Shown here one piece after another: positions 1-64,000 of a DNA stretch of 64,000 nt. The DNA comes from Halovenus carboxidivorans (lineage in GTDB: Archaea > Halobacteriota > Halobacteria > Halobacteriales > Haloarculaceae). Position 1 is the stretch's first letter. Each line of letters opens with the position of its first letter. The stretch spans positions 457,345 through 521,344 of the forward strand of contig NZ_WUUT01000001.1 of assembly GCF_009831575.1 (NCBI RefSeq), in the 5' to 3' direction. The notes under the pieces are model-generated. The model was given only the letters and a program-made list of their open reading frames with translations, searched no databases and had not been told where the DNA came from. A program made the position numbers and the translations under genes.

Positions 1-1
1 C

Positions 2-2209
2 ATCGACACGTTCGACCCGCCGGATGCACGGCCTGACGACCCACCGATTCGAGACATCTTCAGCGAGCAATTCCTTACCGATGCGGCCCCGTACCTCAGA
101 GACGACCCCGGCATTCGCCTGCATCTGGGCCGTGGGCCCCTCGGCGAGGGGCCGGCCGCCGACGTTGTCGAGGCCGACCAGCCTGATCCTGATGGCTGGT
201 ATCGCATCCGCAAGCGCAGTGGCGGTCAGTTCCCCTTGGAGTACCTCTGGGCGGCCGTCCCGAAACGACCTGACGACGACCAGCCGCGACTCCACCCCGT
301 TGTTGTTGAACAGTGGGCCGTTGAAGACGAGCATCGGGACCTGTACCGGCAAGAAATCAACCGCTTCTACGGCCGGACCGGCGAAGGCAACGAACGCCTG
401 CAGCGCCGAGACGTGACGACGCTTGTCGAACGGCTCAGCTACAGTCTGCAGCGCCTCGTCGAGGCGATTCCCTACAAGAACGCCTACCAGCCGAAAGAAC
501 CACTCGACGTGACAGAACTGGCGGCATTCGAGCCACCTGTGTCAGGCCTGCCCGCAGCGGCGCGAGATTATCTCCGGATGGAGTTCGGTGCCAGCCGTGA
601 CGCAACACTCGCCCAGTACCGGTCATCATTACGCGAGCGCGCTCGCAGCGGGCGGTCGATGCCGGTTCGCTGTACCGACTACACACTCGCAGACGACGGG
701 ACGCTCACCATCACCGCCGACCTCGCCTACGAGGACCTGTTCGACGACCCAGCCACGGCCACACAGGTCGCACAGCAGGCTCGCCTCCGGAGTGCTGACG
801 GGACGAGCGGTGGCAGTTGGCGAGTACTGACCCGCCTCACCCAGCGCACCACTGATCCGGACTGTGAGCGGTCTCCTGTCCAGCCGGACCTCGAACCGAC
901 CGTTGACGACCCAGAAGACACGAAACACTCGCCGCCAGTGTTCGTCGATCAGCTCGATGTTGATGCGGGAGAGATTGTCCTGACAATACTGCCACACCGG
1001 TTTCGCCGCCACGGCAGCCGCTTTCGCGTCGACCACTGTGGCTGGCAGTGCCCGGAGGGAAGTAATCTCACCGACCCCGACCAGCCACCGAGCGAGCGGG
1101 ATGGCTACGTCGCCGAGCGTCCGCCGGTCTGGATCGACACCGACGAGGTGTATATGCTCGATCCGATGGTCGATGATTTCGGCGCCCCCAAGGCAGACCG
1201 CGCACTGCGGCCCGAGACAATCCAGCACAACCCGCTCTGGCAGCAACTCCAGGTGCTCCAAGAGAGCGGTGATCAGCGACAAACAACGCCTGTCGCTGCG
1301 CCAGCCGAAATCGAGCGGTTCTGCAGGCAGATGGCCGCGAGCGAGGCTTGTCTCACGCCCAACGATGCGCAACAGCGGTTCATCGAGGCTGTCGATCGTC
1401 CGCTCGTGCCCTTACAGGGTCCGCCCGGAACGGGCAAGACAAATGGCGCAACCGCACCGGCGCTGCTCGCCAGAGCGTATGCACACGCACAGCAGGACGA
1501 ACCGTTCACTGGCATCGTCATCGCGCCCTCTCACGACGCCGTCGATGTCGTCCTCAGTGGCGTTGTCGATTGCCTGGACAACTGGCGGGAAAATGCCTCA
1601 GGACTGACCGACCTCAGCCTCGTTCGCGTCACGCCAACGCCACCGCCAGCCGAGACAATGCGAGCAGATGCTGACGCCACACAGGTTGCAGTCACGTACG
1701 CGGCCTATCACAGCGACGGCGGTGCGGAGACCCTCAGTGATATGGCCCGTGCGCTGACTGGGGAGAAAGCAGACCCGACACAGCGACTGCTCTTCGCAAC
1801 GCCGGCAACGCTGTATCGCGTGCTGGGAATCGTCGCCGAGACGTGTTCGGCAATCGACGGCACGTCTGCCCCGGCCGCAATGCGCTATGCACCCGGGCTG
1901 GCCGATGTCGTCTGCATCGACGAAGCCAGTATGCTTGACCTGCCACGGCTGTTTCTCGCCACGAGCGCGCTCACACCCGCTGGCCAGACCCTCCTCGTTG
2001 GTGACCACCGCCAGCTGGCGACGGTGTCCGAGGTGGACTGGACAGACACACGCCGAAAACCCGTCACGGAGACCGGCGCATATCGCTCAGCACTCGAATA
2101 CGTCCGAGACCTCGCCACGAGACTGGACAACCAGTCCACACCGGACGATGGGTCAGAACAACACCGACGCTCACAGTTTGGCGATGACGCTGCAGGTGAG
2201 AGCCGATGA
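2..2209 (+). CDS. SF1 (Dna2/NAM7-like) helicase, N-terminal and RecA1 part, 5' end outside window
   Basis: The frame is open from the first bases, so the gene starts upstream of the window; 735 residues are visible. The P-loop GPPGTGKT lies near visible residue 472, the Walker B/motif II stretch CIDEAS near 636 and motif III LLVGDHRQL near 663. These are the RecA1 motifs of an SF1 helicase of the Dna2/NAM7 type. The preceding ~470 residues are acidic and unlike a known domain I can name. The frame ends right after motif III in a Ser/Asp/Gln-rich linker, and motifs IV to VI are in the next gene, which starts inside this stop codon (ATGA). In the homologues I recall the helicase is one chain, so this is either a natural two-subunit split or a frameshift in the linker. 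Likely role: DNA translocase or helicase in a mobile or defence setting (inference). Confidence 0.8.
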   Translation: MDTFDPPDARPDDPPIRDIFSEQFLTDAAPYLRDDPGIRLHLGRGPLGEGPAADVVEADQPDPDGWYRIRKRSGGQFPLEYLWAAVPKRPDDDQPRLHPVVVEQWAVEDEHRDLYRQEINRFYGRTGEGNERLQRRDVTTLVERLSYSLQRLVEAIPYKNAYQPKEPLDVTELAAFEPPVSGLPAAARDYLRMEFGASRDATLAQYRSSLRERARSGRSMPVRCTDYTLADDGTLTITADLAYEDLFDDPATATQVAQQARLRSADGTSGGSWRVLTRLTQRTTDPDCERSPVQPDLEPTVDDPEDTKHSPPVFVDQLDVDAGEIVLTILPHRFRRHGSRFRVDHCGWQCPEGSNLTDPDQPPSERDGYVAERPPVWIDTDEVYMLDPMVDDFGAPKADRALRPETIQHNPLWQQLQVLQESGDQRQTTPVAAPAEIERFCRQMAASEACLTPNDAQQRFIEAVDRPLVPLQGPPGTGKTNGATAPALLARAYAHAQQDEPFTGIVIAPSHDAVDVVLSGVVDCLDNWRENASGLTDLSLVRVTPTPPPAETMRADADATQVAVTYAAYHSDGGAETLSDMARALTGEKADPTQRLLFATPATLYRVLGIVAETCSAIDGTSAPAAMRYAPGLADVVCIDEASMLDLPRLFLATSALTPAGQTLLVGDHRQLATVSEVDWTDTRRKPVTETGAYRSALEYVRDLATRLDNQSTPDDGSEQHRRSQFGDDAAGESR

Positions 2210-3087
2210 CTGACGACACCTCGGCCGACTCGGCCGAATCAATTCGCTTGGAGCAACTCACCGAGTCCTACCGGTTCGACGAGGAACTTGCCCGCCTGCT
2301 CACGCAGTTTCAGTATCAGGCAGACGGCATCCAGTTGACGGCTGCCGAGTCACGGCCGCTGCCAGCACAGCGCGTTGCCCCGATCACAGTCGGGCAAGCA
2401 ACCGTGTTTGGCGCTGATTCGTCGCTGGTCTTTCTCTGTTATGACGACCGTGAACACACAATGGTCAATCCAATCGAAACCACGCTAGTCGACGCACTTG
2501 CCCGGGCCGTCGCCGAGCGGACGGCCCCTCGCCCAGATGGTGGTAGCGGCAGGCCCCTCGGCGAGGGACCGCCATCAGCGCCCACCGCGACAGAGTCACA
2601 GCCAGCCAACCAGCCAGAGACACATTCCGAGTCACTGAGCATGGGGGTCGTGACGCCACACAACGCCCAGCGCGGGGCCCTTGCGTCTGAGTTGCCCGCG
2701 GGCGTCACAGCGAACACGGTCGAGAAGTACCAAGGCGGTGAACGCGACGTGATTGCTGTCTCCGCAACAGTCTCAGACCCACAGTTTGCCCGGACAGAAG
2801 AGCAGTTCATCCTCAATCCACGGCGGCTACTCGTTGCCATCTCCCGGTCACGCCTGCTAACCGTCGTCGTCTGTAGTACCGCGCTGTTCGAGGTCGCGCC
2901 CCAGGACAGCGAGCGCCTCGATGACGGGCCGATCTGGGCGCGGCTGTTCACGCAGGCTGTCGGCAAAGATCTGGAGCCAGCCTGGACAGGCACACTCGGT
3001 GCGTTTGTCGCTGACAAGACCGGCGACCACGCAGACGTGCCAGTGCAGGTGTATCCAAGCACAGTAGGTAGAGGTGATCGGTCATGA
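2206..3087 (+). CDS. SF1 helicase C-terminal half (RecA2, motifs IV to VI)
   Basis: This 293-aa protein begins with an ATG overlapping the stop of the RecA1 gene (ATGA), so translation is probably coupled. It carries the missing half of the helicase: QLTESYRF after the linker, motif IV-like VVTPHNAQRG near residue 148, motif V-like VEKYQGGERDVI near 170, and motif VI VAISRSR near 208. After motif VI an ~80-residue tail begins LLTVVVCS and ends at the start of the Cys-rich gene, again by ATGA. This tail is what is repeated three more times downstream. The two halves would have to associate to form a working motor; alternatively the split is a recent frameshift. The function of the tail is unknown. 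Confidence 0.8.
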   Translation: MTDDTSADSAESIRLEQLTESYRFDEELARLLTQFQYQADGIQLTAAESRPLPAQRVAPITVGQATVFGADSSLVFLCYDDREHTMVNPIETTLVDALARAVAERTAPRPDGGSGRPLGEGPPSAPTATESQPANQPETHSESLSMGVVTPHNAQRGALASELPAGVTANTVEKYQGGERDVIAVSATVSDPQFARTEEQFILNPRRLLVAISRSRLLTVVVCSTALFEVAPQDSERLDDGPIWARLFTQAVGKDLEPAWTGTLGAFVADKTGDHADVPVQVYPSTVGRGDRS

Positions 3088-3491
3088 AGCCAGTGGAAAC
3101 GGACGGTGGCCTCCAAGTTGACGGTGATGAAAATGCCACTGATGAGCACGCTGTCGTGGCGCCACTGGAACAACTGTTCGCCGGGCTTTGCGTGGGGATG
3201 CCGACGCTAACTGTCCAGTGTTGTGCCTGCGGGACCGAGTTGGGCGAAGGCGAGACAGTTTCCGTGTACGCCTATCGAACCGTCGAAACACCGCGGTGGC
3301 ATCTCGCTCGGTGTCGGTGCACAGACTGTGCGCTTGACGAGGTCGCAACGCCAACGCTTGGCGCGACTGAAGCCCGTGTCGGTGCGCGGTTAGCCACCGT
3401 CTCGGATGTGGGTACCCAACAGTACCGGTTGTGTCTCGCCGAACCAACGATCGCAGCAGTGTCTTCACCGTCGGACGGCACGCCACCGTGA
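2854..3491 (+). repeat. Helicase-tail/Cys-rich-gene module, copy 1 (intact)
   Basis: This is the reference copy of a ~640-bp module found four times in the first 7.4 kb. It starts just after the motif VI codons of the helicase and runs through the end of the Cys-rich gene. Copies 2 to 4 begin at or within a few codons of the same place, while DNA to their left is unrelated, so the boundary is sharp. Both frames are open in this copy. Confidence 0.8.
3084..3491 (+). CDS. Small Cys-rich (probable zinc-binding) haloarchaeal protein, copy 1
   Basis: This 135-aa protein starts on an ATG overlapping the helicase stop (ATGA). Two Cys groups are visible, CCAC near residues 48 to 51 and CRCTDC near 78 to 83, spaced as expected for one zinc site. 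Between them is the signature VYAYRTVETPRWHLARC. I know similar uncharacterised haloarchaeal proteins, usually beside large helicases, but no function. It is the most complete of four copies: copy 2 lacks the last ~23 residues through an amber codon, copy 3 has an early amber and a frameshift, and copy 4 is truncated. Coupling to the helicase suggests a shared role (inference). Confidence 0.7.
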   Translation: MKPVETDGGLQVDGDENATDEHAVVAPLEQLFAGLCVGMPTLTVQCCACGTELGEGETVSVYAYRTVETPRWHLARCRCTDCALDEVATPTLGATEARVGARLATVSDVGTQQYRLCLAEPTIAAVSSPSDGTPP

Positions 3492-3527
3492 GCAGGCTAT
3501 GACGAGTGAGACAGCACAGCAGCACAG

Positions 3528-3534
3528 TTATATT
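3528..3534 (+). promoter_or_regulatory. TATA box for the wHTH/PemK pair
   Basis: TTATATT is centred 26 bases upstream of the ATG at 3557. That spacing predicts transcription starting at the start codon, a leaderless mRNA, which is common in haloarchaea. It implies the cargo pair is transcribed independently of the helicase. Confidence 0.5.
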
Positions 3535-3556
3535 CCAGCACACCAAAACATAACTT

Positions 3557-3967
3557 ATGCCCATGGATATTACCGAATTTGAAGCGCTTGATGCAGACGA
3601 AGACAAAACAACCGCCGAGTGCATCATTGAATTCTTACTTGCAAACCAAGACCAAGCGTTCACGCGCGGTGAGATTGCATCGGCAATTGACCGTGACCCA
3701 AACACTGTCGGCTCAAATCTGAGCCGCCTCAAAGACCGTGGATTGGTTCGTCACAGGCGTCAGCACTGGGCCCTCACAGACGATCTTGAACTGCTTGAGC
3801 GTGAACTCCGTCATTCACAGTATCTCACGACAGTGACTGAGACATTCGGACCTCTCATTACGAGTGCTGAAGAAGCCAGCGCGTGGAGTGATGCACAGCC
3901 CGATCGGCCCCATCCCAGTGAAACAAATGATGACACCACTGATGATGAGCCCATCACACAGAACTAA
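3557..3967 (+). CDS. Winged-helix (MarR-like) protein, probable antitoxin/regulator
   Basis: The protein has 136 aa. Residues ~15 to 75 form a winged helix-turn-helix: a helix containing CIIEFLLANQ, the recognition region RDPNTVGSNLSRLKDRGLV, and a wing ending in HWALT. The C-terminus is an acidic, Ser/Asp/Thr-rich tail likely to be disordered. The gene is directly followed by a PemK-like gene whose ATG overlaps this stop (TAATG), the usual layout of antitoxin then toxin. The TATA box 26 bases upstream supports the first ATG (3557) as start; an ATG two codons later is possible. A MarR-like DNA-binding domain instead of a MazE/AbrB-type antitoxin is unusual for PemK partners. The antitoxin role is inferred from position only. 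Confidence 0.72.
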   Translation: MPMDITEFEALDADEDKTTAECIIEFLLANQDQAFTRGEIASAIDRDPNTVGSNLSRLKDRGLVRHRRQHWALTDDLELLERELRHSQYLTTVTETFGPLITSAEEASAWSDAQPDRPHPSETNDDTTDDEPITQN

Positions 3968-4353
3968 TGCTTGAACGCAACGGCCGTGCATATGAGGTCG
4001 GCGATGTTGTGTGGACTGTCGATCCGTTCAAACTCGGACACGACAGATCCCGTTTGTTTGCGATCATTTGTACACGGACTCACCCATTCGAGGGAGAGCA
4101 ATTCATCGGGGTGACAGTCACAACAACAGACCATCTCGTTGCACATCCCTTGGAGGACCATCACTGGGACATCGGCGGAACACCAGAACAGTCGTACATC
4201 CTTCCACTGTCAATTCACACGCCACGGGCCGATAATATTCAAGCCCCGACAGAGTACGATGCGATTACGGACCCGTGGCAAGGCCGACTCACTGACAAAT
4301 TTGTCAAAAGCGTCATTGATGAACTGATTTGGACAATTCGTAAGTACGAGTGA
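3967..4353 (+). CDS. PemK/MazF-like toxin
   Basis: This 128-aa protein resembles the PemK/MazF endoribonuclease toxin fold: it opens with GDVVWTVDPFK, then a strand with RLFAIIC, then GEQFIGVTVTTTD, and ends with a helix containing VIDELIWTIRKYE. In MazF-type toxins the early GDVV loop and the Ser/Thr of the central strand bind RNA, and haloarchaeal members keep this pattern in a divergent form. The length fits the family (~110 to 130 aa). It is coupled to the winged-helix gene by a TAATG overlap. It lies between module copies 1 and 2, so it is cargo of the array. The toxin call rests on remembered family resemblance, not a search. Confidence 0.7.
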   Translation: MLERNGRAYEVGDVVWTVDPFKLGHDRSRLFAIICTRTHPFEGEQFIGVTVTTTDHLVAHPLEDHHWDIGGTPEQSYILPLSIHTPRADNIQAPTEYDAITDPWQGRLTDKFVKSVIDELIWTIRKYE

Positions 4354-4400
4354 CTTGGTTACCAAGTTCCACTTCGTCCCGAGCTGTCAAATTACAATTT

Positions 4401-4641
4401 CCTGCTGACTGTTGTTGTCTGTAGTACCGCGCTGTTCGAGGTGGCACCGCAAGACAGCGAGCGACTCGATGACGGTCCAATCTGGGCGCGGCTGTTCACG
4501 CAGGCTGTCGGGAAAGATCCCGAGCCAGTGTGGACAGGGTCACTCGGCGCGTTTGTCGCTGACGAGATCGGCGACCACGCGGACGTGCCAGTGCAGGTGT
4601 ATCCGAGCGACATCGACGCTGACAGAGGTGATCGGTCATGA
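4401..4641 (+). pseudogene. Orphan helicase tail, module copy 2
   Basis: This is a second copy of the last ~80 codons of the RecA2 gene. It reads LLTVVVCSTALFE at its left end without any preceding helicase motif and has no obvious start codon of its own. The frame stays open to a TGA that overlaps the start of the second Cys-rich gene, exactly as in copy 1. Protein identity to copy 1 is very high, with mostly silent changes, which suggests the tail was under selection until recently or was copied recently. Confidence 0.75.
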
Positions 4642-4976
4642 AGCCAGTGGAAACAGACGGCGGTCTGCAGGTCGATGCTGGGGAAAACACACCGAGCGAG
4701 CACGCGGTCGTTGCGCCACTCAAACAACTTTTTACTGGGCTTCGTGTTGGCTTACCCTCACTCACCGTTCGATGTTGTGGGTGCGGAACTGAGTTGGGCG
4801 AAGGCGATACCGTCTCTATGTACGCCTATCGAACCGTCGAAACGCCGCGGTGGCATCTCGCTCGGTGTCGGTGCCCCGAGTGCGCGCTGGAGGCGGTGGA
4901 GACACCGACGCTTGGCGCGACGGAAGCCCGTGTCAGTGCGCGGTTATCCACCGCCTCAGATGTAGAGACACAATAG
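4638..4976 (+). CDS. Small Cys-rich protein, copy 2 (C-terminally shortened)
   Basis: This 112-aa paralogue of the gene at 3084 keeps both Cys groups (CCGC and CRCPEC) and the VYAYRTVETPRWHLARC-like core with V to M at one site. It ends at a TAG where copy 1 has CAG; the same TAG is present in copy 3, so the shortening predates the split of copies 2 and 3. The start overlaps the stop of the orphan helicase tail. Without an upstream helicase gene it would need its own promoter, which I do not see, so it may be silent. Confidence 0.55.
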   Translation: MKPVETDGGLQVDAGENTPSEHAVVAPLKQLFTGLRVGLPSLTVRCCGCGTELGEGDTVSMYAYRTVETPRWHLARCRCPECALEAVETPTLGATEARVSARLSTASDVETQ

Positions 4977-5047
4977 CACCGGTTGTGCCTCGTTGAGCCA
5001 ACAGTCCTCGCGGTGTCTTCACCATCTGATGGGTACCCTCCCGGAGA

Positions 5048-5056
5048 CTAAATACG
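5048..5056 (+). promoter_or_regulatory. TATA box for the MntA-like gene
   Basis: The AT-rich CTAAATACG sits about 26 bases before the ATG at 5078. It argues for that start, with a leaderless transcript, over the ATG at 5057, which lies too close to the box. Confidence 0.45.
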
Positions 5057-5077
5057 ATGCCCACCATAGTGATTCGT

Positions 5078-5518
5078 ATGAGCACGCAGTCGGATCACTC
5101 CGATATCAATATAGACATTGATGCGATTATTGCGACACTTGAGGAGTATCCGGTTCGATACGCGGTTCTGTATGGATCACACGCAGATGGCGTTGCGACG
5201 AGTGAGAGTGATGTTGATATTGCCGTTGCGTTCCCAGAGGCGTTTTCGGAGTCAGAGCGACTTGACTGTCGCATCGAACTTGTTGTCGATCTGATGGAGA
5301 CACTTGGAACAAATGACGTTGACCTCGCGGATCTCGATGCAATTCAGCCTGAGGTAGGCCTGCAAGCGATTGAGACAGGATACTCTCTTCTTGGGGAGGA
5401 AGCGACACGACAGGAATATCAAAAACAATTCAAGCGTGAAGTTTCGACGCCCGACTCACACGAAGAACGGATGCGCGACTTCGATTCACTCCTTCGCCGG
5501 CTTGAAGACACCGTATGA
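5078..5518 (+). CDS. mntA: MntA-type minimal nucleotidyltransferase (antitoxin)
   Basis: This 146-aa protein has the minimal nucleotidyltransferase signature: LYGSHADG followed by SDVDIAV, that is GSx10DxD, around residues 32 to 48. In type VII toxin-antitoxin systems MntA adds AMP units to the HepT toxin and inactivates it; both active-site aspartates are present. An in-frame ATG at 5057 would add seven residues, but the TATA box position favours 5078. The next gene, a HepT homologue, starts inside this stop codon (ATGA), the usual operon layout. It lies between module copies 2 and 3. With HepT interrupted, this antitoxin may now be an orphan. Confidence 0.82.
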   Translation: MSTQSDHSDINIDIDAIIATLEEYPVRYAVLYGSHADGVATSESDVDIAVAFPEAFSESERLDCRIELVVDLMETLGTNDVDLADLDAIQPEVGLQAIETGYSLLGEEATRQEYQKQFKREVSTPDSHEERMRDFDSLLRRLEDTV

Positions 5519-5964
5519 CAGTGCCATCTGATATCGAGGCACGGATCCTCGACAAAGCGGAATACGTTGAGGAGGCACTCACAGTTCTTGCCGAAAAACA
5601 ATCCATAGATCGAGAGGTCTATCAAAACAGTCGAGAACAGCAGGCAATCGTTTAGCGGGAATTCCAAACAGCAATTGAAGCCTGCATTGATATTGCCGGG
5701 CTGGTGCTCCGTGCATTGGATGCGACAATGCCAGCGACGTACGCAGAGCGGTTTTCGGTACTTGAACAACAGGACGTTCTCTCCTCGGACACGAGTGACC
5801 GGATGCGCAAAGCTGCTGGATTTCGAAACATCCTCGTCCATCGGTATGGTGACACCATCGAGAATGAGACAGTATATGAGCACCTCCAGACCGAACTGGA
5901 GTGGCTTATTCGGTATCTCCGCGAGATTCGAGATCTGTTGGATGAGTCTGCAGAGCCCTGCTGA
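5515..5964 (+). pseudogene. hepT: HepT-type HEPN toxin interrupted by an in-frame amber codon
   Basis: The frame from the ATGA overlap with mntA encodes a normal-length HepT (149 codons) except for a TAG at 5653 to 5655, codon 47. It falls in a stretch reading QQAIV*REF, where the homologues I recall have Glu (GAG to TAG, one change). The rest is intact, including the HEPN catalytic motif RNILVHRY (Rx4HxY) near codon 105. Loss of the toxin leaves the antitoxin harmless, a common path of decay for such pairs. Restart at the ATG at 5728 (codon 72) or amber readthrough could still make a C-terminal product; nothing in the sequence shows either. Confidence 0.8.
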
Positions 5965-5991
5965 CAGAGAATCTTCCGGGCTCCAATCTGT

Positions 5992-6238
5992 GTTCACGGC
6001 TGTTGACTGTCGTCGTCTGCAGTACGGCACTGTTTGAGCTCGCTCCCGAAGACAGTGACCGACTCGACGGCGGCCCGATCTGGGCACGGCTGTTCACCCA
6101 AGCCATCGGGCGCGAGCCTGACTCGGCGTGGGCGGGGCCCCTCGGCGAGTTCGTTGGTGATAGGCTGCCGACCGTGCGGATGTGCCGGTACAGGTGTATC
6201 CGAGCGACATCAATATTGACAGGGGTGGTCGGTGATGG
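5992..6238 (+). pseudogene. Orphan helicase tail, module copy 3 (frameshifted)
   Basis: The third copy of the helicase tail reads RLLTVVVCSTALFELAPED and stays in frame for ~60 codons. Then a small deletion around 6160 to 6180 shifts the frame; the end of the tail (VPVQVYPSD) is readable only in another frame. Confidence 0.7.
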
Positions 6239-6640
6239 AGTCAGTTGAGACAGATGGTGGTCTCTAGATCAACGGCGATGAGACTTCCACTGGTGAGTAC
6301 GCCGTTGTCGCGGCACTCGAACAGCTGTTCACCGGGCTTCGTGTGGGGTTGCCGACACTGACTGTCCAGTGTTGTGCCTGCAGGACTGAGTTGGGCGAAG
6401 GCGACACAGTCTCCGTGTACGCCTACCGGACCGTCGAAACACCACGCTGGCACCTCGCTCGCTGCGGTGCCCGGACTGTGCGCTCAATGAGATTAAAACG
6501 CCGACGCTTGGTACAACTGAGGCACATGTTACTGCACGGCTGGCTGTCATCTCGGATATGAAGACACAATAGCATCGACTGTGTCTCGCTGAGCCAACGA
6601 TCACAGCGGTGTCTTCGCCGCAGGAGAGTCGGCCGCCATG
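6235..6640 (+). pseudogene. Cys-rich gene, module copy 3 (amber and frameshift)
   Basis: The ATG at 6235 is followed by ten matching codons and then TAG at 6265 where copy 1 has CAG. Downstream the frame again matches, including the CCAC group, up to about 6460. There one base is missing and the second Cys group is lost from the frame. The TAG shared with copy 2 near the end is also present. The gene is clearly inactive. Confidence 0.75.
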
Positions 6641-6696
6641 AGGCCGAATTTGTCTCAGTACAAACCTTTGTAACAGTCCACGGCCTACGATTATGT

Positions 6697-6870
6697 ATGA
6701 GTGATACGGACGACAAAATTACCGAACTGGGACAGCATGCCCTCCGTACTGCACGGGTGGAGGGACTCCGCCGGCAGATGGACGAATTTATTCAGTTACA
6801 CGACTCCGAGCAAGATCTCAAAGACCTCCGTGCTGGCGTCGATTCGATGAGTGAACTTGTCAACGACTGA
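6697..6870 (+). CDS. Small charged protein, 57 aa, first of a gene pair
   Basis: The frame starts with ATG at 6697; a weak TATA-like CTTTGTAAC lies about 26 bases upstream. The product is highly charged and helical, with LRRQMDEFIQLHDSEQDLKD-like periodicity suggesting a coiled coil. It is followed four bases later by the broken gene at 6875. Size, order and position between module copies 3 and 4 resemble the other two toxin-antitoxin cargos, so an antitoxin-like role is possible, but I do not recognise the family. Confidence 0.5.
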   Translation: MSDTDDKITELGQHALRTARVEGLRRQMDEFIQLHDSEQDLKDLRAGVDSMSELVND

Positions 6871-6874
6871 CGAT

Positions 6875-7083
6875 ATGCAGTCTCACGAAGATGCTTTTGA
6901 CTTCGCGGCACAGGCTGGGGTGCTCTCTCAGTTAACGAAGAACGAACTGGTCGAAATCTGGCAGAGTCACCGTAATCTGACGTACTATCAGTAGGAGCGT
7001 CCAACCGCCGAGGAAGCCGCAGCGATATTGGAGTATGCAGAGTAGAGTGTATGCACGAACACATTCCAACGTTTGCCGGATAG
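6875..7083 (+). pseudogene. Second gene of the small pair, broken by amber codons and a frameshift
   Basis: The frame from the ATG at 6875 gives 39 residues starting MQSHEDAFDFAAQAG, then TAG at 6992. It continues as ERPTAEEAAAILEYAE to a second TAG at 7043. The last residues, MHEHIPTFAG, follow in a shifted frame up to a stop at 7081. Read through, this is a ~68-residue protein with a regular helical pattern. It overlaps no other gene and lies just left of module copy 4. Family unknown. Confidence 0.55.
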
Positions 7084-7127
7084 GCCCATGACTGTATCTG
7101 CTGACGGAGCATCTGCTGGGTTCCAAT

Positions 7128-7419
7128 TCGCGGTCAGCTATACAATTATCATCTGTAGTGTAGTACTGTTTGAGGTCGCTCCCGAAGTCAGTGACTGGCC
7201 TGACGATGGGCCCGTCTGGGCGCGCTGTCCACGCAGGCTGTCGGGCGTGAGTCGGACCCCTCAGCGAATTCATTGTGATGAGACCACCGAGCGCACAGAC
7301 GTGCCAGTGCAGGTGTACCCAAGCGACACCGATACTAATGGCGGTGATCAGTGACGGAGCAAGTCGAAACGGACGGTGGTTTCCAGATCATCGGTGATGA
7401 AAATGTCACTGGAGAGTAG
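7128..7419 (+). pseudogene. Helicase-tail/Cys-rich-gene module, copy 4 (remnant)
   Basis: This is the most decayed copy. Helicase-tail codons can be followed as LFEVAPE, a degraded WAR segment and VPVQVYPSDTD, with frame changes. The start of the Cys-rich gene is recognisable (GTG at 7351, then QVETDGGFQ) but stops at a TAG 22 codons later, where homology ends. From 7420 to 7543 I see no gene. Copy 4 may be the original 3' end of the helicase gene if the array grew by insertion (inference). Confidence 0.65.
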
Positions 7420-7543
7420 GTTCAATCACAGAAAGGCCGTCGTCTGCCCGCTGCCTGTGACGATCAACACCAACAAGGGTTCTACGGAAGTGTGGTAGAG
7501 ATATCGTTCGGTGGTATGGGGTTATTATTAGAGAGTTACATTA

Positions 7544-10500
7544 TTACTCGATGTGCATGTTCCGGATGGCTGCTTCGAGATTATCTATCTCGTCTTGCAG
7601 CGTCGAAATCGTCTGTAAATCTGTTATCCCAGGCTCAGTAATATTCGTCTTTGAGACCGGAGTATCCGCTGGAATTGTTGTTCCGCCGTAATTGATTTCC
7701 CCGCTTGCGCCGAGTTCTGCCAGTGACTTAGTTAAACCAGCTGCGGTTCGTTCGTCGGACTGCGTCCCGCCTCTCCCTACCGGAATAACCCAATGTGCGC
7801 CATCAGGATCAATCGCACACATTTTCTTATAGGTAGCGATGAGTGAGTCCTTTCTATCATTATTTAGGCGCTCCGCTTCCCACGCATCTACTATGTCTTC
7901 CTCACCGTCAAGCACAGCAACATCGATATTTTTCTGTTTGGTTTCCCCATCTATTGAAAGTTCAATCGGATAGTATGTTTCGACACGACGGTCCTCACGG
8001 TCTTTGTACTTGAGGCGCTCCCGCAGCTCAATTAGGCTGACCATCAGCTGATGCTGAAGTGTCTCATTTAGCTCACCAATATTCCGACCGTATTCATAGC
8101 CTTTATTAAATGATTCATTAATCTCGTTCCGTCCAGCCTTTTTTATAGTGTAGAGAATACGTGGATGTGTATCCTCCGTTATATATCCTTCTTCCTTCAG
8201 CATTGTAATATCCTCATTATCGAGATCAAATGCATCTCGAATCTTTGTGCCAGAGTCAAGCATCGGCGAGTACTCGAAATACGGATCCACCTCCCCAGTT
8301 TGGACAAGATATAATATCTTCAGGAAGAGGAGATGGTCTTCATCTAATGACGAGGCAGCAATCTCATCTAAACTGAGTTTAAGATGTGGTCGGCGAATCC
8401 GCCTAATTTGTTCTCGATCCACCTGAGCCAGCGAACTACAGCATTCAACTGCTCGTTTCAAGCCCTGATTCGTACACGCCGTCTGAGTGGTGTTAGCTTG
8501 ATTTTCTCCCTTACACTGGACACACTCGTAACATTGCAAATCGGCGTCATAGTCGACAGTCGGTGGCAATCCGGTTCGCCGAGGGATATGTCTCGTCGAC
8601 TGTCGTTCATTGGCTGCAGTTTCCTGTAATGCATCGCCGATCGGCTGCGTTGTGCTCTTGTCTAAGCTCGGCAATTCAATTGTATGTACTTCTCTAAGTA
8701 TCTCAGTAAGAGTAGCTAAATAGCTACCTGGCAGTGTTATCTCATCAACTGCCGGCGTGGCAGCAGTTGCTGATGTTTTTAGCATCGGTAGGATAGTTGG
8801 CTCATCAATTGTATCGGTTGAATTGAGTCGAACAACATTCGTTGCAGGTTGTGATGATGTGAGCTCACTTGCGTGTACGCCTTCTTGTTCAGGGAGGGTA
8901 GTCGTCTTGAGGATTTGGACAGACTGTCCAGTGGCGTCAGCGGTCGTCGCATCGACAGCATCCACGATCTGATCGGTCGTCTGGTCGTTGGCTTTTGCAC
9001 GATCGGCATAGGTAATGAGTTCGAGACCAAGGCCAGTGGATTGGGTCGCCTGCAGAGCGCGGATAAGCAGGTCTTCATTTGTGTTTTCTTCGGCAACGAT
9101 GGTCGGCAGGCCAACAATCACATGTCCATGAAGAAGTTGGTTAGACGGTGTTTCCGCATCATCAAGTGACTGTGCCGCGTTACTGAGCTCATAGAGTAGT
9201 TTTGATGCGTCCGCGACTGTATCTTCAACGCGGTCAAAGGTGAATAAATATACCGCTCTTTCACCAGTGAATAATTCACGGCCCCATTCTCGAAGTACTT
9301 GTCCATCTGATGCTGATAGCCACTTTCTAAGCACGCTAACTTTGATGTGTTCTAATGATGACGCTGCGTCGGACTCTGAGGACGCTCCTAACTGATAATA
9401 ACACCACGCACAGAATTTGGCAACCAGTTTATCGCGGCAGAAAATAACAGTCGGCTTGCCGCTATCGAATGCAGATTTTAATGCAGAGAGAAGAGCCCTG
9501 TAGACGCCATCAGTTGGTGATTTTGCCACGCGCAGCACCGAAGTTGCGGGGTTAGGAAGCCCCAGTGATGTGACTGTATCGAAACTGTGAGACGCGCCAA
9601 CGCTTGGCTCGTACCCCAATTGATGCCCATTAGTAAGCAACTGTTGGATCAGCGATGACGAGTACTGTTCAAGTCCGCTTGCAGTTCCGCCGATCCCCTT
9701 CCTCAACGCTAGATCTCGCGGCACTGGAAGAAATCCCACGGCGTACCGCGGAGACACGGTAAACGGTTCATTTCGAGGATGGGCTAACTGTTTGATGAGC
9801 GCTTCGACAGACAGCGGCTGTTCGTTGGACGATCCAGACGGACGGGAGCAATCAATGCCAGACCACGGGAATTCCGCTAATTTGTATGAGTGTGCACAGT
9901 GCTGATTGATCTGTTTTTCAATCGAGTGTGCAAGCGCATCTATAGACTGGTCCCGTTGCTGCGACTGGTTTGAGGAACTACTTAAAAGACGAATTTCCAT
10001 ATCGTAAGGTCCATCACCTCTAATTTCTGATTGGGCAGAAAGCAGGATCTGAAGAGCCCACGGACTTGGTAGGTCATCCATTGCAGTAATGAGAGCCGCA
10101 AGCTCTTCCCCGACCACAACTTCACGAGTTACACTATCACTGACTTGTCTGTTACCCTCTCCGTCTGAGTCGTCAGCCGGAACCAATGATCTGATCGTTG
10201 CTTTGTTGACACGGAGGCCGCTTGGAAGAACCTCAGACAGCTCATGAGCGGCATAGCCCTCCATCGCCGTATAATCAAACAGTTTCCGCACCTCTCTTTC
10301 GGGTGCTTGTTCAACAGTTGGATTCTTCGGTAACTGGTATGATATATAATACTCAAGACCAGCGTTAGCCGACTGCGTCACAAGCAACTCAAGATCAACT
10401 GGCTTGATTTTCTCTCTGACGAGTTTGAGATCGTGCGGCTTTCTAATTACTTTTAACAACGACTTTATTCCTTGAACCGGGTCCTCTATATCACCCAATA

Positions 10501-10567
10501 ACTTGACTGGCACGGTGCGAAACAATCCTCGGTCAAAAAGACGTTTAGGATCTTGTCCAGGCATCAT
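7544..10567 (-). CDS. Large VirB4/HerA-like protein without a recognisable P-loop (downstream paralogue)
   Basis: The protein has 1,007 aa if started at the ATG at 10567, inside the end of the upstream gene; GGTGAGG just upstream can serve as ribosome site. N-terminal features (LEYYISYQ; PSPWALQILL) match the N-domain of haloarchaeal conjugation ATPases of the VirB4/HerA type. Where those have the P-loop, this has KPTVIFCRDKLVAK, with no GxxGxGK. The Walker B/DE region reads HVIVGLPTIVAEEN before a typical helix and GLGLELITYAD. The C-terminal third has a Cys-pair zinc site (CYECVQC, then ECC), a winged-helix region, a stretch DVAVLDGEEDIVDAWEAER that looks PD-(D/E)xK-like, and TEPGITDLQT, the usual family ending. 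It is a likely pseudo-ATPase partner of an ATPase elsewhere (inference). Confidence 0.6.
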   Translation of the reverse strand: MMPGQDPKRLFDRGLFRTVPVKLLGDIEDPVQGIKSLLKVIRKPHDLKLVREKIKPVDLELLVTQSANAGLEYYISYQLPKNPTVEQAPEREVRKLFDYTAMEGYAAHELSEVLPSGLRVNKATIRSLVPADDSDGEGNRQVSDSVTREVVVGEELAALITAMDDLPSPWALQILLSAQSEIRGDGPYDMEIRLLSSSSNQSQQRDQSIDALAHSIEKQINQHCAHSYKLAEFPWSGIDCSRPSGSSNEQPLSVEALIKQLAHPRNEPFTVSPRYAVGFLPVPRDLALRKGIGGTASGLEQYSSSLIQQLLTNGHQLGYEPSVGASHSFDTVTSLGLPNPATSVLRVAKSPTDGVYRALLSALKSAFDSGKPTVIFCRDKLVAKFCAWCYYQLGASSESDAASSLEHIKVSVLRKWLSASDGQVLREWGRELFTGERAVYLFTFDRVEDTVADASKLLYELSNAAQSLDDAETPSNQLLHGHVIVGLPTIVAEENTNEDLLIRALQATQSTGLGLELITYADRAKANDQTTDQIVDAVDATTADATGQSVQILKTTTLPEQEGVHASELTSSQPATNVVRLNSTDTIDEPTILPMLKTSATAATPAVDEITLPGSYLATLTEILREVHTIELPSLDKSTTQPIGDALQETAANERQSTRHIPRRTGLPPTVDYDADLQCYECVQCKGENQANTTQTACTNQGLKRAVECCSSLAQVDREQIRRIRRPHLKLSLDEIAASSLDEDHLLFLKILYLVQTGEVDPYFEYSPMLDSGTKIRDAFDLDNEDITMLKEEGYITEDTHPRILYTIKKAGRNEINESFNKGYEYGRNIGELNETLQHQLMVSLIELRERLKYKDREDRRVETYYPIELSIDGETKQKNIDVAVLDGEEDIVDAWEAERLNNDRKDSLIATYKKMCAIDPDGAHWVIPVGRGGTQSDERTAAGLTKSLAELGASGEINYGGTTIPADTPVSKTNITEPGITDLQTISTLQDEIDNLEAAIRNMHIE

Positions 10568-13500
10568 CCTCACCTTGAAGCTGCAGCGCTCCGCGGTCCT
10601 CATCAACAGTCCATCTTGGATTAGTTGCGTCCCGCATCTGTTTCATTGTTTTAACATCCGTAATTCCGGGTTCGTCTAACTGATAGTCCTGGATCCGGAC
10701 ATTGTCGCTGTACCCTGCTTTACAATCAATCACTGAATCATCATCTGCTGCTGACAGCGTTGAGAGTAACGCTGTTGCATCAGCCTGACGCCAGACACAC
10801 CACAGTGCTGTGTCCGAGACTTCCGAAACCAGTGTCTGATACTTCACGGCCGTTTCAATCCCGTCGTAACCGGTCAGATAATCGAACGACAACGCATCAA
10901 CAGAGTTATTATCTTCCGGCACCGTTCCAAGATCGACAACCGGCGGCCACACAACAGCACCAGTTGTGATATTGCCGTCAGGGCCGATGACAGCAACATC
11001 CAATGGTGATTGACTTGGCATTGATGATATTGTCGCCGCGACATCGCACATCACATTGGTTTCTACGTCATAGCCAGATTTGGCGTCATACTTTGTTTTG
11101 AGGGACAGCCAGACCGCTCGCTGTAGACATCGTTCAAACAGCGATGGCAGATCCTGAAGCGCACTTTTATCCACCCCGAGTGCGTTCAGTCCCTTCGTCG
11201 TCAGCGAGTACACTTTCTGAGGGGCTCGCATCCGCACAATATAGCCAGCGTCTGCGAGCTCGGTTTCAGTTTGTGAATCAATACCCACATCCTTCCGGAG
11301 TTTCACGCAACTGTCAACAAGTGGGTCGTACTCTAAACTGCAGTCTAACTCACCGCGCTGCGCTAAGTAGATCATTGATAGGAATTCGAGTTCTTTTGCT
11401 GTTAACTCACCCTCAGCGGGGTCTACCTGGGTTGAACCGAGTTCCACGTCTGGCGTACAGCGGAGTACGTCACGGTCGATCTCGGCAAGTGACTGGCAAC
11501 ACGTAACTGCAGACATCAACCCAGTGAGCGAACGTTCATATACCGATGCATCGATACCCGTCGTTGCGCGACACTGCTCGCAAACGTAGCCGGCTTGCCC
11601 GGCATCATACACAACTGCGAGATCATCTGGCCGCCGGATTGCATGTCTGGTCGTTATGCCTGCGGTGGCCGGCTGATCATCGGTCCCGGATGCTTCCCCG
11701 CCTGCTGTCTGGGGCCCGTCATCAGTCTCCGCAGACGCGGTCGGCACAGACAACACTGACTTGAGTTGATCATATCTCTGTGGTGGTACTTTGATGTTAT
11801 ACGTCACGTCCTGCATCGTCTTCGAGCGATACACCGGCCCGACGATTGGTGCGCTGTCGAATCTTAAATTATCTTTAACCCCAATCCACGGTCCGTCAGC
11901 TGAACGGTTCTGCTTTGGAAAAAACGTCTCGATGAAGTAATCTTGCGGCTGTTCACCTGTGTACTGTTGGCATAACTGCGCGACGGCTCCGTCAGTACTC
12001 ACAAGAGCGAGGTCAGAGCGATTTACAAGCTTGGCAGCTGTATGACAGCTTTGCGTTGCTTCGCTGGAGTCCGATAAGTTCCGGGAAGATCCGTCACCGG
12101 CACGGTCAGCAGGCGCAGTCTGCACAGTCAGATAGGTTGTACCTGATTTGGCCGCCGCTATCGCGGCAGCAGCGACACCGCTCATGGGTTGATCGCCCGA
12201 TAACACTGGTAGTTCAGCAAAAATCGCATCTACTGTCGCCCCCTGTATCCCGTCAGTCTTCTCGCGTCGTACTGCCTGCAGGTCCTCATAGAGTGCAGGA
12301 TCAGTTGGCCACCCCGACTCACCTGGAATATCGACAAGGTACACGTCAGATTCATTGGCCAACCATGATTTCAATACCGCACGTCGCTGCGCTTGTTCAC
12401 AGCCACACAGCCGCTCCAACTCAGCACTGCCAAGATACGTAATATCAAATTCTGCCGCTGAGTTAATCAACGAACAGTAAATCCTGCCAAAGTACTCAAG
12501 CAGTTCCGTGTTGCTGGCTACAACGAATGTTGGTGAATTAAGCGATAGATGCGATTGCAGCGACTCCTGTGCTGTACGCAAGGCTTCGCGGCGCGAGGCA
12601 TTGATTTTCAGCACGATCCCTGGGTCAGATAGACCAACCGGGGCCATCGTCCCGTTGATGGCTGAGAGTTCCATCCGCCCAACCGATAGTGTCGGCGATA
12701 GCAGGTCCCGGATCTCTTCAGGTGCAGCCCTCGTCAGCGATGAGTTCACGTTACCAACGCCGTGTTCCAGCGATGAGACTATCTGTGGCGGGAACAACAC
12801 CCCCCTGCTATAGCTATCCGGTGCACCAAACGCTGTATCAGGATTTATTTGTTTGTTGACTAGACGGTTGAGCATCTCAGACCGATTTGTACGGGTCCCT
12901 TCCGAGTCAACCGGGAGGTTTTGGTCCGTCCGGAGCCGTGTGTCTTTAGGTGGCTGTCCGACCTCCGGTTTGACTGTCCCCGCATCCAGCGATATGACTT
13001 TCGTTTGGATCGCACAGCGAATATTGAGGCGTAAACAGGACTCATCTTGGTGCATTGAGTGAATATTAGGGTCGCTTGAATACGGCTGTGACAGCAGTTG
13101 AAGCGCCCATGGCTGGTCTGTCGCATCCAGCCAGCGGATGAGTTTGGCCGTGTTTTCCCCCACGCTCAGTGGTGAATCGGTAAACGCTGGAACGACCGTT
13201 TTAAATGCCGCGGGTGGCCAGCAACAAAATACATCAACCCCTGCTGCGGAGTCCGTCCCGAATGGGAGTGCCGGCCGATCGACTTTCGTGAGCTGGTACT
13301 GGTCATCAAACCAATTAATGAGTTGTCTTCGTTTGTCGTCTGGGAGTTGGCGCAGCGACGAGTCCAGTGTCACCGTGTACGTCAGATCACCTCTTCCGTC
13401 GCTGGTGACTAACAACTCTGTTTGCGATCTCAACGACCCCGGCCTCCACGGCTGAGCAAACAAATCAATAACTGACCGACAATCGCCGTCTTGTCCTGTT

Positions 13501-13583
13501 TGTGACTCTCCTCTAAGCGCGAGATTACCCCTAGCACGTGCCGGCTCTACCTCGAAAACAATATCACCGTCTCGATTCTTCAC
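10545..13583 (-). CDS. Large VirB4/HerA-like protein without a recognisable P-loop (upstream paralogue)
   Basis: The protein has 1,012 aa from a GTG at 13583, which overlaps the stop of the preceding small gene (GTGA); a GGGTGAG ribosome site lies 8 bases upstream. It is collinear with the downstream gene: DQPWALQLLSQPY in the N-domain, a P-loop position reading PTFVVASNTELLEYF, VYLVDIPGESGW, AIFAELPVLSG near the Walker B/Glu position, a zinc site CEQCRATTG...CCQS, the winged helix LEFLSMIYLAQRGEL and the family ending DEPGITDVKTM. The nuclease-like segment is weaker here (LDVAVIGPDG, without the later EAE). Codon use is AT-richer than the core chromosome. The two paralogues probably act together, as they are coupled by a ~23-base overlap. 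Confidence 0.6.
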   Translation of the reverse strand: MKNRDGDIVFEVEPARARGNLALRGESQTGQDGDCRSVIDLFAQPWRPGSLRSQTELLVTSDGRGDLTYTVTLDSSLRQLPDDKRRQLINWFDDQYQLTKVDRPALPFGTDSAAGVDVFCCWPPAAFKTVVPAFTDSPLSVGENTAKLIRWLDATDQPWALQLLSQPYSSDPNIHSMHQDESCLRLNIRCAIQTKVISLDAGTVKPEVGQPPKDTRLRTDQNLPVDSEGTRTNRSEMLNRLVNKQINPDTAFGAPDSYSRGVLFPPQIVSSLEHGVGNVNSSLTRAAPEEIRDLLSPTLSVGRMELSAINGTMAPVGLSDPGIVLKINASRREALRTAQESLQSHLSLNSPTFVVASNTELLEYFGRIYCSLINSAAEFDITYLGSAELERLCGCEQAQRRAVLKSWLANESDVYLVDIPGESGWPTDPALYEDLQAVRREKTDGIQGATVDAIFAELPVLSGDQPMSGVAAAAIAAAKSGTTYLTVQTAPADRAGDGSSRNLSDSSEATQSCHTAAKLVNRSDLALVSTDGAVAQLCQQYTGEQPQDYFIETFFPKQNRSADGPWIGVKDNLRFDSAPIVGPVYRSKTMQDVTYNIKVPPQRYDQLKSVLSVPTASAETDDGPQTAGGEASGTDDQPATAGITTRHAIRRPDDLAVVYDAGQAGYVCEQCRATTGIDASVYERSLTGLMSAVTCCQSLAEIDRDVLRCTPDVELGSTQVDPAEGELTAKELEFLSMIYLAQRGELDCSLEYDPLVDSCVKLRKDVGIDSQTETELADAGYIVRMRAPQKVYSLTTKGLNALGVDKSALQDLPSLFERCLQRAVWLSLKTKYDAKSGYDVETNVMCDVAATISSMPSQSPLDVAVIGPDGNITTGAVVWPPVVDLGTVPEDNNSVDALSFDYLTGYDGIETAVKYQTLVSEVSDTALWCVWRQADATALLSTLSAADDDSVIDCKAGYSDNVRIQDYQLDEPGITDVKTMKQMRDATNPRWTVDEDRGALQLQGEDDAWTRS

Positions 13584-13711
13584 CAAACTGGCTCACCCCC
13601 GTGTACTGAGAGACCACTTTGCCACAGCCTGACCGCTACGTCTTGTTGGGATTCACGCTGTTCCGTTCGGCGGCTGGGTCGCAGCAGATTAATCGGTCTC
13701 CGACCAATCAT
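13580..13711 (-). CDS. Small basic protein (43 aa) coupled to the VirB4/HerA-like pair
   Basis: The ATG at 13711 has a strong ribosome site (GAGGTG, 3 bases before the start) and the frame ends in a TGA overlapping the GTG of the next gene. The product is Arg- and Gln-rich (MIGRRPINLLRPSRRTEQRE) with a Trp near the end. No family is recognised. It may be a leader peptide serving translation of the large gene, or a small subunit. Confidence 0.55.
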   Translation of the reverse strand: MIGRRPINLLRPSRRTEQRESQQDVAVRLWQSGLSVHGGEPVW

Positions 13712-13730
13712 GGGCACCTCTTTCCGGTTT

Positions 13731-13740
13731 GTATATAAAG
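13731..13740 (-). promoter_or_regulatory. TATA box of the small-gene/VirB4-like operon
   Basis: On the minus strand CTTTATATAC is a near-ideal archaeal TATA box. Its centre is ~25 bases upstream of the ATG at 13711. This would place the transcript start at or near the start codon, in tension with the good ribosome site just upstream, so the exact start of the mRNA is unsure. Confidence 0.55.
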
Positions 13741-13798
13741 GTCTCCGGATTTTTTTCAGACCCTGCTTCTGACACGAAGAGCCGCAATGGCGGCTCAT

Positions 13799-16330
13799 TC
13801 GCCATGATTGTGGCGAAACCGACGGTCATCCTTACTTCGCTTAGGCCAAACCAGTAAATATCACTAGGCTATGATAAAAAAGCGAACAGTTCGACAACCG
13901 CTGATGCCCCTATGCCTTTGAATCACAGAGGATACGACAGCCAATATGATAAAAACCAATATAAGTGGTGGCGAACAAAGCTCCGTATCCAAAGACTCGG
14001 ATTCACCCGCGTCTAAGAACACTTGCATTCTAGACTGACACTGAGCCGGTGGCCAGCAAGCAACCAGCACCGCCAAGTACAACTTCTTCGATAAATCCAA
14101 AAGAATGTTAAGCTATTCAGTGCCTCCTCACCCAACAGTGACAGAACACGGTTCCGGTGGTTATAGAGCCGCTGAGTATAGATTTCTCACATAACAACCA
14201 TTCCACAATGAGTTTCCACACCCAAATTTCACAACAAAACCCAGCCAAAAACCGGTCACACTCGTAACCCGCCACATAGCGGGGAGAAACCGCCCCAAAA
14301 CCAGCGGAAAACAAATTCCACAACCCCGGTCAATCTCCGGAATACTATGTATTCATCAGCTAGTGTCTTTGATGCTGTGCGTAAGAGAATGAATCTGTGC
14401 CAAGCACAGCTGAGTGAAACGACTTAGTCACAGTAGCCGGACTCCCGAGTCCCTGTCGTCACGAGACAATCAGACGCACAATGAAATCCACACATCACAC
14501 GGTGAGAGGTTTGCACCTTAGGATTCGTTGAAACGCGGAACGCTCCAGTAGGACATCGATTTCTGCTATCTAATCAACAACGAGTGCAGTGAACAACAAA
14601 CTCAATGGTAAACAGATTGAAATCGGATATTGATAATGACTCCAGTTTTGAGTTGACTCCAACTTTAATGAAACATAAGGCGTACGCGATTAGTTGGTGC
14701 TCACCTGCTGGTACGGTCCATAAATACCGGTCCGTCGCAGTGCCGCCACTGATAGGAGCTATTGATAGTGCTGTCTGGAGTGATGTGGCAGGCCAGAAAC
14801 TCCTGAGAGCAAGAGTAGTCTGAAGCAGTAACAAACACGCGACATCTTACTTGTAGTGAGGGTAGGCACCCGCCCGACAGATATCGTGGATTCAAGCACG
14901 CCACGAAATGGATTATATAACCGATAGCGACGACAACCAAGCTACTGGGTTCACGCGAACGACCGATGATACAGAGTGTTTGGTATGAGTTTCCTCAGGT
15001 GATAAAGTCTAGAGTACCTGACTCGTCATGAACAATAATCCAGGCAACCCCACAGAGCCACACGAACGCACAAGTAGTGCAACACTACGCCCACGATAGC
15101 TTTTTGTCACAGTTCAAGGAAGAGGTACTGAACAACTCGCTCTGCGATGAGGGTGAATGTTATGATTGTTAAAAGTGATAAACGTGGCACCGACTCCGCG
15201 ACGCACCGGATTGTCTGTAGAATTATATCAACCACGTCAACGAACCCTGTGACTCGGGCTGCTGTAATGATGGGTATGCCACGACACCCACTCAGTAGTT
15301 AGGTGCTCGCTGCCACCCTATGGACTTCCGGTATAATAACCATGCCCCAGTCGAGACCAATCAGGACAGTACAAGTGAACGTATACACACAACGATACTA
15401 GCTTGATACCGACTGGTGTAGCGTCCGTCTCAACCACTGCTTCGCGCATGAGTACAATAACAGACGAATCACTAATCAATCCGAAACAGTGGCGCCGGCT
15501 GGAGGCATTTGTTTAAAACGGACGTTAGCTGGAAATCCACGCACACAAAACGTACGCTCAGTGCACCAGCATATTGTCCCTGAGCACGCCTCATTGGGTC
15601 CCTTCACGGAACAGGCCAGAACCGTGACTACCTGAGACATTAAGAGGAAAAACCCCCCTGTGATAGCCGTCTGAATTGTACAGACTCCTTCCACAGAGTC
15701 ATCACTATTTAATTCAACCAGGACACCAACTTTGTCGGCTGTGTCTGCACGATGGCACTTTCCAATTATTACCTATGCTCATCTGCGGATCGAGTCAGCC
15801 TATCCCACTCAATAAAAACCTACAACACACCAGTACTCGGAGGTGACTAGTTTAGTTATTTCGGGATTTTCACTGGTTGTGGGATTACCAAATTAGTCGT
15901 ATTTGCCGAAAAGAAGCATTGTTCGTGGGAATTCTTCGCTGTGACCGCAGTTGTGTTCTTGTGTGGGGATTATTCCAGTGTGACTTTTGAGTGTGGCTAA
16001 GGAGTCTTACACTATGTGGGCTAACATAATTCACAAAGAACCCGAGCGTCATATGCCAGATGACCCGAACCTACACAATCTACGAATATTGGATGGTTAT
16101 ACATCGTTAACATCTTTCCCCACGCGTTCACTTCAACGCCGATGTAACCGTAATTTCCTCATCCAGAATGGATGCATCTGTGTAAGGTTGGCTGTCCTCG
16201 ACAACTAAGATGTCCTCAAATACCGCAGTTGCCCTTGTGTGACTTTCAGCGTCAATATCGTGTTGCACATAGAACACGCGACTGCCGACGAATACACTTA
16301 GCTGTATATGGTATCATCGACATCCTCTTT
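13799..16330. other. 2.5 kb AT-richer stretch without a convincing gene
   Basis: Stop codons are frequent in all frames and the short open frames (60 to 90 codons) show no haloarchaeal amino-acid bias, motifs or promoters. Small hairpins are present, for example TCGCCA/TGGCGA at 13799 and CTGTGC/GCACAG at 14395. Between 15987 and 16150 one plus-strand stretch reads protein-like (NLRILDGYTSLTSFPTRSLQ) but has no recognisable partner sequence. It is best read as decayed accessory DNA. Confidence 0.6.
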
Positions 16331-16410
16331 ACAGGTTTTGACAACAAAAGAGAACGACCCCCGTGGAAGGCGTATGGAGTCCGAACTGAGCTGGGAACCG
16401 ACACGAATCG

Positions 16411-17065
16411 TCAAAGAAACGGTTTGAGCGCTGATCCGGCGGCGTAGTTGATCGGTGTCAGTCGCCTCAGGAGAACGAGCCAACTTTCCTGGGTGCGACG
16501 CTCTCGTACTTCTAGGCAAAATTGAGGTAGCGCTTGAGACCAGCGACGAAGGACCCCATTCTCCGCCACGCCCCCCCTGTAGCATGTGTAGCGGCATGTC
16601 TTTTTTTGACCAGCAGGATGTCGGTTCCGGTCTCGTAGTCTATGCATGGGTCGGTTGGCGTGCCCCGCTAAGGGGAACTGTTCTTCGCTGAATCTGAGGC
16701 TGATAGCTGGTAGCTCGGTCTGAATCTTCCGCTGGGTATCTGTGCGCGCGCGGGGAGATGGACTCAAAAAGAAGATGCTGATCCCGATTCCGCAGTTTAG
16801 CACTGCCTCGACGGTCCGGCTGACACTATCGAAGTACTCGAAACTCCTCGTCAACACCTGCACCGAATCTTCGGCGTTCCGGTAGACTGTGCGCGTCTCA
16901 GATTCGCTGGTCTCGCCGATGTCAACGACATGGAACAACTCCTCGGCGGCAAGATGCCTTCGCTCGCCCGTCGGTACCTCGCTCGAAGGTGTCGAGAAAC
17001 GGCTCATGAACCGCCTCAATGTTGGCTTGGAAGGACTCGAGGAATAAACGCCATTCAGTCGCGTA
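16411..17065 (-). pseudogene. TrmB-type transcriptional regulator remnant
   Basis: Minus-strand frames give pieces of the C-terminal effector region of haloarchaeal TrmB regulators in order: FLESFQANIEAVHEPFLDTF near 17,030 to 17,060, then AAEELFHVVDIGETSESETR, SVQVLTRSFEYFDSV and ISLRFSEEQFPLAG. After a frameshift near 16,620 come PCIDYETGTDILLVKKDMPLHM and AENG, and a further shift. The N-terminal winged helix is absent and at least three frame changes are needed, so it is inactive. It lies at the border between the AT-richer accessory stretch and the GC-rich core chromosome. Confidence 0.7.
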
Positions 17066-17126
17066 GATGACTGAGAGAGGGTCTTAAATACGGCTCGGCG
17101 CGCATATTTACTAATAAATTAAGTAA

Positions 17127-17237
17127 ATGACAGAACACACTACCAAAACGGAACACTTAGGCGATATCGAAGATGGCGCTGGCTGTGCGGAGGTCTGGGA
17201 GAGCCTGAGCGAGCGGCGCAACGAGCACAGCGAGTAG
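17127..17237 (+). CDS. Small acidic haloarchaeal protein, 36 aa
   Basis: ATG at 17127, stop TAG at 17235. The core EHLGDIEDGAGCAEVWESLS matches a type of very small conserved protein I recall from other haloarchaea, with a single Cys in DGAGC and a Trp-containing helix. An AT-rich box (CATATTTACTAATAAA) lies just upstream. Function unknown. It is the first gene of the conserved chromosome to the right of the island. Confidence 0.6.
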   Translation: MTEHTTKTEHLGDIEDGAGCAEVWESLSERRNEHSE

Positions 17238-17333
17238 CTTGCGCTTCGACTGTCTGTTTTTGACCTCCGCATTCTGAATTGAACGCACGCCCGAACGAAA
17301 CCACTAACTGCGCCCTCGTCCACCGACAGAGCA

Positions 17334-19703
17334 ATGACAGACTCCGAGCGTGTCGAGGGAGCGACCCGGTCGTTTCTCGACGACCACCCGGAACACGAGG
17401 ACACGCTCGAAACGTTGCTCGCACACCAGAAAGAACACGGCTCCTGGGAGTTCGATGACGCTCCGATCGACTCGGGCGCGTTCGGCGAACTGGTCTCCCG
17501 GCCGTTCGTCGAGGAGGCAGACGACGATTACCGCTTCGCCGACCGCCACGCCGTCGAGCGAGCACTCGCCGGAGACGACGCGGACGCTGAGACGACAGCG
17601 TCAACGGAACTCGATCTCGACCTCGATATCGCGTTTCCCGCGCCCGACCGCCGGGCGCTCGCGGGCCTGCTCGCCGTGCTCGCCGTCGTCGTCGCCGCCC
17701 GCTCGCTGTTTTTCGGCTCGGTCTTCCGGGACGGACTGATCGTCTCCCCGGCGAACGATCCCTACTTCTACCGCTACTGGCAATCCCGCCTGCTTGCCGA
17801 ATCGAGCGGGGCCTTCGACGCCGGCATGACCACGACCGTCGGCGAACTCACACGCATCCGTCCGCTCACCCATGCACTGAACTGGTGGTTCGCCGACCTG
17901 TTCGGGGCACCCGCTCTCGTCGCCGCCGTCACGCCGATCGTCGCCAGTCTTCTGCTCGCGCTCTGTCTGTACGGGCTCACGCGCCGGCTCACGGCGGACC
18001 GTCGTATCGCCCTCGCCGCTGTGCTCCTGCTCGCGCTGACGCCGGTCCACGTCGTCTACACGCAACTCGGCTTCCTCGAACACCGGCCGTACCAGTATCT
18101 CTGGATCGGACTCCAGGCGTACACGCTCGGATGGCTCGCCGTCGACGTGCTCGACCGACACAGCGAGGGTGCTGACGATCCCGGACTCGCACACGCTCGC
18201 GAACCGCGGTCGTGGGCCGTCGCCGGACTGCTCGCCGTCGCCGTCGCCGCGCTGGCACACACGTGGGGCGGGTCGCCGCTGTCGTTCGTCCCCATCGCCG
18301 TCTACGTCGGATTCCGTGTCGTCGCGGACCACCGGGAGGGGATCGACCCGCTGTTCGCGAACGCGCCCGCGCTCGCCGGGATCGCCGTCGGCAGCCTCCT
18401 CGCATTCGGCATCCACCGCCGCTGTGGCTGGCACGAGGCCATCGCCGCGACGATTCCGCTCGGCGTCGCCGCCGGTGCGGTCGGTGTGGCCGTCCTCGCC
18501 CATCTCTGGCTCCGTGCGGACCTGCCGACGGCCGGACTGCTCGGCGCAGAGGGTGTCTTCGCCGTCGTCGCGGCCTTCCTCTTCCGGCGGCTCCGCCCGG
18601 ACGATGTCGCCCGGTTACAGGAGCGCTCGGATGCGTTTTTCAACCGCGAGACGGCGACCGAGACGGCCTCGCTGTTCAACCCCGAGCAGGCGTTCATCTT
18701 CACCCCGGTCGGACAGATCGGCCTCGGGTTCTATCTCGCACTCCCCGTGCTTGCCGTCGCGACGTATTATGTCGCCCGCAACTACGAACCGGGCTGGCTG
18801 GCTGCCGTCTGCTTCGCGTATTTCTATCTCGTCATCGCGGCCGTCCAGGTTCGGTTCGCCGCGCAGTTCGGCATCTTCTGTGCCCTGTTCGGCGCTGTCG
18901 GGCTGGTCTATCTGCTCAGTGCGGTCGATCTGGCCCGGCCGGTCTCGCCGTTCGACCGCGAGCGCCCCGCGGGACCGACACTCGAACTCCCCGATACCCC
19001 GACGGTCGGGGCGTATCTCGCGGGCGCAGTCGTGTTAGTCCTCCTGCTCAACCTCATCTTCGTCCCGTCGTTGCTCGCACAGACGCGGTACTCCGAGGAG
19101 AAAATCGAGGCAGTACAGTCTATCGACGACCGATCTGAACGCCTCAATCAGTCCTATCCGAACAACTTCGTCCTCAGCGAGTGGGGCGAAAACCGGATGT
19201 ACAACTACTTCGTCAATGGTGAGTCAAGCGGTTACGGCTATGCGCGCAACGTGTACGAAAGGTTCATATCTGACACTAATCCTGACGCGTACTTCAACCA
19301 GTTCAACAACAGGGTCGGCTACATTGCTCTGACAGACATCGATGCCCCCGAACAAACCGTCCAGTCGAAACTCTTCGAGGACTTCGGCGCGGGCAACGAC
19401 AGCACCGCCCACTACCAACTCATCTACTCGGGCGAGTCCGTCCGCGCGTTCGCAGTCGTCGACGGCGCAGTCATCCAAACACAGGCCGAGCCCGGAACCA
19501 ACGTCACTGCCCGGACGACCGTCGACGCGGCGGGCGAACGGCTCGACTACAAGCGTACGGCGACCGCCGACGACAGCGGCACCGCACGGATCCGCGTCGC
19601 CTATCCCGGAGAGTACGACCTCGGCAACACGACCGTGTCCGTCCCCGCGTCGGCTGTCCGCCGGGGAGCGACGGTCTCGCCCGGCAGTAACACGGACGGT
19701 TAG
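17334..19703 (+). CDS. STT3/AglB-like oligosaccharyltransferase with non-canonical acceptor motif
   Basis: This 789-aa multi-spanning membrane protein starts at the ATG at 17334. Residues 1 to ~90 are a soluble acidic extension that looks like a winged helix. Then ~12 hydrophobic segments follow, with an outer loop NDPYFYRYW near 141 (the DxD-like catalytic loop position of STT3) and GFLEHRPYQYLW near 245. The C-terminal soluble domain begins near 590. At the place of the WWDYG motif that reads the sequon Ser/Thr it has SEWGENRMYNYF (near 616). The family attaches lipid-linked glycans to Asn of secreted proteins. The changed motif suggests a divergent subfamily with altered acceptor choice. 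Its neighbour is another lipid-linked-sugar type membrane glycosyltransferase, consistent with a surface glycosylation locus. Confidence 0.75.
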   Translation: MTDSERVEGATRSFLDDHPEHEDTLETLLAHQKEHGSWEFDDAPIDSGAFGELVSRPFVEEADDDYRFADRHAVERALAGDDADAETTASTELDLDLDIAFPAPDRRALAGLLAVLAVVVAARSLFFGSVFRDGLIVSPANDPYFYRYWQSRLLAESSGAFDAGMTTTVGELTRIRPLTHALNWWFADLFGAPALVAAVTPIVASLLLALCLYGLTRRLTADRRIALAAVLLLALTPVHVVYTQLGFLEHRPYQYLWIGLQAYTLGWLAVDVLDRHSEGADDPGLAHAREPRSWAVAGLLAVAVAALAHTWGGSPLSFVPIAVYVGFRVVADHREGIDPLFANAPALAGIAVGSLLAFGIHRRCGWHEAIAATIPLGVAAGAVGVAVLAHLWLRADLPTAGLLGAEGVFAVVAAFLFRRLRPDDVARLQERSDAFFNRETATETASLFNPEQAFIFTPVGQIGLGFYLALPVLAVATYYVARNYEPGWLAAVCFAYFYLVIAAVQVRFAAQFGIFCALFGAVGLVYLLSAVDLARPVSPFDRERPAGPTLELPDTPTVGAYLAGAVVLVLLLNLIFVPSLLAQTRYSEEKIEAVQSIDDRSERLNQSYPNNFVLSEWGENRMYNYFVNGESSGYGYARNVYERFISDTNPDAYFNQFNNRVGYIALTDIDAPEQTVQSKLFEDFGAGNDSTAHYQLIYSGESVRAFAVVDGAVIQTQAEPGTNVTARTTVDAAGERLDYKRTATADDSGTARIRVAYPGEYDLGNTTVSVPASAVRRGATVSPGSNTDG

Positions 19704-19802
19704 AGCCCGACCTATAGTCGATTCTTCACCCTCTCGGGTGCTGTTCAGATACACACCGGTCAGAGAGTCAGTTTCTATCGGCTAAGCAGCCACATCCTGG
19801 CG

Positions 19803-19912
19803 GAATGAAAGGGCGAGGGGCTCTCGACGAACCCCGACGACACGAGCACTGCAGGCCGCTTGCGGCCGAAGCGCGCAGCGAGTCGCGGGAGTCGAGAGCG
19901 CCGAGGGCTTTC
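19803..19912. repeat. GC-rich structured intergenic element
   Basis: A ~110-bp segment begins GAATGAAAGGGCGAGG and ends GAGGGCTTTC. Nine bases at 19820 (GCTCTCGAC) pair perfectly with 19891 to 19899, and a perfect inner hairpin GGCCGC-TT-GCGGCC lies at 19854 to 19867. I recall similar GAATGAAAGGGCGAG...GGGCTTTC elements between genes of other haloarchaea, so it is probably a dispersed repeat or non-coding RNA. An open frame crosses it into the next gene, but its codons do not look like protein. Confidence 0.55.
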
Positions 19913-20002
19913 TCCGTCTCGATCGCTACTGTGATTCCGTCTCCCAGCGCGACCATCTCCCGAAGGCGAACGTTTTTACATAGATGCGGCAAACCGAGAG
20001 CC

Positions 20003-21733
20003 ATGCTTGGCGACCGGGTGACACAGCGACTCCGACCGGGGATCGACGACCCCTATCTCCTGTCGATTCTGGCCGTCACGACCGTCTTCTGCGGGTTCTG
20101 GCTCTGGTACACCGTCCCGAATTTCGCGACCGCCGACGAGTACTCCCGGCTGATCCGTCCGATGAAAGTCGCCGGATACACGCTGGCTGATCCGGGGTTC
20201 AGTTCCCTCCAGCGGGGAGTCCTCGACGGCCGGGCCCTGGGAGCCTCGACGTACCTCTATCTTCTCGTGTTCGGTCCCGTCGGCCTCTATGTCCTTCTCA
20301 GCGGGCAACTCGGGACGTTCGCGAGCTTCAGCGGCCTCCAGTCCCGGTGGGACCTCTGGTTCGCCGTCCCCGACTGGTTCTGGACCGCGTCCATTCTCAC
20401 GGCGCGGCTCACAGTCGTCGCCTTTGCCGTCGGCTGTACCTACGTCCTGTATCGGCTCGGCTGTCACCTCGGCGACCGGACGACCGGCCGACTGGCCGCC
20501 GTCTTCCTCGGCCTCTCGCTGGGGTTTATCAGCACCGCCCACGAGGCCGGCGAGGATATCCCGGCTCTGTTCGCGTTTCTCCTCGCTTTCCTCTTTCTGT
20601 TCCGATACCTGGACCGCGGGGACCGACGCCCGCTTTGGATCGCCAGTGCCGTCGGCGGTATCGCGATTGCGCTCAAGCTGACAGCAGGCGTGATCGTGTT
20701 CGTCATCGGCGCTGCCGTCCTCGCCCGAGCGAGAGAGGGTGCCCACACTCGACGAGAGACGCTCGCCCACTCCGCCGGTGGCGTCCTCATCGGGGCGGTC
20801 GTCATCTATCTCGGCTTCCCCTCGGCCCTGGTCGGCGGGCCTGACGAACTCATCGCCCGGGTAACCGCCGCGGGCGGACAGAAAGCAGCCGCACAGAACG
20901 GCGATCCGATCTGGGTGTGGATGCTCCAGAAGTACGTCGAGGGGATCGGTATTCCGCTGGTCGTCGCCGTCGTCGCCGGCACAGCCCTCACGCTCACGGA
21001 GATGCCTGACCGACTCCGTGCCGGCGAGTACAAATCAGCTCTCCTCGTGGTCGCACTGGCCGTCTACCTTCTCGTCTTCTCCCGGTGGGGGTACATCAGG
21101 GTCCATCACCTCCTCCCGACACTCCCGCTGCTGTATCTGCTCACGGCGGAGACGCTCTCCGACCGGCTATCCTGGCCCGACTACAATCTCGCGACGGCAG
21201 CCGTGGCGGTTCTCGTCGTCTCGACCGCGCTGTTCGCCGGGGTCGGAACCGCCGCGTATACGGCCGAACCCCGCGACCAGGCGGCGGCGTGGCTCGACGA
21301 GAACGCCGAGTCCGACGCGACAGTCGAGGTGTACGAGCAGTCGATCGCGGACGTCGGTATGCCACACCACCTGAACGTCAGCCGATACGATTACAACGAG
21401 TAGACGGTCGAGGGGTATCAGGGGGGTGGGTTGATCCAAAACGAGTCCGCATACACCGAGTGGATGGTCTCGATGCCCGAGCGACAGCCCGAGTACATCC
21501 AACTGACGAGTACCGAACTCGGCTATCTGGAACGCTCTGCGTACCCCGAGCGAAGCGCGTACATCCGGGGACTGTTGAACGGCGAATACAACTACACCGT
21601 CGTTGCCGAGTTCGAGTCCGGCCGGAGCAGCGAGGTCGGCCTCGAACAGATCGCTCGCAGCGGCCTCGATCCCACCCCCGCGAAGTTCACGCGTCGCATC
21701 GTCATCCTCCAGCGAGTCGACGCCGAGGACTGA
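20003..21733 (+). pseudogene. GT39/PMT-like membrane glycosyltransferase with in-frame amber codon
   Basis: The start at 20003 (MLGDRVTQ) follows a TATA-like TTTTTACATA by ~25 bases. The frame runs 576 codons, interrupted only by TAG at 21401 to 21403 (codon 467). Before it are ~11 membrane segments, an acidic TADEYSRL in the first outer loop (the usual catalytic Asp/Glu place in GT39/GT83 enzymes) and AHEAGEDIPALF. After the TAG, with no frame change, comes a typical C-terminal domain (AYTEWMVSMPERQPEYIQLT; LNGEYNYTVVAEF). In the relatives I recall both parts form one chain. The enzyme may be truncated (466 aa, membrane part intact), read through, or newly dead. Confidence 0.7.
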
Positions 21734-21768
21734 TCACAACCGGCATAGACCCCGGTAGTGCCCGCGGG

Positions 21769-22284
21769 TTACTCCTCGAGTTCGTACTCCGAGGGGCCGA
21801 TCGCCAGCCGCTCGACGATAGCGTCGTGGTAAGTCTCGGCGGCCCACTCGCGGATCGGCGGCTCGGCGTCCGTGAACTCCGAGTCCGGATCGATCTCCGC
21901 GATCACCACCCACGACGCCGCTTCGTCGTCGTAGCCGACCGCGTAGACGCGGAGATCCTCCTCCTCGTCCTCGACGCGTTCGCTCGCGGGCTGGTGGGAC
22001 TGCCCGCCCTCGTCGCCGATCACCTCGACGGTGCCGATGCCCTCGTCACGGCCGCCGAAGGGGTCGTCCTCCTCCTCGTCGGGATCGGTCTCGGTGACGC
22101 GGGCGTCGGCCCCGACCTCCCGGTCGTCCTCGGCGCGGCGTTCGTCGTACAGAAGCAGCGCGGCGATGACCTGCTCGCCGAGCCAGGTGTACGGGATGAC
22201 CCGCACCGTGGCGGCGTTGTTCAGCGCCGCGATATCCTCCGCGGACATCGGCCGCCCGGGCAGCGCGTCGAGGGCTCGCTCCAT
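21769..22284 (-). CDS. Uncharacterised acidic haloarchaeal protein
   Basis: This 171-aa protein has an N-terminal helix-rich part (MSAEDIAALNNAATVRVIPY) resembling the start of haloarchaeal proteins that follow a DALPGRP-type opening. A very acidic central linker (residues ~65 to 110) is followed by a compact C-terminal segment with VYAVGYDDEAASWVVIAEI. No catalytic motif or membrane segment is visible. It stands alone between the glycosyltransferase (convergent) and the ABC transporter genes. No function can be assigned. Confidence 0.65.
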   Translation of the reverse strand: MERALDALPGRPMSAEDIAALNNAATVRVIPYTWLGEQVIAALLLYDERRAEDDREVGADARVTETDPDEEEDDPFGGRDEGIGTVEVIGDEGGQSHQPASERVEDEEEDLRVYAVGYDDEAASWVVIAEIDPDSEFTDAEPPIREWAAETYHDAIVERLAIGPSEYELEE

Positions 22285-22414
22285 TGACGGACGCTACGCG
22301 CTCCCGAGGTATGTAATCTAGCGGTTCCTCGCCCGGGAAGACGTGTACAAACTGCCACACCACTCACCGTGCGACAGCACACCCGTCAGATCGACACAGC
22401 TCCCGATCCAGAGC

Positions 22415-23146
22415 TCACGAGAGTTCCATCTCCCGGTAGAACGCGGCGATCGCAAGTCCAGTGAGGACGGCGAGATACGCGCAGGCGCCGAGGATGTCCG
22501 TAACCGCGACATCTCCGGTGAAGCCCGCCGCCGTCGAGAGTTCGAGCGGATAGTGCCCGGGGAGGAGCCGTGCTAACGCCGGGGGATCCGTCGCCAGCGG
22601 GTTCTGGAAGATGAACAGATCGATCATCGACCCGAAGAGGACGAGGTACACTCCGACGAGGCGGTCGAGAACGACCCCGACCAGCAGCCCGAGCAGGCCG
22701 TACGTCAGCGCCGTCAGCCCGACACCGAGCAGAAACCAGCCGAGATGCTCCGGCCTGAAGGTGGTTCGCATCATCCCGACGGAGACCCCCGTCGCGATTA
22801 CGGCGACGCCGGCCACGAGACCGAGTCGAGCCAGGACGACCTCTCTCGGCCGGTAGCCGGCGACGACGAGGCGCGCGTCGGCAGCCGCCGCGGTCTCCAT
22901 CAGAAACAGGCCGGCGATCCCCGACAACAGCGCCGCCGTCATCGGGGTCGTCATCGCCGGAAACGCCTTCGACAAGGTCGTCCGGACGGTCTCGTCGCCG
23001 AGATGCAGAACCGCCGGACCGTCCGGCGCGACGAAGGCGAACACGGAGACGACGTACGCCGGGCCGACGATCAACAGCGCGACCAGCAACGGCGTCCGGC
23101 GGAGTTCCGCGAGTCCCGACCGGAACGCCGTCCCGACCCGCGTCAC
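22415..23146 (-). CDS. ABC transporter permease, second subunit
   Basis: This 243-aa protein starts at a GTG overlapping the stop of the first permease (GTGA). Six hydrophobic segments are visible, with short loops and a conserved VVAGYRPREVVLARL-type cytoplasmic loop after TM2, matching the corresponding loop of the first permease (VAGFPHGRMLASRL). The two permeases are therefore paralogues forming a heterodimer (ABC-2-like exporter type). It is the last gene of the three-gene operon with the ATPase. Substrate unknown. Confidence 0.75.
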   Translation of the reverse strand: MTRVGTAFRSGLAELRRTPLLVALLIVGPAYVVSVFAFVAPDGPAVLHLGDETVRTTLSKAFPAMTTPMTAALLSGIAGLFLMETAAAADARLVVAGYRPREVVLARLGLVAGVAVIATGVSVGMMRTTFRPEHLGWFLLGVGLTALTYGLLGLLVGVVLDRLVGVYLVLFGSMIDLFIFQNPLATDPPALARLLPGHYPLELSTAAGFTGDVAVTDILGACAYLAVLTGLAIAAFYREMELS

Positions 23147-23916
23147 GCCGACCACCCCGCCAGCCGCTCGGTCGGTCCCTGCGTTGACCGCCCGTACGCG
23201 AGCACGGCGACGACGAGCAGACCGACGATCCAGAGGGCGATGGGAGCCAGATGCTCGCCCGCGAGCGTGCCGTCCAAGACGGCAGCGGTGAACAGCTCGC
23301 GGGGGTGATACAGCGGCGCGGTCTCGGCGACCCGTACGTCGCCGACGAACGGCACCGGAACCGTCGCCGTCAGCGAGAACAGCCCCGACGAGAGGACGTT
23401 GTCGAAATCCGCCAGGAAGACGAGCACGATCGATCCCTCCAGCTCCCGGGGCACGAGCGTCCCGACGATGACGCCCAGCAGACCGTAGATCGCGGCGGCG
23501 AGGACGAGCGCGGCGAACGCCAGCACCGGGCTGGCTACCTCGACGCGGTAGCTGAGCGTCCCGAAGGAGACGACCGCCCCGAGCAGCGCGACGACACACA
23601 TCGCGACGAGTCGACTCGCCAGCATCCTCCCGTGCGGAAACCCCGCGACTGCGAGTCGCTCGTCGCCCTCCCGGGCGCTGATCACCTGAAACAGCCCGAC
23701 GAGGCCGGCGAGAAACGCGACCGCGAACAGCGCGCCGGTGAGTCGGCCGGCGACCGCCGGGTCGGCACCGAGAGTCGGGAGTCGCGGAAACGACTCCATC
23801 GACGTTCCGTACAGTTCGATCACGACCGGCGGCAGCGCGACCAACAGCCCGAGTGTCAGCGGCTGGCGGGCGAGTTCGGTCAGCCGGAGTCGGCTCGCGG
23901 TGACGACGCCCCCCAT
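23143..23916 (-). CDS. ABC transporter permease, first subunit
   Basis: The protein has 257 aa and six predicted membrane segments of the ABC-2 type. Its ATG follows the ATPase stop codon with no gap, and its own stop overlaps the next start, so all three genes are translationally linked. The cytoplasmic loop EGDERLAVAGFPHGRMLASR probably contacts the ATPase. The segment VPRELEGSIVLVFLADFDNV resembles DDE-type ABC-2 permeases that export lipids, drugs or peptides. No substrate can be inferred. Confidence 0.78.
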   Translation of the reverse strand: MGGVVTASRLRLTELARQPLTLGLLVALPPVVIELYGTSMESFPRLPTLGADPAVAGRLTGALFAVAFLAGLVGLFQVISAREGDERLAVAGFPHGRMLASRLVAMCVVALLGAVVSFGTLSYRVEVASPVLAFAALVLAAAIYGLLGVIVGTLVPRELEGSIVLVFLADFDNVLSSGLFSLTATVPVPFVGDVRVAETAPLYHPRELFTAAVLDGTLAGEHLAPIALWIVGLLVVAVLAYGRSTQGPTERLAGWSA

Positions 23917-24645
23917 CTACTCACCTCCCGGGTGTGCCGACGAGCGGGCCTGCGGTGGTTCGGTCTGTTCGTGGAGTCGCCCGTCCCGGAGTTCGAGGAT
24001 GCGGTCGAAGCGCTCGCGCTCGCTGATGAGATGTGAGATGATCGCAATCGTCGTCCCGTCGGCGGCGAGATCCTCCGCGAGTTCCCAGAAGGCGAGATAC
24101 GTCTCCCAGTCGAACCCGGTGTACGGTTCGTCAAGCAACAGCACGTCCGGATCGTGCAGTAACGCGACCGCGAGGTTGACCTTCTGTCTGTTTCCGCCCG
24201 AGAGGTGATCGATCCGATACTCCAGAAACCGCTCGAAATCGAGGCGGTCGGCCAGTTCGCCCCGTCGTCTCCGAACCCGGTCGGCCGACAGCCCGTAGGC
24301 CTCACCGAACAACTCGAACGTCTCCGCGACGGTCAGCCGGTCGTACAGAAGCGTCTCCTGGGGACACCAGCCGACTGTCCCGTGCCGAGAGATACTGCCG
24401 CTGTCGGGCCGGAGCGCCCCGACGAGGATCTTCATGAGCGTCGACTTTCCCGACCCGTTCTCGCCGACGATTCCGACGATCTCACCCGGGTACAACGACA
24501 CGTCGGCCCCGGTCAACACGGTCACGTCCTGGCCGACGAACGGCAGCGCGGATTCGTAGCGCTTCTCGATCCCGTTCGCCGCCAATACCGGTTTCTCCGC
24601 CGACTCCTGGCTGGCCGTGGCGGCTTGATTTGATATATTCGGCAT
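23917..24645 (-). CDS. ABC transporter ATP-binding protein
   Basis: This 242-aa protein has Walker A GENGSGKST at residues 61 to 69, signature LSGGNRQKV from 148, Walker B LLLDEP at 169 to 174 and the H-loop His in IAIISH. The Q-loop reads WCPQETLL. All catalytic residues are in place. It is the first gene of the exporter operon; its start codon sits inside the spacer of a perfect palindrome (24634 to 24657) that probably binds the divergent GbsR-like regulator. It ends with TAG directly followed by the permease ATG. Confidence 0.9.
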   Translation of the reverse strand: MPNISNQAATASQESAEKPVLAANGIEKRYESALPFVGQDVTVLTGADVSLYPGEIVGIVGENGSGKSTLMKILVGALRPDSGSISRHGTVGWCPQETLLYDRLTVAETFELFGEAYGLSADRVRRRRGELADRLDFERFLEYRIDHLSGGNRQKVNLAVALLHDPDVLLLDEPYTGFDWETYLAFWELAEDLAADGTTIAIISHLISERERFDRILELRDGRLHEQTEPPQARSSAHPGGE

Positions 24646-24657
24646 TATCCGAATATA
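24634..24657. promoter_or_regulatory. Perfect 9-bp palindrome, probable operator
   Basis: Left arm TATATTCGG (24634 to 24642) and right arm CCGAATATA (24649 to 24657) are exact reverse complements around a 6-bp spacer that contains the ATG of the ABC ATPase gene. It lies in the 55-bp space between the ABC operon and the divergent regulator gene. A dimeric winged-helix protein bound here would block the transcription start of the ABC operon and could affect its own promoter. Confidence 0.65.
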
Positions 24658-24700
24658 CTGAACAAAATGTATTAACCGTTTCGCAGCGTATCACACAGTG

Positions 24701-25246
24701 ATGGACGACAGCGATCAGGAGCCAGATATCGACGAGCGACGCGAGCGGGCCCGCGAGGAGGTTCTCGACGCGATGGAACGGGCCGCCGAGATATACGGAT
24801 TGAGCCGGAGCTACGGACGGCTGTACGGCCTGCTCTTTTTCGCGGAGGAGCCGATGTCGCTGGACGACCTCGTCGAGCGAAGCGAGTACGCGAAATCGAC
24901 GGTGAGCACGGCGATGAACAGCCTCCAACGGCTGCATCTCGTCCACCGGCGGTCGATCCCGGGCGAGGGGAAGAAGGCGTTTTACGAGGCCGAACGGGAC
25001 TTCTGGACGGTCTTCCAGGAGTTTCTCCGCCGGGAGGTCAGACGCGAGGTCGATACCATGATTCGCTCGCTCGACCGCGCCGAGCAGCATCTCGACGGAC
25101 TCGACGACGAGCAGGCCCAACGCGACCTGGAGAAGATCCGCCAGCTACGGCGGATGTACGACCGCAGCCAGAGCCTCATCGACATCCTGACGAGTTCGTC
25201 GCTCGACCGCCTGGCCGGCCTGCTCGAACGTCTCCGGCGAGACTGA
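24701..25246 (+). CDS. GbsR/MarR-type transcriptional regulator
   Basis: This 181-aa protein starts at the ATG at 24701 (an in-frame GTG one codon earlier is possible). The winged helix spans ~residues 25 to 95: GRLYGLLFFAEEPMSLDDLV, then the recognition helix region SEYAKSTVSTAMNSLQ and a wing with RRSIPGEGKKAFYEAE. A long C-terminal coiled-coil region follows, probably for dimerisation. This matches the GbsR branch of the MarR family. It is divergent from the ABC exporter, with a perfect palindrome in between, so it is probably its local repressor. Confidence 0.8.
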   Translation: MDDSDQEPDIDERRERAREEVLDAMERAAEIYGLSRSYGRLYGLLFFAEEPMSLDDLVERSEYAKSTVSTAMNSLQRLHLVHRRSIPGEGKKAFYEAERDFWTVFQEFLRREVRREVDTMIRSLDRAEQHLDGLDDEQAQRDLEKIRQLRRMYDRSQSLIDILTSSSLDRLAGLLERLRRD

Positions 25247-25296
25247 CGACGACGCCGCACAACCGACAAGGGCGTGCAGTCCTACCACCTGATAGG

Positions 25297-28050
25297 ATGG
25301 GAGCCCTCGACCGTCTCGCCGACGACGTGCCGTTCGACCCCGAGGCCGTCTCCGTCGACGACGAACACGTGTTGGACTCGCTCGAACCGGTCGTCCAGGA
25401 GTGGTGGATCGAACAGTTCGGCGAGTTCGTCCCCGAAAACGGCGGCTTCTTCACCCCGCCCCAGAAGGAGGCGATCCCGCTGATCGCGGAGGGGACGAAC
25501 ACGCTCGTCTGCTCGCCGACCGGCAGCGGCAAAACTCTAAGCTCATTCACAAGTATTATCAACGAACTGTTCCGCCGCGATCGGGCCGAGGGACTCGAAA
25601 ACAGCGTCTACTGTCTGTACATCTCGCCGCTGAAATCCCTGGCCAACGACATCCACCGGAACCTGGAGGTGCCCCTGGAGGGCATCACGGAGAAACTCGA
25701 CGAGCGCGGCGAGGACGTCGAGATCCGCCACGCGATCCGCCACGGCGACACCAGCGACAGCGAGCGCCAGGCGATGCTCGAGACGACGCCGCACATCCTC
25801 AACACGACGCCCGAGACCCTCGCAATCTTGCTCAACTCCCCGAAGTTCCGGGAGAAGCTTCGCACGGTGGAGTACGTCATCGTCGACGAGATCCACAGCC
25901 TCGCGGAGAACAAACGCGGCACGCACCTGTCGGTCTCCTTAGAGCGACTCGAAGCCCTCGCCGAGACGTCGCCGACCCGCATCGGCTGTTCGGCGACGGT
26001 CGAACCGCTGGACACCATCGCCGAGTTTCTGGTCGGCTACGAGTCCGCCGAGACAGACAGTCCCACCGACGAGGACCGCCAGCCCCGCGAGTACGAAATC
26101 GTCGATACCCGCTTCGTCCGGGATTTCGACATGGAGTTGCGCTGTCCGACCGACGATCTGATCAACACGCCGGCGGGTGTCGTCAACGACCGTTTCTACG
26201 AGGAGTTGGACGACCTGATCAAAAGCCACACGAACACGCTCGTGTTCACGAACACGCGTTCGGGTGCCGAACGCGTCCTGCACAACCTCCGCGAGCGGTT
26301 CGACGGCTACGACGAGGACAACTCCGGCTGTCACCACGGTAGCCTCTCGAAGGAGCGCCGCCAGGAGATCGAATCCAAACTCAAGGCCGGCGACCTCGAC
26401 GTGGTGACGACCTCGACCTCGCTGGAACTCGGCATCGACATGCCCGACCTGGATCTGGTCGTCCAGGTCGGCTCACCCAAGTCCGTCGCCGCCTTGCTCC
26501 AGCGGGTCGGCCGCGCCGGCCACCAACTCGGCGAGACCGTCACCGGCCGGGTGTTCGCGCTGGATCGGGACGAACTCGTCGAGTGTGCCGTGATGCTCAA
26601 GAAGGCCGAGGAGGGTTTCGTCGACCGCGTGTTCGTCCCCGAGAACGCACAGGATGTCGCCACACAGCACGTCTACGGGATGGCGATCACCGGCCCGCGG
26701 CCGGAGGCCGAGATCCGGTCGATCCTCACCAGCGCCTATCCCTACCGCAACTACGGTGACGACCAGTGGGAACAGCTCTGTCGGTATCTCACCGCCTCCT
26801 ACGACGGGATGGAGGACAAGAACGTCTACGCGAAAATCTGGCGGGACACGAACGACCCGCCGGACGGCGAGTTCCACTACGAGGAGTTCGATGTCGGCGA
26901 ACCGCTGATCGGCAAGCGCGGTCGCCTCGCCCGGGTCATCTACATGACCAACATCGGGACGATTCCGGACTCGTTCACCTGCGACGTCTTCACCCGCTCC
27001 GGCGACGAGTGGGTCGGCCAACTCGACGAGGAGTATCTGGACACCCTCGAACCGGGCGACGTGTTCGTCCTCGGCGGTGAGAACTTCGAGTACCGGTACC
27101 GGCGGGGATCGAAGGTCTACGTCGACCGGACCAGCGCCCGCCCGACGGTGCCGTCGTGGTTCTCCGAGCGACTGCCGCTGTCGTACGATCTCGGCCGGGA
27201 GATTCTGGCCTTCCAGGGCGACCTCTGTCGGCGGCTGCTCGACGGCGGGCGCTCGGAGGTCCGGGTCTGGCTCCGGCAGTTCCCGCTCGACGAACACAGC
27301 GTCCAGGCGATCACGCGGATGTTCGACGAGCAGATCCGCTACACCGGGACGAAAAGCGTCAGTACCGACGAACGGCTGGTGATCGAGGAAGAACTCGATC
27401 ACAACGAGTACGAGCGCCACTACTACGTCCACTCGAACTACGGCCGGCGGTTCAACGACGGCTTCTCGCGGCTGCTCGCCTACCACTGTGCCCAGGAGGC
27501 AAACGCCAACGTCCAAGTCGCGGTCGCCGACCACGGGTTCACGCTGTCGATGCCGCTGAACCGGAAAGTCGACATCGCGGGCATCGTCGAGGATCTGGAC
27601 CCGGCGGACGCCCGGGCCGACCTGCGGGCGAGTCTCGACGGAACGGATCTGCTCCAGCGGTACTTCCGCATCAACGCCACCCGCGCGCTGATGATCCTCA
27701 AACGGTACAAGGGCTACGAGAAGTCCGCGAGCGAACAACAGGTTTCGAGCGAGATGCTGCTGAGTTTCGCCGAAGAGCTGGACGATTTCGCGGTCATCGA
27801 CGAGACCTACCGCGAGATTCTGGAGGACAAACTCAACATCGACGGGATCGAATCGGTGCTCTCGGCCATCCAGGCCGGTGCGGTGAGCGTCGAGACCACC
27901 CGCGTCGAGTCCCCGTCGCCGAAGGCCTTCGGGTTGGCGACACTGATGGCCTCGGACGTGGTGCTCGCGGAGGACGAATCCGAAGTCCTCCAGGAGTTCC
28001 ACCAGCGCGTGCTGGAGGAAATCGAGGGCACGACAGAGGCAGAATCGTAG
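25297..28050 (+). CDS. Lhr-type superfamily 2 ATP-dependent helicase
   Basis: This 917-aa protein has a Q-motif region FFTPPQKEAIPLI, Walker A SPTGSGKT at 73 to 80, motif II DEIH at ~197, motif III SAT (GCSATVEPLD) and motifs V/VI with TSTSLELGIDMPDLDLVV and QRVGRAGH. After the helicase core come the winged-helix and Lhr-core domains (~450 to 900) typical of archaeal Lhr. The family unwinds DNA and DNA:RNA hybrids 3' to 5' in repair. Length fits Lhr-core. It ends with TAG; a small zinc-ribbon gene follows 41 bases later. Confidence 0.88.
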   Translation: MGALDRLADDVPFDPEAVSVDDEHVLDSLEPVVQEWWIEQFGEFVPENGGFFTPPQKEAIPLIAEGTNTLVCSPTGSGKTLSSFTSIINELFRRDRAEGLENSVYCLYISPLKSLANDIHRNLEVPLEGITEKLDERGEDVEIRHAIRHGDTSDSERQAMLETTPHILNTTPETLAILLNSPKFREKLRTVEYVIVDEIHSLAENKRGTHLSVSLERLEALAETSPTRIGCSATVEPLDTIAEFLVGYESAETDSPTDEDRQPREYEIVDTRFVRDFDMELRCPTDDLINTPAGVVNDRFYEELDDLIKSHTNTLVFTNTRSGAERVLHNLRERFDGYDEDNSGCHHGSLSKERRQEIESKLKAGDLDVVTTSTSLELGIDMPDLDLVVQVGSPKSVAALLQRVGRAGHQLGETVTGRVFALDRDELVECAVMLKKAEEGFVDRVFVPENAQDVATQHVYGMAITGPRPEAEIRSILTSAYPYRNYGDDQWEQLCRYLTASYDGMEDKNVYAKIWRDTNDPPDGEFHYEEFDVGEPLIGKRGRLARVIYMTNIGTIPDSFTCDVFTRSGDEWVGQLDEEYLDTLEPGDVFVLGGENFEYRYRRGSKVYVDRTSARPTVPSWFSERLPLSYDLGREILAFQGDLCRRLLDGGRSEVRVWLRQFPLDEHSVQAITRMFDEQIRYTGTKSVSTDERLVIEEELDHNEYERHYYVHSNYGRRFNDGFSRLLAYHCAQEANANVQVAVADHGFTLSMPLNRKVDIAGIVEDLDPADARADLRASLDGTDLLQRYFRINATRALMILKRYKGYEKSASEQQVSSEMLLSFAEELDDFAVIDETYREILEDKLNIDGIESVLSAIQAGAVSVETTRVESPSPKAFGLATLMASDVVLAEDESEVLQEFHQRVLEEIEGTTEAES

Positions 28051-28091
28051 GGCCACGACAGGTTTACCCCTCGGAATCCCTCAGTATCGGT

Positions 28092-28301
28092 GTGCTCTCG
28101 AAACTGCTCAACTACATCCGGGGCCGCTTCCGGAGTCGGAAGAGCAACGCCGAAATGAACCCGACCGAGGTGGCGCAGTACGGCGAGTCGGTCAACTATC
28201 TGCCCTGTCCGGAGTGTGGCGAAGGAAACCTGGAGTACGACCCCGACGCTGGCGCGCCGAAGTGTACGGCCTGCGGGGCCGTCGACGACGGCCCGGAGTG
28301 A
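28092..28301 (+). CDS. Small zinc-ribbon protein, 69 aa
   Basis: The frame opens at a GTG (28092), giving an amphipathic basic N-terminus (LSKLLNYIRGRFRSRK). Then comes a zinc ribbon with CPECGEGN and CTACGAVDD, four Cys as two CxxC pairs. An internal ATG at 28155 would leave only the ribbon. It lies 41 bases after the Lhr gene and is convergent with uspA, whose stop is one base away. Function unknown; possibly nucleic-acid binding. Confidence 0.65.
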   Translation: MLSKLLNYIRGRFRSRKSNAEMNPTEVAQYGESVNYLPCPECGEGNLEYDPDAGAPKCTACGAVDDGPE

Positions 28302-28302
28302 G

Positions 28303-28701
28303 TTACATCTCCTCGTTCGGGCTACAGACCAGCACCGACCGCTCCGTGTTGAGGATCACGTCCTGGGTGACGCTCCCGAAGACGACCTTCCCGGTCGGTG
28401 AGCGTTTCCGCCCGGAGATACAGATCGCATCCGCGTCGATGTCGTCCGCGTGAGCGACGATCTGCTGGGCCGGGTCGCCACCCTCGCCCTGGACGGTCAC
28501 GTCGACGCCCGCTTCCTCCAGAATCTCTTTCGCCCGTCGGATCGATCCCATCTGCTGGGCGGTTGCCCCCTCGGGATTCTCCTCGAAGACGTGCAACAGA
28601 TCGACCGACAGATCGTCGGTCTCAAGGAGGTCGAGCACCGTCTCTGCCTGTGATTTCGCGCGGGACTCGTCTTCGTCGATAGACAACAAGACGCGTGTCA
28701 T
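28303..28701 (-). CDS. UspA-family universal stress protein
   Basis: This 132-aa protein starts at ATG 28701, placed by the TATA box ~26 bases upstream. It follows the Usp pattern: MTRVLLSIDEDES at the start, a helix with AETVLDLL, LHVFEEN in strand 2, and ISGRKRSPTGKVVFGSVTQD, which fits the ATP-binding GxxGxxxxGS loop of the ATP-binding branch only loosely (G-K-V-FGS). It ends in a strand SVLVCSP. Single-domain Usp proteins form dimers in the cytoplasm. Confidence 0.85.
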   Translation of the reverse strand: MTRVLLSIDEDESRAKSQAETVLDLLETDDLSVDLLHVFEENPEGATAQQMGSIRRAKEILEEAGVDVTVQGEGGDPAQQIVAHADDIDADAICISGRKRSPTGKVVFGSVTQDVILNTERSVLVCSPNEEM

Positions 28702-28723
28702 ACCTTGGGTCTCTGTCCCCAGG

Positions 28724-28732
28724 AATAAAAAA
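28724..28732 (-). promoter_or_regulatory. TATA box of the uspA-type gene
   Basis: On the minus strand TTTTTTATT is centred ~26 bases upstream of the ATG at 28701, predicting a leaderless transcript. Confidence 0.5.
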
Positions 28733-28735
28733 CGT

Positions 28736-29100
28736 AGCTCTGTTTCGGAGCGTCTGGAAACTCGATGACGTACACACCCCCACGACGACCGGTCCGGGAC
28801 ACCAGTGTCGGCTCTCCAGAACCGCACGAACTGATAACGTCACTACATCTTTTTTATTCTACGACTGTATTATTGAATTACGTGTACGTAGCGGCACCCC
28901 GGAGAGGGGGGAAACCACTACGACGAGATTCTCCGGATAGCCGCCACCGATAGACGTCGGCCCGAGGCAGTCGTCCCCGAGACGCCGACGCTGCCGACGG
29001 CGCGCGCGAAGCGACGACTCGCCTCGGGACGGTCGGGACTCCGGTCGTCGGCCCCGATACGGCATCGCACTCACAACTGAGACGGATTCCCATCACATCC
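28736..29100. other. Intergenic region upstream of the acyl-CoA synthetase gene
   Basis: There are 365 bases between divergent uspA and acyl-CoA synthetase genes. An AT-rich patch at 28850 to 28880 (CATCTTTTTTATTC...TATTATTGAATTACG) could hold promoter elements. The rest is GC-rich with no open frame that looks coding. Confidence 0.5.
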
Positions 29101-30804
29101 ATGACACACAGCGATCACACCACGGAGGCGCACAACCTGCCAGACTACGACACCGTTCGCGAGGAGTTCGCGTGGACGGAGCTGTACGACGCCGCCGACT
29201 GGGACGCTCCCGATTCGCTCAACATCGCCCACGAGACCTGCGACCGCCACGCCACGGACCGCGGGACGGTCGCGCTGTATCACGTCGACACCGAGGGTGA
29301 ACTCACGACGGTCCCGTACTGGGAACTGGCCGAGCGATCCGATCGCTTTGCGAACGTACTCGACGGGTTGGGCGTCGAGTCCGGCGACCGGGTGTTCACC
29401 TACATGCCCCGGATTCCGGAACACTACGTCGCGCTGATCGGGACGCTGAAATACGGTGCGGTGTTCGGTGGCATCAACGAGCGGTTCGGACCGGACGGCA
29501 TCAGTTTCCGACTCGACGACTGCGACGCGACGACGGTCATCACAACCAGCGACAACCGCGAGACGGTCGAAGCGGCGCTTGAGGACGTGCCGAGCGTCGA
29601 GAACGTCGTCGTCGTCGACCGGGAGGACGGGAGTCTGCGCGACGGCGACATCGATTTCCACGACGCCGTCGACGACGCGGACCGACAGTTCGAGGCCGCC
29701 GAGACGAGCGGCGACGACGACGCCCTGCTGTATTATACGAGCGGCACGACCGGCCGGGCGAAAGGCGTCCTGCACAAACACCGCTGGATCGCCGGCGTCG
29801 CGGCCACACAGAAGTACTCCGTCGATCTGCAGGACGGCGACCTCTACTGGTCGACGGCCGACCTCGGTTGGCTGACCGGCCCGATCAACACCCTCGGCGC
29901 CTGGTTCTGGGGGGCGTCGCTGTTCACCTACGAGGGCGAGTTCGAGCCGGAGGCGTGGGTGGACCTCCTCGACCGGTTCCCGATCACGGTGCTGTTCTCG
30001 GTGCCGACCGCGTACCGGATGCTCCGCGAGCACGACGACCTGTTCGCGGACGCCGATCTCGACCTGCGGCAGGCGCTGTCCATCGGTGAGCCACTCTCGC
30101 CCGGCGTCGTCACCTGGGGCGAACAGACGCTTGACGTGACCATCCTCGACACCTACGGCCAGACAGAGACCGGGAACATGATCATCAACAACTACCCGAC
30201 CATGGAAGTCCGGCCGGGGAGCATGGGCCGACCGCTGCCCGGCATCGAGGCCGCCGTCGTCGACCCCGACACCGGAGAGACCCTCCCACCCGGCGAGACC
30301 GGACAGATCGCCGAACGGCCGACGTTTCCGTGCTTCTTCGCGGAGTACTGGGAGCAACCCGAGAAGACCGCCGACTGCTTCGTCGACGGCCCGGACGGCG
30401 AGTGGTACCTCTCCGGCGACCTGGGTCGGATCGACGAGGACGGCTACTTCTGGTTCGAGGGCCGGGCCGACGACGTGATCATCTCCTCGGGCTACCGGAT
30501 CGGTCCCTTCGAGGTGGAGTCCGCGCTGGGCGAACACGAGGCCGTCGCCGAGGCCGCCGTCGTCCCCAAACCCGACGAACAGCGCGGCAACATCGTGAAG
30601 GCCTACGTCGTCCCGAGCCAGGGGACCGACCCGGACGAGGAGACCAAGGCGGACATCAAAGAGTCGATCAAGACCGAGCTGGCCGCCCACGAGTACCCCC
30701 GCGAGATCGAGTTTATCGACGAACTCCCGAAGACGGTCACCGGGAAGATCCGCCGCACGGAGCTTCGCGACCGGACGGAGTCCGAGGCACAGACGGCCGA
30801 CTGA
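29101..30804 (+). CDS. AMP-forming acyl-CoA (acetate-type) synthetase
   Basis: This 567-aa ANL-family enzyme has the P-loop-like YTSGTTGRAKGV near residue 210, DTYGQTET near 350, the hinge region SGDLGRIDEDGYFWFEGRADD near 440, and the catalytic Lys in PKTVTGKIRR near 543. The GWLTGP and WFWGASLF stretches in the substrate pocket resemble acetyl/propionyl-CoA synthetases rather than long-chain enzymes. It is shorter than canonical Acs (~650 aa) because the N-terminal part is reduced, similar to the short-chain acyl-CoA synthetases of archaea. Substrate is inferred only. It is convergent with the Dna2-type gene, two bases apart. Confidence 0.85.
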   Translation: MTHSDHTTEAHNLPDYDTVREEFAWTELYDAADWDAPDSLNIAHETCDRHATDRGTVALYHVDTEGELTTVPYWELAERSDRFANVLDGLGVESGDRVFTYMPRIPEHYVALIGTLKYGAVFGGINERFGPDGISFRLDDCDATTVITTSDNRETVEAALEDVPSVENVVVVDREDGSLRDGDIDFHDAVDDADRQFEAAETSGDDDALLYYTSGTTGRAKGVLHKHRWIAGVAATQKYSVDLQDGDLYWSTADLGWLTGPINTLGAWFWGASLFTYEGEFEPEAWVDLLDRFPITVLFSVPTAYRMLREHDDLFADADLDLRQALSIGEPLSPGVVTWGEQTLDVTILDTYGQTETGNMIINNYPTMEVRPGSMGRPLPGIEAAVVDPDTGETLPPGETGQIAERPTFPCFFAEYWEQPEKTADCFVDGPDGEWYLSGDLGRIDEDGYFWFEGRADDVIISSGYRIGPFEVESALGEHEAVAEAAVVPKPDEQRGNIVKAYVVPSQGTDPDEETKADIKESIKTELAAHEYPREIEFIDELPKTVTGKIRRTELRDRTESEAQTAD

Positions 30805-30806
30805 GG

Positions 30807-33473
30807 CTACCGCGCCCACTCGACCATCCGCTCGTAGGTCTCGTCGGTCGACAGCGCCGCGGCGTCGCCGACGAGCACGAGCGATTTCTTGGCCCGGGTG
30901 AGGGCGACGTTCATCCGCCGGTAGTCCTCGAAGATCGGTCCCTCCAGCGAGCCGGTCGCGACGAAGGAGACGACGATGACCTCCTTGCTCGACCCCTGGA
31001 ACCGGTCGACCGTATCGACCGCGACGCCCGGCGGGAGCCGCTGGCCGATCTCGGCGACCTGCGCCCGGAACGGGGCGATGACACCGATCTCCTCGGCCGG
31101 CACGCCCGCCTGTCGGAACGCGCCGACCGTCTCGACGATTGTTTTCGCCTCCTCGGGGTTCGTGTTGCCCTGTTGGCTCCCGCCGGGATCGACGAACGCG
31201 ACGGAATCCCGCAGGTGACTCGGCAGGTCGGACAGCGAGACGCCGTCGAGGTCGTCGATCCGCTGGGCCGCGACCGCGCCCGTCGCCGGGCGCAGCTGTC
31301 CGTCGTAGAACTCCCGGGACGGGAACGCCTGGATCCGCTGGGCCATGCGGTACTGCTGGTCGAGTAACGTCGCCGCCTCGGGGTAGGTCTCGACGAGCCG
31401 CTGGAACAGCGACCGGTCCAGATCCGCCTCGGACTGGACGACCGGCGGCAACTGGTGGTGGTCACCGACGAGGACGAACCGCTCCGCGAGCGCGACGGCC
31501 GCGAGCGTCCCCGGTTCGGTCAGTTGGCCGGCCTCGTCGACGACGGCCACGTCGAAGGACTGTGTTCGCAACGCTCGGGAGCCACAGGTCGCGGTCGTCG
31601 CCGCGACGACGTCCGCAGACTCCAGGGCGTCCGCACAGGCCGCGGGATCGCCGGACTGGTCGAGACGATATGACTGCATGTCCGCCCGGACGCCGCTCTC
31701 GGTCCCGACCCGGACCATCCCGGTCAGCCCCTGCTCCTCCAGCGCCTCCAGGGCGTTGTCGACCGCGCGGTTCGTGAACGCGGAGACGAGCACGCGCTCG
31801 CCGCGGTCGACTAACTCCTCGACCAGCGTCGCCAGCGTGTACGTCTTGCCGGTCCCCGGGGGGCCGTGGATCAGCGCGAAGTCCTCGGCGCCGACGGCTT
31901 TGCGGATCGCTTCGTCCTGTGCGGGGTTGTTGTCGATGATCGTCTCCTCGACGGTCTCGAACGCGGGTTCGCGGCGCTCGAACAGCGGATCCTTCCACTC
32001 CGGCGGCTGCGTCAAGATGCCGTCGTGCAGCGCCGTCAACAGCCGATCCGTCGAGAGTTCGGAGGGGTAAATATCGAGCCGCCGCAGTTCGACTGGCTCG
32101 TCCGCGGTGACGACAATTTCGTCGCCGCCGCCACCGAGCCGTTCGACCCGAGCGAGTTCGGCGTTCCCGCCGACCGGATCGCCGTCGCTCGCCAACACCA
32201 GATCCCCGACCCGGATCTTCGAGACGGCACCCGTCCCCCTCGCGCGGAGTTCCCAGCGGCCGTCGTCGAGTTCGGTCGTCTCCGCGGGTTCGAGTCCGAC
32301 CAGCGCGCGGTCGTCGTCGGCCCGCTCCTCGGGGCTCTGCTCCCAGAGCTTGGCGTATTCGCGGTGAATCGCCCGCCGCTCGGTCTCGATGGCCTCGTAA
32401 AAGCGCTCGAAGTACTGCTGTTCCTCTTCGGGCACCGCGGTGCCGACCGTCCCGGCTTTCGACTCCTGGCCGAGTCGGCCCGCGATGGCCATACAGCTGT
32501 CCTGCTCGAAACAGTACTCGCATCTGGCGTCGGCCTCGTACCCCGTGGGTACGTCGATGTCGTGTTCCATCGCCGCGAGTTCGTTCCGCGCCCGGAGCAC
32601 GAACTGCAGGAACCCGTGGCTGATCGAGAAATCCTTCGCCGGCGAGAGATCACCGGACTCCTCGCTGCGGTCGACGGCGGCGTTTTTCGTATAGAGGAGC
32701 GTCCCCGTGTCGGGGTACTCGCCGCCGCGTTTCTCCCCCAGGACGAGCGCGTAGCAGGCGGCCTGAACCTTGTCCTGAAAGCGGGGGTCGCGGCTGGTGT
32801 TCTTGCCCGTTTTGAGCTCGACCGGCGCGCCCCGGCGGACGGCGTCGGCCCGTCCCTTGAGGCCGTACCGCTCGGAGACGAGCAGTTGCTCGGAACGCCA
32901 TTCGTCGCGTTCGGTCAGCGTCCCCTGCCGGAGCCACCCTTCGATCGCCTCGGCGTGCTGGCGCGCAGTCTCGCGCATCGCTTCGGGATCAGCGCCGAGC
33001 AGGCCGAGATCCAGTCCCGCTTCCTCGACCCGGCGGCTCACCGACTCCTCGACGCCGATCCCGCGCAACAGATCGCCGAAGACCTCGTGGATGATCGTCC
33101 CCTTGACCACCGGTTCGGCGAGTTCGGTCCCGCCGAGTTTGTTCAGGTAGTACATCCGGGGGCACTGTACCCACCCGCGGATGTCAGTCACGTCGACGAG
33201 AAAGCTCGGCTCGACGACGACCATCGTCCCCTCGCCGGTGGAGTACTGGGTCTCGCCGCGATACTCCCGTTCGTCGGCGTCGTAGACGGCCAGTTCCATC
33301 CCGGGTTCGAGATACGCTGCCGTTTCGGTCCACTTGCCCCACAGCGTCACCGTCGTCGGTTGGCCGGCGCCACGGTCCGGCCTGACCGTCAGTTCGCAGA
33401 GCTCGGAGTCGCCGTACTGCGTGTTGACGGTGCGTGGCTGCTCGACCTCGGTGACGACGCCGCGGATGTTCAC
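30807..33473 (-). CDS. Dna2-type nuclease-helicase (Cas4-like nuclease fused to SF1 helicase)
   Basis: From the GTG at 33473 the protein has 888 aa, starting NIRGVVTEVEQPRTVNTQYG, an OB-like opening. A RecB/Cas4-type nuclease follows (VQCPRMYYLNKLGG near 104; GLKGRADAV and VELKTGKN as the D and E/K residues), with a later Cys cluster CEYCFEQDSC that together with the first Cys should hold an iron-sulphur cluster. Then comes an SF1 helicase: GPPGTGKT near 534, DEAGQL, GDHHQLPPV, DQQYRM, DTVDRFQGSSKEV and VALTRAKK. Role: flap and end processing in replication and repair. An in-frame ATG at 33536 would add 21 residues but leaves only 30 bases to the divergent reductase gene, so I prefer the GTG. 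Confidence 0.85.
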   Translation of the reverse strand: MNIRGVVTEVEQPRTVNTQYGDSELCELTVRPDRGAGQPTTVTLWGKWTETAAYLEPGMELAVYDADEREYRGETQYSTGEGTMVVVEPSFLVDVTDIRGWVQCPRMYYLNKLGGTELAEPVVKGTIIHEVFGDLLRGIGVEESVSRRVEEAGLDLGLLGADPEAMRETARQHAEAIEGWLRQGTLTERDEWRSEQLLVSERYGLKGRADAVRRGAPVELKTGKNTSRDPRFQDKVQAACYALVLGEKRGGEYPDTGTLLYTKNAAVDRSEESGDLSPAKDFSISHGFLQFVLRARNELAAMEHDIDVPTGYEADARCEYCFEQDSCMAIAGRLGQESKAGTVGTAVPEEEQQYFERFYEAIETERRAIHREYAKLWEQSPEERADDDRALVGLEPAETTELDDGRWELRARGTGAVSKIRVGDLVLASDGDPVGGNAELARVERLGGGGDEIVVTADEPVELRRLDIYPSELSTDRLLTALHDGILTQPPEWKDPLFERREPAFETVEETIIDNNPAQDEAIRKAVGAEDFALIHGPPGTGKTYTLATLVEELVDRGERVLVSAFTNRAVDNALEALEEQGLTGMVRVGTESGVRADMQSYRLDQSGDPAACADALESADVVAATTATCGSRALRTQSFDVAVVDEAGQLTEPGTLAAVALAERFVLVGDHHQLPPVVQSEADLDRSLFQRLVETYPEAATLLDQQYRMAQRIQAFPSREFYDGQLRPATGAVAAQRIDDLDGVSLSDLPSHLRDSVAFVDPGGSQQGNTNPEEAKTIVETVGAFRQAGVPAEEIGVIAPFRAQVAEIGQRLPPGVAVDTVDRFQGSSKEVIVVSFVATGSLEGPIFEDYRRMNVALTRAKKSLVLVGDAAALSTDETYERMVEWAR

Positions 33474-33566
33474 GCACCGAGTCAGGGTCGCGGACCGAAA
33501 AACGCTGTCGGTCGGTGCGACTCCCTCAAGACTCATCAGGCTCCCGCGCCCAACGACGAGTATCGA

Positions 33567-34610
33567 ATGTCAGACGCGCCAATCAGACCACACGTCGACC
33601 AACACGACGCCATCGACGACCTCCCGCTGATCACCAAGACCGCCGAGGTGACCGAGGTCGAGCGGATGGACCGCGACCGCCGCGGCGAGGTCATCGAGGC
33701 GGCCAACCAGCACCTCCGCGACGCCGACCTGGCCAGAGCGTACGGACTGATCGACGGTCCGGAGGACTGGGAGCCGCTCGCCGACCGACTCGCCGCGGAC
33801 GGCCACGCCGACGTCGCCCGCCGCCTCAGCACGCTCATGCAGCGGTACGAACGGCCCAAGCCGATGCTGACCCGCGCCCGCTTCCGGGCCGACGAGGATG
33901 TCGACTTCGTCGCCGGCCAGTACATCGGCCTCCGGTACGGGAAGACCTCTCGGGCCTACTCCATCGCCAACTCCCCACACGAGGACGAACTGGAGATCTG
34001 TGTCCGCAGGGTGCCGGACGGAAAACTCTCGCCGAAACTCTGTGACGACCTCTCGGTGGGCGAGGAGGTGACGATCCGCGGCCCGTACGGCGAACTCGTT
34101 CTCAAGGAGCACTCGCCGCGAGATATCGTCTTTCTGGCGACCGGCACCGGCGTCGCCCCGCTGAAGGGCATGATCGATTATCTCTTCGAGACCGGCCGCG
34201 ACGAGTACGAGGGTGAGAAACGCGACGTGTGGCTGTTCCTCGGCGCGGCCTGGCAGGACGACCTGCCGTACCGGACGGCCTTTCGCGAGTACGAGCGCCG
34301 ACACGAGAACTTCCACTTCGTCCCGTGTCTCAGCCGCGAACTGTCGCTGTCGGAGTGGGACGGCGAGACCGACTACGTCCAGCACGCGCTGTTGAAACAC
34401 GCCGACGACGACAGCGTGACGACCGCGCTCGGCGAACGACTGGAACGCTGGCTCACCAAAGAGCCCGACTCGGGCGTCGACGCCCGGATCGACCCCTCGA
34501 ACATCGAGGTGTACGCCTGCGGGATCAACGCGATGGTCCACAGCCTCGTCAGAGCCGTCGAGCGCCTCGGTGTCCCCGACCTGTACATCGAGTCCGAAGG
34601 GTTCGGATAG
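33567..34610 (+). CDS. FAD/NAD(P)-binding ferredoxin-reductase-like protein
   Basis: This 347-aa protein starts at ATG 33567. The N-terminal ~95 residues are helical and without known motif. Then comes a ferredoxin-NADP reductase-type FAD domain with GQYIGLRYG and RAYSIANSP near 127 (the RxYS FAD motif), and an NAD(P) domain with IVFLATGTGVAPLKGM near 190 and a C-terminal VYACGINAMV (CGxxxM). It probably moves electrons between NAD(P)H and an iron-sulphur or flavin partner. The final aromatic residue is absent; it ends ESEGFG. Confidence 0.8.
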   Translation: MSDAPIRPHVDQHDAIDDLPLITKTAEVTEVERMDRDRRGEVIEAANQHLRDADLARAYGLIDGPEDWEPLADRLAADGHADVARRLSTLMQRYERPKPMLTRARFRADEDVDFVAGQYIGLRYGKTSRAYSIANSPHEDELEICVRRVPDGKLSPKLCDDLSVGEEVTIRGPYGELVLKEHSPRDIVFLATGTGVAPLKGMIDYLFETGRDEYEGEKRDVWLFLGAAWQDDLPYRTAFREYERRHENFHFVPCLSRELSLSEWDGETDYVQHALLKHADDDSVTTALGERLERWLTKEPDSGVDARIDPSNIEVYACGINAMVHSLVRAVERLGVPDLYIESEGFG

Positions 34611-34759
34611 CCACGGCGACCTCCTCACTTCTCGAACCCGCCGGCCGTACGAAGACGGCGGGCCGGTATCCGCGCCGGAGCTGGTGTACAGTTGTTCAGT
34701 GGCCTCGGTTCGGCGTTACATTGATATCAGATAACCACGTAGCTTGAGAGTGTCACACA

Positions 34760-34933
34760 ATGTCGATGGGTGCATACGACGACGAGGAGCACGAACGTCG
34801 CGAACGGAAAAACAGCGAAGTCGACGCTAGCTTCGACGACGACCGCCACCAGTACCGCGGAGAAGTAGAGTACGACGGCGACGAGTCGACAGAGGAGCTC
34901 CTCGACCAGTTCGAGCAGATTCAGGACAGCTGA
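34760..34933 (+). CDS. Small acidic haloarchaeal protein, 57 aa (DUF5786-like)
   Basis: ATG at 34760; MSMGAYDDEEHERRERKNS opens the protein, followed by SFDDDRHQYRGEVEYD and a C-terminal helix EELLDQFEQIQDS. This matches from memory a widespread haloarchaeal family of ~57 aa annotated DUF5786. It is extremely acidic, cytoplasmic and without known function. A TATA-like CATTGATATCAG lies ~35 bases upstream. Confidence 0.7.
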   Translation: MSMGAYDDEEHERRERKNSEVDASFDDDRHQYRGEVEYDGDESTEELLDQFEQIQDS

Positions 34934-34978
34934 TTTCTGCGTCGCGGACGGCGACGAGTCTCGCCGGCTACCGCGCCG

Positions 34979-35263
34979 CTACGCCGAAGCGCGTGTCCCG
35001 AGCGGCTCGAGACACTCCCCGCAGTAGCGGTAACTACTGTCGACGACCGACCCGCAGTGGAGACAGCGGACCCGGTCGTCGTCGAGCAGCGGCCCGTACT
35101 CGACCTCAGATTCGTCTTCCTCGGTCGGCCCGTACAGCGTTCGGACTCCCGGACGGGGCCGGTTGATCGGTTCGAGTTCGTCCTCGCTCCGGAACAGCGG
35201 CTCGGCGAGAAACCCGGCGGCAAGGACGACAAATGCACCTCCTGCCAGCGCGAGTACCTCCAT
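34979..35263 (-). CDS. Membrane-anchored zinc-ribbon protein
   Basis: This 94-aa protein has one N-terminal membrane segment (VLALAGGAFVVLAAGFLAEP), a linker with NRPRPGVRTLYGPTEEDESE, and a C-terminal zinc ribbon RCLHCGSVVDSSYRYCGEC with two CxxC pairs. The ribbon should face the cytoplasm. Such small membrane zinc ribbons are common in haloarchaea and uncharacterised. Confidence 0.7.
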   Translation of the reverse strand: MEVLALAGGAFVVLAAGFLAEPLFRSEDELEPINRPRPGVRTLYGPTEEDESEVEYGPLLDDDRVRCLHCGSVVDSSYRYCGECLEPLGTRASA

Positions 35264-35483
35264 ACCATCGCTTGGCGCCTGCTGTACTTAGGCTCGTTCC
35301 TTCCGTCTTGGACGCTGTGGTCCCAGCGTCGCCAGACACCGCCGGCCGTCGACGTCCAGGCGCGTCCCCGTTAGCACTGCAAAATACGAAGCCGGATCTC
35401 CTTTGGAATCTAAATCTACGCCCGGATTCAGATTTCCTTATCCAGTGAGAAACCGGATAAACATAGATCACCTATTGACAGAT

Positions 35484-38237
35484 ATGAGTCAGCGACGAAT
35501 CCAACTGGAGATCTCGGGGATGTCGTGTGCCACCTGCTCCGGGAACATCGAGGACGCGGTCGGTGCGCTCGACGGCGTCGCGGAGGTGTCGGCCAACTTC
35601 GCCGCCGACGAGGGAGTCGTCGCCTACGACCCCGAGCAGGTTCGCCTCGCGGAGATCTACGAGGCGATCGAGGACGCAGGCTACACGCCCGAGCGGGCGA
35701 ACACGACGATCCCGGTCACCGGGATGTCGTGTGCGACCTGCGCCGAAACCATCGAGGAGGCGCTGGCGGAGACGCCGGGGGTCCTCGACTCGGACGCGAA
35801 CTTCGCCAGCGACGAGGTGTTGCTGACGTACAACCCCGCCGACACCGACATGGAGGCGGTCTACGCCGCTATCGAGGAGGCGGGGTACGAGCCAGTTCGC
35901 GACGACGGCGAGGATATGACCGAGCAGCGCGAGCGCGCCGTCGAACGGGAACTGGACAGACAACGCAAACTCGTTCTCGGCGGCGCGGTGCTGACCGCCC
36001 CCTTCGTCGTGATGATGATCGAGATGCTGCCGGTCGTGGACCTGCAACTGCTTCCCCACACGGTCTTCGGCGTCGACTTCGGCTGGATCGAGTTCGGCCT
36101 GGCGACGGTTCTGATGGCCACGCTGGGTCGGGAGTTCCTCGAGGGCGCGTACCGCGCGCTGGTCAACAACCGACAGGCGAACATGGACACGCTGGTCGCG
36201 GTCGGCACGTCGACCGGATACATCTACAGCACTGTCGTCGTTCTCGGGTTCCTCCCAGACGGCGGGCTGTACTTCGAGGCAGTCGCGTTCATCCTCTGGT
36301 TCATCACCGTGGGCAACTGGCTCGAAGTCCGCTCGAAGGCCCGGGCCGGCAACGCGCTGCGGGAACTGCTGGAGATGGAAGCCGAGGAGGCGACGCTCGT
36401 CCGCGACGACGAGGAAGTCGTCGTCCCGCTGGAGGAGGTCGAGGTCGGCGACGTGATGAAAGTCCGGCCCGGCGAGCGCATCCCGACTGACGGCGTCGTC
36501 CTCGACGGGCAAAGCGCCGTCGACGAGTCGATGATCACCGGCGAGTCCGTCCCCGTCGAGAAAGGCGAGGGCGATCAGGTCGTCGGCTCGACGATCAACG
36601 AAAACGGCGTGTTGCTGGTCGAAGCCACCAGCGTCGGTGACGAGACGGCGATCCAGCAGATCGTCGACCGCGTCAAGGAAGCACAGGCTCGCCAGCCGGA
36701 CGTCCAGCGACTCGTCGACACTGTCTCGGCGTATTTCGTCCCCGCGGTGATCGCAAACGCCGTCTTCTGGGCGCTTCTGTGGGGCCTGTTCCCCGCACAG
36801 CTGTCCGCGTTCGTCGAGTGGCTGCCCCTGTGGTCGCCGGTCGGCGGCGGTCCCGCGGTCGCGCCTGTGGGCGGACCGGGCGTCCCCCTGATCGAGTTCT
36901 CGATGATCGTCCTGGCGTCGGCGCTTCTGATCGCCTGTCCCTGCGCGCTCGGGCTGGCGACGCCGGCGGCGACGATGGTCGGGTCGACGATCAGCGCGCG
37001 CAACGGCGTCCTCTTCAAGGGCGGTGACGTGCTCGAACGCGCCCGCGGCATCGATACCGTCGTCTTCGACAAGACCGGCACGCTGACACACGGCGAGATG
37101 GAACTGACCGACTTCGTCCCCGCGGCGGAGTTCGAGCCGCGAACTGACGGCGGCGAGCGACCCGACGGGTCGCGGTCCTCGTCAGAACCCCGTTCTGACG
37201 GCGGTGAGCAGACCGACAGTCTGCGAACTTCGTCAGAACCCCGTTCTGACGGCGGTGAGCAGACCGATAGTCCGCGATCCTCGTCAGATCTTCGATCTGA
37301 CGGTGGGTCGCTCGTCTACGCCGAGCAGGATCCCGAGACCGTCCTCGAACTCGCGGCGAGCGCCGAACGCGGCAGCGAACACCCGCTGGGCGAGGCCGTC
37401 GTCGCCGGTGCGCGCGAGCGGGGTCTCGATCCCGCCGAGCCGGATACGTTCGAGAACGTCCCCGGCCACGGTATCCGCGCGACCGTCGACGGCCGCGAGG
37501 TGCTCGTCGGCAACCGCAAACTCCTCCGCGACGAGGGGATCGATCCCGGACCCGCCGCCGAGACGCTCCAGCGCCTCGAACGCGAGGGCAAGACGGCGAT
37601 TCTCGTCGCCGTCGACGGCGAACTCGCGGGCGTGCTGGCGACGGCCGACCGGGTCCGCGAGAGCGCGAAATCGACCGTCTCCGCGCTCCAGGAGAAGGGC
37701 ATCTCGGTGATGATGCTCACCGGCGACAACGAGCGGACCGCCCACGCCGTCGCCGAGCAACTGGGTATCGATCCCGGGAACGTCCGTGCCGGTGTGCTCC
37801 CCGACGACAAGGCCGATACCATCGACGACATCCAATCGGACGGAACGCGCGCGATGATGGTCGGCGACGGCGTCAACGACGCCCCCGCGCTGACCAACGC
37901 CGCAATCGGGGTCGCAATCGGCAGCGGCACTGACGTGGCCATCGAGAGCGCCGACGTGACGCTGATGCGCGACGACCCCGCGGACGTGCTGAAGGTGCTC
38001 CACGTCGCCGACGCGACGATCCGGAAGGTCTACCAGAACCTCTTCTGGGCGCTCGGCTACAACGCGACGCTGGTTCCCATCGCCTCGCTCGGCCTGCTGA
38101 ACCCGGCGCTTGCTGGCCTGGCGATGGCCGCTTCGAGCGTCTCCGTGATGTCGAACAGCCTCGCGTTCATCAACTACGATCCCCACGAAGAGTACGTCTT
38201 CCTCCCGCTTCGGCCGCTCCAGCGGCTCCTCGGCTGA
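35484..38237 (+). CDS. copA: CopA-type heavy-metal P1B-ATPase
   Basis: This 917-aa protein starts at ATG 35484 ([12 protein letters not shown]). Two heavy-metal-binding domains have GMSCATC at 12 to 18 and again near 80. The membrane part has [10 protein letters not shown] near 485, the copper-type CPC, the actuator has TGES near 352, the phosphorylation site [10 protein letters not shown] is at 529 and the hinge GDGVNDAP near 794. It should export Cu(I). Between the phosphorylation site and the ATP-binding domain is a hydrophilic insert (~residues 549 to 606) built from 51-bp palindromic repeats, absent from normal CopA. No regulator or chaperone gene is adjacent. Confidence 0.9.
37130..37301 (+). 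repeat. Tandem 51-bp palindromic repeats inside copA
   Basis: There are four heads at 37130, 37181, 37232 and 37283, exactly 51 bp apart. Heads 2 and 3 are GTCAGAAC-CCC-GTTCTGAC, a perfect 8-bp hairpin. Head 4 is GTCAGATC-TTC-GATCTGAC, with a compensating change in both arms. Head 1 is diverged but still folds (GTTCG/CGAAC). The unit is a multiple of three, so it stays in frame and codes Ser/Glu/Asp/Gly-rich [14 protein letters not shown]. Confidence 0.85.
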
Positions 38238-38300
38238 TTCTCGGAACCGCAAACTCGATTTGCAGATGTCGAGCAGGTCACCGCAACTGATCTTCACCGA

Positions 38301-38399
38301 TCAGTCCCAGGTGAGCCGGAAATCATCAGTCACGGTGATCTGAAACGACACACACCGACCGATACCCCCGTCGACGACGGTGTCTTCGCGAACGATCAC
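38301..38399 (-). CDS. Possible 32-aa protein coupled to the upstream gene
   Basis: A GTG at 38399 overlaps the TGA of the upstream gene (GTGA). The frame reads VIVREDTVVDGGIGRCVSFQ and ends in TWD. The alternation of strand-like residues looks protein-like, but no family is recognised. It could be a coupled small protein or chance. Confidence 0.35.
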   Translation of the reverse strand: MIVREDTVVDGGIGRCVSFQITVTDDFRLTWD

Positions 38400-39229
38400 T
38401 CGGGGTCGACGCTGTGGTCGACGCCCTCCCGCTCGTCGGCCCGTTTCCGCCGGATCGCCGCCCGAGCGTTGCCGGCCTCGTAGCCGAACAGCACCGACTC
38501 GGCGTACTCGTCCGCGACGTCCATCACCTTGATCAGGTTGTCGACGTCGATGTTGATCGCGTAGAGCTCGATGCTAAACGGGGTGTCGAGGCGATCTGCG
38601 AACCCTTTGGCGATGACCTCCACCCAGTAGGTCGTCTCGTAGGCCATATCGTAGATCGGGACGACGAACTCGTCGACGTACTCGGCCAGTGCGTCGAGAT
38701 CCAGTCCGCTCCGGGCGTCGAGATGGCCCGGATACGGGTCGGGGTACAGCGTGAGATACAGATCGCCGGGCACGCGGTCGCGGGCCTCGGCGACGAACTC
38801 GGTGATGACGTTCCGCCGCCAGGCCCGCCGGTCCTCGAACTCGCTTTCGGCGAATCGCGCGTTGCAGTGCTCGCAGTAACAGTACTCCTCGCGGGGAAAG
38901 CCAACGTCGTCAAGTCGCACGTCCTCGTTGACGTCGGCGGCGTCTTCGACCATCTCCAGGATCCCCTCGCGGTAGGTGTCTTTCGAGGGACAGACGTAAT
39001 CCCAGTCGAAATACGGGCGCTCCCGCGTCGCGGGCGTGCCGTACTCGTCGACGGGGGCAAGGGTCGGGTCACCTTCGACGGCGGCGTTGTCACCGAACGC
39101 CGAGATCATGTTGACGGCGCCGGCGACCGGTTCGGTCGCGCGGCCGGTCACGTCTTTCATCTCGAAAAACGTCCGGTCGAACTCCTGCCAGGTCACCTCC
39201 TCCTCGTTTCGCGTGACGATTCCGTACAT
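38396..39229 (-). CDS. Uncharacterised protein, possible TIM-barrel glycoside-hydrolase-like
   Basis: This 277-aa protein has successive strand-helix units, such as DVRLDDVGFPREEYCYCEHC, DLYLTLYPDPYPGHLD, VDEFVVPIYDMAYETTYWV and FSIELYAINIDVDNL, like a beta/alpha barrel. Acidic residues lie at strand ends (RLDD; PIYD; IELYA). The CxCxxC in EYCYCEHC resembles a motif seen in some uncharacterised hydrolase-like barrels. No signal peptide, so cytoplasmic. A conserved haloarchaeal protein whose substrate is unknown. Confidence 0.6.
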   Translation of the reverse strand: MYGIVTRNEEEVTWQEFDRTFFEMKDVTGRATEPVAGAVNMISAFGDNAAVEGDPTLAPVDEYGTPATRERPYFDWDYVCPSKDTYREGILEMVEDAADVNEDVRLDDVGFPREEYCYCEHCNARFAESEFEDRRAWRRNVITEFVAEARDRVPGDLYLTLYPDPYPGHLDARSGLDLDALAEYVDEFVVPIYDMAYETTYWVEVIAKGFADRLDTPFSIELYAINIDVDNLIKVMDVADEYAESVLFGYEAGNARAAIRRKRADEREGVDHSVDPE

Positions 39230-39301
39230 ACACCACAGTTGGGGCCGAGCCCCCTAAGGGATTCGAGAACGAGTGGTTGACGAGCGATACGCTCCCCGGC
39301 G

Positions 39302-39376
39302 TTACTCGCTGCTGACGAGTTTGTAGGCCAGGGCGATAGCGACCAGTGCGATAGCGAGTTTCAGTTTCGTAGACAT
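39302..39376 (-). CDS. 24-aa single-pass membrane microprotein
   Basis: ATG at 39376, stop TAA at 39302. The product starts MSTKLKL, followed by one hydrophobic helix IALVAIALAYKLV and a polar SSE end. Similar MSTK-type micro membrane proteins occur between genes in other haloarchaea as far as I recall. It lies in a 235-base gap between two minus-strand genes. Confidence 0.5.
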   Translation of the reverse strand: MSTKLKLAIALVAIALAYKLVSSE

Positions 39377-39464
39377 CGTATCAACCCTCGCAACACTGGA
39401 TAATAGGCCTTCCGCCACGCATACGAAAAGTTATCATTCGCCACGATGGTGGCGTGGCTCCGAG

Positions 39465-40154
39465 TCAGAATCCCTCGGTGAACGGCCTGACCAGCCGACG
39501 AACCACTCCGGTCACCCCTCCGGCAGCCTGTCGCCCTAGCCCGCTCAACCCCATCTTCTCCTCGTCCAGAGCGTACCGCGGCCGTTCGGCATCCGGATCG
39601 ACGGCGTAGATTGCTCCGTCCTGCCCCGCGATATCGATCACGTCCCGGATTCGTGAGGGGGTGAGATCACACGCCTCGGCGAGTTCGTCGACCGTCTTCG
39701 GTCCCCGTCGTAGTTCGTCGGCGACGAGACTCGTGTGTTGTGTGACGAGCATCGCCTCGGCGCTGCTCAGGTCGTCGTCTGCTCCGCCGGTATCGAGACG
39801 CCGACCCTGCACGAAGTCTGCTCGTGCATCGAGGATCAGCCAGAGGCCCGCAGCGACCGCGAGACCGGGCACCAGCAGCCGCACGGTCGTTCCCGACTGT
39901 GCGTGTTCGAGCCACAGCCAGGCGGTGCTGCCGGCCGTCACGAGGACGCCGAAACCGACTTTCACCCAGCGCTCGTCGACCCCCGGCAGACCCCGCAGTA
40001 GCTCTATCCCCTCCCTGATCGCCACCGCGATAGCGACTCCGGCGAGGATGTCGTAACTCTCGGTCAGCAGATAGACGACCGCCAGCGTCGCTACCCACAC
40101 CACCACGCTCCGTGCCGAGAACCGGCGTCTGAGGGCAGCGAGTACAGAGCCCAT
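39465..40154 (-). CDS. Membrane protein with C-terminal winged helix
   Basis: The protein has 229 aa and about four membrane segments in residues 15 to 110 (VVVWVATLAVVYLLTES; VKVGFGVLVTAGSTAWLWL; LLVPGLAVAAGLWLIL). A cytoplasmic winged helix follows at ~140 to 200: SLVADELRRGPKTVDELAEACDLTPSRIRDVIDIA, then YAVDPDAERPRYALD as the wing. This is a membrane-tethered DNA-binding-like layout. It lies three genes downstream of the opsin on the same strand, with its own upstream gap of 90 bases. Confidence 0.65.
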   Translation of the reverse strand: MGSVLAALRRRFSARSVVVWVATLAVVYLLTESYDILAGVAIAVAIREGIELLRGLPGVDERWVKVGFGVLVTAGSTAWLWLEHAQSGTTVRLLVPGLAVAAGLWLILDARADFVQGRRLDTGGADDDLSSAEAMLVTQHTSLVADELRRGPKTVDELAEACDLTPSRIRDVIDIAGQDGAIYAVDPDAERPRYALDEEKMGLSGLGRQAAGGVTGVVRRLVRPFTEGF

Positions 40155-40244
40155 CGTTCAGGGTCTACTCCCAGATCCTTATCAATACAGCGACCAGTTT
40201 CGCGGCGAGAAACGAACGAGTCCGGTACGGACGGCTGCTACCGG

Positions 40245-40847
40245 TCACAGGTCGGGATCGATGATGACTGACTCCCCCTCGTCGTCGACCCGACCGAGCG
40301 TGATACTACAGCCCGGACAGGTCACTTCGAGGACGCTCTCGGGAATCTCCTCGGGGACCTCGGCCTTCTGATCGCAGGCGGGACAGTGAAGGGTCTCCGA
40401 CGGATAGACCCGGGACCGCCCGTCGTCCGACCGGCCGGTGTTCAGTGTCGGGGGCTGTTCCTCGGACTGGTGGTCGTGTCCAGCCGACGACCGCCGTTCG
40501 GTTCCCGCGGGGTCGCCGCCCGCCGGTTCCGAGCCGCCGTTGCTCAGTCGCCTGATCGTCCGGGCGATGCGGCGGGCCCGCTGCAACGAATCAGCGACCC
40601 CGGTCACGACGTACTCGGTTCTGCGCGTCTCGATTTCGATCTCCGGTGCGACCCCCTCGACGAGTTCCACTCTGTAGATCTGGTCGTGGTCGACGACAAT
40701 CTCGCGGTCGGATGTCGTCCCGGTCCGTGCCTCGATCACGAGCCGATCTGACTCGACGACGAGCGACAGCGCGATTGCGTCGAGCGTCTCCGCCCCCGAG
40801 GAGATGACCCGGTTCGGCTTTGCGATGTACGGAAGTTCTCCTGACAT
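40245..40847 (-). CDS. PH-like domain and zinc-ribbon protein
   Basis: This 200-aa protein has residues ~1 to 100 as a small beta-rich domain (LSLVVESDRLVIEARTG; REIVVDHDQIYRVELVEG; YVVTGVADSLQRARRIARTI) that ends with a helix, as in PH/GRAM-like folds. A disordered Gly/Ser linker follows, then a C-terminal zinc ribbon LHCPACDQKAE...VTCPGCS. It lies 108 bases downstream of the mini-transducer gene on the same strand. A similar PH-like layout occurs in the archaeal chemotaxis adaptor CheF, but I see no direct sequence match. Function unknown. Confidence 0.6.
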   Translation of the reverse strand: MSGELPYIAKPNRVISSGAETLDAIALSLVVESDRLVIEARTGTTSDREIVVDHDQIYRVELVEGVAPEIEIETRRTEYVVTGVADSLQRARRIARTIRRLSNGGSEPAGGDPAGTERRSSAGHDHQSEEQPPTLNTGRSDDGRSRVYPSETLHCPACDQKAEVPEEIPESVLEVTCPGCSITLGRVDDEGESVIIDPDL

Positions 40848-40955
40848 AGTCGTAGCTATCGAGTACGGTCTCAGCGGTCAGCGGTGGCTCGTCGTCTCCG
40901 TCGGATGTGTCGGTAGCCCACACAGACCGGCGCTCGACGGGAGCGATACCCCGGC

Positions 40956-41363
40956 TCAGTCATCGTCCTGTCGACTCTGGTCGAGCTGTTGGTCTCTGGT
41001 CTTGACCCCGTCACGGAGCGAGGAGAGCGCCCGATACACCTCCCCGAACTCGTCGTTTCTGTTCGCTTCGAGCTCCGTATCCAGCTCCCCCTCCTCGATC
41101 TGCCGTGCTCGTTCCGCGAGCACCCGCAACGAGGACAGCGTCTCCCTGATGAACGCGGCGAAGGTGAACACGATCCCGACGAGAAGAATCAGAAAGATCG
41201 TCACGAGTCCAGACAGCAGCTGCTGTCGGGCCGAACTGCCGAGCTCCGGCGCCAGGTTCGTATAGAGGTTTACCGACGCGGCCGCGACAGCCGCGAGCAA
41301 CAACAGCCCGACGGCCCCGAACTTCTTCCTGTACTTTCCTGTTCGTTTTTTGTCGTTAACCAC
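40956..41363 (-). CDS. Htr-like mini-transducer: two membrane helices plus HAMP, no signalling domain
   Basis: This 135-aa protein starts at a GTG (41363). It aligns along its length with the N-terminal part of sensory rhodopsin II transducers (HtrII): a basic start then GKYRKKFGAVGLLLLAAVAA (TM1), a short outer loop, TM2 (LLSGLVTIFLILLVGIVF), and a HAMP domain LAERARQIEEGELDTELEANRNDEFG-like from ~85 to 125. It ends in a charged tail. The kinase-control and methylation regions of Htr proteins are entirely absent, with no sign of them in the following DNA. It is located 69 bases after the opsin. Haloarcula marismortui HtrM, as I recall, has the same reduced form. Confidence 0.82.
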   Translation of the reverse strand: MVNDKKRTGKYRKKFGAVGLLLLAAVAAASVNLYTNLAPELGSSARQQLLSGLVTIFLILLVGIVFTFAAFIRETLSSLRVLAERARQIEEGELDTELEANRNDEFGEVYRALSSLRDGVKTRDQQLDQSRQDDD

Positions 41364-41432
41364 GACCTAACTAGCGAACCGACGAATAAATATCGTCCGC
41401 TCGGGTGGATATTTGTCACAAACCGCCGTCCA

Positions 41433-42131
41433 TCACTGAGAGGCGGTCGGAACGTCGTACGACAGGAACGTGTTCAGCGTGTATTGCCTGAACAGAATAA
41501 TTGACATCAATCCGACCTTTGCGGCGATATCGAGCGTCGTGATCAGAAAGCTCAGGTCCCCCGCCTGAACGGCACCGAGACCGATGGGACCGAGAAAGTA
41601 CACCACCGGGTAGATGGCCCACGTTGCGATCGTCAGATCCCGGAGGCTGATGAACAGGCTTCGGGAGGTTCGCGAGGCCCCGATCAGCGCGCTGCTGAAC
41701 GTCTGCGCGAACAGGTAGACGAGCGCGACGAAACAGATCGTCGAGGCGCTGAATGCGATCCACTGGATCGTCCCGGACTGGGTGACGAACACGTAACCGA
41801 GCGCGATCATGACGACGTTCGCGAGCACGGCGGCCAGTTTCGTCGCCCGCTCGACGCCCGCGAGTCTGCCGAGATAGTAGGTGATAAGCGGTGTCGTCAC
41901 CATCCAGTCGGCGAACCGCAGGGCCTCCAGCCCCACACCCACGTCGACGGTCCCGGACTCGACGGCGTACATGCCGACGTACGCCGTCCCCGCGACGGCC
42001 GCGATCACTGGCGGCAGGAAGTAAAACGGCGACCGGATGCTCCCGTTCTGCACGGCGAACAACACGAACAGCACCGCGGCCGTAAAGAACACACTCGCCC
42101 CGATTCCGAACCAGACCGCTGCATCAACCAT
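41433..42131 (-). CDS. Sensory-rhodopsin-II-like microbial rhodopsin
   Basis: From the ATG at 42131 the protein has 232 aa and numbers exactly like Natronomonas SRII: R72, D75 (RFADWMVTTPLITYY), W171/Y174/P175 (WAIYP), D201 and the retinal Lys205 (LDIAAK). TTTATG about 26 bases upstream can be the TATA box; an ATG ten codons earlier is less likely. The proton-donor site of pumps (Asp96 of bacteriorhodopsin) is Tyr here, arguing against a pump. Residues that SRII uses for signal transfer differ: position 204 is Ala, not Thr, and position 199 is Thr, not Tyr. It is followed by the mini-transducer gene. Probable role: light sensing that tunes phototaxis, as proposed for SRM. Confidence 0.85.
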   Translation of the reverse strand: MVDAAVWFGIGASVFFTAAVLFVLFAVQNGSIRSPFYFLPPVIAAVAGTAYVGMYAVESGTVDVGVGLEALRFADWMVTTPLITYYLGRLAGVERATKLAAVLANVVMIALGYVFVTQSGTIQWIAFSASTICFVALVYLFAQTFSSALIGASRTSRSLFISLRDLTIATWAIYPVVYFLGPIGLGAVQAGDLSFLITTLDIAAKVGLMSIILFRQYTLNTFLSYDVPTASQ

Positions 42132-42224
42132 AGCTACCAGTAATACGGCCGTAAAACTCATAAATCCAATCTTCCCGGCGACGTGCTCACCCCGAATCTG
42201 CCCGCGTCTCGGGTGCTACCCCGG

Positions 42225-45200
42225 TCACATGAAGTCGGCAATCCCCGACTGTTTGTTGTTGTCGTTCTCGAAGATGCGCTCGATGCGCTGTTCGAGGATC
42301 TGCAACCGCTGTTTCGTGTAGTCGTCGGCGCCGAACTCCTCGGCGACGTGGATTGCGGTGTCCATGTACTTGTTGACGGATCCCTCGTGGACGGTGAGGT
42401 TGATATCGCCGCCGCACTCCCGGCAGTCGCCGGTCAGCGGCGCGCGACGGTACTTCTCGCCGCAGTCCAGACACCGGAACTCCTGGCTGGAGAAGGCCTT
42501 GAGATTGCCCAGCAGATCCGGCAGGAAGTGGAACTCGATGATCCGCTCGGCCACGTCCGACTCGTCGACGGCCCGGAGTTTCCGCGACAGCGCCAGTTGG
42601 GCGTCCATCTTCTCCTCCATCGATCCCAGGGTCTTGTACGCAGACAGATCCGGACCGGCGGCCAGATCGGTGGTGTCGTGGGTGTGATCGAAGCCGGTGT
42701 ACTGCTGGTCGGTGTCCAGCGTCTCCTCGGCGATGGTCATGATCTCTTCGACCTCACCGGTCTCGGCCATCTCGCGGGTCGACTCGTAGAACTCCCGGGG
42801 ATAGCTCCGCATGATGTCGACGTTGTGGGCCTCGTCGTCGATTTCGGCGGGGTCGATCCGGGAGGACATCACCAGCGGCGCGTCCATCCGCCCCCCGCGC
42901 TGGTCGGGTAGAAAGCTCTCAGAGAAGTTCAATAACCCGTCCAGAAGCAGCATCACGCAATCTTCGTCGCCGTCGCACTGGCCGCTGAAGATGTCGTTTG
43001 CAACCAGCGCGTGAGTATCTTCGACGGTGACACAGTAGGTGTGCGAGATGTCGGGCTCAACGTGTTCGACGGAGACCACTTCGTCGAGCCAGACATCTCC
43101 GCCGTCGCCGAGTAGCCGCTGCGGTCTGGTCTCGGTACTGGCCAGTGACGCTTCGAGTTGGGTCTGTTTTCGGGGCAGGTCAAAGCCGATACGCGAGGCG
43201 AACCGTGCGGCGTTTTCCGAGGTGATTTTCAGCACCTGCGTCTCGAAGGTCGGATCGCCGTCGTAGAATTCCGCGATGGCGCCGGAGTCGTATGTCCGAC
43301 GCTCCGTGTACGTTTTCGCGGCGATACCGAACCGTTTCAGTGCGCCTCGAAGGTCCGATTCGAGCTCCGTACTGACGGTGTGTGCTCGGACTTCGATTCG
43401 ATCCGCTGCCGTGCTGCCGTCGCCGGTGAAGTATCCCGAGAGGAACTTCTGGAGTTGCGGCTTCGGTCCACTGAACAACGGCTCGGGGATGCGCTTCGTC
43501 TCCGCTCGCGCGCCGAGTTCGAGCACGTCAGTGAACAGCGTCCCGACAAGTCGGCTCGAAGCCGTGATTTTCCACTCGTTTTCCTCGTAGGCGTCGACGC
43601 CGAGTTGGTCGTCGAAGGTCTCGGTGACCAGTTCCCGGGCGGGTTCGTCCGGGACACAGATTGTCGTTTGGTAGAACGACCCCTTTTCCCGTCGGGTAAA
43701 GCCCTCCGCCGCGTAGTAGCCGAGCAGTGTGGCGAACTCCTCGTCGATGCTGAACCGTCGGTCGATCTCTGCCGTGTCTCGCCGCACAGCGAGCGTGAGA
43801 TCGTCGGGCAGCGTCTCGACGAGTTCCTCTCGGCTCACGAGGTCGAGAAGCCGAGCGGCCGGGACGCTGTCACGACTCACCCAGTTGTAGACCGTCGACG
43901 TACTCACCCCGAACTGATCCGCACACGGACCGACGTACCCTTCTCCGGGCGTATGCTCTCGGAACAGTTGCTTGATCCGCTCGGAGCCGAGGCCCCGGAT
44001 CATCAGATCCTCGTTCGGGATCGAGTCCGCATCGATGAATGCCGCAAGTAGATCGAGTTCGTACGGATCGCCGTCGTAGCTAATCTCTTTGGGTGACGGA
44101 ACGGTGTCGCCGGCGGCTATTTCCGTGGCTTTGACGCGTTCCGGACCGTCGGCGTATCGAATCAGTTCGTGGTCAGGAGTGACCGTCAGCGAGCGACCGC
44201 CGCGGGTTTCGATCGCGACCATGTGCTCCGGGGCCGGATGCTTCGAGACGGCTTCGATCTGAGCGGACGCCTGCGCTCCGTCGTCCGTGACCGAGGGGAC
44301 CGAGAGCGGGGTCTCAAGTTCCTGCACGAGTGTCCCGACGTCGTCGGGTTCTGGATCTGTCAGCCGGTCCTCGACGACCGATTCGATCCGCTCGTGGTGC
44401 CGGTTCCCGTCTTCGTCCTCGTACCAGATCTTCGTCTCGGGATGGAAACAGTTCCGCCGTTTCGCGGCGTGAAAGTACGGATGAGCGTATCCGACGGCGG
44501 CCGACGTGAATCCGATCACTCTCCCGACAGTCGCCGCGCTGGTGTGCGGTGCCATCCCGAAGACGAGTTCGCCGACCAGGTCCTGTCGGTCCTCGAACTC
44601 GTAGTACGGCTCCAGCCCGTAGTACTGCTCCAGGAGGTCGTCGACGAAGTCGGCGGTCCGGAGCATGTGTTCGGCCGCGCCGTCGGAGAGCACCACGTCC
44701 TGCACCTTGAGTTCGACCAGTTGGTCCTCGTGGCGGAGCGGGTCGCCGCGGATGTCCTCGGTGTAGCCCAGTTCCTGCAGATCCTCGACGGTCACGTCCA
44801 ACTCCGACGGCCGGACGGCGGTCACCGGCAGGTCGGTCATGTCGTAGCGGACCGTCCCGTCCTTGAACGCCGACACGTCGTGTTTCGCCCGCAGAATACC
44901 CTTTTCTAGCGGTTCGGGCGTCTTCTCCTTCGAGGAGAGCCCCTTGACGGCCTTGAGTTTGTCGTACGCCGAGGGGCGCTCACCGACGGTCTCTAACGCC
45001 GCGTCGAGTTCCTCGTGGATGTCGAGGGTCTTGGTCTGGGTGGGAGAGGCGAGCGTCTCACAGCGGTCACACTCCGCGCGGCCGGACTCGTCCGGTTCGA
45101 CTCTGCTCTCACAGTCCGGACAGATGTAGACCGCCTCGGCGACGCCGCCGCAGTCGGGACAGCGCGGCCGGTGGGTGCGTCTCGAACAGTCGACACACTC

Positions 45201-47276
45201 CCGGCGGCCGACCTCGACCTCCACGTCGCCCTGGGTCCCCTCGACGGAGTCGCCGTGGGTCGCCGCGTCGCCGACGGCACGCTGGCTTCCACCGGCCTCG
45301 CCGATGGGGAACAGGGTGTGGACTGCCGGCGAGAGTTCCCGTTCCTCGGACTTCTCCGGCCGGCCCATCCGGTTGCCGATCCGGGTCGGCGCGCGCTCGC
45401 GAACCTCGAAGGGAGCGACCTCGTTGATCGCTTTGATCGCGTTCTCGCCGTCGGCGTACTCCCGGGCCTCGGCGCTGAGGTCGGCGAGGTCCCACGTCCG
45501 TTCCAGCGTCTCGTCGAACCCCAGCGTCCGGACGAGCGGCCGCCAGACCGGAATCTCGACGGTGTCGCCCTGCTGTGTGTGCTCGACCAGCAGCGCTTCG
45601 AGCACGCCGCGAATCTCCGCGTCGCTCTCGATCACGAGCGTCTCCTCCCCGTCCGGCGAGCCAGCGGTGGGCTGTCGCGTCGCGCCGTCCGCGAGTGCCA
45701 CCTCGCCGTCGGCGACGGCGTCAGCGAGGCGGTCGACCTCCGCGACGCTCACGTCGTGCCAGAGGTACGTGTACTCGGGATGCAGCGCCACGTCGTACTC
45801 CTCGGTCCACTCCAGCGCCCGCTCGGGGCTGGGGTGTTCGAGGTCGACGGCTACGTCGTCGCGCATCGCCTGCACCGACGCGCCCGCTTGCTCGAACTCC
45901 TGGACCCACCACTCGTAGACGTAGGAGGCCGGCGCGAGCGGGTGGTTGTTCTCGACGAACTCGCCGTAGTTGACGAGATACTCGCCGAGGTCGAGGATCT
46001 TCTCGACGCCGTTGCGGATCTCCAGCGCCTCGTCGGCGTCGTTGACCTGGCGCACGTCGCCGTTGGCGAGTCGCACCGTCGGCCCCTCGATGGAGTCGAC
46101 CGGAACGATCCCCGCGGCCTTGCCCGGTCGCTCGGTTTTGACCTGGGTCCCCGTCGCGAGAAAGTCGTCGACGAGGTGCATCGTCGCGGGGTGGATGCCG
46201 GCGGTCGCGTGGCCGTGATTGCGCGCACGCCCGTACCGGAGCCTGAACCCGCCGGTTTCGCTGGGGTGTGAGAAGACTGGCCGGCCCGCGATCAGGTCCT
46301 GCAGGAACTTCTTGGATTTCTCCGCGCGCGGCGGGCCGTCGGTGGTTTCCTCCTCGTCCGCCTCATCTTCGCTCTCCTCCGCGTCGTCGCTCTCGTCGGC
46401 CGCGTCCGTCTCTTCGTCTGTGTCTCCGTCGCCGTCCCCGTAGTTGCCGTCGATGAGATCCTGGAGCCACGGCCACTCGACCTCGTCGAGACTGCGGGTG
46501 TACCGCTGGATCTTCGGCGCCTTGAGCGCGATTCCCTCGCCGAAGACCAGACACATCCCGCCCCGGGCGGAGTTCGTGTCGACGCGTTCGAGGTCACGAA
46601 ACCCCGAGACTTCCTCGTCGCCGGTCGCCTCGCCGTCGAGCATGATCGGCATGTTGCTGGCGATGAACTTCGCCTCCTTCTCCTTGGGCGCGTACTGCAG
46701 GCCGGTCTCGCTGTCGTACAGTTCCACCTCCTCGGCGTAGCGGTTAATCTCGTCGTCTCTGGGCTTGTACTCGTCGATATCGAGCAGCGTCCGGGCGTAG
46801 TCCGCGACGAGCACAGACAGCGCCTGTGCGGTCCCGCCCGCCGACCGAATCGGACCGGCGTAGTAGATGTTGATGAACTCGGTGCCGTCGTCGTTCTCCA
46901 GCAGTTCGACCCGGTCGATCCCCTCGATCGGGGCGGCGACGACGCCCTCGGTGAGCAGCGCGACGGCCGTCCGAACCGCGCCCTCGATTTTCCCTTCGCG
47001 GGACTCGTAATCGCCGACGGTCCCCTCGACGAAGTCCTCGACCAACTCCAGGGCGGCCTCCTCGCGGGAGAACTCCCCTTCGAGTTCCCGCACCCGCTCG
47101 GCGACGCCGTCGATACCGAGGATGTTCTCGACGCGGTCGGCCATGTCCCGGGCGGTCGGAATCTCGACTTCAGGCGTGGGGTCGCCGCCGCGCTCGCGCG
47201 CCTCGTTCGCGACGGCCATCGCCCTGTCGAGTTCCGTCTCTAACTCGTCGAAGTACCGCTCGTCCTCGGGTCTCAT
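42225..47276 (-). CDS. polC: DNA polymerase D large subunit (DP2) with intein
   Basis: This 1,683-aa precursor includes a 491-aa intein; the mature protein is ~1,192 aa, normal for DP2. It starts MRPEDERYFDELETELD, typical of haloarchaeal DP2. YYAGPIRSAGGTAQALSVLVADYAR marks the N-domain; zinc-binding pairs CVDC...CPDC and CPDC...CDRC lie mid-protein; the catalytic core follows around the intein (MAPHTSAATVGR before it, CDGDEDCVMLLLDGLLNFS after it, with the metal-binding aspartates). The C-terminal zinc finger CLDC...CREC is present. An acidic insert of ~50 residues lies near residue 275. It follows the PPC gene by 4 bases, in a run of minus-strand genes. Confidence 0.93.
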   Translation of the reverse strand: MRPEDERYFDELETELDRAMAVANEARERGGDPTPEVEIPTARDMADRVENILGIDGVAERVRELEGEFSREEAALELVEDFVEGTVGDYESREGKIEGAVRTAVALLTEGVVAAPIEGIDRVELLENDDGTEFINIYYAGPIRSAGGTAQALSVLVADYARTLLDIDEYKPRDDEINRYAEEVELYDSETGLQYAPKEKEAKFIASNMPIMLDGEATGDEEVSGFRDLERVDTNSARGGMCLVFGEGIALKAPKIQRYTRSLDEVEWPWLQDLIDGNYGDGDGDTDEETDAADESDDAEESEDEADEEETTDGPPRAEKSKKFLQDLIAGRPVFSHPSETGGFRLRYGRARNHGHATAGIHPATMHLVDDFLATGTQVKTERPGKAAGIVPVDSIEGPTVRLANGDVRQVNDADEALEIRNGVEKILDLGEYLVNYGEFVENNHPLAPASYVYEWWVQEFEQAGASVQAMRDDVAVDLEHPSPERALEWTEEYDVALHPEYTYLWHDVSVAEVDRLADAVADGEVALADGATRQPTAGSPDGEETLVIESDAEIRGVLEALLVEHTQQGDTVEIPVWRPLVRTLGFDETLERTWDLADLSAEAREYADGENAIKAINEVAPFEVRERAPTRIGNRMGRPEKSEERELSPAVHTLFPIGEAGGSQRAVGDAATHGDSVEGTQGDVEVEVGRRECVDCSRRTHRPRCPDCGGVAEAVYICPDCESRVEPDESGRAECDRCETLASPTQTKTLDIHEELDAALETVGERPSAYDKLKAVKGLSSKEKTPEPLEKGILRAKHDVSAFKDGTVRYDMTDLPVTAVRPSELDVTVEDLQELGYTEDIRGDPLRHEDQLVELKVQDVVLSDGAAEHMLRTADFVDDLLEQYYGLEPYYEFEDRQDLVGELVFGMAPHTSAATVGRVIGFTSAAVGYAHPYFHAAKRRNCFHPETKIWYEDEDGNRHHERIESVVEDRLTDPEPDDVGTLVQELETPLSVPSVTDDGAQASAQIEAVSKHPAPEHMVAIETRGGRSLTVTPDHELIRYADGPERVKATEIAAGDTVPSPKEISYDGDPYELDLLAAFIDADSIPNEDLMIRGLGSERIKQLFREHTPGEGYVGPCADQFGVSTSTVYNWVSRDSVPAARLLDLVSREELVETLPDDLTLAVRRDTAEIDRRFSIDEEFATLLGYYAAEGFTRREKGSFYQTTICVPDEPARELVTETFDDQLGVDAYEENEWKITASSRLVGTLFTDVLELGARAETKRIPEPLFSGPKPQLQKFLSGYFTGDGSTAADRIEVRAHTVSTELESDLRGALKRFGIAAKTYTERRTYDSGAIAEFYDGDPTFETQVLKITSENAARFASRIGFDLPRKQTQLEASLASTETRPQRLLGDGGDVWLDEVVSVEHVEPDISHTYCVTVEDTHALVANDIFSGQCDGDEDCVMLLLDGLLNFSESFLPDQRGGRMDAPLVMSSRIDPAEIDDEAHNVDIMRSYPREFYESTREMAETGEVEEIMTIAEETLDTDQQYTGFDHTHDTTDLAAGPDLSAYKTLGSMEEKMDAQLALSRKLRAVDESDVAERIIEFHFLPDLLGNLKAFSSQEFRCLDCGEKYRRAPLTGDCRECGGDINLTVHEGSVNKYMDTAIHVAEEFGADDYTKQRLQILEQRIERIFENDNNKQSGIADFM
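42978..44450 (-). mobile_element. DP2 intein with LAGLIDADG homing endonuclease, 491 aa
   Basis: The N-splice junction is AAKRRN/CFHPETKIW (Cys1 codon at 44448 to 44450) and the C-junction SGQ/CDGDED (Gln codon at 42978 to 42980). Block B is visible (SLTVTPDHEL). Endonuclease helices are LLGYYAAEGF and FLSGYFTGDGS, both with an acidic residue, so the endonuclease may be active. An HTH-like DQFGVSTSTVYNWV lies between them and block B. Block F/G reads VWLDEVVSVEHVE...CVTVEDTHALVANDIFSGQ. The last intein residue is Gln instead of the usual Asn, a variant I recall from other haloarchaeal DP2 inteins. Confidence 0.9.
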
Positions 47277-47280
47277 CGCC

Positions 47281-47703
47281 TCACAGGCCCCAGAGATCCA
47301 GGTCGGTTACCTCGTCGTGTTCCCGCTCCAGGGTGGTGTCGAACTCCCGAACGTAGAGTTCGCCGGCGAAGGTCGTCGCGGTGTCGAGATGGCCCGCCAC
47401 GGTGGTGCCGTCCGGCCGCGAGAGCGCGACGTGGGTGTGTGCGAACCGCTCGTCGTACAGCCAGGAGATGTTCCCTACCGCGGGAACGACTTCCAGTGGC
47501 TCGTCGAACTCGATGTCCTCGTACTCCTGGCTCTCCTGATCGTAGAACTGCAGCGTCGCGTCCTGGACCGCGCCGAGGCCATAAAAGAAGGCGGCGTCGA
47601 TCCCTTCGTCGTCGGCAAAGTCTTCGATCTGTCCGCGCCAGTCTCTGCCGTGTTCGAGGCGTGCGACGTACTCCCGTGCACCCTCAACTTCCTCGTAATC
47701 CAT
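47281..47703 (-). CDS. PPC/DUF296-domain protein
   Basis: This 140-aa protein matches the stand-alone PPC (plant and prokaryote conserved, DUF296) domain over its whole length: VARLEHGRDWRGQIEDFADD, AAFFYGLGAVQDATLQFYD, VVPAVGNISW and the metal-site-like AHTHVALSRPDGTTVAGHLD. In plants the domain is part of AT-hook proteins; the archaeal stand-alone forms are small trimers of unknown role. It precedes polC by 4 bases. Confidence 0.82.
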   Translation of the reverse strand: MDYEEVEGAREYVARLEHGRDWRGQIEDFADDEGIDAAFFYGLGAVQDATLQFYDQESQEYEDIEFDEPLEVVPAVGNISWLYDERFAHTHVALSRPDGTTVAGHLDTATTFAGELYVREFDTTLEREHDEVTDLDLWGL

Positions 47704-47764
47704 GTTGGGATTCGAGGAGAGCGAAGGTCAAAACTGTACTGGTCACCGCCGACACGGTCGGCCC

Positions 47765-48385
47765 TCACAGACTCCCCGCGAGTTCGAGACCGAGTCTGAT
47801 TCCGACCGCCGCGACGATCGGTATGGTGAGGTTGTCGTCGATGACGTAGCCGCGGATGATCGGCTTGACGCCGTCGGCAATCGTCCCCGCGAGACCGCCG
47901 CAGACGACGACAATCGGCGTCGTGTAGTAGAAGGGCGCGGTGATGGCCGCACTGACGACGAACATCGCGAGCAGCGCCTTCGGTCGTTTGACGACGCGCA
48001 ACTCCTCGCCGCCGACCGTCCCGCTGATCGGATCGCCGAGCGTGAGCATCAAAATTGCGGGGACGGCGACCTGTGGCTCGAAACTGACGGCCGTAACCGT
48101 ACTCGAGAGCATGTAGAGGACGTACCCCGCGATGTTGTCCTCCTCGTACTCCCGGATCAGGTGGGTGAACAGCCACACGTCCAGCCCGACGATCAGCCGG
48201 AGCGATTCGAGCACGATTGCGCCGCCGGCGAACAGCAGATACAGCGCCCTGGCCTGGCCCCACGTGATGAGGTTGAGCAGATACAGAAGCGGGATACCGG
48301 TGCCGCTCGCGTGGACGAGCCGGCGGCCGACCTCGCCGCGGAGCCGTTGTTCGATCCGGCTGAAAGCGGTGGGTGCGGAGGACAT
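47765..48385 (-). CDS. Dolichol-kinase-like membrane protein (CTP-dependent)
   Basis: This 206-aa protein has about seven membrane segments. Motifs match the dolichol kinase/phosphatidate cytidylyltransferase-like family: RRLVHASGTGIPLLYLL near 21, LGDPISGTVGG near 120 and GLAGTIADGVKPII near 165, the last being the CTP-binding-like DG loop. Role (by family): phosphorylation of a polyprenol for lipid-linked sugar carriers in N-glycosylation, or of a related isoprenoid alcohol. It starts right after glyS ends. Confidence 0.8.
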   Translation of the reverse strand: MSSAPTAFSRIEQRLRGEVGRRLVHASGTGIPLLYLLNLITWGQARALYLLFAGGAIVLESLRLIVGLDVWLFTHLIREYEEDNIAGYVLYMLSSTVTAVSFEPQVAVPAILMLTLGDPISGTVGGEELRVVKRPKALLAMFVVSAAITAPFYYTTPIVVVCGGLAGTIADGVKPIIRGYVIDDNLTIPIVAAVGIRLGLELAGSL

Positions 48386-48391
48386 CCTGTC

Positions 48392-50134
48392 TCAGAGACT
48401 CTCGAACGATTCCCTCCCGTCGCGTAGCGCGAGCAAGGTCTCCTCCAACTCCTCGATTGCGACTCGCTTCTGGTCGGTGCTATCGCGCTCTCGCACCGTT
48501 ACCGTTCCCTCCTCGAGGGTGTCGTAGTCGACGGTCACGCAAAACGGCGTGCCGACCTCGTCCTGCCGGCGGTACCGTCGCCCGATGGCCCCGGAGTCGT
48601 CGTAGGTCACCTCCAGGCCGGCGGCCCGCAGGTCTCGGGCCACCTCCTGCGCGCGTTCTGCGAGGCCGTCCTTGTCCATCAGCGGGAAGACCCCGACGGT
48701 CGTCGGCGCGGTCTCCGGTGGCAGGGAGAGATAGGTCCGCTGTTCGCCGTCGACCTCGTCGTCCTCGTAGGCGTGCGCCAGGACGGTGTAGATCAGTCGA
48801 TCTACGCCGAAGGAGGGCTCGACTGTGTGGGGGGTCACGTGCTCGCCGGACTCGGTGACCTCCTCCACCGCGAAGCCGGTCCGCTCGACGGGAATCTCGT
48901 AGCGCTCGCCGTCGACGGTCACCTCGACGGTGTCGCCGTCGAAGGCGTCGGGGTCGCGTTCGGCCAGCGCCTGCAGTTCCTCGCTGATCGCGCCCGCCGC
49001 GCCGCCGAACTCCGGACCGAGATAGCTCATGTCGGGGTCGACGGTCGGCTTCTCGACGGTGACCGGTTCGTCGTACTGCTTGAAGACGGAGTACTCCTCG
49101 CCGGAGTGTTTCTCGTGTTTGGCGAGGTCGTAATCGCCCCGGTAGGCGAAGCCGGTGACCTCGATCCAGTCGCCGTCGATTTCGGTCTCGGCGTCCCAGC
49201 AGTCCGAGGCGTAGTGTGCCAACTCGCCCGGCAGGTGCTGGCGGTACCGGAACCGGTCCATGTCGACGCCGATGCGCTCGTACCAGCCCTTCGAGATGCC
49301 GAGGTAGTAGGCGATCCAGGGGTCCGCGACGACGCCCTCGTCGACGGCCTCTCTGACGGTCAACTCCTGCACCTGCCCGTCCTCGGCCTGCTGTTGCTCG
49401 ACGGAGTACAGCGGCAAGAGTACGTCTTCGACGCGTTCGATCGGCGGTTCGTCCTCCTCGGGATCGATGAAGTGTTCGAGTTCGGCCTGGGTGAACTCCC
49501 GGACCCGGACGAGGGCGTTCCGGGGGCTGATCTCGTTGCGGTACGCGCGGCCGATCTGTGTCACGCCGAAGGGCAACTGGTTGCGGGCGTACTCGGCCAA
49601 CTGCGGGAACTCGACGAAGATGCCCTGTGCGGTCTCCGGCCGGAGGTAGCCGGGCGAGGAGCTACCGGGGCCGATGTTCGTCCCGAACATCAGGTTGAAG
49701 TCGTCGATCGGTTCGCCGGCGAGGGCGGCCCCGCAGGTGGGGCAGTCGATCTCGTACTCCGCGAACAGGTCCTCGACCTCCGCAATCGGCAGCGCCTCGG
49801 CGTCCTCGACTTCCGATCCCGGTTCGTCCTCGACGAGATGATCCGCGCGGTGGCTCTCGCCGCAGTCCGGGCACTCGATAATCATGTCGTCGAAGCCGTC
49901 GAGGTGGCCGGAGGCCTCGAAGACGGCCTCGGGCATCACGGTCGGCCCGTCGATCTCCATGTGGCCCTCGCGGGTGACGAACCGGTCTCGCCAGGCCGAC
50001 TCGATGTTCTCCTTCAGCGTCGCGCCCTGCGGGCCGTAGGTGTAGAAGCCGGCGACACCGCCGTACGAGCCAGAGGACTGCAGGAAAAACCCTCGCCGCT
50101 TCGCCAGTTCCGTCAGGCGGTCGCCTTCGCTCAT
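48392..50134 (-). CDS. glyS: Glycyl-tRNA synthetase (class II)
   Basis: This 580-aa protein starts at ATG 50134, overlapping the CBS-gene stop (ATGA). It is typical archaeal/eukaryal GlyRS: RRGFFLQSSGSYGGVAGFYTYGP at the start, zinc-binding CPDCGESH and CPTCGAAL, motif 2 region GQIGRAYRNEISPRN-like (QIGRAYRNEISPRN), LRPETAQGIFVEF and motif 3 PSFGVDRLIY. The C-terminal anticodon-binding domain begins near 460 (PTTVGVFPLMDKDG). It charges tRNA-Gly in the cytoplasm. Confidence 0.95.
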   Translation of the reverse strand: MSEGDRLTELAKRRGFFLQSSGSYGGVAGFYTYGPQGATLKENIESAWRDRFVTREGHMEIDGPTVMPEAVFEASGHLDGFDDMIIECPDCGESHRADHLVEDEPGSEVEDAEALPIAEVEDLFAEYEIDCPTCGAALAGEPIDDFNLMFGTNIGPGSSSPGYLRPETAQGIFVEFPQLAEYARNQLPFGVTQIGRAYRNEISPRNALVRVREFTQAELEHFIDPEEDEPPIERVEDVLLPLYSVEQQQAEDGQVQELTVREAVDEGVVADPWIAYYLGISKGWYERIGVDMDRFRYRQHLPGELAHYASDCWDAETEIDGDWIEVTGFAYRGDYDLAKHEKHSGEEYSVFKQYDEPVTVEKPTVDPDMSYLGPEFGGAAGAISEELQALAERDPDAFDGDTVEVTVDGERYEIPVERTGFAVEEVTESGEHVTPHTVEPSFGVDRLIYTVLAHAYEDDEVDGEQRTYLSLPPETAPTTVGVFPLMDKDGLAERAQEVARDLRAAGLEVTYDDSGAIGRRYRRQDEVGTPFCVTVDYDTLEEGTVTVRERDSTDQKRVAIEELEETLLALRDGRESFESL

Positions 50135-50982
50135 TGGATCGCCTCCAGCAGATCCATGTCCTGGACGATGCCGGCCAGGCGGCCGCTGCTGGCCAGCGGG
50201 ATCTGCTCGATGTCGTGTTCGATCATCTGCTGTGCGACCTCCTCGACCGGCCGTTTCCGGCTGACAGTCACCACGTCGGCGGTCATGAACTCCGAGACGT
50301 CCTCCGCGGGAATCTCGACGTTCCGGGTCGGCATGTAGCGGTTTCCGACCGCCTTGATCCCCTCCCAGGCCCACTCGTCGTCCTGGTTGGCGATGGACTC
50401 GCCGGTGTCCTCTTCGCCTTCGACCACCCGGGCGACCTCGATGATGTCGACTTCCGTGAGCACGCCGGCCATGGCGCCGTCGTCACCGAGTACCACCGCG
50501 TACGGGACGCCCGCGAAGGACAGTTCCCGCTCGGCGACCGGCAGCGGTGCGCCGCTGTAGACGCAGTTCACCTCGTCTTTCGCGACATCCCCGGCGGTGA
50601 TCCCCTCGCCTGCTTCGCCGTGTGCGATAGCCCGGACGATATCGGTCACCGTGACGATACCTTCGAGGGTCTCGCCGTCGACGACCGGCGTCCGGCGCTC
50701 TCCGGTCTCCGCCATCTGCGCGGCCACCTCCGCGAGCGTGGCATCGAGCGTCGTCGTCGGCACCTCCTCGGCGAGCAACGCGAGTTGGTCCTCGTCGGGG
50801 CGTTCGATGAGCGCCTTCCGGGAGATGATTCCCCGGTAGATTTCGCGACCGTTCTCGATTTTGATCGCGGGGACGGAGGAGAACTGACGATCCTGCAGAT
50901 ACTCGAGGACATCGTCACGGGTGCCCGGAATCTCGACCGTCACGACATCCTCGGCTGGCGTCATGATATCTTCGACGTTCAT
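50131..50982 (-). CDS. Four-CBS-domain protein
   Basis: This 283-aa protein starts at ATG 50982 (MNVEDIMTP). Four CBS repeats are visible by their recurrent MTP/ADVV..., SSVPAIKI, RTPVVDG...GIVTVTDIVR and LAGIVQDMDLLEAI patterns. Tandem CBS pairs bind adenosine nucleotides. It is coupled to glyS by an ATGA overlap; the pairing of a CBS protein and GlyRS in one unit could link charging to energy state, but there is no direct evidence. Confidence 0.88.
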   Translation of the reverse strand: MNVEDIMTPAEDVVTVEIPGTRDDVLEYLQDRQFSSVPAIKIENGREIYRGIISRKALIERPDEDQLALLAEEVPTTTLDATLAEVAAQMAETGERRTPVVDGETLEGIVTVTDIVRAIAHGEAGEGITAGDVAKDEVNCVYSGAPLPVAERELSFAGVPYAVVLGDDGAMAGVLTEVDIIEVARVVEGEEDTGESIANQDDEWAWEGIKAVGNRYMPTRNVEIPAEDVSEFMTADVVTVSRKRPVEEVAQQMIEHDIEQIPLASSGRLAGIVQDMDLLEAIQ

Positions 50983-51248
50983 ACTTGCGTCTATTCCTCG
51001 CCCCACCCACTAAGTACTTACACTTCTCCCCGGACGGGGACGGGCCTGTCCCCGCACCGAACCGGGAAACCGCCGTCTCAGACCCCTTTCGGCGCTGCTT
51101 CTCTCAGTATTCTCATGTTATCTGTTGTCTCTATGTGATGTTTTACCAACTATTGTCCGACAGACGGCATGCACTCCAGCGGTTTCAGTCGCCAGATCTC
51201 ACTATTGATTCCGATACGTTTATGCTTGGTTGTTACATACTCTCATAC

Positions 51249-51416
51249 ATGGAGTCGGATACTGTTGTCCAGACTGCGGGGGAAGCGGACTCGGAAGTCA
51301 TGGCCGCCATCGAGGATGGCTCACGGGAAGAGTTCATTCTCGCGGACATCAACACAGACGACGCGTTCGTGACGATGCCGCTCGAGGAGGCAGCGTCGCT
51401 GCCGGCCTGGCGGTAA
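51249..51416 (+). CDS. Small acidic haloarchaeal protein, 55 aa
   Basis: ATG at 51249; a TATA-like TTTATGCTT lies ~30 bases upstream. The core EEFILADINTDDAFVTMPLEEAASL...W matches a small conserved haloarchaeal family I recall by pattern (ends in ...W-R). One Trp at the end, no Cys. Function unknown. The 266 bases to its left, back to the CBS gene, show no other gene. Confidence 0.62.
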   Translation: MESDTVVQTAGEADSEVMAAIEDGSREEFILADINTDDAFVTMPLEEAASLPAWR

Positions 51417-51514
51417 CGGGGGGTACACTTTCTGTCGTGTGCGGGTACGTGTCACGTTCACAGGCGTGTCTCCAGAAAACAAAGGTTATCTCCCCGCCAC
51501 GGTTTGTAACGCGC

Positions 51515-53101
51515 ATGAAGGTACTCGTCACCGACCCGATTGCGGAGGCTGGCATCGAACGGATACGCGAACAGGGCCACGAGATCGAGAAGGCGTACAA
51601 CCTCTCTCAAGAGGAACTGCTCGATGCCGTCGTCGACGCGAACGCCCTGATCGTCCGCTCGGGGACGGAGGTCACCCGCGAGGTGCTCGAAGCCGCCGAG
51701 GAACTGGTCATCGTCGGCCGAGCCGGGATCGGTGTCGACAACATCGATATCGAGGCCGCGACGGACAACGGGGTCATCGTCGCCAACGCGCCGGAGGGCA
51801 ACGTCCGGGCGGCCGCGGAACACACCGTCGCAATGACGTTCGCGACGGCCCGCTCGATTCCGCAGGCCCACGAACGCCTCTCCGACGGCGAGTGGGCCAA
51901 GGGTGACTTCCTGGGGACCGAAGTCAACGACAAGACCCTGGGCATCGTCGGCTTCGGCCGGGTCGGTCAGGAAGTCGCGAAGCGACTGAACAACCTCGGG
52001 ATGGAACTCGTCGTCTACGATCCGTACATCAGCGAGGAACGCGCCGAGCAGCTCGGCGCGGAGCTCGTCAACGATCTCACGGAGTGTCTCCGCGCGGCTG
52101 ATTTCGTGACGATCCACACGCCGCTGACCGACGAGACCGAGAACATGATCGGCGCCGAGGAACTCGCACAGCTCGAAGGCGGCTACGTCATCAACTGCGC
52201 CCGCGGCGGTATCGTCGACGAGGAAGCGCTCGCCGAGGCCGTCGACGACGGGATCCTCAGCGGCGCTGCGGTCGATGTCTTCGCCAACGAACCGGTCGAA
52301 CGGGACAACCCCCTTCTGTGGGTCGAGGATATCATCGTCACGCCACACCTCGGTGCCTCGACCGAGGCCGCCCAGGAGAACGTCGCCACCGAAACCGCCG
52401 AACAGATCCTCGCGGCCTTCGAGGAGGAGCCGGTGATGAACGCCCTGAACGCCCCCTCCGTCGACGAGAGCTCCTTCCCGAAAATCGAGCCGTACATCGA
52501 CCTGGCGGACACCGCCGGCAAGATTGCGGTCCAGTTGTTCGACCAGCGCGTCGAGGAAGTCGATGTCGAGTACTTCGGTGACATCGCCGACGAGGACGTT
52601 GATCTCGTCACCGCCAGCGCGCTCAAAGGCGTCTTCGAGCCCCTGGAGTGGCAGGTCAACGCCGTCAACGCTCCCCGGGTCGCCGAGCGCCGCGGCATCG
52701 ACGTGACCGAATCCAAGTCCCGCCAGAGCGAGGACTTCCAGTCCCGCGTGACCGTCACGGTCAGCAACGACGAGGACAGCGTCAGTGTCTGTGGCACGCA
52801 GTTCGTCGGCGACGACTCCCGCATCATCCGGATCGACGGCTACCGCGTCGACGCGATTCCCCACGGCCACATGCTCGTCGCACGCAACGAGGACGCTCCC
52901 GGCGTCATCGGCTTCATCGGCAGCGTCCTCGGCGAGGCCGACATCAACATCGCGGGGATGTTCAACGGCCGCGAGACCATCGGCGGTGAGGCGCTGTCGG
53001 TCTACAACCTCGACGACCCGGTCTCGGAGGAGGTCCTCGAGGAACTCAACGCCGACGACCGCGTCATCGACACGAAGTACATCTCGCTGAACGGTCGGTA
53101 A
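51515..53101 (+). CDS. serA: D-3-phosphoglycerate dehydrogenase
   Basis: This 528-aa protein starts at ATG 51515 (MKVLVTDPIAEAG). It is the long SerA type: substrate domain with VGRAGIGVDNID, Rossmann motif LGIVGFGRVGQEVA near 148, then the catalytic triad Arg (NCARGGIVDE), Glu (VFANEPVERDN) and His (TPHLGASTEAAQ). An intervening ASB domain (~320 to 440) and a C-terminal ACT domain (HMLVARNEDAPGVIGFIGSVL) follow, the latter for serine feedback. First step of serine synthesis from 3-phosphoglycerate. It is monocistronic as far as visible. Confidence 0.94.
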   Translation: MKVLVTDPIAEAGIERIREQGHEIEKAYNLSQEELLDAVVDANALIVRSGTEVTREVLEAAEELVIVGRAGIGVDNIDIEAATDNGVIVANAPEGNVRAAAEHTVAMTFATARSIPQAHERLSDGEWAKGDFLGTEVNDKTLGIVGFGRVGQEVAKRLNNLGMELVVYDPYISEERAEQLGAELVNDLTECLRAADFVTIHTPLTDETENMIGAEELAQLEGGYVINCARGGIVDEEALAEAVDDGILSGAAVDVFANEPVERDNPLLWVEDIIVTPHLGASTEAAQENVATETAEQILAAFEEEPVMNALNAPSVDESSFPKIEPYIDLADTAGKIAVQLFDQRVEEVDVEYFGDIADEDVDLVTASALKGVFEPLEWQVNAVNAPRVAERRGIDVTESKSRQSEDFQSRVTVTVSNDEDSVSVCGTQFVGDDSRIIRIDGYRVDAIPHGHMLVARNEDAPGVIGFIGSVLGEADINIAGMFNGRETIGGEALSVYNLDDPVSEEVLEELNADDRVIDTKYISLNGR

Positions 53102-53116
53102 CGCCCGCAGAACAGC

Positions 53117-54952
53117 CTACTTTTCGTCCGTTTCGTTGCTGTCGATACCGACCTCGGGTCGCTCGAGCAGTCCGTCGAGGCCGTCCTCCGGCGTGTCCGG
53201 ACGGCCGACCATCGTCCTGACCGTCTCGCCGGGCGCGACGGTCGCCTCGAAGGTCAGCCGCTCGCCGAGTCGCCACCCCTCGTTGAGCGGCTGGTCCGCG
53301 AGGGCGTCGGCCTCCCCGAGCACCGGTTCGCTGATGGTGATCTGTACCGGATCGTCCCGCGCGGATTCGATCTCGTACGCCGTCACCGGAGCGTCGAGCG
53401 TGTCGTCGACGTACTTTTTGACGATCACGTCCTCGCGGGCGACGGTCTCGCTGTGTTCGGCGCGGCTGATCACGTCGCCGACGATCACCGACCAGACCTC
53501 GGTCTCGCTGCGCCGGTCGAAACCCGGCATGTCGGGCTCCTCCTCCTCGTCTTCGTAGAGTTTCTCGATGGGGGCCTCCTCGACCTCGAACTGCTTGGCC
53601 CAGTCTGAGGTGAACAGCACGTACAGCCCGCCGGCGAGGACCCCGAAAAACGTCACCGCGGCCGCCGGCAGCACGAGAAACCCGAAGGGGCTGGTCTCGG
53701 GCGTCCCCAGGGGGCTGTCTTCGACCGTCGAGTTGGTGGTCGTCCCCGGCGAGAGCGTCACGTCGGCGCCGGATTCGAGCGCGTACAGTCCGCTGTTCTC
53801 GCTGCCGATGTAGAGCCGTCCGCCCGCGACCGCGGGCGAGGCCGAAATCGTCCCCAGGAGCTCGGTACTCCACCGCTCGTCTCCCTCCGTGGTCAGCGCG
53901 AACACGTCGTTGCCGAAGTTCGTGACGTACACCGTGCCGTCGACGACCGCCGGCGTGGAGTTTATCTGGCGTCCGGTGTCGAACCGCCACTGTTCCTCGC
54001 CCGAATTCACGTCTACCGCGTGGAGGAACTGATCTCTGGCCCCGACGTAGACGTAGTTCGAGGTCGCCGCTGGGGCTGCGACGATCGCTCCGCCGGTCTC
54101 GTATGTCCACTCCTGTTGACCGTTGGCGCTGTCGAGTGCGTAGACGAACCCGGCCGCGCTCTGGACGGCCGTGACGTAGACGGACCCGTTCGCCACCACG
54201 GGGGTCGTCTGGATCTGTCCGTTCGGGACGATCCGCTCCCACTTCTCCTCGACACCGCTTTCGGTCTCCGTGAGTGCGTAGACGAGACCGCCCGTGTTCG
54301 CGGCGTAGACGGTCACGCCGCCGTCGGTGACGACCGCGGGTCCGCCCCGAATCTCCACGTCGTCGGTCGTCTGTTCGCCCGTATCGAACGTCCAGAGCTC
54401 GGAGCCCGCCTCCGCGTCGATTGCGTAGACGGAGCCGTCGGTGCTCGTCGCGTAGACGGTCCCGTCGTAGACGACCGGCGCACCGCGAACCGCCCGCTCG
54501 GTGTCGAACCGCCACTGTAGTTCGGCGGTGTCCGTGTCGATCGCTCGGACGGTTCCGCTCTCGTTGCCGACGTACACCGTCCCGTCGGCGACCGTCGGGG
54601 GCGCTTCCGAGGGCGCACCCAACCCGACCGGCCAGCCGTCGACCAGTTCGCCGGTCGTCGCGTCGACGGCGTAGAGGTTACCGTCTCGGTTCGCGGCGTA
54701 GACCACCCCGTCGCTGACGGCGACGCTGGCGCGGTAGGCCTCCTCGGCGTCGAGATACTGCCACGACCCGCCGGGGTTTTCGGTCACCCCGGTTCCGTTG
54801 GGATTGTGTCCTGTGTGTGTCCGGTCGTAGCCGAAGGTCGGCCACTCCTCCGCAGTCGACTGCTGGGCGCTGACGCCATCGGCGACGGCCGCTCCCACCG
54901 CGGCCGTCCCGATCGTACCCAGCAACTCCCGGCGCGTACATCCCGAGTCCAT
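53117..54952 (-). CDS. Tat-exported beta-propeller (PQQ-repeat) membrane protein
   Basis: The protein has 611 aa. A Tat-type signal reads TRRELLGTIGTAAVGAAVADGVSAQQ-like at residues 6 to 31. Residues ~40 to 390 are PQQ-like repeats (VYAANRDGNLYAVDATTGEL; VYATSTDGSVYAID; VYVTNFGNDVFALTTEG), about eight blades in sum, outside the cell. One membrane segment near 420 to 445 (LVLPAAAVTFFGVLAGGLYVL) is followed by a ~165-residue cytoplasmic domain with an acidic start. It resembles haloarchaeal outer-surface propellers with a cytoplasmic tail; ligand unknown. Confidence 0.78.
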   Translation of the reverse strand: MDSGCTRRELLGTIGTAAVGAAVADGVSAQQSTAEEWPTFGYDRTHTGHNPNGTGVTENPGGSWQYLDAEEAYRASVAVSDGVVYAANRDGNLYAVDATTGELVDGWPVGLGAPSEAPPTVADGTVYVGNESGTVRAIDTDTAELQWRFDTERAVRGAPVVYDGTVYATSTDGSVYAIDAEAGSELWTFDTGEQTTDDVEIRGGPAVVTDGGVTVYAANTGGLVYALTETESGVEEKWERIVPNGQIQTTPVVANGSVYVTAVQSAAGFVYALDSANGQQEWTYETGGAIVAAPAATSNYVYVGARDQFLHAVDVNSGEEQWRFDTGRQINSTPAVVDGTVYVTNFGNDVFALTTEGDERWSTELLGTISASPAVAGGRLYIGSENSGLYALESGADVTLSPGTTTNSTVEDSPLGTPETSPFGFLVLPAAAVTFFGVLAGGLYVLFTSDWAKQFEVEEAPIEKLYEDEEEEPDMPGFDRRSETEVWSVIVGDVISRAEHSETVAREDVIVKKYVDDTLDAPVTAYEIESARDDPVQITISEPVLGEADALADQPLNEGWRLGERLTFEATVAPGETVRTMVGRPDTPEDGLDGLLERPEVGIDSNETDEK

Positions 54953-55112
54953 TACCCCCAGTTACGTGTCCGGGGTTAAAACGGCGTTCTCTCGCACCGA
55001 TGGGTCGCCCCGCGACACCGCTCGTCGTCGCCTCCGGTCCGGCGACTCCTGTCGACGGACCGACTGGAGTCGGTCGGCTTAAGTCAGATCTGTCCGTGAG
55101 TGCACACAATCG

Positions 55113-57458
55113 ATGGCCGATCTGTTCGTCCTCGCCCTGGCGATTGCCCTCCCGTTCCTCGCGGCGGTGTTCGCGCCCCTTCTGTACCGCTTGCTCGGGG
55201 AGACCGTCGGCTACGTCGGCGCGGTCGTCGCCGCCGTCTGCTTCGCTCTACTGCTCACCCAGGTCGGTGCCGAGGGGACCGTCTCGACCCCCTGGATTCC
55301 CTCCATGGATGTCGCCTTCCGGTTCACCGTCGACGCCTTCGGGTTGCTCTTCGCCCTGCTGGCCAGCGGCATCGGGATCCTGATCTTCGCGTACGCGAGG
55401 GAGTACATGCACGGCAAGCCGGATCTCGGTCGCTTCTACATGGCCCTGCTCGCCTTCATGGGCTCGATCCTCGGGGTCGCGCTGGCGGCCGATCTCGTCG
55501 CGCTCTTTCTGTTCTGGGAGCTGACCAGCGTCTGTTCGTTCGTGTTGATCGGCTACTACACCGACGACGCGGAGTCGCGGTACTCGGCACGGATGGCGAT
55601 GGTGATTACCGTCGGCGGGGGTCTCTGCCTGCTCGTCGGCATCCTCCTGATCGCGGTCGGCGCCGAGTCGGTCGGGCTGGCACCGTTCGACCTCGCGGCG
55701 ATTCTCGCCAACCGCGGCGCGGTCGCTGACGCCATGCGCGCACAGGGCGTCTTCCTCCCGGCGCTCGCGCTGGTCGCCGTCGCCGCCGCCGCCAAGTCCG
55801 CGCAAGTTCCGCTGTACGTCTGGCTGCCCGGTGCGATGGTCGCCCCGACCCCCGTCTCGGCGTTTCTACACTCCGCGACGATGGTCAAGGTCGGCGTCTA
55901 CGCCCTCGGCCGTCTCCGCCCGCTCTTTCACGGTCCCGAGTGGATGGCGCTGGTCGCGACTCTCGGGATGGTGACGATGACCGTCGGCGCGCTGTTGGCC
56001 GTCCTCGCGACCGACATCAAGGAACTGCTGGCGTACTCGACGGCCAGCCACCTCGGCCTCATGGTCGCGGCCTTCGGCTTCGAGTCACACTACGGCGCGG
56101 AGGCGGGGGCCTTTCACCTGTTCAACCACGCGCTGTTCAAGGCCACGCTCTTTCTGGTCGCGGGAATCGTCGCCCACGAGGCCGGCACTCGGGCCATCGA
56201 CGACCTCGGCGGCCTGCGCGAGGATCTGCCGATCACCGCCGGTATCACCGTCCTCGCCGCGCTGAGTATGGCCGGCATTCCGCCGTTCAACGGCTTCTAC
56301 TCCAAGGAGATCCTCTTCGAGGCCGCGTGGGAGGCCGCCGTCCACGGCGGCGGACTCCTGTGGCTCTACCCCGCGACGGCGGTGTTCGCGAGCGTCTTTA
56401 CCGTGCTGTACTCGCTTCGGTTTCTCTGGCTGTTTTTCGGCCCCCGGCCCGACGGCCTCGGTCCGGTCCACCGCGCGCCGCTCGGTCTCCTCGCGCCGCC
56501 GGCGGTGCTTGCCGTCGCCGTCGCCGCCGTCAGCGTCGTTCCCGGCGTCGCCATCGATCTCCTCGTCGACGACGCCGCGAGCGCGACGGCGGTGAGCCAC
56601 GTCGAAATCCACGCCGGCATCCCCACGTCGCTGTCAGGGCCGGTCGTCATGAGCGCGATCACCATCGCCGTCGGCGTCGCCGCGTTCCCGTTTTACGACC
56701 GCATCCGCGCGTCCCTCGAGCGCGTTCGCGCGGCGACGACGCTCGTTCACCCGACGGTTGGGTACGACGCTCTCCTCTCCGCGACGGACCGTGCGAGCGG
56801 TCTCGTCGGACGCTCGGTCCACAACGGATTGATCCGGACCTACGTCTGGTGGGTGTTGCTCTCCGCCTGTGTCCTCACCGTCGCGGGGTACGCCACGGCC
56901 ACGACCGGCCTGCCGACGCCTGCCGTCGCGGAGACGCCGGTCGCGCTCGTTCTCGTCCTCGCCGTCGCCGTCGTCGCTGCCGTCGCGGTCACGACCGCCG
57001 ACAGTCACGTGACCGGCGTGCTCACGCTGGGGATTCTCGGCTTTATGGTCGCAATCTTCTACATCCTCGCCAGCGGCGCGGACCTGGCGCTGACACAGTT
57101 GGTCGTCGAGACGCTGTTGCTTCTCATCTTTCTGCTCGTCCTGGAGGAGCTACCGGCGTACTACGGCGAAATCGACCTGCTCCGGGCGGCGAGAGACGGT
57201 GCGCTCTCGGTCGCCGTCGGCGCGACGGCGTTCGTCTCGGTGCTGTACGCGGCCCCCGACGGGGCCGGCGCTCCGACCCCGACGGCGTCGTTTTTCACGA
57301 ACAACGCGATTCCGGAGGGCGGCGGTGCGAACATCGTCAACGTGATCCTTACGGATTTCCGGGCGTTCGATACACTCGGTGAGTCGATCGTGATCGTGCT
57401 GGCCGCGCTCTCGGTGCTCGTCCTGCTGACGATGCGAGACAGGGGTGAGACACAGTGA
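55113..57458 (+). CDS. mrpA: Na+/H+ antiporter subunit A (MrpA/MnhA)
   Basis: This 781-aa protein has an N-terminal NuoL-like proton-channel part with FLFWELTSVCSFVLIGYY, KSAQVPLYVWLPGAMVAPTPVSAFLHSATMVKVG-type loop, and LLAYSTASHLGLM. Past ~630 comes the MbhD/DUF4040-like part (GFMVAIFYILASGADLALTQ; LEELPAYY) and a short MbhE-like end (NVILTDFRAFDTLGES), as in fused MrpA. It is the first gene of a seven-gene operon in which most stops overlap the next start. The complex exchanges Na+ for H+ across the membrane, important in salt brine. Confidence 0.92.
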   Translation: MADLFVLALAIALPFLAAVFAPLLYRLLGETVGYVGAVVAAVCFALLLTQVGAEGTVSTPWIPSMDVAFRFTVDAFGLLFALLASGIGILIFAYAREYMHGKPDLGRFYMALLAFMGSILGVALAADLVALFLFWELTSVCSFVLIGYYTDDAESRYSARMAMVITVGGGLCLLVGILLIAVGAESVGLAPFDLAAILANRGAVADAMRAQGVFLPALALVAVAAAAKSAQVPLYVWLPGAMVAPTPVSAFLHSATMVKVGVYALGRLRPLFHGPEWMALVATLGMVTMTVGALLAVLATDIKELLAYSTASHLGLMVAAFGFESHYGAEAGAFHLFNHALFKATLFLVAGIVAHEAGTRAIDDLGGLREDLPITAGITVLAALSMAGIPPFNGFYSKEILFEAAWEAAVHGGGLLWLYPATAVFASVFTVLYSLRFLWLFFGPRPDGLGPVHRAPLGLLAPPAVLAVAVAAVSVVPGVAIDLLVDDAASATAVSHVEIHAGIPTSLSGPVVMSAITIAVGVAAFPFYDRIRASLERVRAATTLVHPTVGYDALLSATDRASGLVGRSVHNGLIRTYVWWVLLSACVLTVAGYATATTGLPTPAVAETPVALVLVLAVAVVAAVAVTTADSHVTGVLTLGILGFMVAIFYILASGADLALTQLVVETLLLLIFLLVLEELPAYYGEIDLLRAARDGALSVAVGATAFVSVLYAAPDGAGAPTPTASFFTNNAIPEGGGANIVNVILTDFRAFDTLGESIVIVLAALSVLVLLTMRDRGETQ

Positions 57459-57916
57459 CGACCGTCATCACGCGGACGACCGCACGGATCGTCGTCCCGA
57501 TCATTCTCGTCGTCGCCGTCTCGCTGTTTCTGCAGGGCCACAGCCTCCCCGGCGGCGGTTTCATCGGCGGCGTGCTCACCGTCGCGGCGTTCACGCTGGT
57601 GTACGTCGCCTACAACCTCGACTACCTGGAGGCCGGCGTCCTGGACCGAGAGGTCGATTACGACCGCCACATCGGCCAGCACCGCACGGTCGCGGCGTAC
57701 CGTCGCCTGTTCGTGTTCGGACTAGCCGTCGTCGTCGGGAGCGCCGTTGCCGGACTGTTCGTCGGGTCGCCGTTTCTCGCACAGACGTACACGTACGTCC
57801 ACCTCCCGCTGTTTGGCGAAATCGAACTGGCGAGCGCGGTCGTCTTCGACCTCGGCATCTACTGCGTGGTCGTCGGTGGCCTGCTGACGATCTTCTCGGT
57901 GGTGGGTGCGGAATGA
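57455..57916 (+). CDS. mrpB: Na+/H+ antiporter subunit B (MrpB)
   Basis: The protein has 153 aa; a GTG start overlaps the mrpA stop. It has four membrane segments and the MnhB signature LQGHSLPGGGFIGGVLTV. Its stop overlaps the mrpC start (ATGA). Confidence 0.9.
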   Translation: MTTVITRTTARIVVPIILVVAVSLFLQGHSLPGGGFIGGVLTVAAFTLVYVAYNLDYLEAGVLDREVDYDRHIGQHRTVAAYRRLFVFGLAVVVGSAVAGLFVGSPFLAQTYTYVHLPLFGEIELASAVVFDLGIYCVVVGGLLTIFSVVGAE

Positions 57917-58257
57917 GTCTCGCACTCGCCGCGACGGTCGGCGTGCTCTTCGCCTTCGGGACCTTCCTGCTGCTGCGCGACGACCTCGTGAAAGTGGTCT
58001 GGGGGCTGGCAATTCTCTCACAGGCGGCGAACGTCTATCTCATCTCGATGGGCGGGATCACCGAACCGACCGGCGATACGGTTCCCGTCCTCGCGGAGTA
58101 CTACGCGCCGTTTCCCGAGACGGCCGATCCGGTCGTCCAGGCGCTCGTCCTGACGGCCATCGTCATTAGCTTCGGGATGACCGCCTTCGCGCTGGCGCTG
58201 TCCTACCGCGCCTACCAGGAAAACGAGACAATCGACGTGACGGAGTGGCCACAATGA
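57913..58257 (+). CDS. mrpC: Na+/H+ antiporter subunit C (MrpC)
   Basis: This 114-aa NuoK-like protein has three membrane segments: a first helix up to LLLRDDLVKVVWGLAILSQA, then ISMGGITEPTGDTVP and DPVVQALVLTAIVISFGMTAF. These match MnhC/NuoK. Both ends overlap their neighbours by four bases. Confidence 0.9.
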   Translation: MSLALAATVGVLFAFGTFLLLRDDLVKVVWGLAILSQAANVYLISMGGITEPTGDTVPVLAEYYAPFPETADPVVQALVLTAIVISFGMTAFALALSYRAYQENETIDVTEWPQ

Positions 58258-59843
58258 GTCTGCTGGCACTCGCTCCGATGCTCGCCGTGTTGCTCACCGG
58301 GACAGCGGCCCTGCTGGTCCGCGGATGGCCCCGCCTCCAGCGGGGGGTGAGTGTCCTCGGAACCCTCGGGTACGCCGGCGCGGTCGGCTCTCTCTGCTGG
58401 CAGGTCGTCTCCGGCGGCGCTGTCGTCTATCAGGTCGGCGGCTGGCGCGCCCCCTTCGGGATCACGCTCGTCGCGGATGCCCTGTCGGCGTTCATGCTCG
58501 CGCTCACGGCTATCGTCGCCGTCTACGCGGTCGTCTTCTCGGTTCGGTTCATCGACGACCGCAACCAGCGGGTCTACTACCACCCCATGTTTCAGTTTCT
58601 CCTGCTGGGCGCGACCGGCGCGTTGCTGACGGGGGATCTGTTCAACCTGTTCGTCTGGTTCGAGGTGATGCTGATGGCGAGTTACGTCTTCGTCGCCTTC
58701 TACGGCAACGCACAGCACACCGCCGCCGCCGTCCGGTACGTCGTGCTCAACATCATCGGCGGCGTGTTGATGTTGCTCGGCATCGGTGGACTCTACGCGA
58801 CGACTGGCACGCTGAACATGGCCGATATGGCTCGCGTCCTCGCCGACCCCGGCGGCGTCACCGGGGCGGTCGTCGGTCTCTCGGCGCTGATCTTCGTCAC
58901 GTTCGCGCTGAAAGCCGGGCTCGTCCCGTTTCAGTTCTGGGTTCCCTCGGCCTACCGCGCCGCGCCGCTGCCGGTCGTCGCGGTCTTCGCCGGTGCGACG
59001 AAGAAGGTGGGGATCTACGCGATCATCCGGCTGTATTTCACCGTCTTCGGAAACGCGGACCTCTCGGTGGCGGTCCCGGGTGCCGACGCCGGATCGTCGA
59101 TCGGGTTTCTCGCCCCCGTGTTGGTTCTGATGGGCGTGGCGAGTATCCTCGTCGGCGGTCTCGGCGCGGTCACCCGGGACTCTCTGGACGAGTTGTTCGC
59201 GTACTCCAGTATCGGACAGATCGGTTTCATCGCCGTTCCCATCGGCATCGCCGCCGCGAGCACCGGTTCGCTCCGACATCTCGGCGTGCTCGCCGCGCTG
59301 GTCTTCGCGTTCCACCACGCGGTGACCAAGGGCCTGCTCTTTTTGTCGACCGGCGTCATCCGTGACGCTGTGGGGACGACACGACTCTCTCGGCTCGGTG
59401 GCCTCGCCGATAGCTCGCCGGCGTTTGCGAGCGTGATGCTCGTCGGCGGACTGTCGCTGGTGGGAATCCCTCCGCTCGCTGGCTTTTTCGGCAAACTGTT
59501 CGTCTTCGACGCCGCGTCCCGGCGGTTCGCCGTGGCCGCCGCCGGAACGGAGACGACCGCCGGTGCCGCGGCGATTCTGCTCGTCCTCGTCGTCGGTGCC
59601 GTGCTGACGATTCTGTACTCGACGCGCGCGTGGATGGGTGCGTTCTGGGGCGGTCAGACCGAGGCCGTCGTGCGCGGCCGGATCGATCCCGTCGAGGTCG
59701 CGCTGCTGTCGACGTTTGCCGCCGTCGTTCTCGCCTCCGGCGTCGGCTTCGAGCCGATCGTCCAGTTTGCCGACGCCGCCGCCGACGCCGCGCTCGATAC
59801 CGACGGTTACGTCGACCTCGTTCTCGGGGGTGAGCGCTCGTGA
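58254..59843 (+). CDS. mrpD: Na+/H+ antiporter subunit D (MrpD)
   Basis: This 529-aa protein is NuoN/NuoM-like with about 14 membrane segments. LFVWFEVMLMASYVFVAFYG near 130 carries the conserved Glu, and the channel Lys/Pro loop reads FALKAGLVPFQFWVPSAYRAAPLPV. AYSSIGQIGF and FHHAVTKGLLF follow. An ATGA overlap couples it to mrpC. Confidence 0.91.
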   Translation: MSLLALAPMLAVLLTGTAALLVRGWPRLQRGVSVLGTLGYAGAVGSLCWQVVSGGAVVYQVGGWRAPFGITLVADALSAFMLALTAIVAVYAVVFSVRFIDDRNQRVYYHPMFQFLLLGATGALLTGDLFNLFVWFEVMLMASYVFVAFYGNAQHTAAAVRYVVLNIIGGVLMLLGIGGLYATTGTLNMADMARVLADPGGVTGAVVGLSALIFVTFALKAGLVPFQFWVPSAYRAAPLPVVAVFAGATKKVGIYAIIRLYFTVFGNADLSVAVPGADAGSSIGFLAPVLVLMGVASILVGGLGAVTRDSLDELFAYSSIGQIGFIAVPIGIAAASTGSLRHLGVLAALVFAFHHAVTKGLLFLSTGVIRDAVGTTRLSRLGGLADSSPAFASVMLVGGLSLVGIPPLAGFFGKLFVFDAASRRFAVAAAGTETTAGAAAILLVLVVGAVLTILYSTRAWMGAFWGGQTEAVVRGRIDPVEVALLSTFAAVVLASGVGFEPIVQFADAAADAALDTDGYVDLVLGGERS

Positions 59844-60469
59844 AGATCAGACGGTGGCTCGTCGCCGGCCTGCTGTTCGCCGTGCTGTGGGTGTTCGTCG
59901 CCGGACCGAAACCGAAGCCCCAGCCGGTGGGCACGACCTTCCTCGTCGGTCTCGGCGTCGGCCTCCCCGTCGCCTACGTCTTCCGCCGACTCTACGGTGA
60001 GGAAGTTGACGTCAGCCAGACGCTTTCGGCGGTCCCGTACGTCTTCCTGTACGTGCTGGTCTTCTTCAAGGAGGTGCTGATCGCGAACCTCGACGTGGCC
60101 TATCGCGTGCTCGTCCCGGACCGGGCGCTGGAACCGCAGGTGGTGCTGGTTCCGCTCCGCGTCGAGACGGCGCTGGGGGTGACGACGATTGCCAACAGCA
60201 TCACGATCACCCCGGGGACGGTGACGCTCGATCACGACCCCGACGAGAACGCGCTGTACGTCCACATGATCGACGGCCGCTCGCCCGAGGCGGTCGTCGA
60301 ACCGATCCGTCAGTGGGAGGACTACGCGCTGATGATCTTCGACGAGCGGCGGTCGCCGGCCGACCCGCCGCCGGAGATCACGGTCCACCCGCCGGATCAC
60401 CCCCCGGAGCCGAAGAGCATCTCCGAGGACGAGCGCCGCGAGCGCGTCGGAGGTGAGAACGATGGTTGA
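59840..60469 (+). CDS. mrpE: Na+/H+ antiporter subunit E (MrpE)
   Basis: This 209-aa protein starts at a GTG overlapping the mrpD stop. It has two or three membrane segments and then VFFKEVLIANLDVAYRVLVPD and TTIANSITITPGTVTLD, the core of the MnhE family, with a soluble C-terminal tail longer than in bacterial MrpE (~160 aa) and rich in Pro/Asp/Glu, as common for haloarchaeal proteins. Confidence 0.9.
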   Translation: MKIRRWLVAGLLFAVLWVFVAGPKPKPQPVGTTFLVGLGVGLPVAYVFRRLYGEEVDVSQTLSAVPYVFLYVLVFFKEVLIANLDVAYRVLVPDRALEPQVVLVPLRVETALGVTTIANSITITPGTVTLDHDPDENALYVHMIDGRSPEAVVEPIRQWEDYALMIFDERRSPADPPPEITVHPPDHPPEPKSISEDERRERVGGENDG

Positions 60470-60755
60470 CGCGACGACGGCGACGGTCATCGACGCCGCG
60501 CTGATCCTCGTCGCGGCGCTGTGTCTGCTCTGTGGCTACCGGGTCATCCGCGGCCCGACGGTTCCGGATCGCGTCGTCGGTCTCGACACCATCGCGACGA
60601 ACGTCATCGCGATTGCGATGCTGGTCGCGCTGAAGACCGACCGGGGCCTGTTCGTCACGGTGAGTATCGTCCTCGCCATCATCGGTTTTCTCTCGACGGT
60701 GACGGTCGCGAAGTACATCACTGAAGGCGACATCATCACGCGGAGGCAACGATGA
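60462..60755 (+). CDS. mrpF: Na+/H+ antiporter subunit F (MrpF)
   Basis: The protein has 97 aa from ATG 60462, eight bases inside the end of mrpE. It has three membrane segments and the MnhF signature CGYRVIRGPTVPDRVVGLDT. Confidence 0.9.
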   Translation: MVDATTATVIDAALILVAALCLLCGYRVIRGPTVPDRVVGLDTIATNVIAIAMLVALKTDRGLFVTVSIVLAIIGFLSTVTVAKYITEGDIITRRQR

Positions 60756-60786
60756 CTCGCCGTGGCCCCGCGGGAGGTGGGCGCTG

Positions 60787-61179
60787 ATGGTGGACCTGCA
60801 CGTCGTCGAGCAGGTGACGATCAGCGCCCTCGTCGTGGTCGGCTGTTTCTTCCTCGCGGTCGGCACGCTCGGACTGCTTCGGCTCCCGAACGTCTACAAC
60901 CGGATGCACGCCACGAGCAAGCCGACGACGCTCGGCACCGCGACCATCTTCCTTGCGGGATTCGTCCAGTTCGGCCCCGGCGGCGCCGGTCTCACCTCGC
61001 TGGTCGGGATCGTCTTCCTCTTTCTGACCGTCCCGACGGGAGCGCACATGATCGCCCGCGCCGCACAGAAGATCGGCGTCCCCTTCCTCGGCAGCGTCAC
61101 CTGGCCGACCGAACACCGCGACGCCGACCCCGACAGTCCCGCGACTCGTCCGGAAGGCGACGACACCCCGGAGGACTGA
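60787..61179 (+). CDS. mrpG: Na+/H+ antiporter subunit G (MrpG)
   Basis: The protein has 130 aa; the ATG at 60787 is preceded by a strong GGAGGTG ribosome site, the only internal gap (31 bases) in the operon. It has three membrane segments with the MnhG pattern GLLRLPNVYNRMHATSKPTT and GAHMIARAAQK, then a short acidic tail. Last gene of the operon. Confidence 0.9.
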   Translation: MVDLHVVEQVTISALVVVGCFFLAVGTLGLLRLPNVYNRMHATSKPTTLGTATIFLAGFVQFGPGGAGLTSLVGIVFLFLTVPTGAHMIARAAQKIGVPFLGSVTWPTEHRDADPDSPATRPEGDDTPED

Positions 61180-61233
61180 TCGGCTGGTCAGCCCCTGCAC
61201 GACCCTTTTCACCCTCGGGCACCAATCCAGGTC

Positions 61234-62382
61234 GTGAACCGTCGGACGTTCGGCATCGGCGTCGGTGTCGGTGCCGTCGCGACGATCGTCGCCCTCGCCG
61301 TTCTCGTAGTCGCCGCTGTGCTCGTGTTCGGGCTGCCCGTCGACCAGTTTTTCGCGCCGACCGAGACCGGAGCCGGGTCCGGACTCTCGGCCGAGACCGT
61401 CGAATACGAGGTCCTCGCGGAGAACCTGGACGTCCCGTGGGAGGTGGTCGTCCTCGGTGAGGGGCGCTATCTCGTCACGGAGCGGTCCGGCGACCTCCTG
61501 CTGATCGAGGACGGCCAACGGCGCGTGCTCGAACAGTTCGACGAACTCGACACCCCACCGCTGGGAGAGGGCGGCTTGCTCGGCATCGCCGTCCATCCGA
61601 ACTTCGAGGAGAACAACTATCTCTACGTCTACCAGACCGTCGCCCGCGAGTCAGTCGAGAACACGGTCCGCCGTTACGAGGTCGACTTCGCCTCTAACGA
61701 GCTTCGAAACGAGACGGTCATCATCGACGGCATCCCGAGCGACCGGTTTCACAACGGCGGTCGGATCGCCTTCGGGCCGGACGACCACCTCTACGTGACG
61801 ACCGGTGACGCGACCCAGTCCGACCTCGCACAGGACCGCGGTTCGCTGGCGGGCAAGATCCTCCGACTCACCCCCGACGGCGGGGTCCCCGAGGACAACC
61901 CCTTCGGCAACGAGGTGTACTCCTACGGCCACCGCAACCCGCAGGGGCTGGCGTGGGACGATCGGGGCCGGCTCTGGGCGACCGAACACGGGTCGGACGC
62001 GCGGGACGAACTCAACCTCGTCGAACGGGGCGCGAACTACGGCTGGCCGGAGATTCGCGGCGACGAGACCGCCCCGGAGATGCGTTCGCCCGTCTTCCAC
62101 TCCGGCGCGTACGAGACCCGGGCTCCGGCGGGGACGGCCGCCGTCGACGGCAGCGTGTTCTTCGCCGGGCTACGCGGCGAACGCCTGTACGAGGCGACGA
62201 TCACCGGCGAACGAGTGAGCGCCTTCACCGCGCACTTCTCTGGCGACTTCGGTCGGATCCGCGGCGTCACGGTCGGCCCCGACCGGGAGTATCTCTACCT
62301 CACGACCAGCAACACCGACGGCCGCGGCGAGCCGGGGGCGGACGACGACCGACTGATTCGGATCCCCCTGGCGGCCTTTTGA
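61234..62382 (+). CDS. PQQ-type (GSDH-like) soluble sugar dehydrogenase
   Basis: This 382-aa protein starts at a GTG (61234). One N-terminal membrane anchor (GVGAVATIVALAVLVVAAVL) is followed by a six-bladed propeller of the glucose/sorbosone dehydrogenase family: LDVPWEVVVLGEGRYLVTER, GGLLGIAVHPNFEENNYLYV, RFHNGGRIAFGPDDHLYVTTGD, SYGHRNPQGLAWD, TEHGSDARDELNLV and GANYGWPE. The active-site His in HRNPQG and the Arg/Asn residues of this family are present. It probably oxidises aldose sugars outside the cell; whether haloarchaea supply PQQ is unclear. Confidence 0.87.
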   Translation: MNRRTFGIGVGVGAVATIVALAVLVVAAVLVFGLPVDQFFAPTETGAGSGLSAETVEYEVLAENLDVPWEVVVLGEGRYLVTERSGDLLLIEDGQRRVLEQFDELDTPPLGEGGLLGIAVHPNFEENNYLYVYQTVARESVENTVRRYEVDFASNELRNETVIIDGIPSDRFHNGGRIAFGPDDHLYVTTGDATQSDLAQDRGSLAGKILRLTPDGGVPEDNPFGNEVYSYGHRNPQGLAWDDRGRLWATEHGSDARDELNLVERGANYGWPEIRGDETAPEMRSPVFHSGAYETRAPAGTAAVDGSVFFAGLRGERLYEATITGERVSAFTAHFSGDFGRIRGVTVGPDREYLYLTTSNTDGRGEPGADDDRLIRIPLAAF

Positions 62383-62425
62383 TCGGACCGAAACCTGTTT
62401 GTGCGATCCTCCTGACAGGTGGCGT

Positions 62426-63391
62426 ATGGCCGGACAGAACACGGGCGTCGTCCTCGCGGCGATGATCGCCAACGGAGCAATCGCGGTGTTGAAGTTCATC
62501 GGCTATCTGCTCACGGGGAGTCCGTCGATGCTCGCGGAGACGTATCACTCGATTTCCGACACCGGCAACCAGGTGTTGCTCCTGATCGGGATCAAGTACA
62601 GCCAGCGCGGGGCCACGGAAGTCCACCCCTACGGCTACGGCAAAGCGCAGTTTTTCTTCGCCTTTCTCGTCTCGGTGCTACTGTTCGGTGTCGCCGGGTG
62701 GGAGAGCCTGAAACACGGGATCCACGAACTCCGGGCCGGCGGTCACGGAACCGAGACCGGCGCGGCCGAGTTCCTCAGCTTCACACTCGACGTCTCGCTT
62801 CCGGTCGACGCCTTCTGGGTATCGGTCGCGATTCTAGTGGGCGCAATCCTCTTCGAGACGTACGCCTTCGTGAAGGCTCGGGCCGAACTCAAACGGCAGA
62901 TGGACGAGTACGGCTGGTCGGGCTACCGGGAAACCTTCTCCGAGACCAGCGATATCACGACGCTGACAGCCTTTACCGAGGACACGATCGCGCTAATCGG
63001 TCTCGTCGTCGCGCTGGTCGGCCAGGCGGCCTCCCGAGCGACCGGCAACCCGACCTACGACTCCCTCGGTGCGGTGGTCATCGGCGTGTTGCTGATGCTC
63101 TTTGCGCTGTTGCTCGCCTTCGAGAACAAGCGGCTGATCCTCGGGGAGAGTCTCGCCACGGACGTGGAACGGGATCTACAGGCCGCCATCACCGATCACG
63201 ACGGCGTCGCCCACGTCGACGACTTCCGGACGATGTTCATCGGCACGGGCCAGGTTCTCGTCACGGCGGACGTAAGCTTCGACTCGGGACTCGAAACCGG
63301 TGAGATCGACGAGGACATCCAGCAACTCGAATCGAAGTTGGAGGGGATCGACGACCGCGTGAAACTGGTCTACATCGAGCCCCGACTCTGA
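62426..63391 (+). CDS. Cation diffusion facilitator (CDF) metal transporter
   Basis: This 321-aa protein starts at ATG 62426. It has six membrane segments; the second carries YHSISDTGNQVLLLIG (HSxxDxxN metal site), followed by the HPYGYGKAQFFFAF loop. In TM5 the usual HxxxD is TEDTIALIGL (Glu-Asp in place of His), so metal choice may differ from zinc. The C-terminal cytoplasmic domain has VAHVDDFRTMFIGTGQVLVTADV. It exports divalent metals by proton exchange. Confidence 0.87.
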   Translation: MAGQNTGVVLAAMIANGAIAVLKFIGYLLTGSPSMLAETYHSISDTGNQVLLLIGIKYSQRGATEVHPYGYGKAQFFFAFLVSVLLFGVAGWESLKHGIHELRAGGHGTETGAAEFLSFTLDVSLPVDAFWVSVAILVGAILFETYAFVKARAELKRQMDEYGWSGYRETFSETSDITTLTAFTEDTIALIGLVVALVGQAASRATGNPTYDSLGAVVIGVLLMLFALLLAFENKRLILGESLATDVERDLQAAITDHDGVAHVDDFRTMFIGTGQVLVTADVSFDSGLETGEIDEDIQQLESKLEGIDDRVKLVYIEPRL

Positions 63392-63439
63392 GGCCGCCCC
63401 CGATCAGAAGGTCTACTACCTCGGCCGTCCAGGATCGGA

Positions 63440-64000
63440 TATGTCACTGTCAGCCGAGCGGATTCTCGTCACGGGCGGTGCGGGCTTTGTCGGCTCACAT
63501 CTCGTCGAGCGACTACTCGCGGACGGCCACGACGTGCGCGTGGTCGACGACCTCTCGAACGGAAACGAGACGTGGCTCCCCGACGAGGTGGAACTAGTCA
63601 CCGGCGATCTGGCGGATCCGGAGATAGCCGCGGAGGCGATCACCGCCGACCTCGACCTCGTCGTTCACCTCGCGGCCGACAAAGACGCCTCCCGGGACGA
63701 CATCGCCCAGTTTCAGTCGAACACGACGCTGACCGAGACGGTGCTGGATCGCATGGAGGCGGTCGGCCTCGATCGGATCGCATTCACCTCCTCCTCGACG
63801 GTCTACGGCGAGGCCCCTCGGCCGACGCCGGAGGATTTCGCCCCGCTGGAACCGATCAGCATCTACGGCGCGGGTAAACTCGCCGAGGAGAGTCTACTTT
63901 CGGTCTACGGCCACAGCCACGGCTTCACGGTCTGGACCTTCCGGTTCGCCAACGTCGTCGGCCCGCGGCTCCGGGGGGCGGTCGTCCCGGATTTCATCGA
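63440..64000 (+). CDS. NAD-dependent epimerase/dehydratase, 3' end outside window
   Basis: There are 187 visible codons from ATG 63440. It is an extended short-chain dehydrogenase: LVTGGAGFVGSHLVERLL (GxxGxxG) at the start, DDLSNGN, VHLAADKDASRD, FTSSSTVYGEAPRP with the catalytic Ser/Thr, and YGAGKLAEE with the YxxxK pair; FRFANVVGPR follows. It is similar to UDP-glucose 4-epimerase-type enzymes that make sugars for surface glycans. The rest lies beyond the window. Confidence 0.88.

Follow-up and report, generated by a model that had tools for sequence, protein, structure and literature searches.

Displacement arrays are known from secreted polymorphic toxins of bacteria, in which the tail of the gene is the payload. 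During C-terminal displacement in Rhs genes, new 3' ends shunt the old ones downstream (Jackson et al. 2009, PMC2935791), and the displaced ends lie one after another as fragments, each beginning within conserved sequence; a circular intermediate has been proposed (PMC2935791). The effector-immunity arrays of the type VI secretion system (T6SS) in Vibrio cholerae arise by serial insertion anchored in the conserved upstream part (Kirchberger et al. 2017, PMC5361080); older genes are shifted downstream, and homology-facilitated illegitimate recombination (HFIR) has been proposed as the route (PMC5361080). Insertion of restriction-modification genes with a long duplication of the target is also on record (Nobusato et al. 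2000, as cited in PMC3874152).

The window analysed here, 64,000 nt of Halovenus carboxidivorans (NZ_WUUT01000001.1, positions 457,345-521,344, forward strand), holds a locus that shares features with each of these. As in Rhs loci, old 3' ends appear to have been pushed downstream. However, Rhs tips are unrelated toxins and the core fragments within a locus do not differ (PMC2935791), whereas the tails in the window are homologous, 13-30% diverged, and the toxins belong to separate toxin-antitoxin (TA) operons. The gene itself is an archaeal nuclease-helicase (AAA_11/AAA_12) and not a toxin; a profile scan found no Rhs/YD-repeat core gene, and there are no variable toxin tips on a conserved core. 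Retained old immunity genes may be protective in the V. cholerae arrays, whereas the old ends and cargos in this haloarchaeon decay. As in the restriction-modification case, judged from that citation, an addictive gene pair lies between two target copies; the copies of this locus, however, are no fresh duplicates but long stretches that separated anciently and under selection, and their divergence is of the constrained type, not that of flanking copies made by duplication at insertion. The first-pass annotation likened the locus to tail replacement in Rhs cassettes and knew of no described system of this kind built on an SF1 helicase tail and toxin pairs. The displacement process is known; what differs is the helicase gene used and the TA cargo, with an ordinary conserved helicase end as the tail, an addiction module as the payload and an archaeal host.

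Module copies and the cargos between them

A ~640-bp module, comprising the end of the two-gene nuclease-helicase and a gene for a four-Cys zinc-ribbon protein, is present four times at 2.85-7.42 kb and is progressively decayed (Table 1). A repeat search run without prior input returned the tail at 2853, 4401, 5999 and 7149, and the tail end plus Cys gene at 3070, 4624, 6221 and 7276, with 60-89% identity among repeats. In the alignment, copies 2, 3 and 4 share 87%, 72% and 70% nucleotide identity with copy 1 in the tail, and 77%, 78% and 61% in the Cys gene. The four modules with two-gene cargos between them had been proposed in the first-pass annotation and are borne out by search and alignment; the left-to-right order of divergence it expected is seen in the tail and breaks down in the Cys gene, and its single helicase gene proved to be two overlapping genes (236-2209 within the window, and 2206-3087). 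It also placed all left edges at the same codon region. Read from the alignment in copy 1 coordinates, they lie at ~2849 (copy 2), 2843 (copy 3) and 2839 or slightly left (copy 4), and thus agree within ~20 bp but not at one codon. The 30 nt directly upstream are common to copies 3 and 4 (score 40, against 16 +/- 2.7 in shuffles); an upstream comparison found no such stretch at copy 2.

Table 1 Features of the array, in window coordinates.
Feature	Position	Strand	Basis or state
Nuclease-helicase large gene (3' part, start upstream of window)	1-2209	+	Walker A and motif II
Nuclease-helicase small gene (motifs V-VI and C-terminal tail)	2206-3087	+	ATGA overlap with large gene
Zinc-ribbon (Cys) gene	3084-3491	+	Two CxxC pairs
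Module copy 1	2850-3492	+	Intact tail and Cys gene; repeat search, alignment
Cargo 1 antitoxin-like winged helix	3557-3967	+	HTH_20 26.0 bits, under cut-off of 27
Cargo 1 toxin, MazF/PemK fold	3967-4353	+	Open frame; AF2 pLDDT 87.8, top PDB matches all MazF
Module copy 2	4398-5046	+	Tail frame open, early stop near 4974 in Cys gene; repeat search, alignment
Cargo 2 MntA-type adenylyltransferase antitoxin	5057-5518	+	Open; NCBIfam 67.5 bits, cut-off 60
Cargo 2 HepT toxin	5515-5964	+	Rx4HxY present; NCBIfam 65.7 bits, cut-off 60
30-nt stretch upstream of copy 3	5958-5987	+	Alignment; 25/30 shared with stretch upstream of copy 4
Module copy 3	5988-6642	+	Stops and frameshifts; repeat search, alignment
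Cargo 3 VapB-like antitoxin	6697-6870	+	65-75% identical homologues in congeners
Cargo 3 second small ORF	6875-7045	+	In-frame TAG at 6992-6994
30-nt stretch upstream of copy 4	7098-7127	+	Pair of 5958-5987
Module copy 4	7128-7419	+	Remnant, tail and Cys gene start; repeat search, alignment

Three cargos, one between each pair of adjacent copies, derive from TA systems, as had been suspected. By its modelled fold, cargo 1 is an intact pair of an HTH protein and a MazF-fold toxin: a Pfam scan gave no PemK match for the toxin, and the model has eight Foldseek PDB hits at E <= 0.001, all of them MazF or mRNA interferase. Cargo 2 had been named MntA/HepT, and both proteins score above the NCBIfam equivalog cut-offs for this type VII TA system; the toxin is interrupted by an in-frame TAG at 5653-5655, read from the sequence. 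Cargo 3, previously listed as a pair of unknown kind, contains a VapB-like antitoxin whose toxin has been lost. In two other genomes (G013 and G006) its relatives are followed by a PIN-type toxin ORF, recognised by eye in translation, which is absent after the antitoxin in the window; the second ORF of cargo 3 has weak matches to Halorussus and Haladaptatus plasmid genes. Decay thus rises to the right in the cargos as well, from the open frames of cargo 1 to the stopped HepT and the missing VapC. A search of positions 1-14000 for RNA families gave no match.

Divergence between copies and the locus in a congener

Differences between the copies fall mostly at third codon positions: 84 of 124 between copies 1 and 2, 94 of 156 between copies 1 and 3, and 35 of 57 between the tails of copies 2 and 3, where a share of about 0.40-0.44 is expected if one copy had been neutral since duplication. 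In-place duplication followed by drift was rejected on these shares. The bias indicates that the copies diverged while they were working genes, and the new ends are therefore probably foreign, which fits the earlier proposal that each unit brings "a fresh 3' end", with another lineage as the source. Copies 1 and 3 (tail 72%, Cys gene 78%) are as divergent as copy 3 and its counterpart in G154, a genome of another family (73/76%); as a yardstick, members of the genus differ from one another by 17-25% in a chromosomal helicase. Quartet sites along most of the module make copies 1 and 2 sisters, and an origin of copy 1 by recombination of copies 2 and 3 was rejected, there being no convincing breakpoint. 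A chimera of helicase body and tail was likewise rejected: G154 is least similar upstream and most similar in the tail, which reflects fast evolution of its core, and the comparison of body and tail in G000 gave no usable incongruence. Since copies 1 and 2 are sisters and body and tail give no usable incongruence, the case for foreign origin draws only on the codon-position bias and the level of divergence.

The first-pass annotation had advised looking for the same tail with other cargo, and a congener has it (G002:C40). There the helicase tail is followed by a cut Cys gene, the TumE/HVO_A0114 pair, another copy of the tail and a Cys gene in decay. TumE scores 37.9 bits (Pfam gathering cut-off 23.4) and its HVO_A0114-type HTH partner 101.8 bits (cut-off 27.6), a TA pair unlike the three cargos of the window in an array of the same design. 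The edges fall at aa 27 of the tail and aa 31 of the Cys protein and so differ from those of the window, and the two copies (64/63%) are as far apart as each is from other genera. The cargos belong to or resemble the MazF/PemK, MntA-HepT, TumE and VapBC families and are themselves ordinary; it is their position that is unusual.

The helicase is present without an array in SHRA6, N. aquatica and Halonotius, and G154 has only a TnpB-type insertion. Searches with profile A1 covered 392 genomes of the order, 391 of the class and the family of G154, and gave no additional tail arrays. A TA pair in G038 (L157) that seemed to be flanked by a helicase-tail repeat was rejected as a candidate because the weak tail hit was spurious; by our own reading of the sequence, the 670-bp repeat there is a SWIM-type zinc-finger gene. 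Among 142 genomes of the family, 36 have a ~55-bp repeat that bounds TA cassettes.

Proposed serial displacement and its alternatives

We favour, with moderate confidence, a reading of the locus as a displacement array, in which TA-linked foreign alleles displaced the 3' end one after another. Incoming DNA from another haloarchaeal lineage would comprise a TA pair and, from a related nuclease-helicase, the 3' end with its zinc-ribbon partner gene. Anchored by homology on the helicase side, it would join the resident helicase through its far (TA) end just before or at motif VI, so that the new 3' end completes the gene while the displaced end and partner gene move downstream and then decay. At least three such events would have occurred in the window and at least one in the congener. 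Anchoring may have been linear, of the HFIR type, or may have involved a circular unit as proposed for Rhs, and TA addiction plausibly guards each new unit against loss by recombination between copies. Serial displacement with decay rising to the right, already proposed in the first pass, is supported by the decay of both copies and cargos and by the array in the congener; no donor genome, intermediate or strain pair was found in the genomes searched. If serial displacement is correct, TA pairs without a recombinase of their own can enter chromosomes riding on a gene that must stay whole, and a single locus yields a datable series of such insertions. We are doubtful of a broader version, in which a haloarchaeal type of mobile unit (helicase end, zinc-ribbon gene and TA pair) moves between species, replaces the nuclease-helicase 3' end at a preferred point near motif VI and is fixed by TA addiction.

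Plain illegitimate joining does not account for three left edges within ~20 bp, and this agreement, like the 30 nt shared upstream of copies 3 and 4, is what site-specific integration would give. A trans-acting recombinase would use the motif VI sequence as attB, and each small element would bring a replacement 3' end. Phage-like elements replace the 3' ends of protein genes such as icd, and direct repeats bound TA cassettes elsewhere in haloarchaea. However, the edges in G002 lie elsewhere, copy 2 does not have the 30-nt stretch, the window genome is without the ~55-bp cassette repeat, and Pfam and NCBIfam profiles found no recombinase among the eight proteins of 0.2-7.0 kb, though one could act in trans. 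We consider this explanation unlikely. An integrase-like mechanism, as originally suggested, is weakened by the lack of a recombinase gene in the array, and a dedicated site-specific mechanism is unproven since, in addition, the edges differ in G002.

Less likely again is that TA genes were inserted in place and duplicated a long target, a route put forward for restriction-modification genes. Direct target copies do flank each cargo, and the two truncated copies in G002 overlap and together give the full target; however, strong third-position bias and distances at the level of species or families are unexpected for in-place duplicates turned pseudogenes, and the reported duplications are ~100 bp in size (PMC3874152). 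Very improbable is a tandem duplication of tail and Cys gene in which the copies went on working, as separate products, long after TA genes had inserted between them. In its favour, copy 2 has almost open tail and Cys frames, with the stop of one overlapping the start of the next, and its divergence looks constrained. Against it, the tail alone has no helicase motifs or clear start, frameshifts occur in copies 3 and 4 although copy 3 shows the same third-position bias, and the other genomes with the helicase, outside the genus, have no such copies.

Helicase and zinc-ribbon families

Relatives whose helicase is intact normally have it split into two genes as well, and a PD-(D/E)XK/Cas4-like region of the large gene lies further upstream in the genome. 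A plasmid or viral source was rejected: plasmids carry only distant relatives of the split helicase, under 40% identity, and no relatives were found in viral contigs. A PDB search with the fold of the zinc-ribbon protein gave no match at E <= 0.001. The zinc-ribbon family occurs in 104 of 392 genomes of the order, and the four Cys are invariant across 22 relatives.

Organization of the helicase end and its module copies

The left end of the window (G000:C1:457345-521344, from a haloarchaeal genome of 3.25 Mb) encodes a nuclease-helicase in two overlapping genes. The split is not a frameshift, since it recurs in Natronomonas aquatica, archaeon SHRA6, Halonotius pteroides (two loci), and G154, a genome of another family. 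Relatives with an intact copy place the split point of this SF1 nuclease-helicase between motifs II and V, and more distant haloarchaeal relatives are single genes of ~1,500 codons. Both helicase genes contain a GC-rich palindromic stretch (GGCCCCTCGGCGAGGGGCC), translated in the small gene as the peptide PLGEG, which reappears in relatives within the variable linker. The small gene is directly followed by a zinc-ribbon gene whose four cysteines are invariant and whose relatives are common, with members in 104 of the 392 genomes of the order.

Together with the zinc-ribbon gene, the tail of the small helicase gene (its final ~235 bp) forms a module of ~640 bp, present in four copies, all on the + strand. 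Copy 1 is intact. Copy 2 (tail 87% and zinc-ribbon part 77% identical to copy 1) has a single premature stop near the 3′ end of its second gene. Stops and frameshifts interrupt copy 3 (72% and 78%), and only a fragment of copy 4 (70% and 61%) is left. As read from the alignment, the left edges of copies 2-4 are at ~2849, ~2843, and 2839 or slightly left, a spread of ~20 bp within motif VI codons. The 30 nt directly before the module are shared by copies 3 and 4 (25/30 identical; alignment score 40 versus 16 ± 2.7 for shuffled sequences, 0/2000 shuffles), and were not found before copy 2.

Positions of features in the window and at loci (L) of other haloarchaeal genomes
Feature	Position	Remarks
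Nuclease-helicase, two genes	window:236-3087	
Helicase large gene		~1,350 codons, start upstream of window; Cas4/PD-(D/E)XK-like region, helicase motifs I-II
Helicase small gene		293 codons; motifs V-VI and tail
Palindromic stretch	window:135-159 and 2546-2570	
TAG in cargo 2 HepT	window:5653-5655	
30 nt before copy 3	window:5958-5987	
30 nt before copy 4	window:7098-7127	
Two similar adjacent genes	window:7544-13586	~1,015 codons each, - strand
Relative of both ~1,015-codon genes	L083:608-1579	close to N. aquatica helicase
~55-bp element	L145:5521-5563 and 6333-6375	two copies
~55-bp element	L195:3485-9059	six copies, - strand
670-bp repeat	L157:3249-3915 and 6759-7423	G038

The two ~1,015-codon genes are without a Pfam, NCBIfam, or PADLOC match; G001 (L085) has a further relative of both, close to a zinc-ribbon gene that is decayed. 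Orc1/Cdc6-type genes lie close to other zinc-ribbon family members (L086, L087, and L092-L094), with Pfam confirmation for L086; the surroundings in L092 also include a protein that matches PADLOC Cmr3 weakly. By analogy, the setting of these loci recalls haloarchaeal RAMP (HRAMP) loci.

Toxin-antitoxin cargos

All three cargos lying between successive copies are toxin-antitoxin (TA)-derived. Cargo 1 consists of a winged-helix gene and a gene for a 128-residue protein, whose structure model (pLDDT 87.8) matches MazF structures. Of the 146 genomes of the family, 96 carry relatives of this toxin, and a relative of the HTH gene is present at all 20 loci examined. NCBIfam cut-offs identify cargo 2 as MntA/HepT, with HepT broken by a TAG. 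The first protein of cargo 3 (57 residues) is a VapB-like antitoxin without its former toxin, because its homologues in the congeners G013 and G006 precede a PIN-type toxin ORF; a second small ORF in this cargo has an internal TAG. Decay rises rightward in the cargos as in the modules, consistent with the left-to-right order proposed in the first-pass annotation.

Origin of the copies and possible route of insertion

Duplication in place, with the rear copy drifting as a pseudogene, would spread differences more evenly over codon positions, with an expected third-position share of about 0.40-0.44 for one neutral branch (functional orthologues give 0.58 with the same script). Copies 1 and 2 differ at 124 sites, of which 84 are third positions; the corresponding counts are 94 of 156 for copies 1 and 3, and 35 of 57 for the copy 2 and copy 3 tails. 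Binomial p-values against 0.436 are 5e-8 (copies 1-2) and 2e-5 (copies 1-3), to be read as guides only, given a simple neutral model and the assumption that sites are independent. Copy 3 is equally distant from copy 1 and from G154, while an unlinked helicase gene, used as the comparison level, differs by 17-25% within the genus. Both the third-position excess and the level of divergence speak against duplication in place. Based on these sequence comparisons, we conclude that the module ends probably diverged while functional in different lineages and were later brought together, so that each insertion would have brought in a foreign 3′ end. A displaced tail is not selectable as a helicase, because it lacks the helicase motifs; the tail of copy 2 may be expressed as a separate product. 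Copies 1 and 2 are sisters (38 quartet sites versus 5 and 11, summed over segments), and the helicase body and tail of the window genome both group with SHRA6 and G154, so the incoming DNA may each time have been the 3′ end alone or a longer helicase stretch.

The congener G002 (contig 40) retains the 3′ part of the same helicase, with the 5′ part gone, followed by the tail, a zinc-ribbon gene reduced to its first 31 codons, a TumE toxin gene and an HVO_A0114-type HTH gene (both exceeding Pfam cut-offs), a second tail lacking the residues before 27, and another zinc-ribbon gene, now decayed. Its two copies differ from each other as much as they do from those of other genera, a level of divergence in line with that of the window array. 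The proposal that the same tail would carry other cargo elsewhere is therefore supported in design, with a different TA pair, but not in the edges, which differ. The array was not seen at the helicase loci of SHRA6, N. aquatica, Halonotius, or G154, where the zinc-ribbon gene is interrupted by a TnpB-type insertion alone, and a six-sequence helicase profile found no further tail duplication in 392 genomes of the order and 391 of the class (overlapping sets).

That the left edge hardly varies, and that 30 nt are shared, favors either a unit carrying its own junction or a site-specific step. Such a unit would be a circle from recombination between modules, as has been proposed for Rhs (PMC2935791). 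Homology-facilitated illegitimate recombination has been proposed for Vibrio T6SS arrays (PMC5361080), but in its plain form does not predict the near-constant edge or the shared 30 nt. The differing G002 edges speak against a single fixed insertion site. Insertion with long target duplication (PMC3874152) differs from the array, whose flanking copies are not freshly duplicated. In outcome, the array resembles Rhs loci and T6SS immunity arrays, and is likewise a displacement array, in which old 3′ ends are pushed downstream by newly inserted ones. It nevertheless falls outside the Rhs family, as core gene and tip logic differ. We know of no description of a displacement array on a helicase with TA pairs, based on a narrow literature search covering few subscription journals.

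TA genes between repeats in other genomes

Direct repeats flank 6 of 20 loci of the cargo 1 TA family in other genomes, versus 5% of random intervals at control loci. The repeats at L145, L149, L160, and L162 belong to a single conserved element of ~55 bp (consensus AATGTACGCCCGGAACACTACCGGGCGAAAATCTACTAGTAGGCTCGGTGGAAGTGAA; layout CGCCCGGAACACTACCGGGCG...CTACTAGTAG), containing the inverted repeat CGCCCGG-N7-CCGGGCG and the palindrome CTACTAGTAG. Searched for with ≤2 mismatches, it occurs in 36 of the 142 genomes of the family (a reversed control pattern gave zero matches), and none was found in the window genome. Multi-copy genomes have mostly a single same-strand cluster spaced at 0.2-6.5 kb, bounding small gene cassettes, many of them TA-like, including PemK-like and DUF433/DUF5615 genes. 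A geranylgeranyl-reductase-family gene is within a few kb at all five gene-listed loci (confirmed at L209; assigned by eye at L195, L199, L201, and L206). These haloarchaeal loci resemble dif-module or integron-like cassette arrays.

At L157, a 670-bp repeat (86% identical) comprising a SWIM-type zinc-finger gene, degraded in one copy, encloses an archaeal-ATPase-like gene and an HTH/MazF-like pair. Here, too, TA genes are enclosed by copies of a host gene that are long and diverged, independently of the helicase array.

Follow-up and report, generated by a model that had tools for sequence, protein, structure and literature searches.

How a sensory rhodopsin transducer that lacks its kinase-control region can change phototaxis has been a question since the SRM-HtrM pair (xop2-xhtr2) of Haloarcula marismortui was described (PMC6450946). 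In that work SRM was stabilised by HtrM, and an SRM-HtrM fusion in H. salinarum lowered both SRI and SRII phototaxis, most clearly at 501-554 nm. A 64,000-nucleotide stretch of Halovenus carboxidivorans DNA (hereafter the window) encodes an SRII-like opsin followed by a transducer that ends after its HAMP domain. A preliminary description of these two genes correctly named the published damping and proposed a receptor made to compete with or bias full-length Htr complexes. It missed a conserved third gene (Table 1).

Table 1. Coordinates of the three genes and their parts within the window
Feature	Position	Strand	Basis
SRM-type opsin, 232 aa, seven-helix retinal protein	41433..42131	(-)	Bac_rhodopsin match, key residues, clade with HmSRM
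Retinal-binding lysine codon (K205, NpSRII numbering)	41517..41519	(-)	Alignments
HtrM-type truncated transducer, 135 aa, GTG start, ends after HAMP1	40956..41363	(-)	HAMP 39.4 bits, no MCPsignal; homology to HmHtrM and NpHtrII
HtrM TM1, aa 13-35	41259..41327	(-)	Hydropathy
HtrM TM2 region, aa 44-77	41133..41234	(-)	Hydropathy
HtrM HAMP domain, aa 71-119	41007..41153	(-)	Pfam PF00672
Soluble 200-aa protein, predicted PH-fold domain and C-terminal zinc ribbon	40245..40847	(-)	Exclusive to and adjacent in SRM-HtrM genomes; no TM
Predicted PH-fold domain, ~aa 1-105	40533..40847	(-)	Seven strands and helix; PH domains Z up to 11.5; weak bPH_2/bPH_3 in relatives
Zinc-ribbon region, aa 151-184, CxxC...CxxC	40296..40397	(-)	Sub-threshold zinc-ribbon profile matches; alignment

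Opsin and transducer of the window

The opsin matched the Pfam family Bac_rhodopsin with 100.5 bits (cut-off 24.6). A second possible start of its reading frame, an ATG at 42161, lies upstream of the one in Table 1. Alignment to SRII of Natronomonas pharaonis (NpSRII), whose numbering is used throughout, revealed R72, D75, W76, Y174, D201, and K205, and all retinal-site residues were retained. Unlike SRII, the window opsin lacked Thr204, Tyr199, and Thr189, carrying A204, T199, and Q189 instead, along with Y178. Thr204 and Tyr199 are signalling and contact residues of SRII-HtrII. The residues listed in the preliminary description (R72, D75, D201, K205, Y174, no Thr204, and Thr for Tyr199) agree with this alignment. 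Tyr178 was found only in the four SRMs with K205; every other K205 opsin in our residue table had Trp. Tyr86 occupies the position of D96, the proton donor in bacteriorhodopsin (BR), and would be compatible with a slow photocycle. HmSRM absorbs near 504 nm and has a photocycle of seconds (PMC6450946). An AlphaFold model built from a five-sequence input contained seven helices with a mean pLDDT of 63 and was set aside. Inspection by eye showed TATA-like stretches some 30 bases ahead of the opsin ATG (42131) and of the transducer GTG (41363). The next reading frame upstream of the opsin gene (42225-47276, minus strand; 1683 aa) resembles the large subunit of archaeal DNA polymerase II with an intein-like insertion.

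The transducer gene directly follows that of the opsin. Its product contained two hydrophobic segments and one HAMP domain (cut-off 25 bits) and stopped 16 residues past the latter; a Pfam scan did not find MCPsignal. NpHtrII fragments were the best PDB matches, and the TM1-TM2-HAMP1 portion is homologous to NpHtrII. In contrast to HtrII, HAMP2, the methylation region, and the CheA/CheW tip are all missing, and the opsin gene lies upstream of the transducer gene, whereas the SRII opsin lies downstream. Because it has neither methylation region nor CheA/CheW tip, HtrM cannot drive CheA directly. Both this limitation and the architecture of TM1, TM2, and HAMP only had been anticipated. Af1503 of Archaeoglobus fulgidus (PMC3585426) is likewise a membrane protein with a terminal HAMP and no output domain, but it is not a rhodopsin partner and its match to the window HtrM was weak (E 0.02).

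A frameshifted or freshly broken full-length htr gene was rejected as an explanation. The ~110 bases between the HtrM stop and the next gene held no remnant of HAMP2 or an MCP domain in any frame, so neither a frameshift nor a single stop codon explains the short protein. For all three genes, each comparison of a pair of relatives gave a pN/pS below 1. The HtrM values were 0.15 for the closest pair and 0.45-0.58 for pairs including the window, where dS was near saturation. These ratios are consistent with HtrM being a maintained gene.

Relationship to SRM-HtrM and its sister clade

Locus L009 was identified as HmSRM-HtrM because all four published SRM/HtrM primer sequences (PMC6450946) match it exactly and its genome contains six opsins, in agreement with the published H. 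marismortui set. The window opsin and transducer are 54% and 45% identical to this pair, and both systems share the opsin-first order and the absence of an MCP domain. IQ-TREE placed the window opsin in one clade with L007-L009 and L010 (support 100/99), separate from SRI, SRII, BR, and HR. L068 and L069 formed the sister group of this clade (98/95). Both groupings reached 100/99 once the long-branched HR, L004 (SRI-like), and L010 sequences were left out. Judged from sequence, the window pair is a further member of the published SRM-HtrM system, as the preliminary description had suggested.

A truncated HtrM was stated to be confined to H. marismortui (PMC6450946). Contrary to this statement, it also occurs in the window, and high-scoring transducer homologues were present in only four other genomes among the 146 family genomes searched. 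The window form is the shortest HtrM seen, ending after HAMP1 at 135 aa versus 184 aa for HmHtrM with its degenerate HAMP2-like tail, a difference that the preliminary description had overlooked. In its relatives, HAMP2 persists whole or as a remnant: a second HAMP scored above the Pfam cut-off in L007 (30.9 bits) and L008 (29.5 bits), and the HmHtrM tail aligned with these domains but escaped Pfam detection. Truncation of this lineage looks stepwise, with a series from full-length transducers (sister clade) through HAMP1 and HAMP2 (Halorientalis; degenerate in H. marismortui) to HAMP1 only (window).

The sister-clade opsins (L068/L093 in G178, L069/L094 in G295) also have Ala204, lack Tyr199, and precede their transducers. 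Unlike the window HtrM, these transducers are 534 and 561 aa long and contain two HAMPs and an MCP tip; the SRM-like opsins and their full-length partners span L093 803-3160 and L094 736-3062. Thr204 is similarly missing from the SRI-like L004 in our residue table and from SRIs (PMC3274258). Because the sister clade has full-length transducers and SRIs lack Thr204, the opsin changes predate the truncation of the transducer or are independent of it. Found with full-length transducers, they are in themselves no sign of a dead or competing receptor. The claim that opsin changes and truncation together reveal a purpose-built competitor was therefore not borne out. What stands of the competitor reading is the SRM-HtrM pair, the missing kinase-control part, and the published damping; the co-evolved signature does not. 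Loss of the Tyr199-Asn74 contact was also rejected as a coordinated SRM signature, since most other aligned Htrs lack Asn74 and its loss is not SRM-specific.

The SRM-clade opsin L010 (613-1320, G167) carries K205M and D75G, and its neighbour is an MCP-domain transducer of 397 aa (1474-2664). Like the ORPs described in PMC4915679, this opsin may sense without retinal. Divergent CheW-, CheY-, and CheA-like genes lie beside this pair (L095 1114-7826). Genomes G212 and G339 contained eight and nine opsin matches, exceeding the six-rhodopsin set of H. marismortui, and the weakest of these may be retinal-free opsins.

A third gene downstream of HtrM

The third gene lies directly downstream of HtrM, on the same strand, at all four SRM-HtrM loci (the window, L007, L008, and L009). 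The H. marismortui genome is among these, and the published description of SRM-HtrM (PMC6450946) makes no mention of it. No paper naming this gene was found in a literature search that left out the 2010 six-rhodopsin paper. Single-protein searches of the 146 family genomes revealed no full-length homologues outside the four SRM-HtrM genomes. A four-sequence profile searched against 392 genomes sampled from the order scored 184-336 bits in these four genomes only, with a next best match of 31 bits. Hits at or below 31 bits mostly covered the zinc-ribbon half, and the three opened with the PH half were multi-PH membrane proteins. With phylogeny ignored and four loci considered, the chance of this overlap is approximately 1e-9. 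Opsin identity among the three-gene loci is 54-62%. Outside the three genes, the window, L096, and L098 have different neighbours, so the three are kept as a block. No homologue was found next to L010, which has a longer transducer, or next to the sister-clade opsins.

The predicted structure of the protein, generated from four sequences (mean pLDDT 67.5), contained seven strands and a C-terminal helix. VIA-align paired the model with PH chains at Z of 9-11.5; Foldseek returned nothing below E 0.001. A Pfam scan returned a weak bPH_2 match (E 0.0015) in two of the four family members. The tentative assignment as a PH fold draws on the VIA-align comparison, the secondary structure, and the weak bPH hits. 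A four-Cys zinc ribbon follows the PH part in three of four homologues and is absent from that of H. marismortui. Identity as CheF was rejected, with no CheF-arch hit in the Pfam scan and a profile comparison probability of 0.3%. This previously unnoticed gene, newly placed in the SRM-HtrM unit, is the best candidate for the next signalling step.

Possible outputs of the SRM-HtrM locus

On balance, we favour a reading of the three genes as one photoreceptor module (SRM-HtrM-PH) with output via the PH protein, damping, or both. The opsin, by its orthology and residues, would be an SRM-type sensor that binds retinal, does not pump ions, and associates with an HtrM dimer of TM1, TM2, and HAMP only. 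By analogy with SRII-HtrII, light would switch the HtrM HAMP, and the signal would most likely exit to the dedicated soluble PH-domain protein. SRM-HtrM may also, or instead, damp full-length SRI/HtrI and SRII/HtrII complexes, as the H. marismortui pair is reported to do in H. salinarum; damping could result from PH-protein output or be a parallel effect. We infer the link between the PH protein and HtrM from gene linkage at four loci, and favour a dedicated partner because other explanations for such exclusive linkage are hard to find. The more specific proposal is a rhodopsin pathway independent of chemotaxis, with SRM-HtrM as its receptor half and a HAMP-only transducer that signals to a soluble PH (and zinc ribbon) protein; we judge it somewhat less likely than not. 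A comparable arrangement is Anabaena sensory rhodopsin with ASRT, where a rhodopsin is proposed to signal via a small soluble protein of the same operon (PMC2739507). However, ASRT is from a different family, has a beta-sandwich fold, and reportedly interacts with the opsin directly, whereas the window has a HAMP transducer in between. Points against a module include the small number of loci (four), the lack of a zinc ribbon in the H. marismortui PH homologue, the SRM-like opsin and transducer of L010 that occur without a PH gene, and the published effect on phototaxis obtained without the third gene.

The genome containing the window (3.25 Mb, 10 contigs) encodes five opsins. From their sequences, L001 was taken for BR and L003 for HR; L002 and L004 adjoin full-length transducers, for which the preliminary description had recommended a search. 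These two would be available as targets if SRM-HtrM were purely a damper, as proposed in PMC6450946 and in the preliminary description. Such a damper would compete or mix with full-length Htr complexes, or draw off adaptation enzymes, so that SRI and SRII signals fall under green light; the PH gene would then be its neighbour by chance. The constructs described in 2019 comprised xop2 and xhtr2 only (PMC6450946). As SRM-HtrM sufficed without it, the third gene is dispensable for lowering phototaxis in H. salinarum. However, by our reading of the methods, the fusion protein behind this effect was driven by the strong bop promoter, which leaves room for overexpression effects. Pure damping also leaves the exclusive adjacent PH gene in four of four genomes unexplained, and the opsin changes cited as a competitor's signature occur with full-length transducers too. 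We consider it rather unlikely.

Lower still is the probability that SRM-HtrM is a decaying receptor that binds retinal without output and is heading for loss. Progressive shortening of the transducer among relatives and the dead opsin of L010 fit such decay, but the pN/pS ratios of the opsin and HtrM (both below 1), the intact retinal site, and a three-gene order conserved across deep divergence oppose it. The least probable alternative is a split transducer, in which the missing signalling domain is a soluble MCP encoded elsewhere that docks on HtrM. Soluble MCPs are present in the genome, including one of 293 aa without TM, but this gene is not near the SRM locus and has ~70%-identical orthologues in dozens of SRM-less family genomes. 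Among the matches listed for the SRM genomes G198 and G212, the best were only 51-55% identical, and the best E-value in G339 was equally weak. The 293-aa MCP is therefore unsupported as the missing part of HtrM, and this protein does not substantiate a split signalling domain, which the preliminary description had named as grounds for refutation. Separately, seven CheF-arch matches were observed in genome G000 (loci L056-L062), several as tandem pairs.

For the SRM-HtrM-PH module, the PH neighbour offers a concrete, testable output for a transducer without a kinase-control region. The transducer series suggests a route by which a chemoreceptor-type transducer may lose its chemotaxis output stepwise. 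If our proposal is true, a chemotaxis-independent rhodopsin pathway would gain a third component that is absent from the published SRM work we found.
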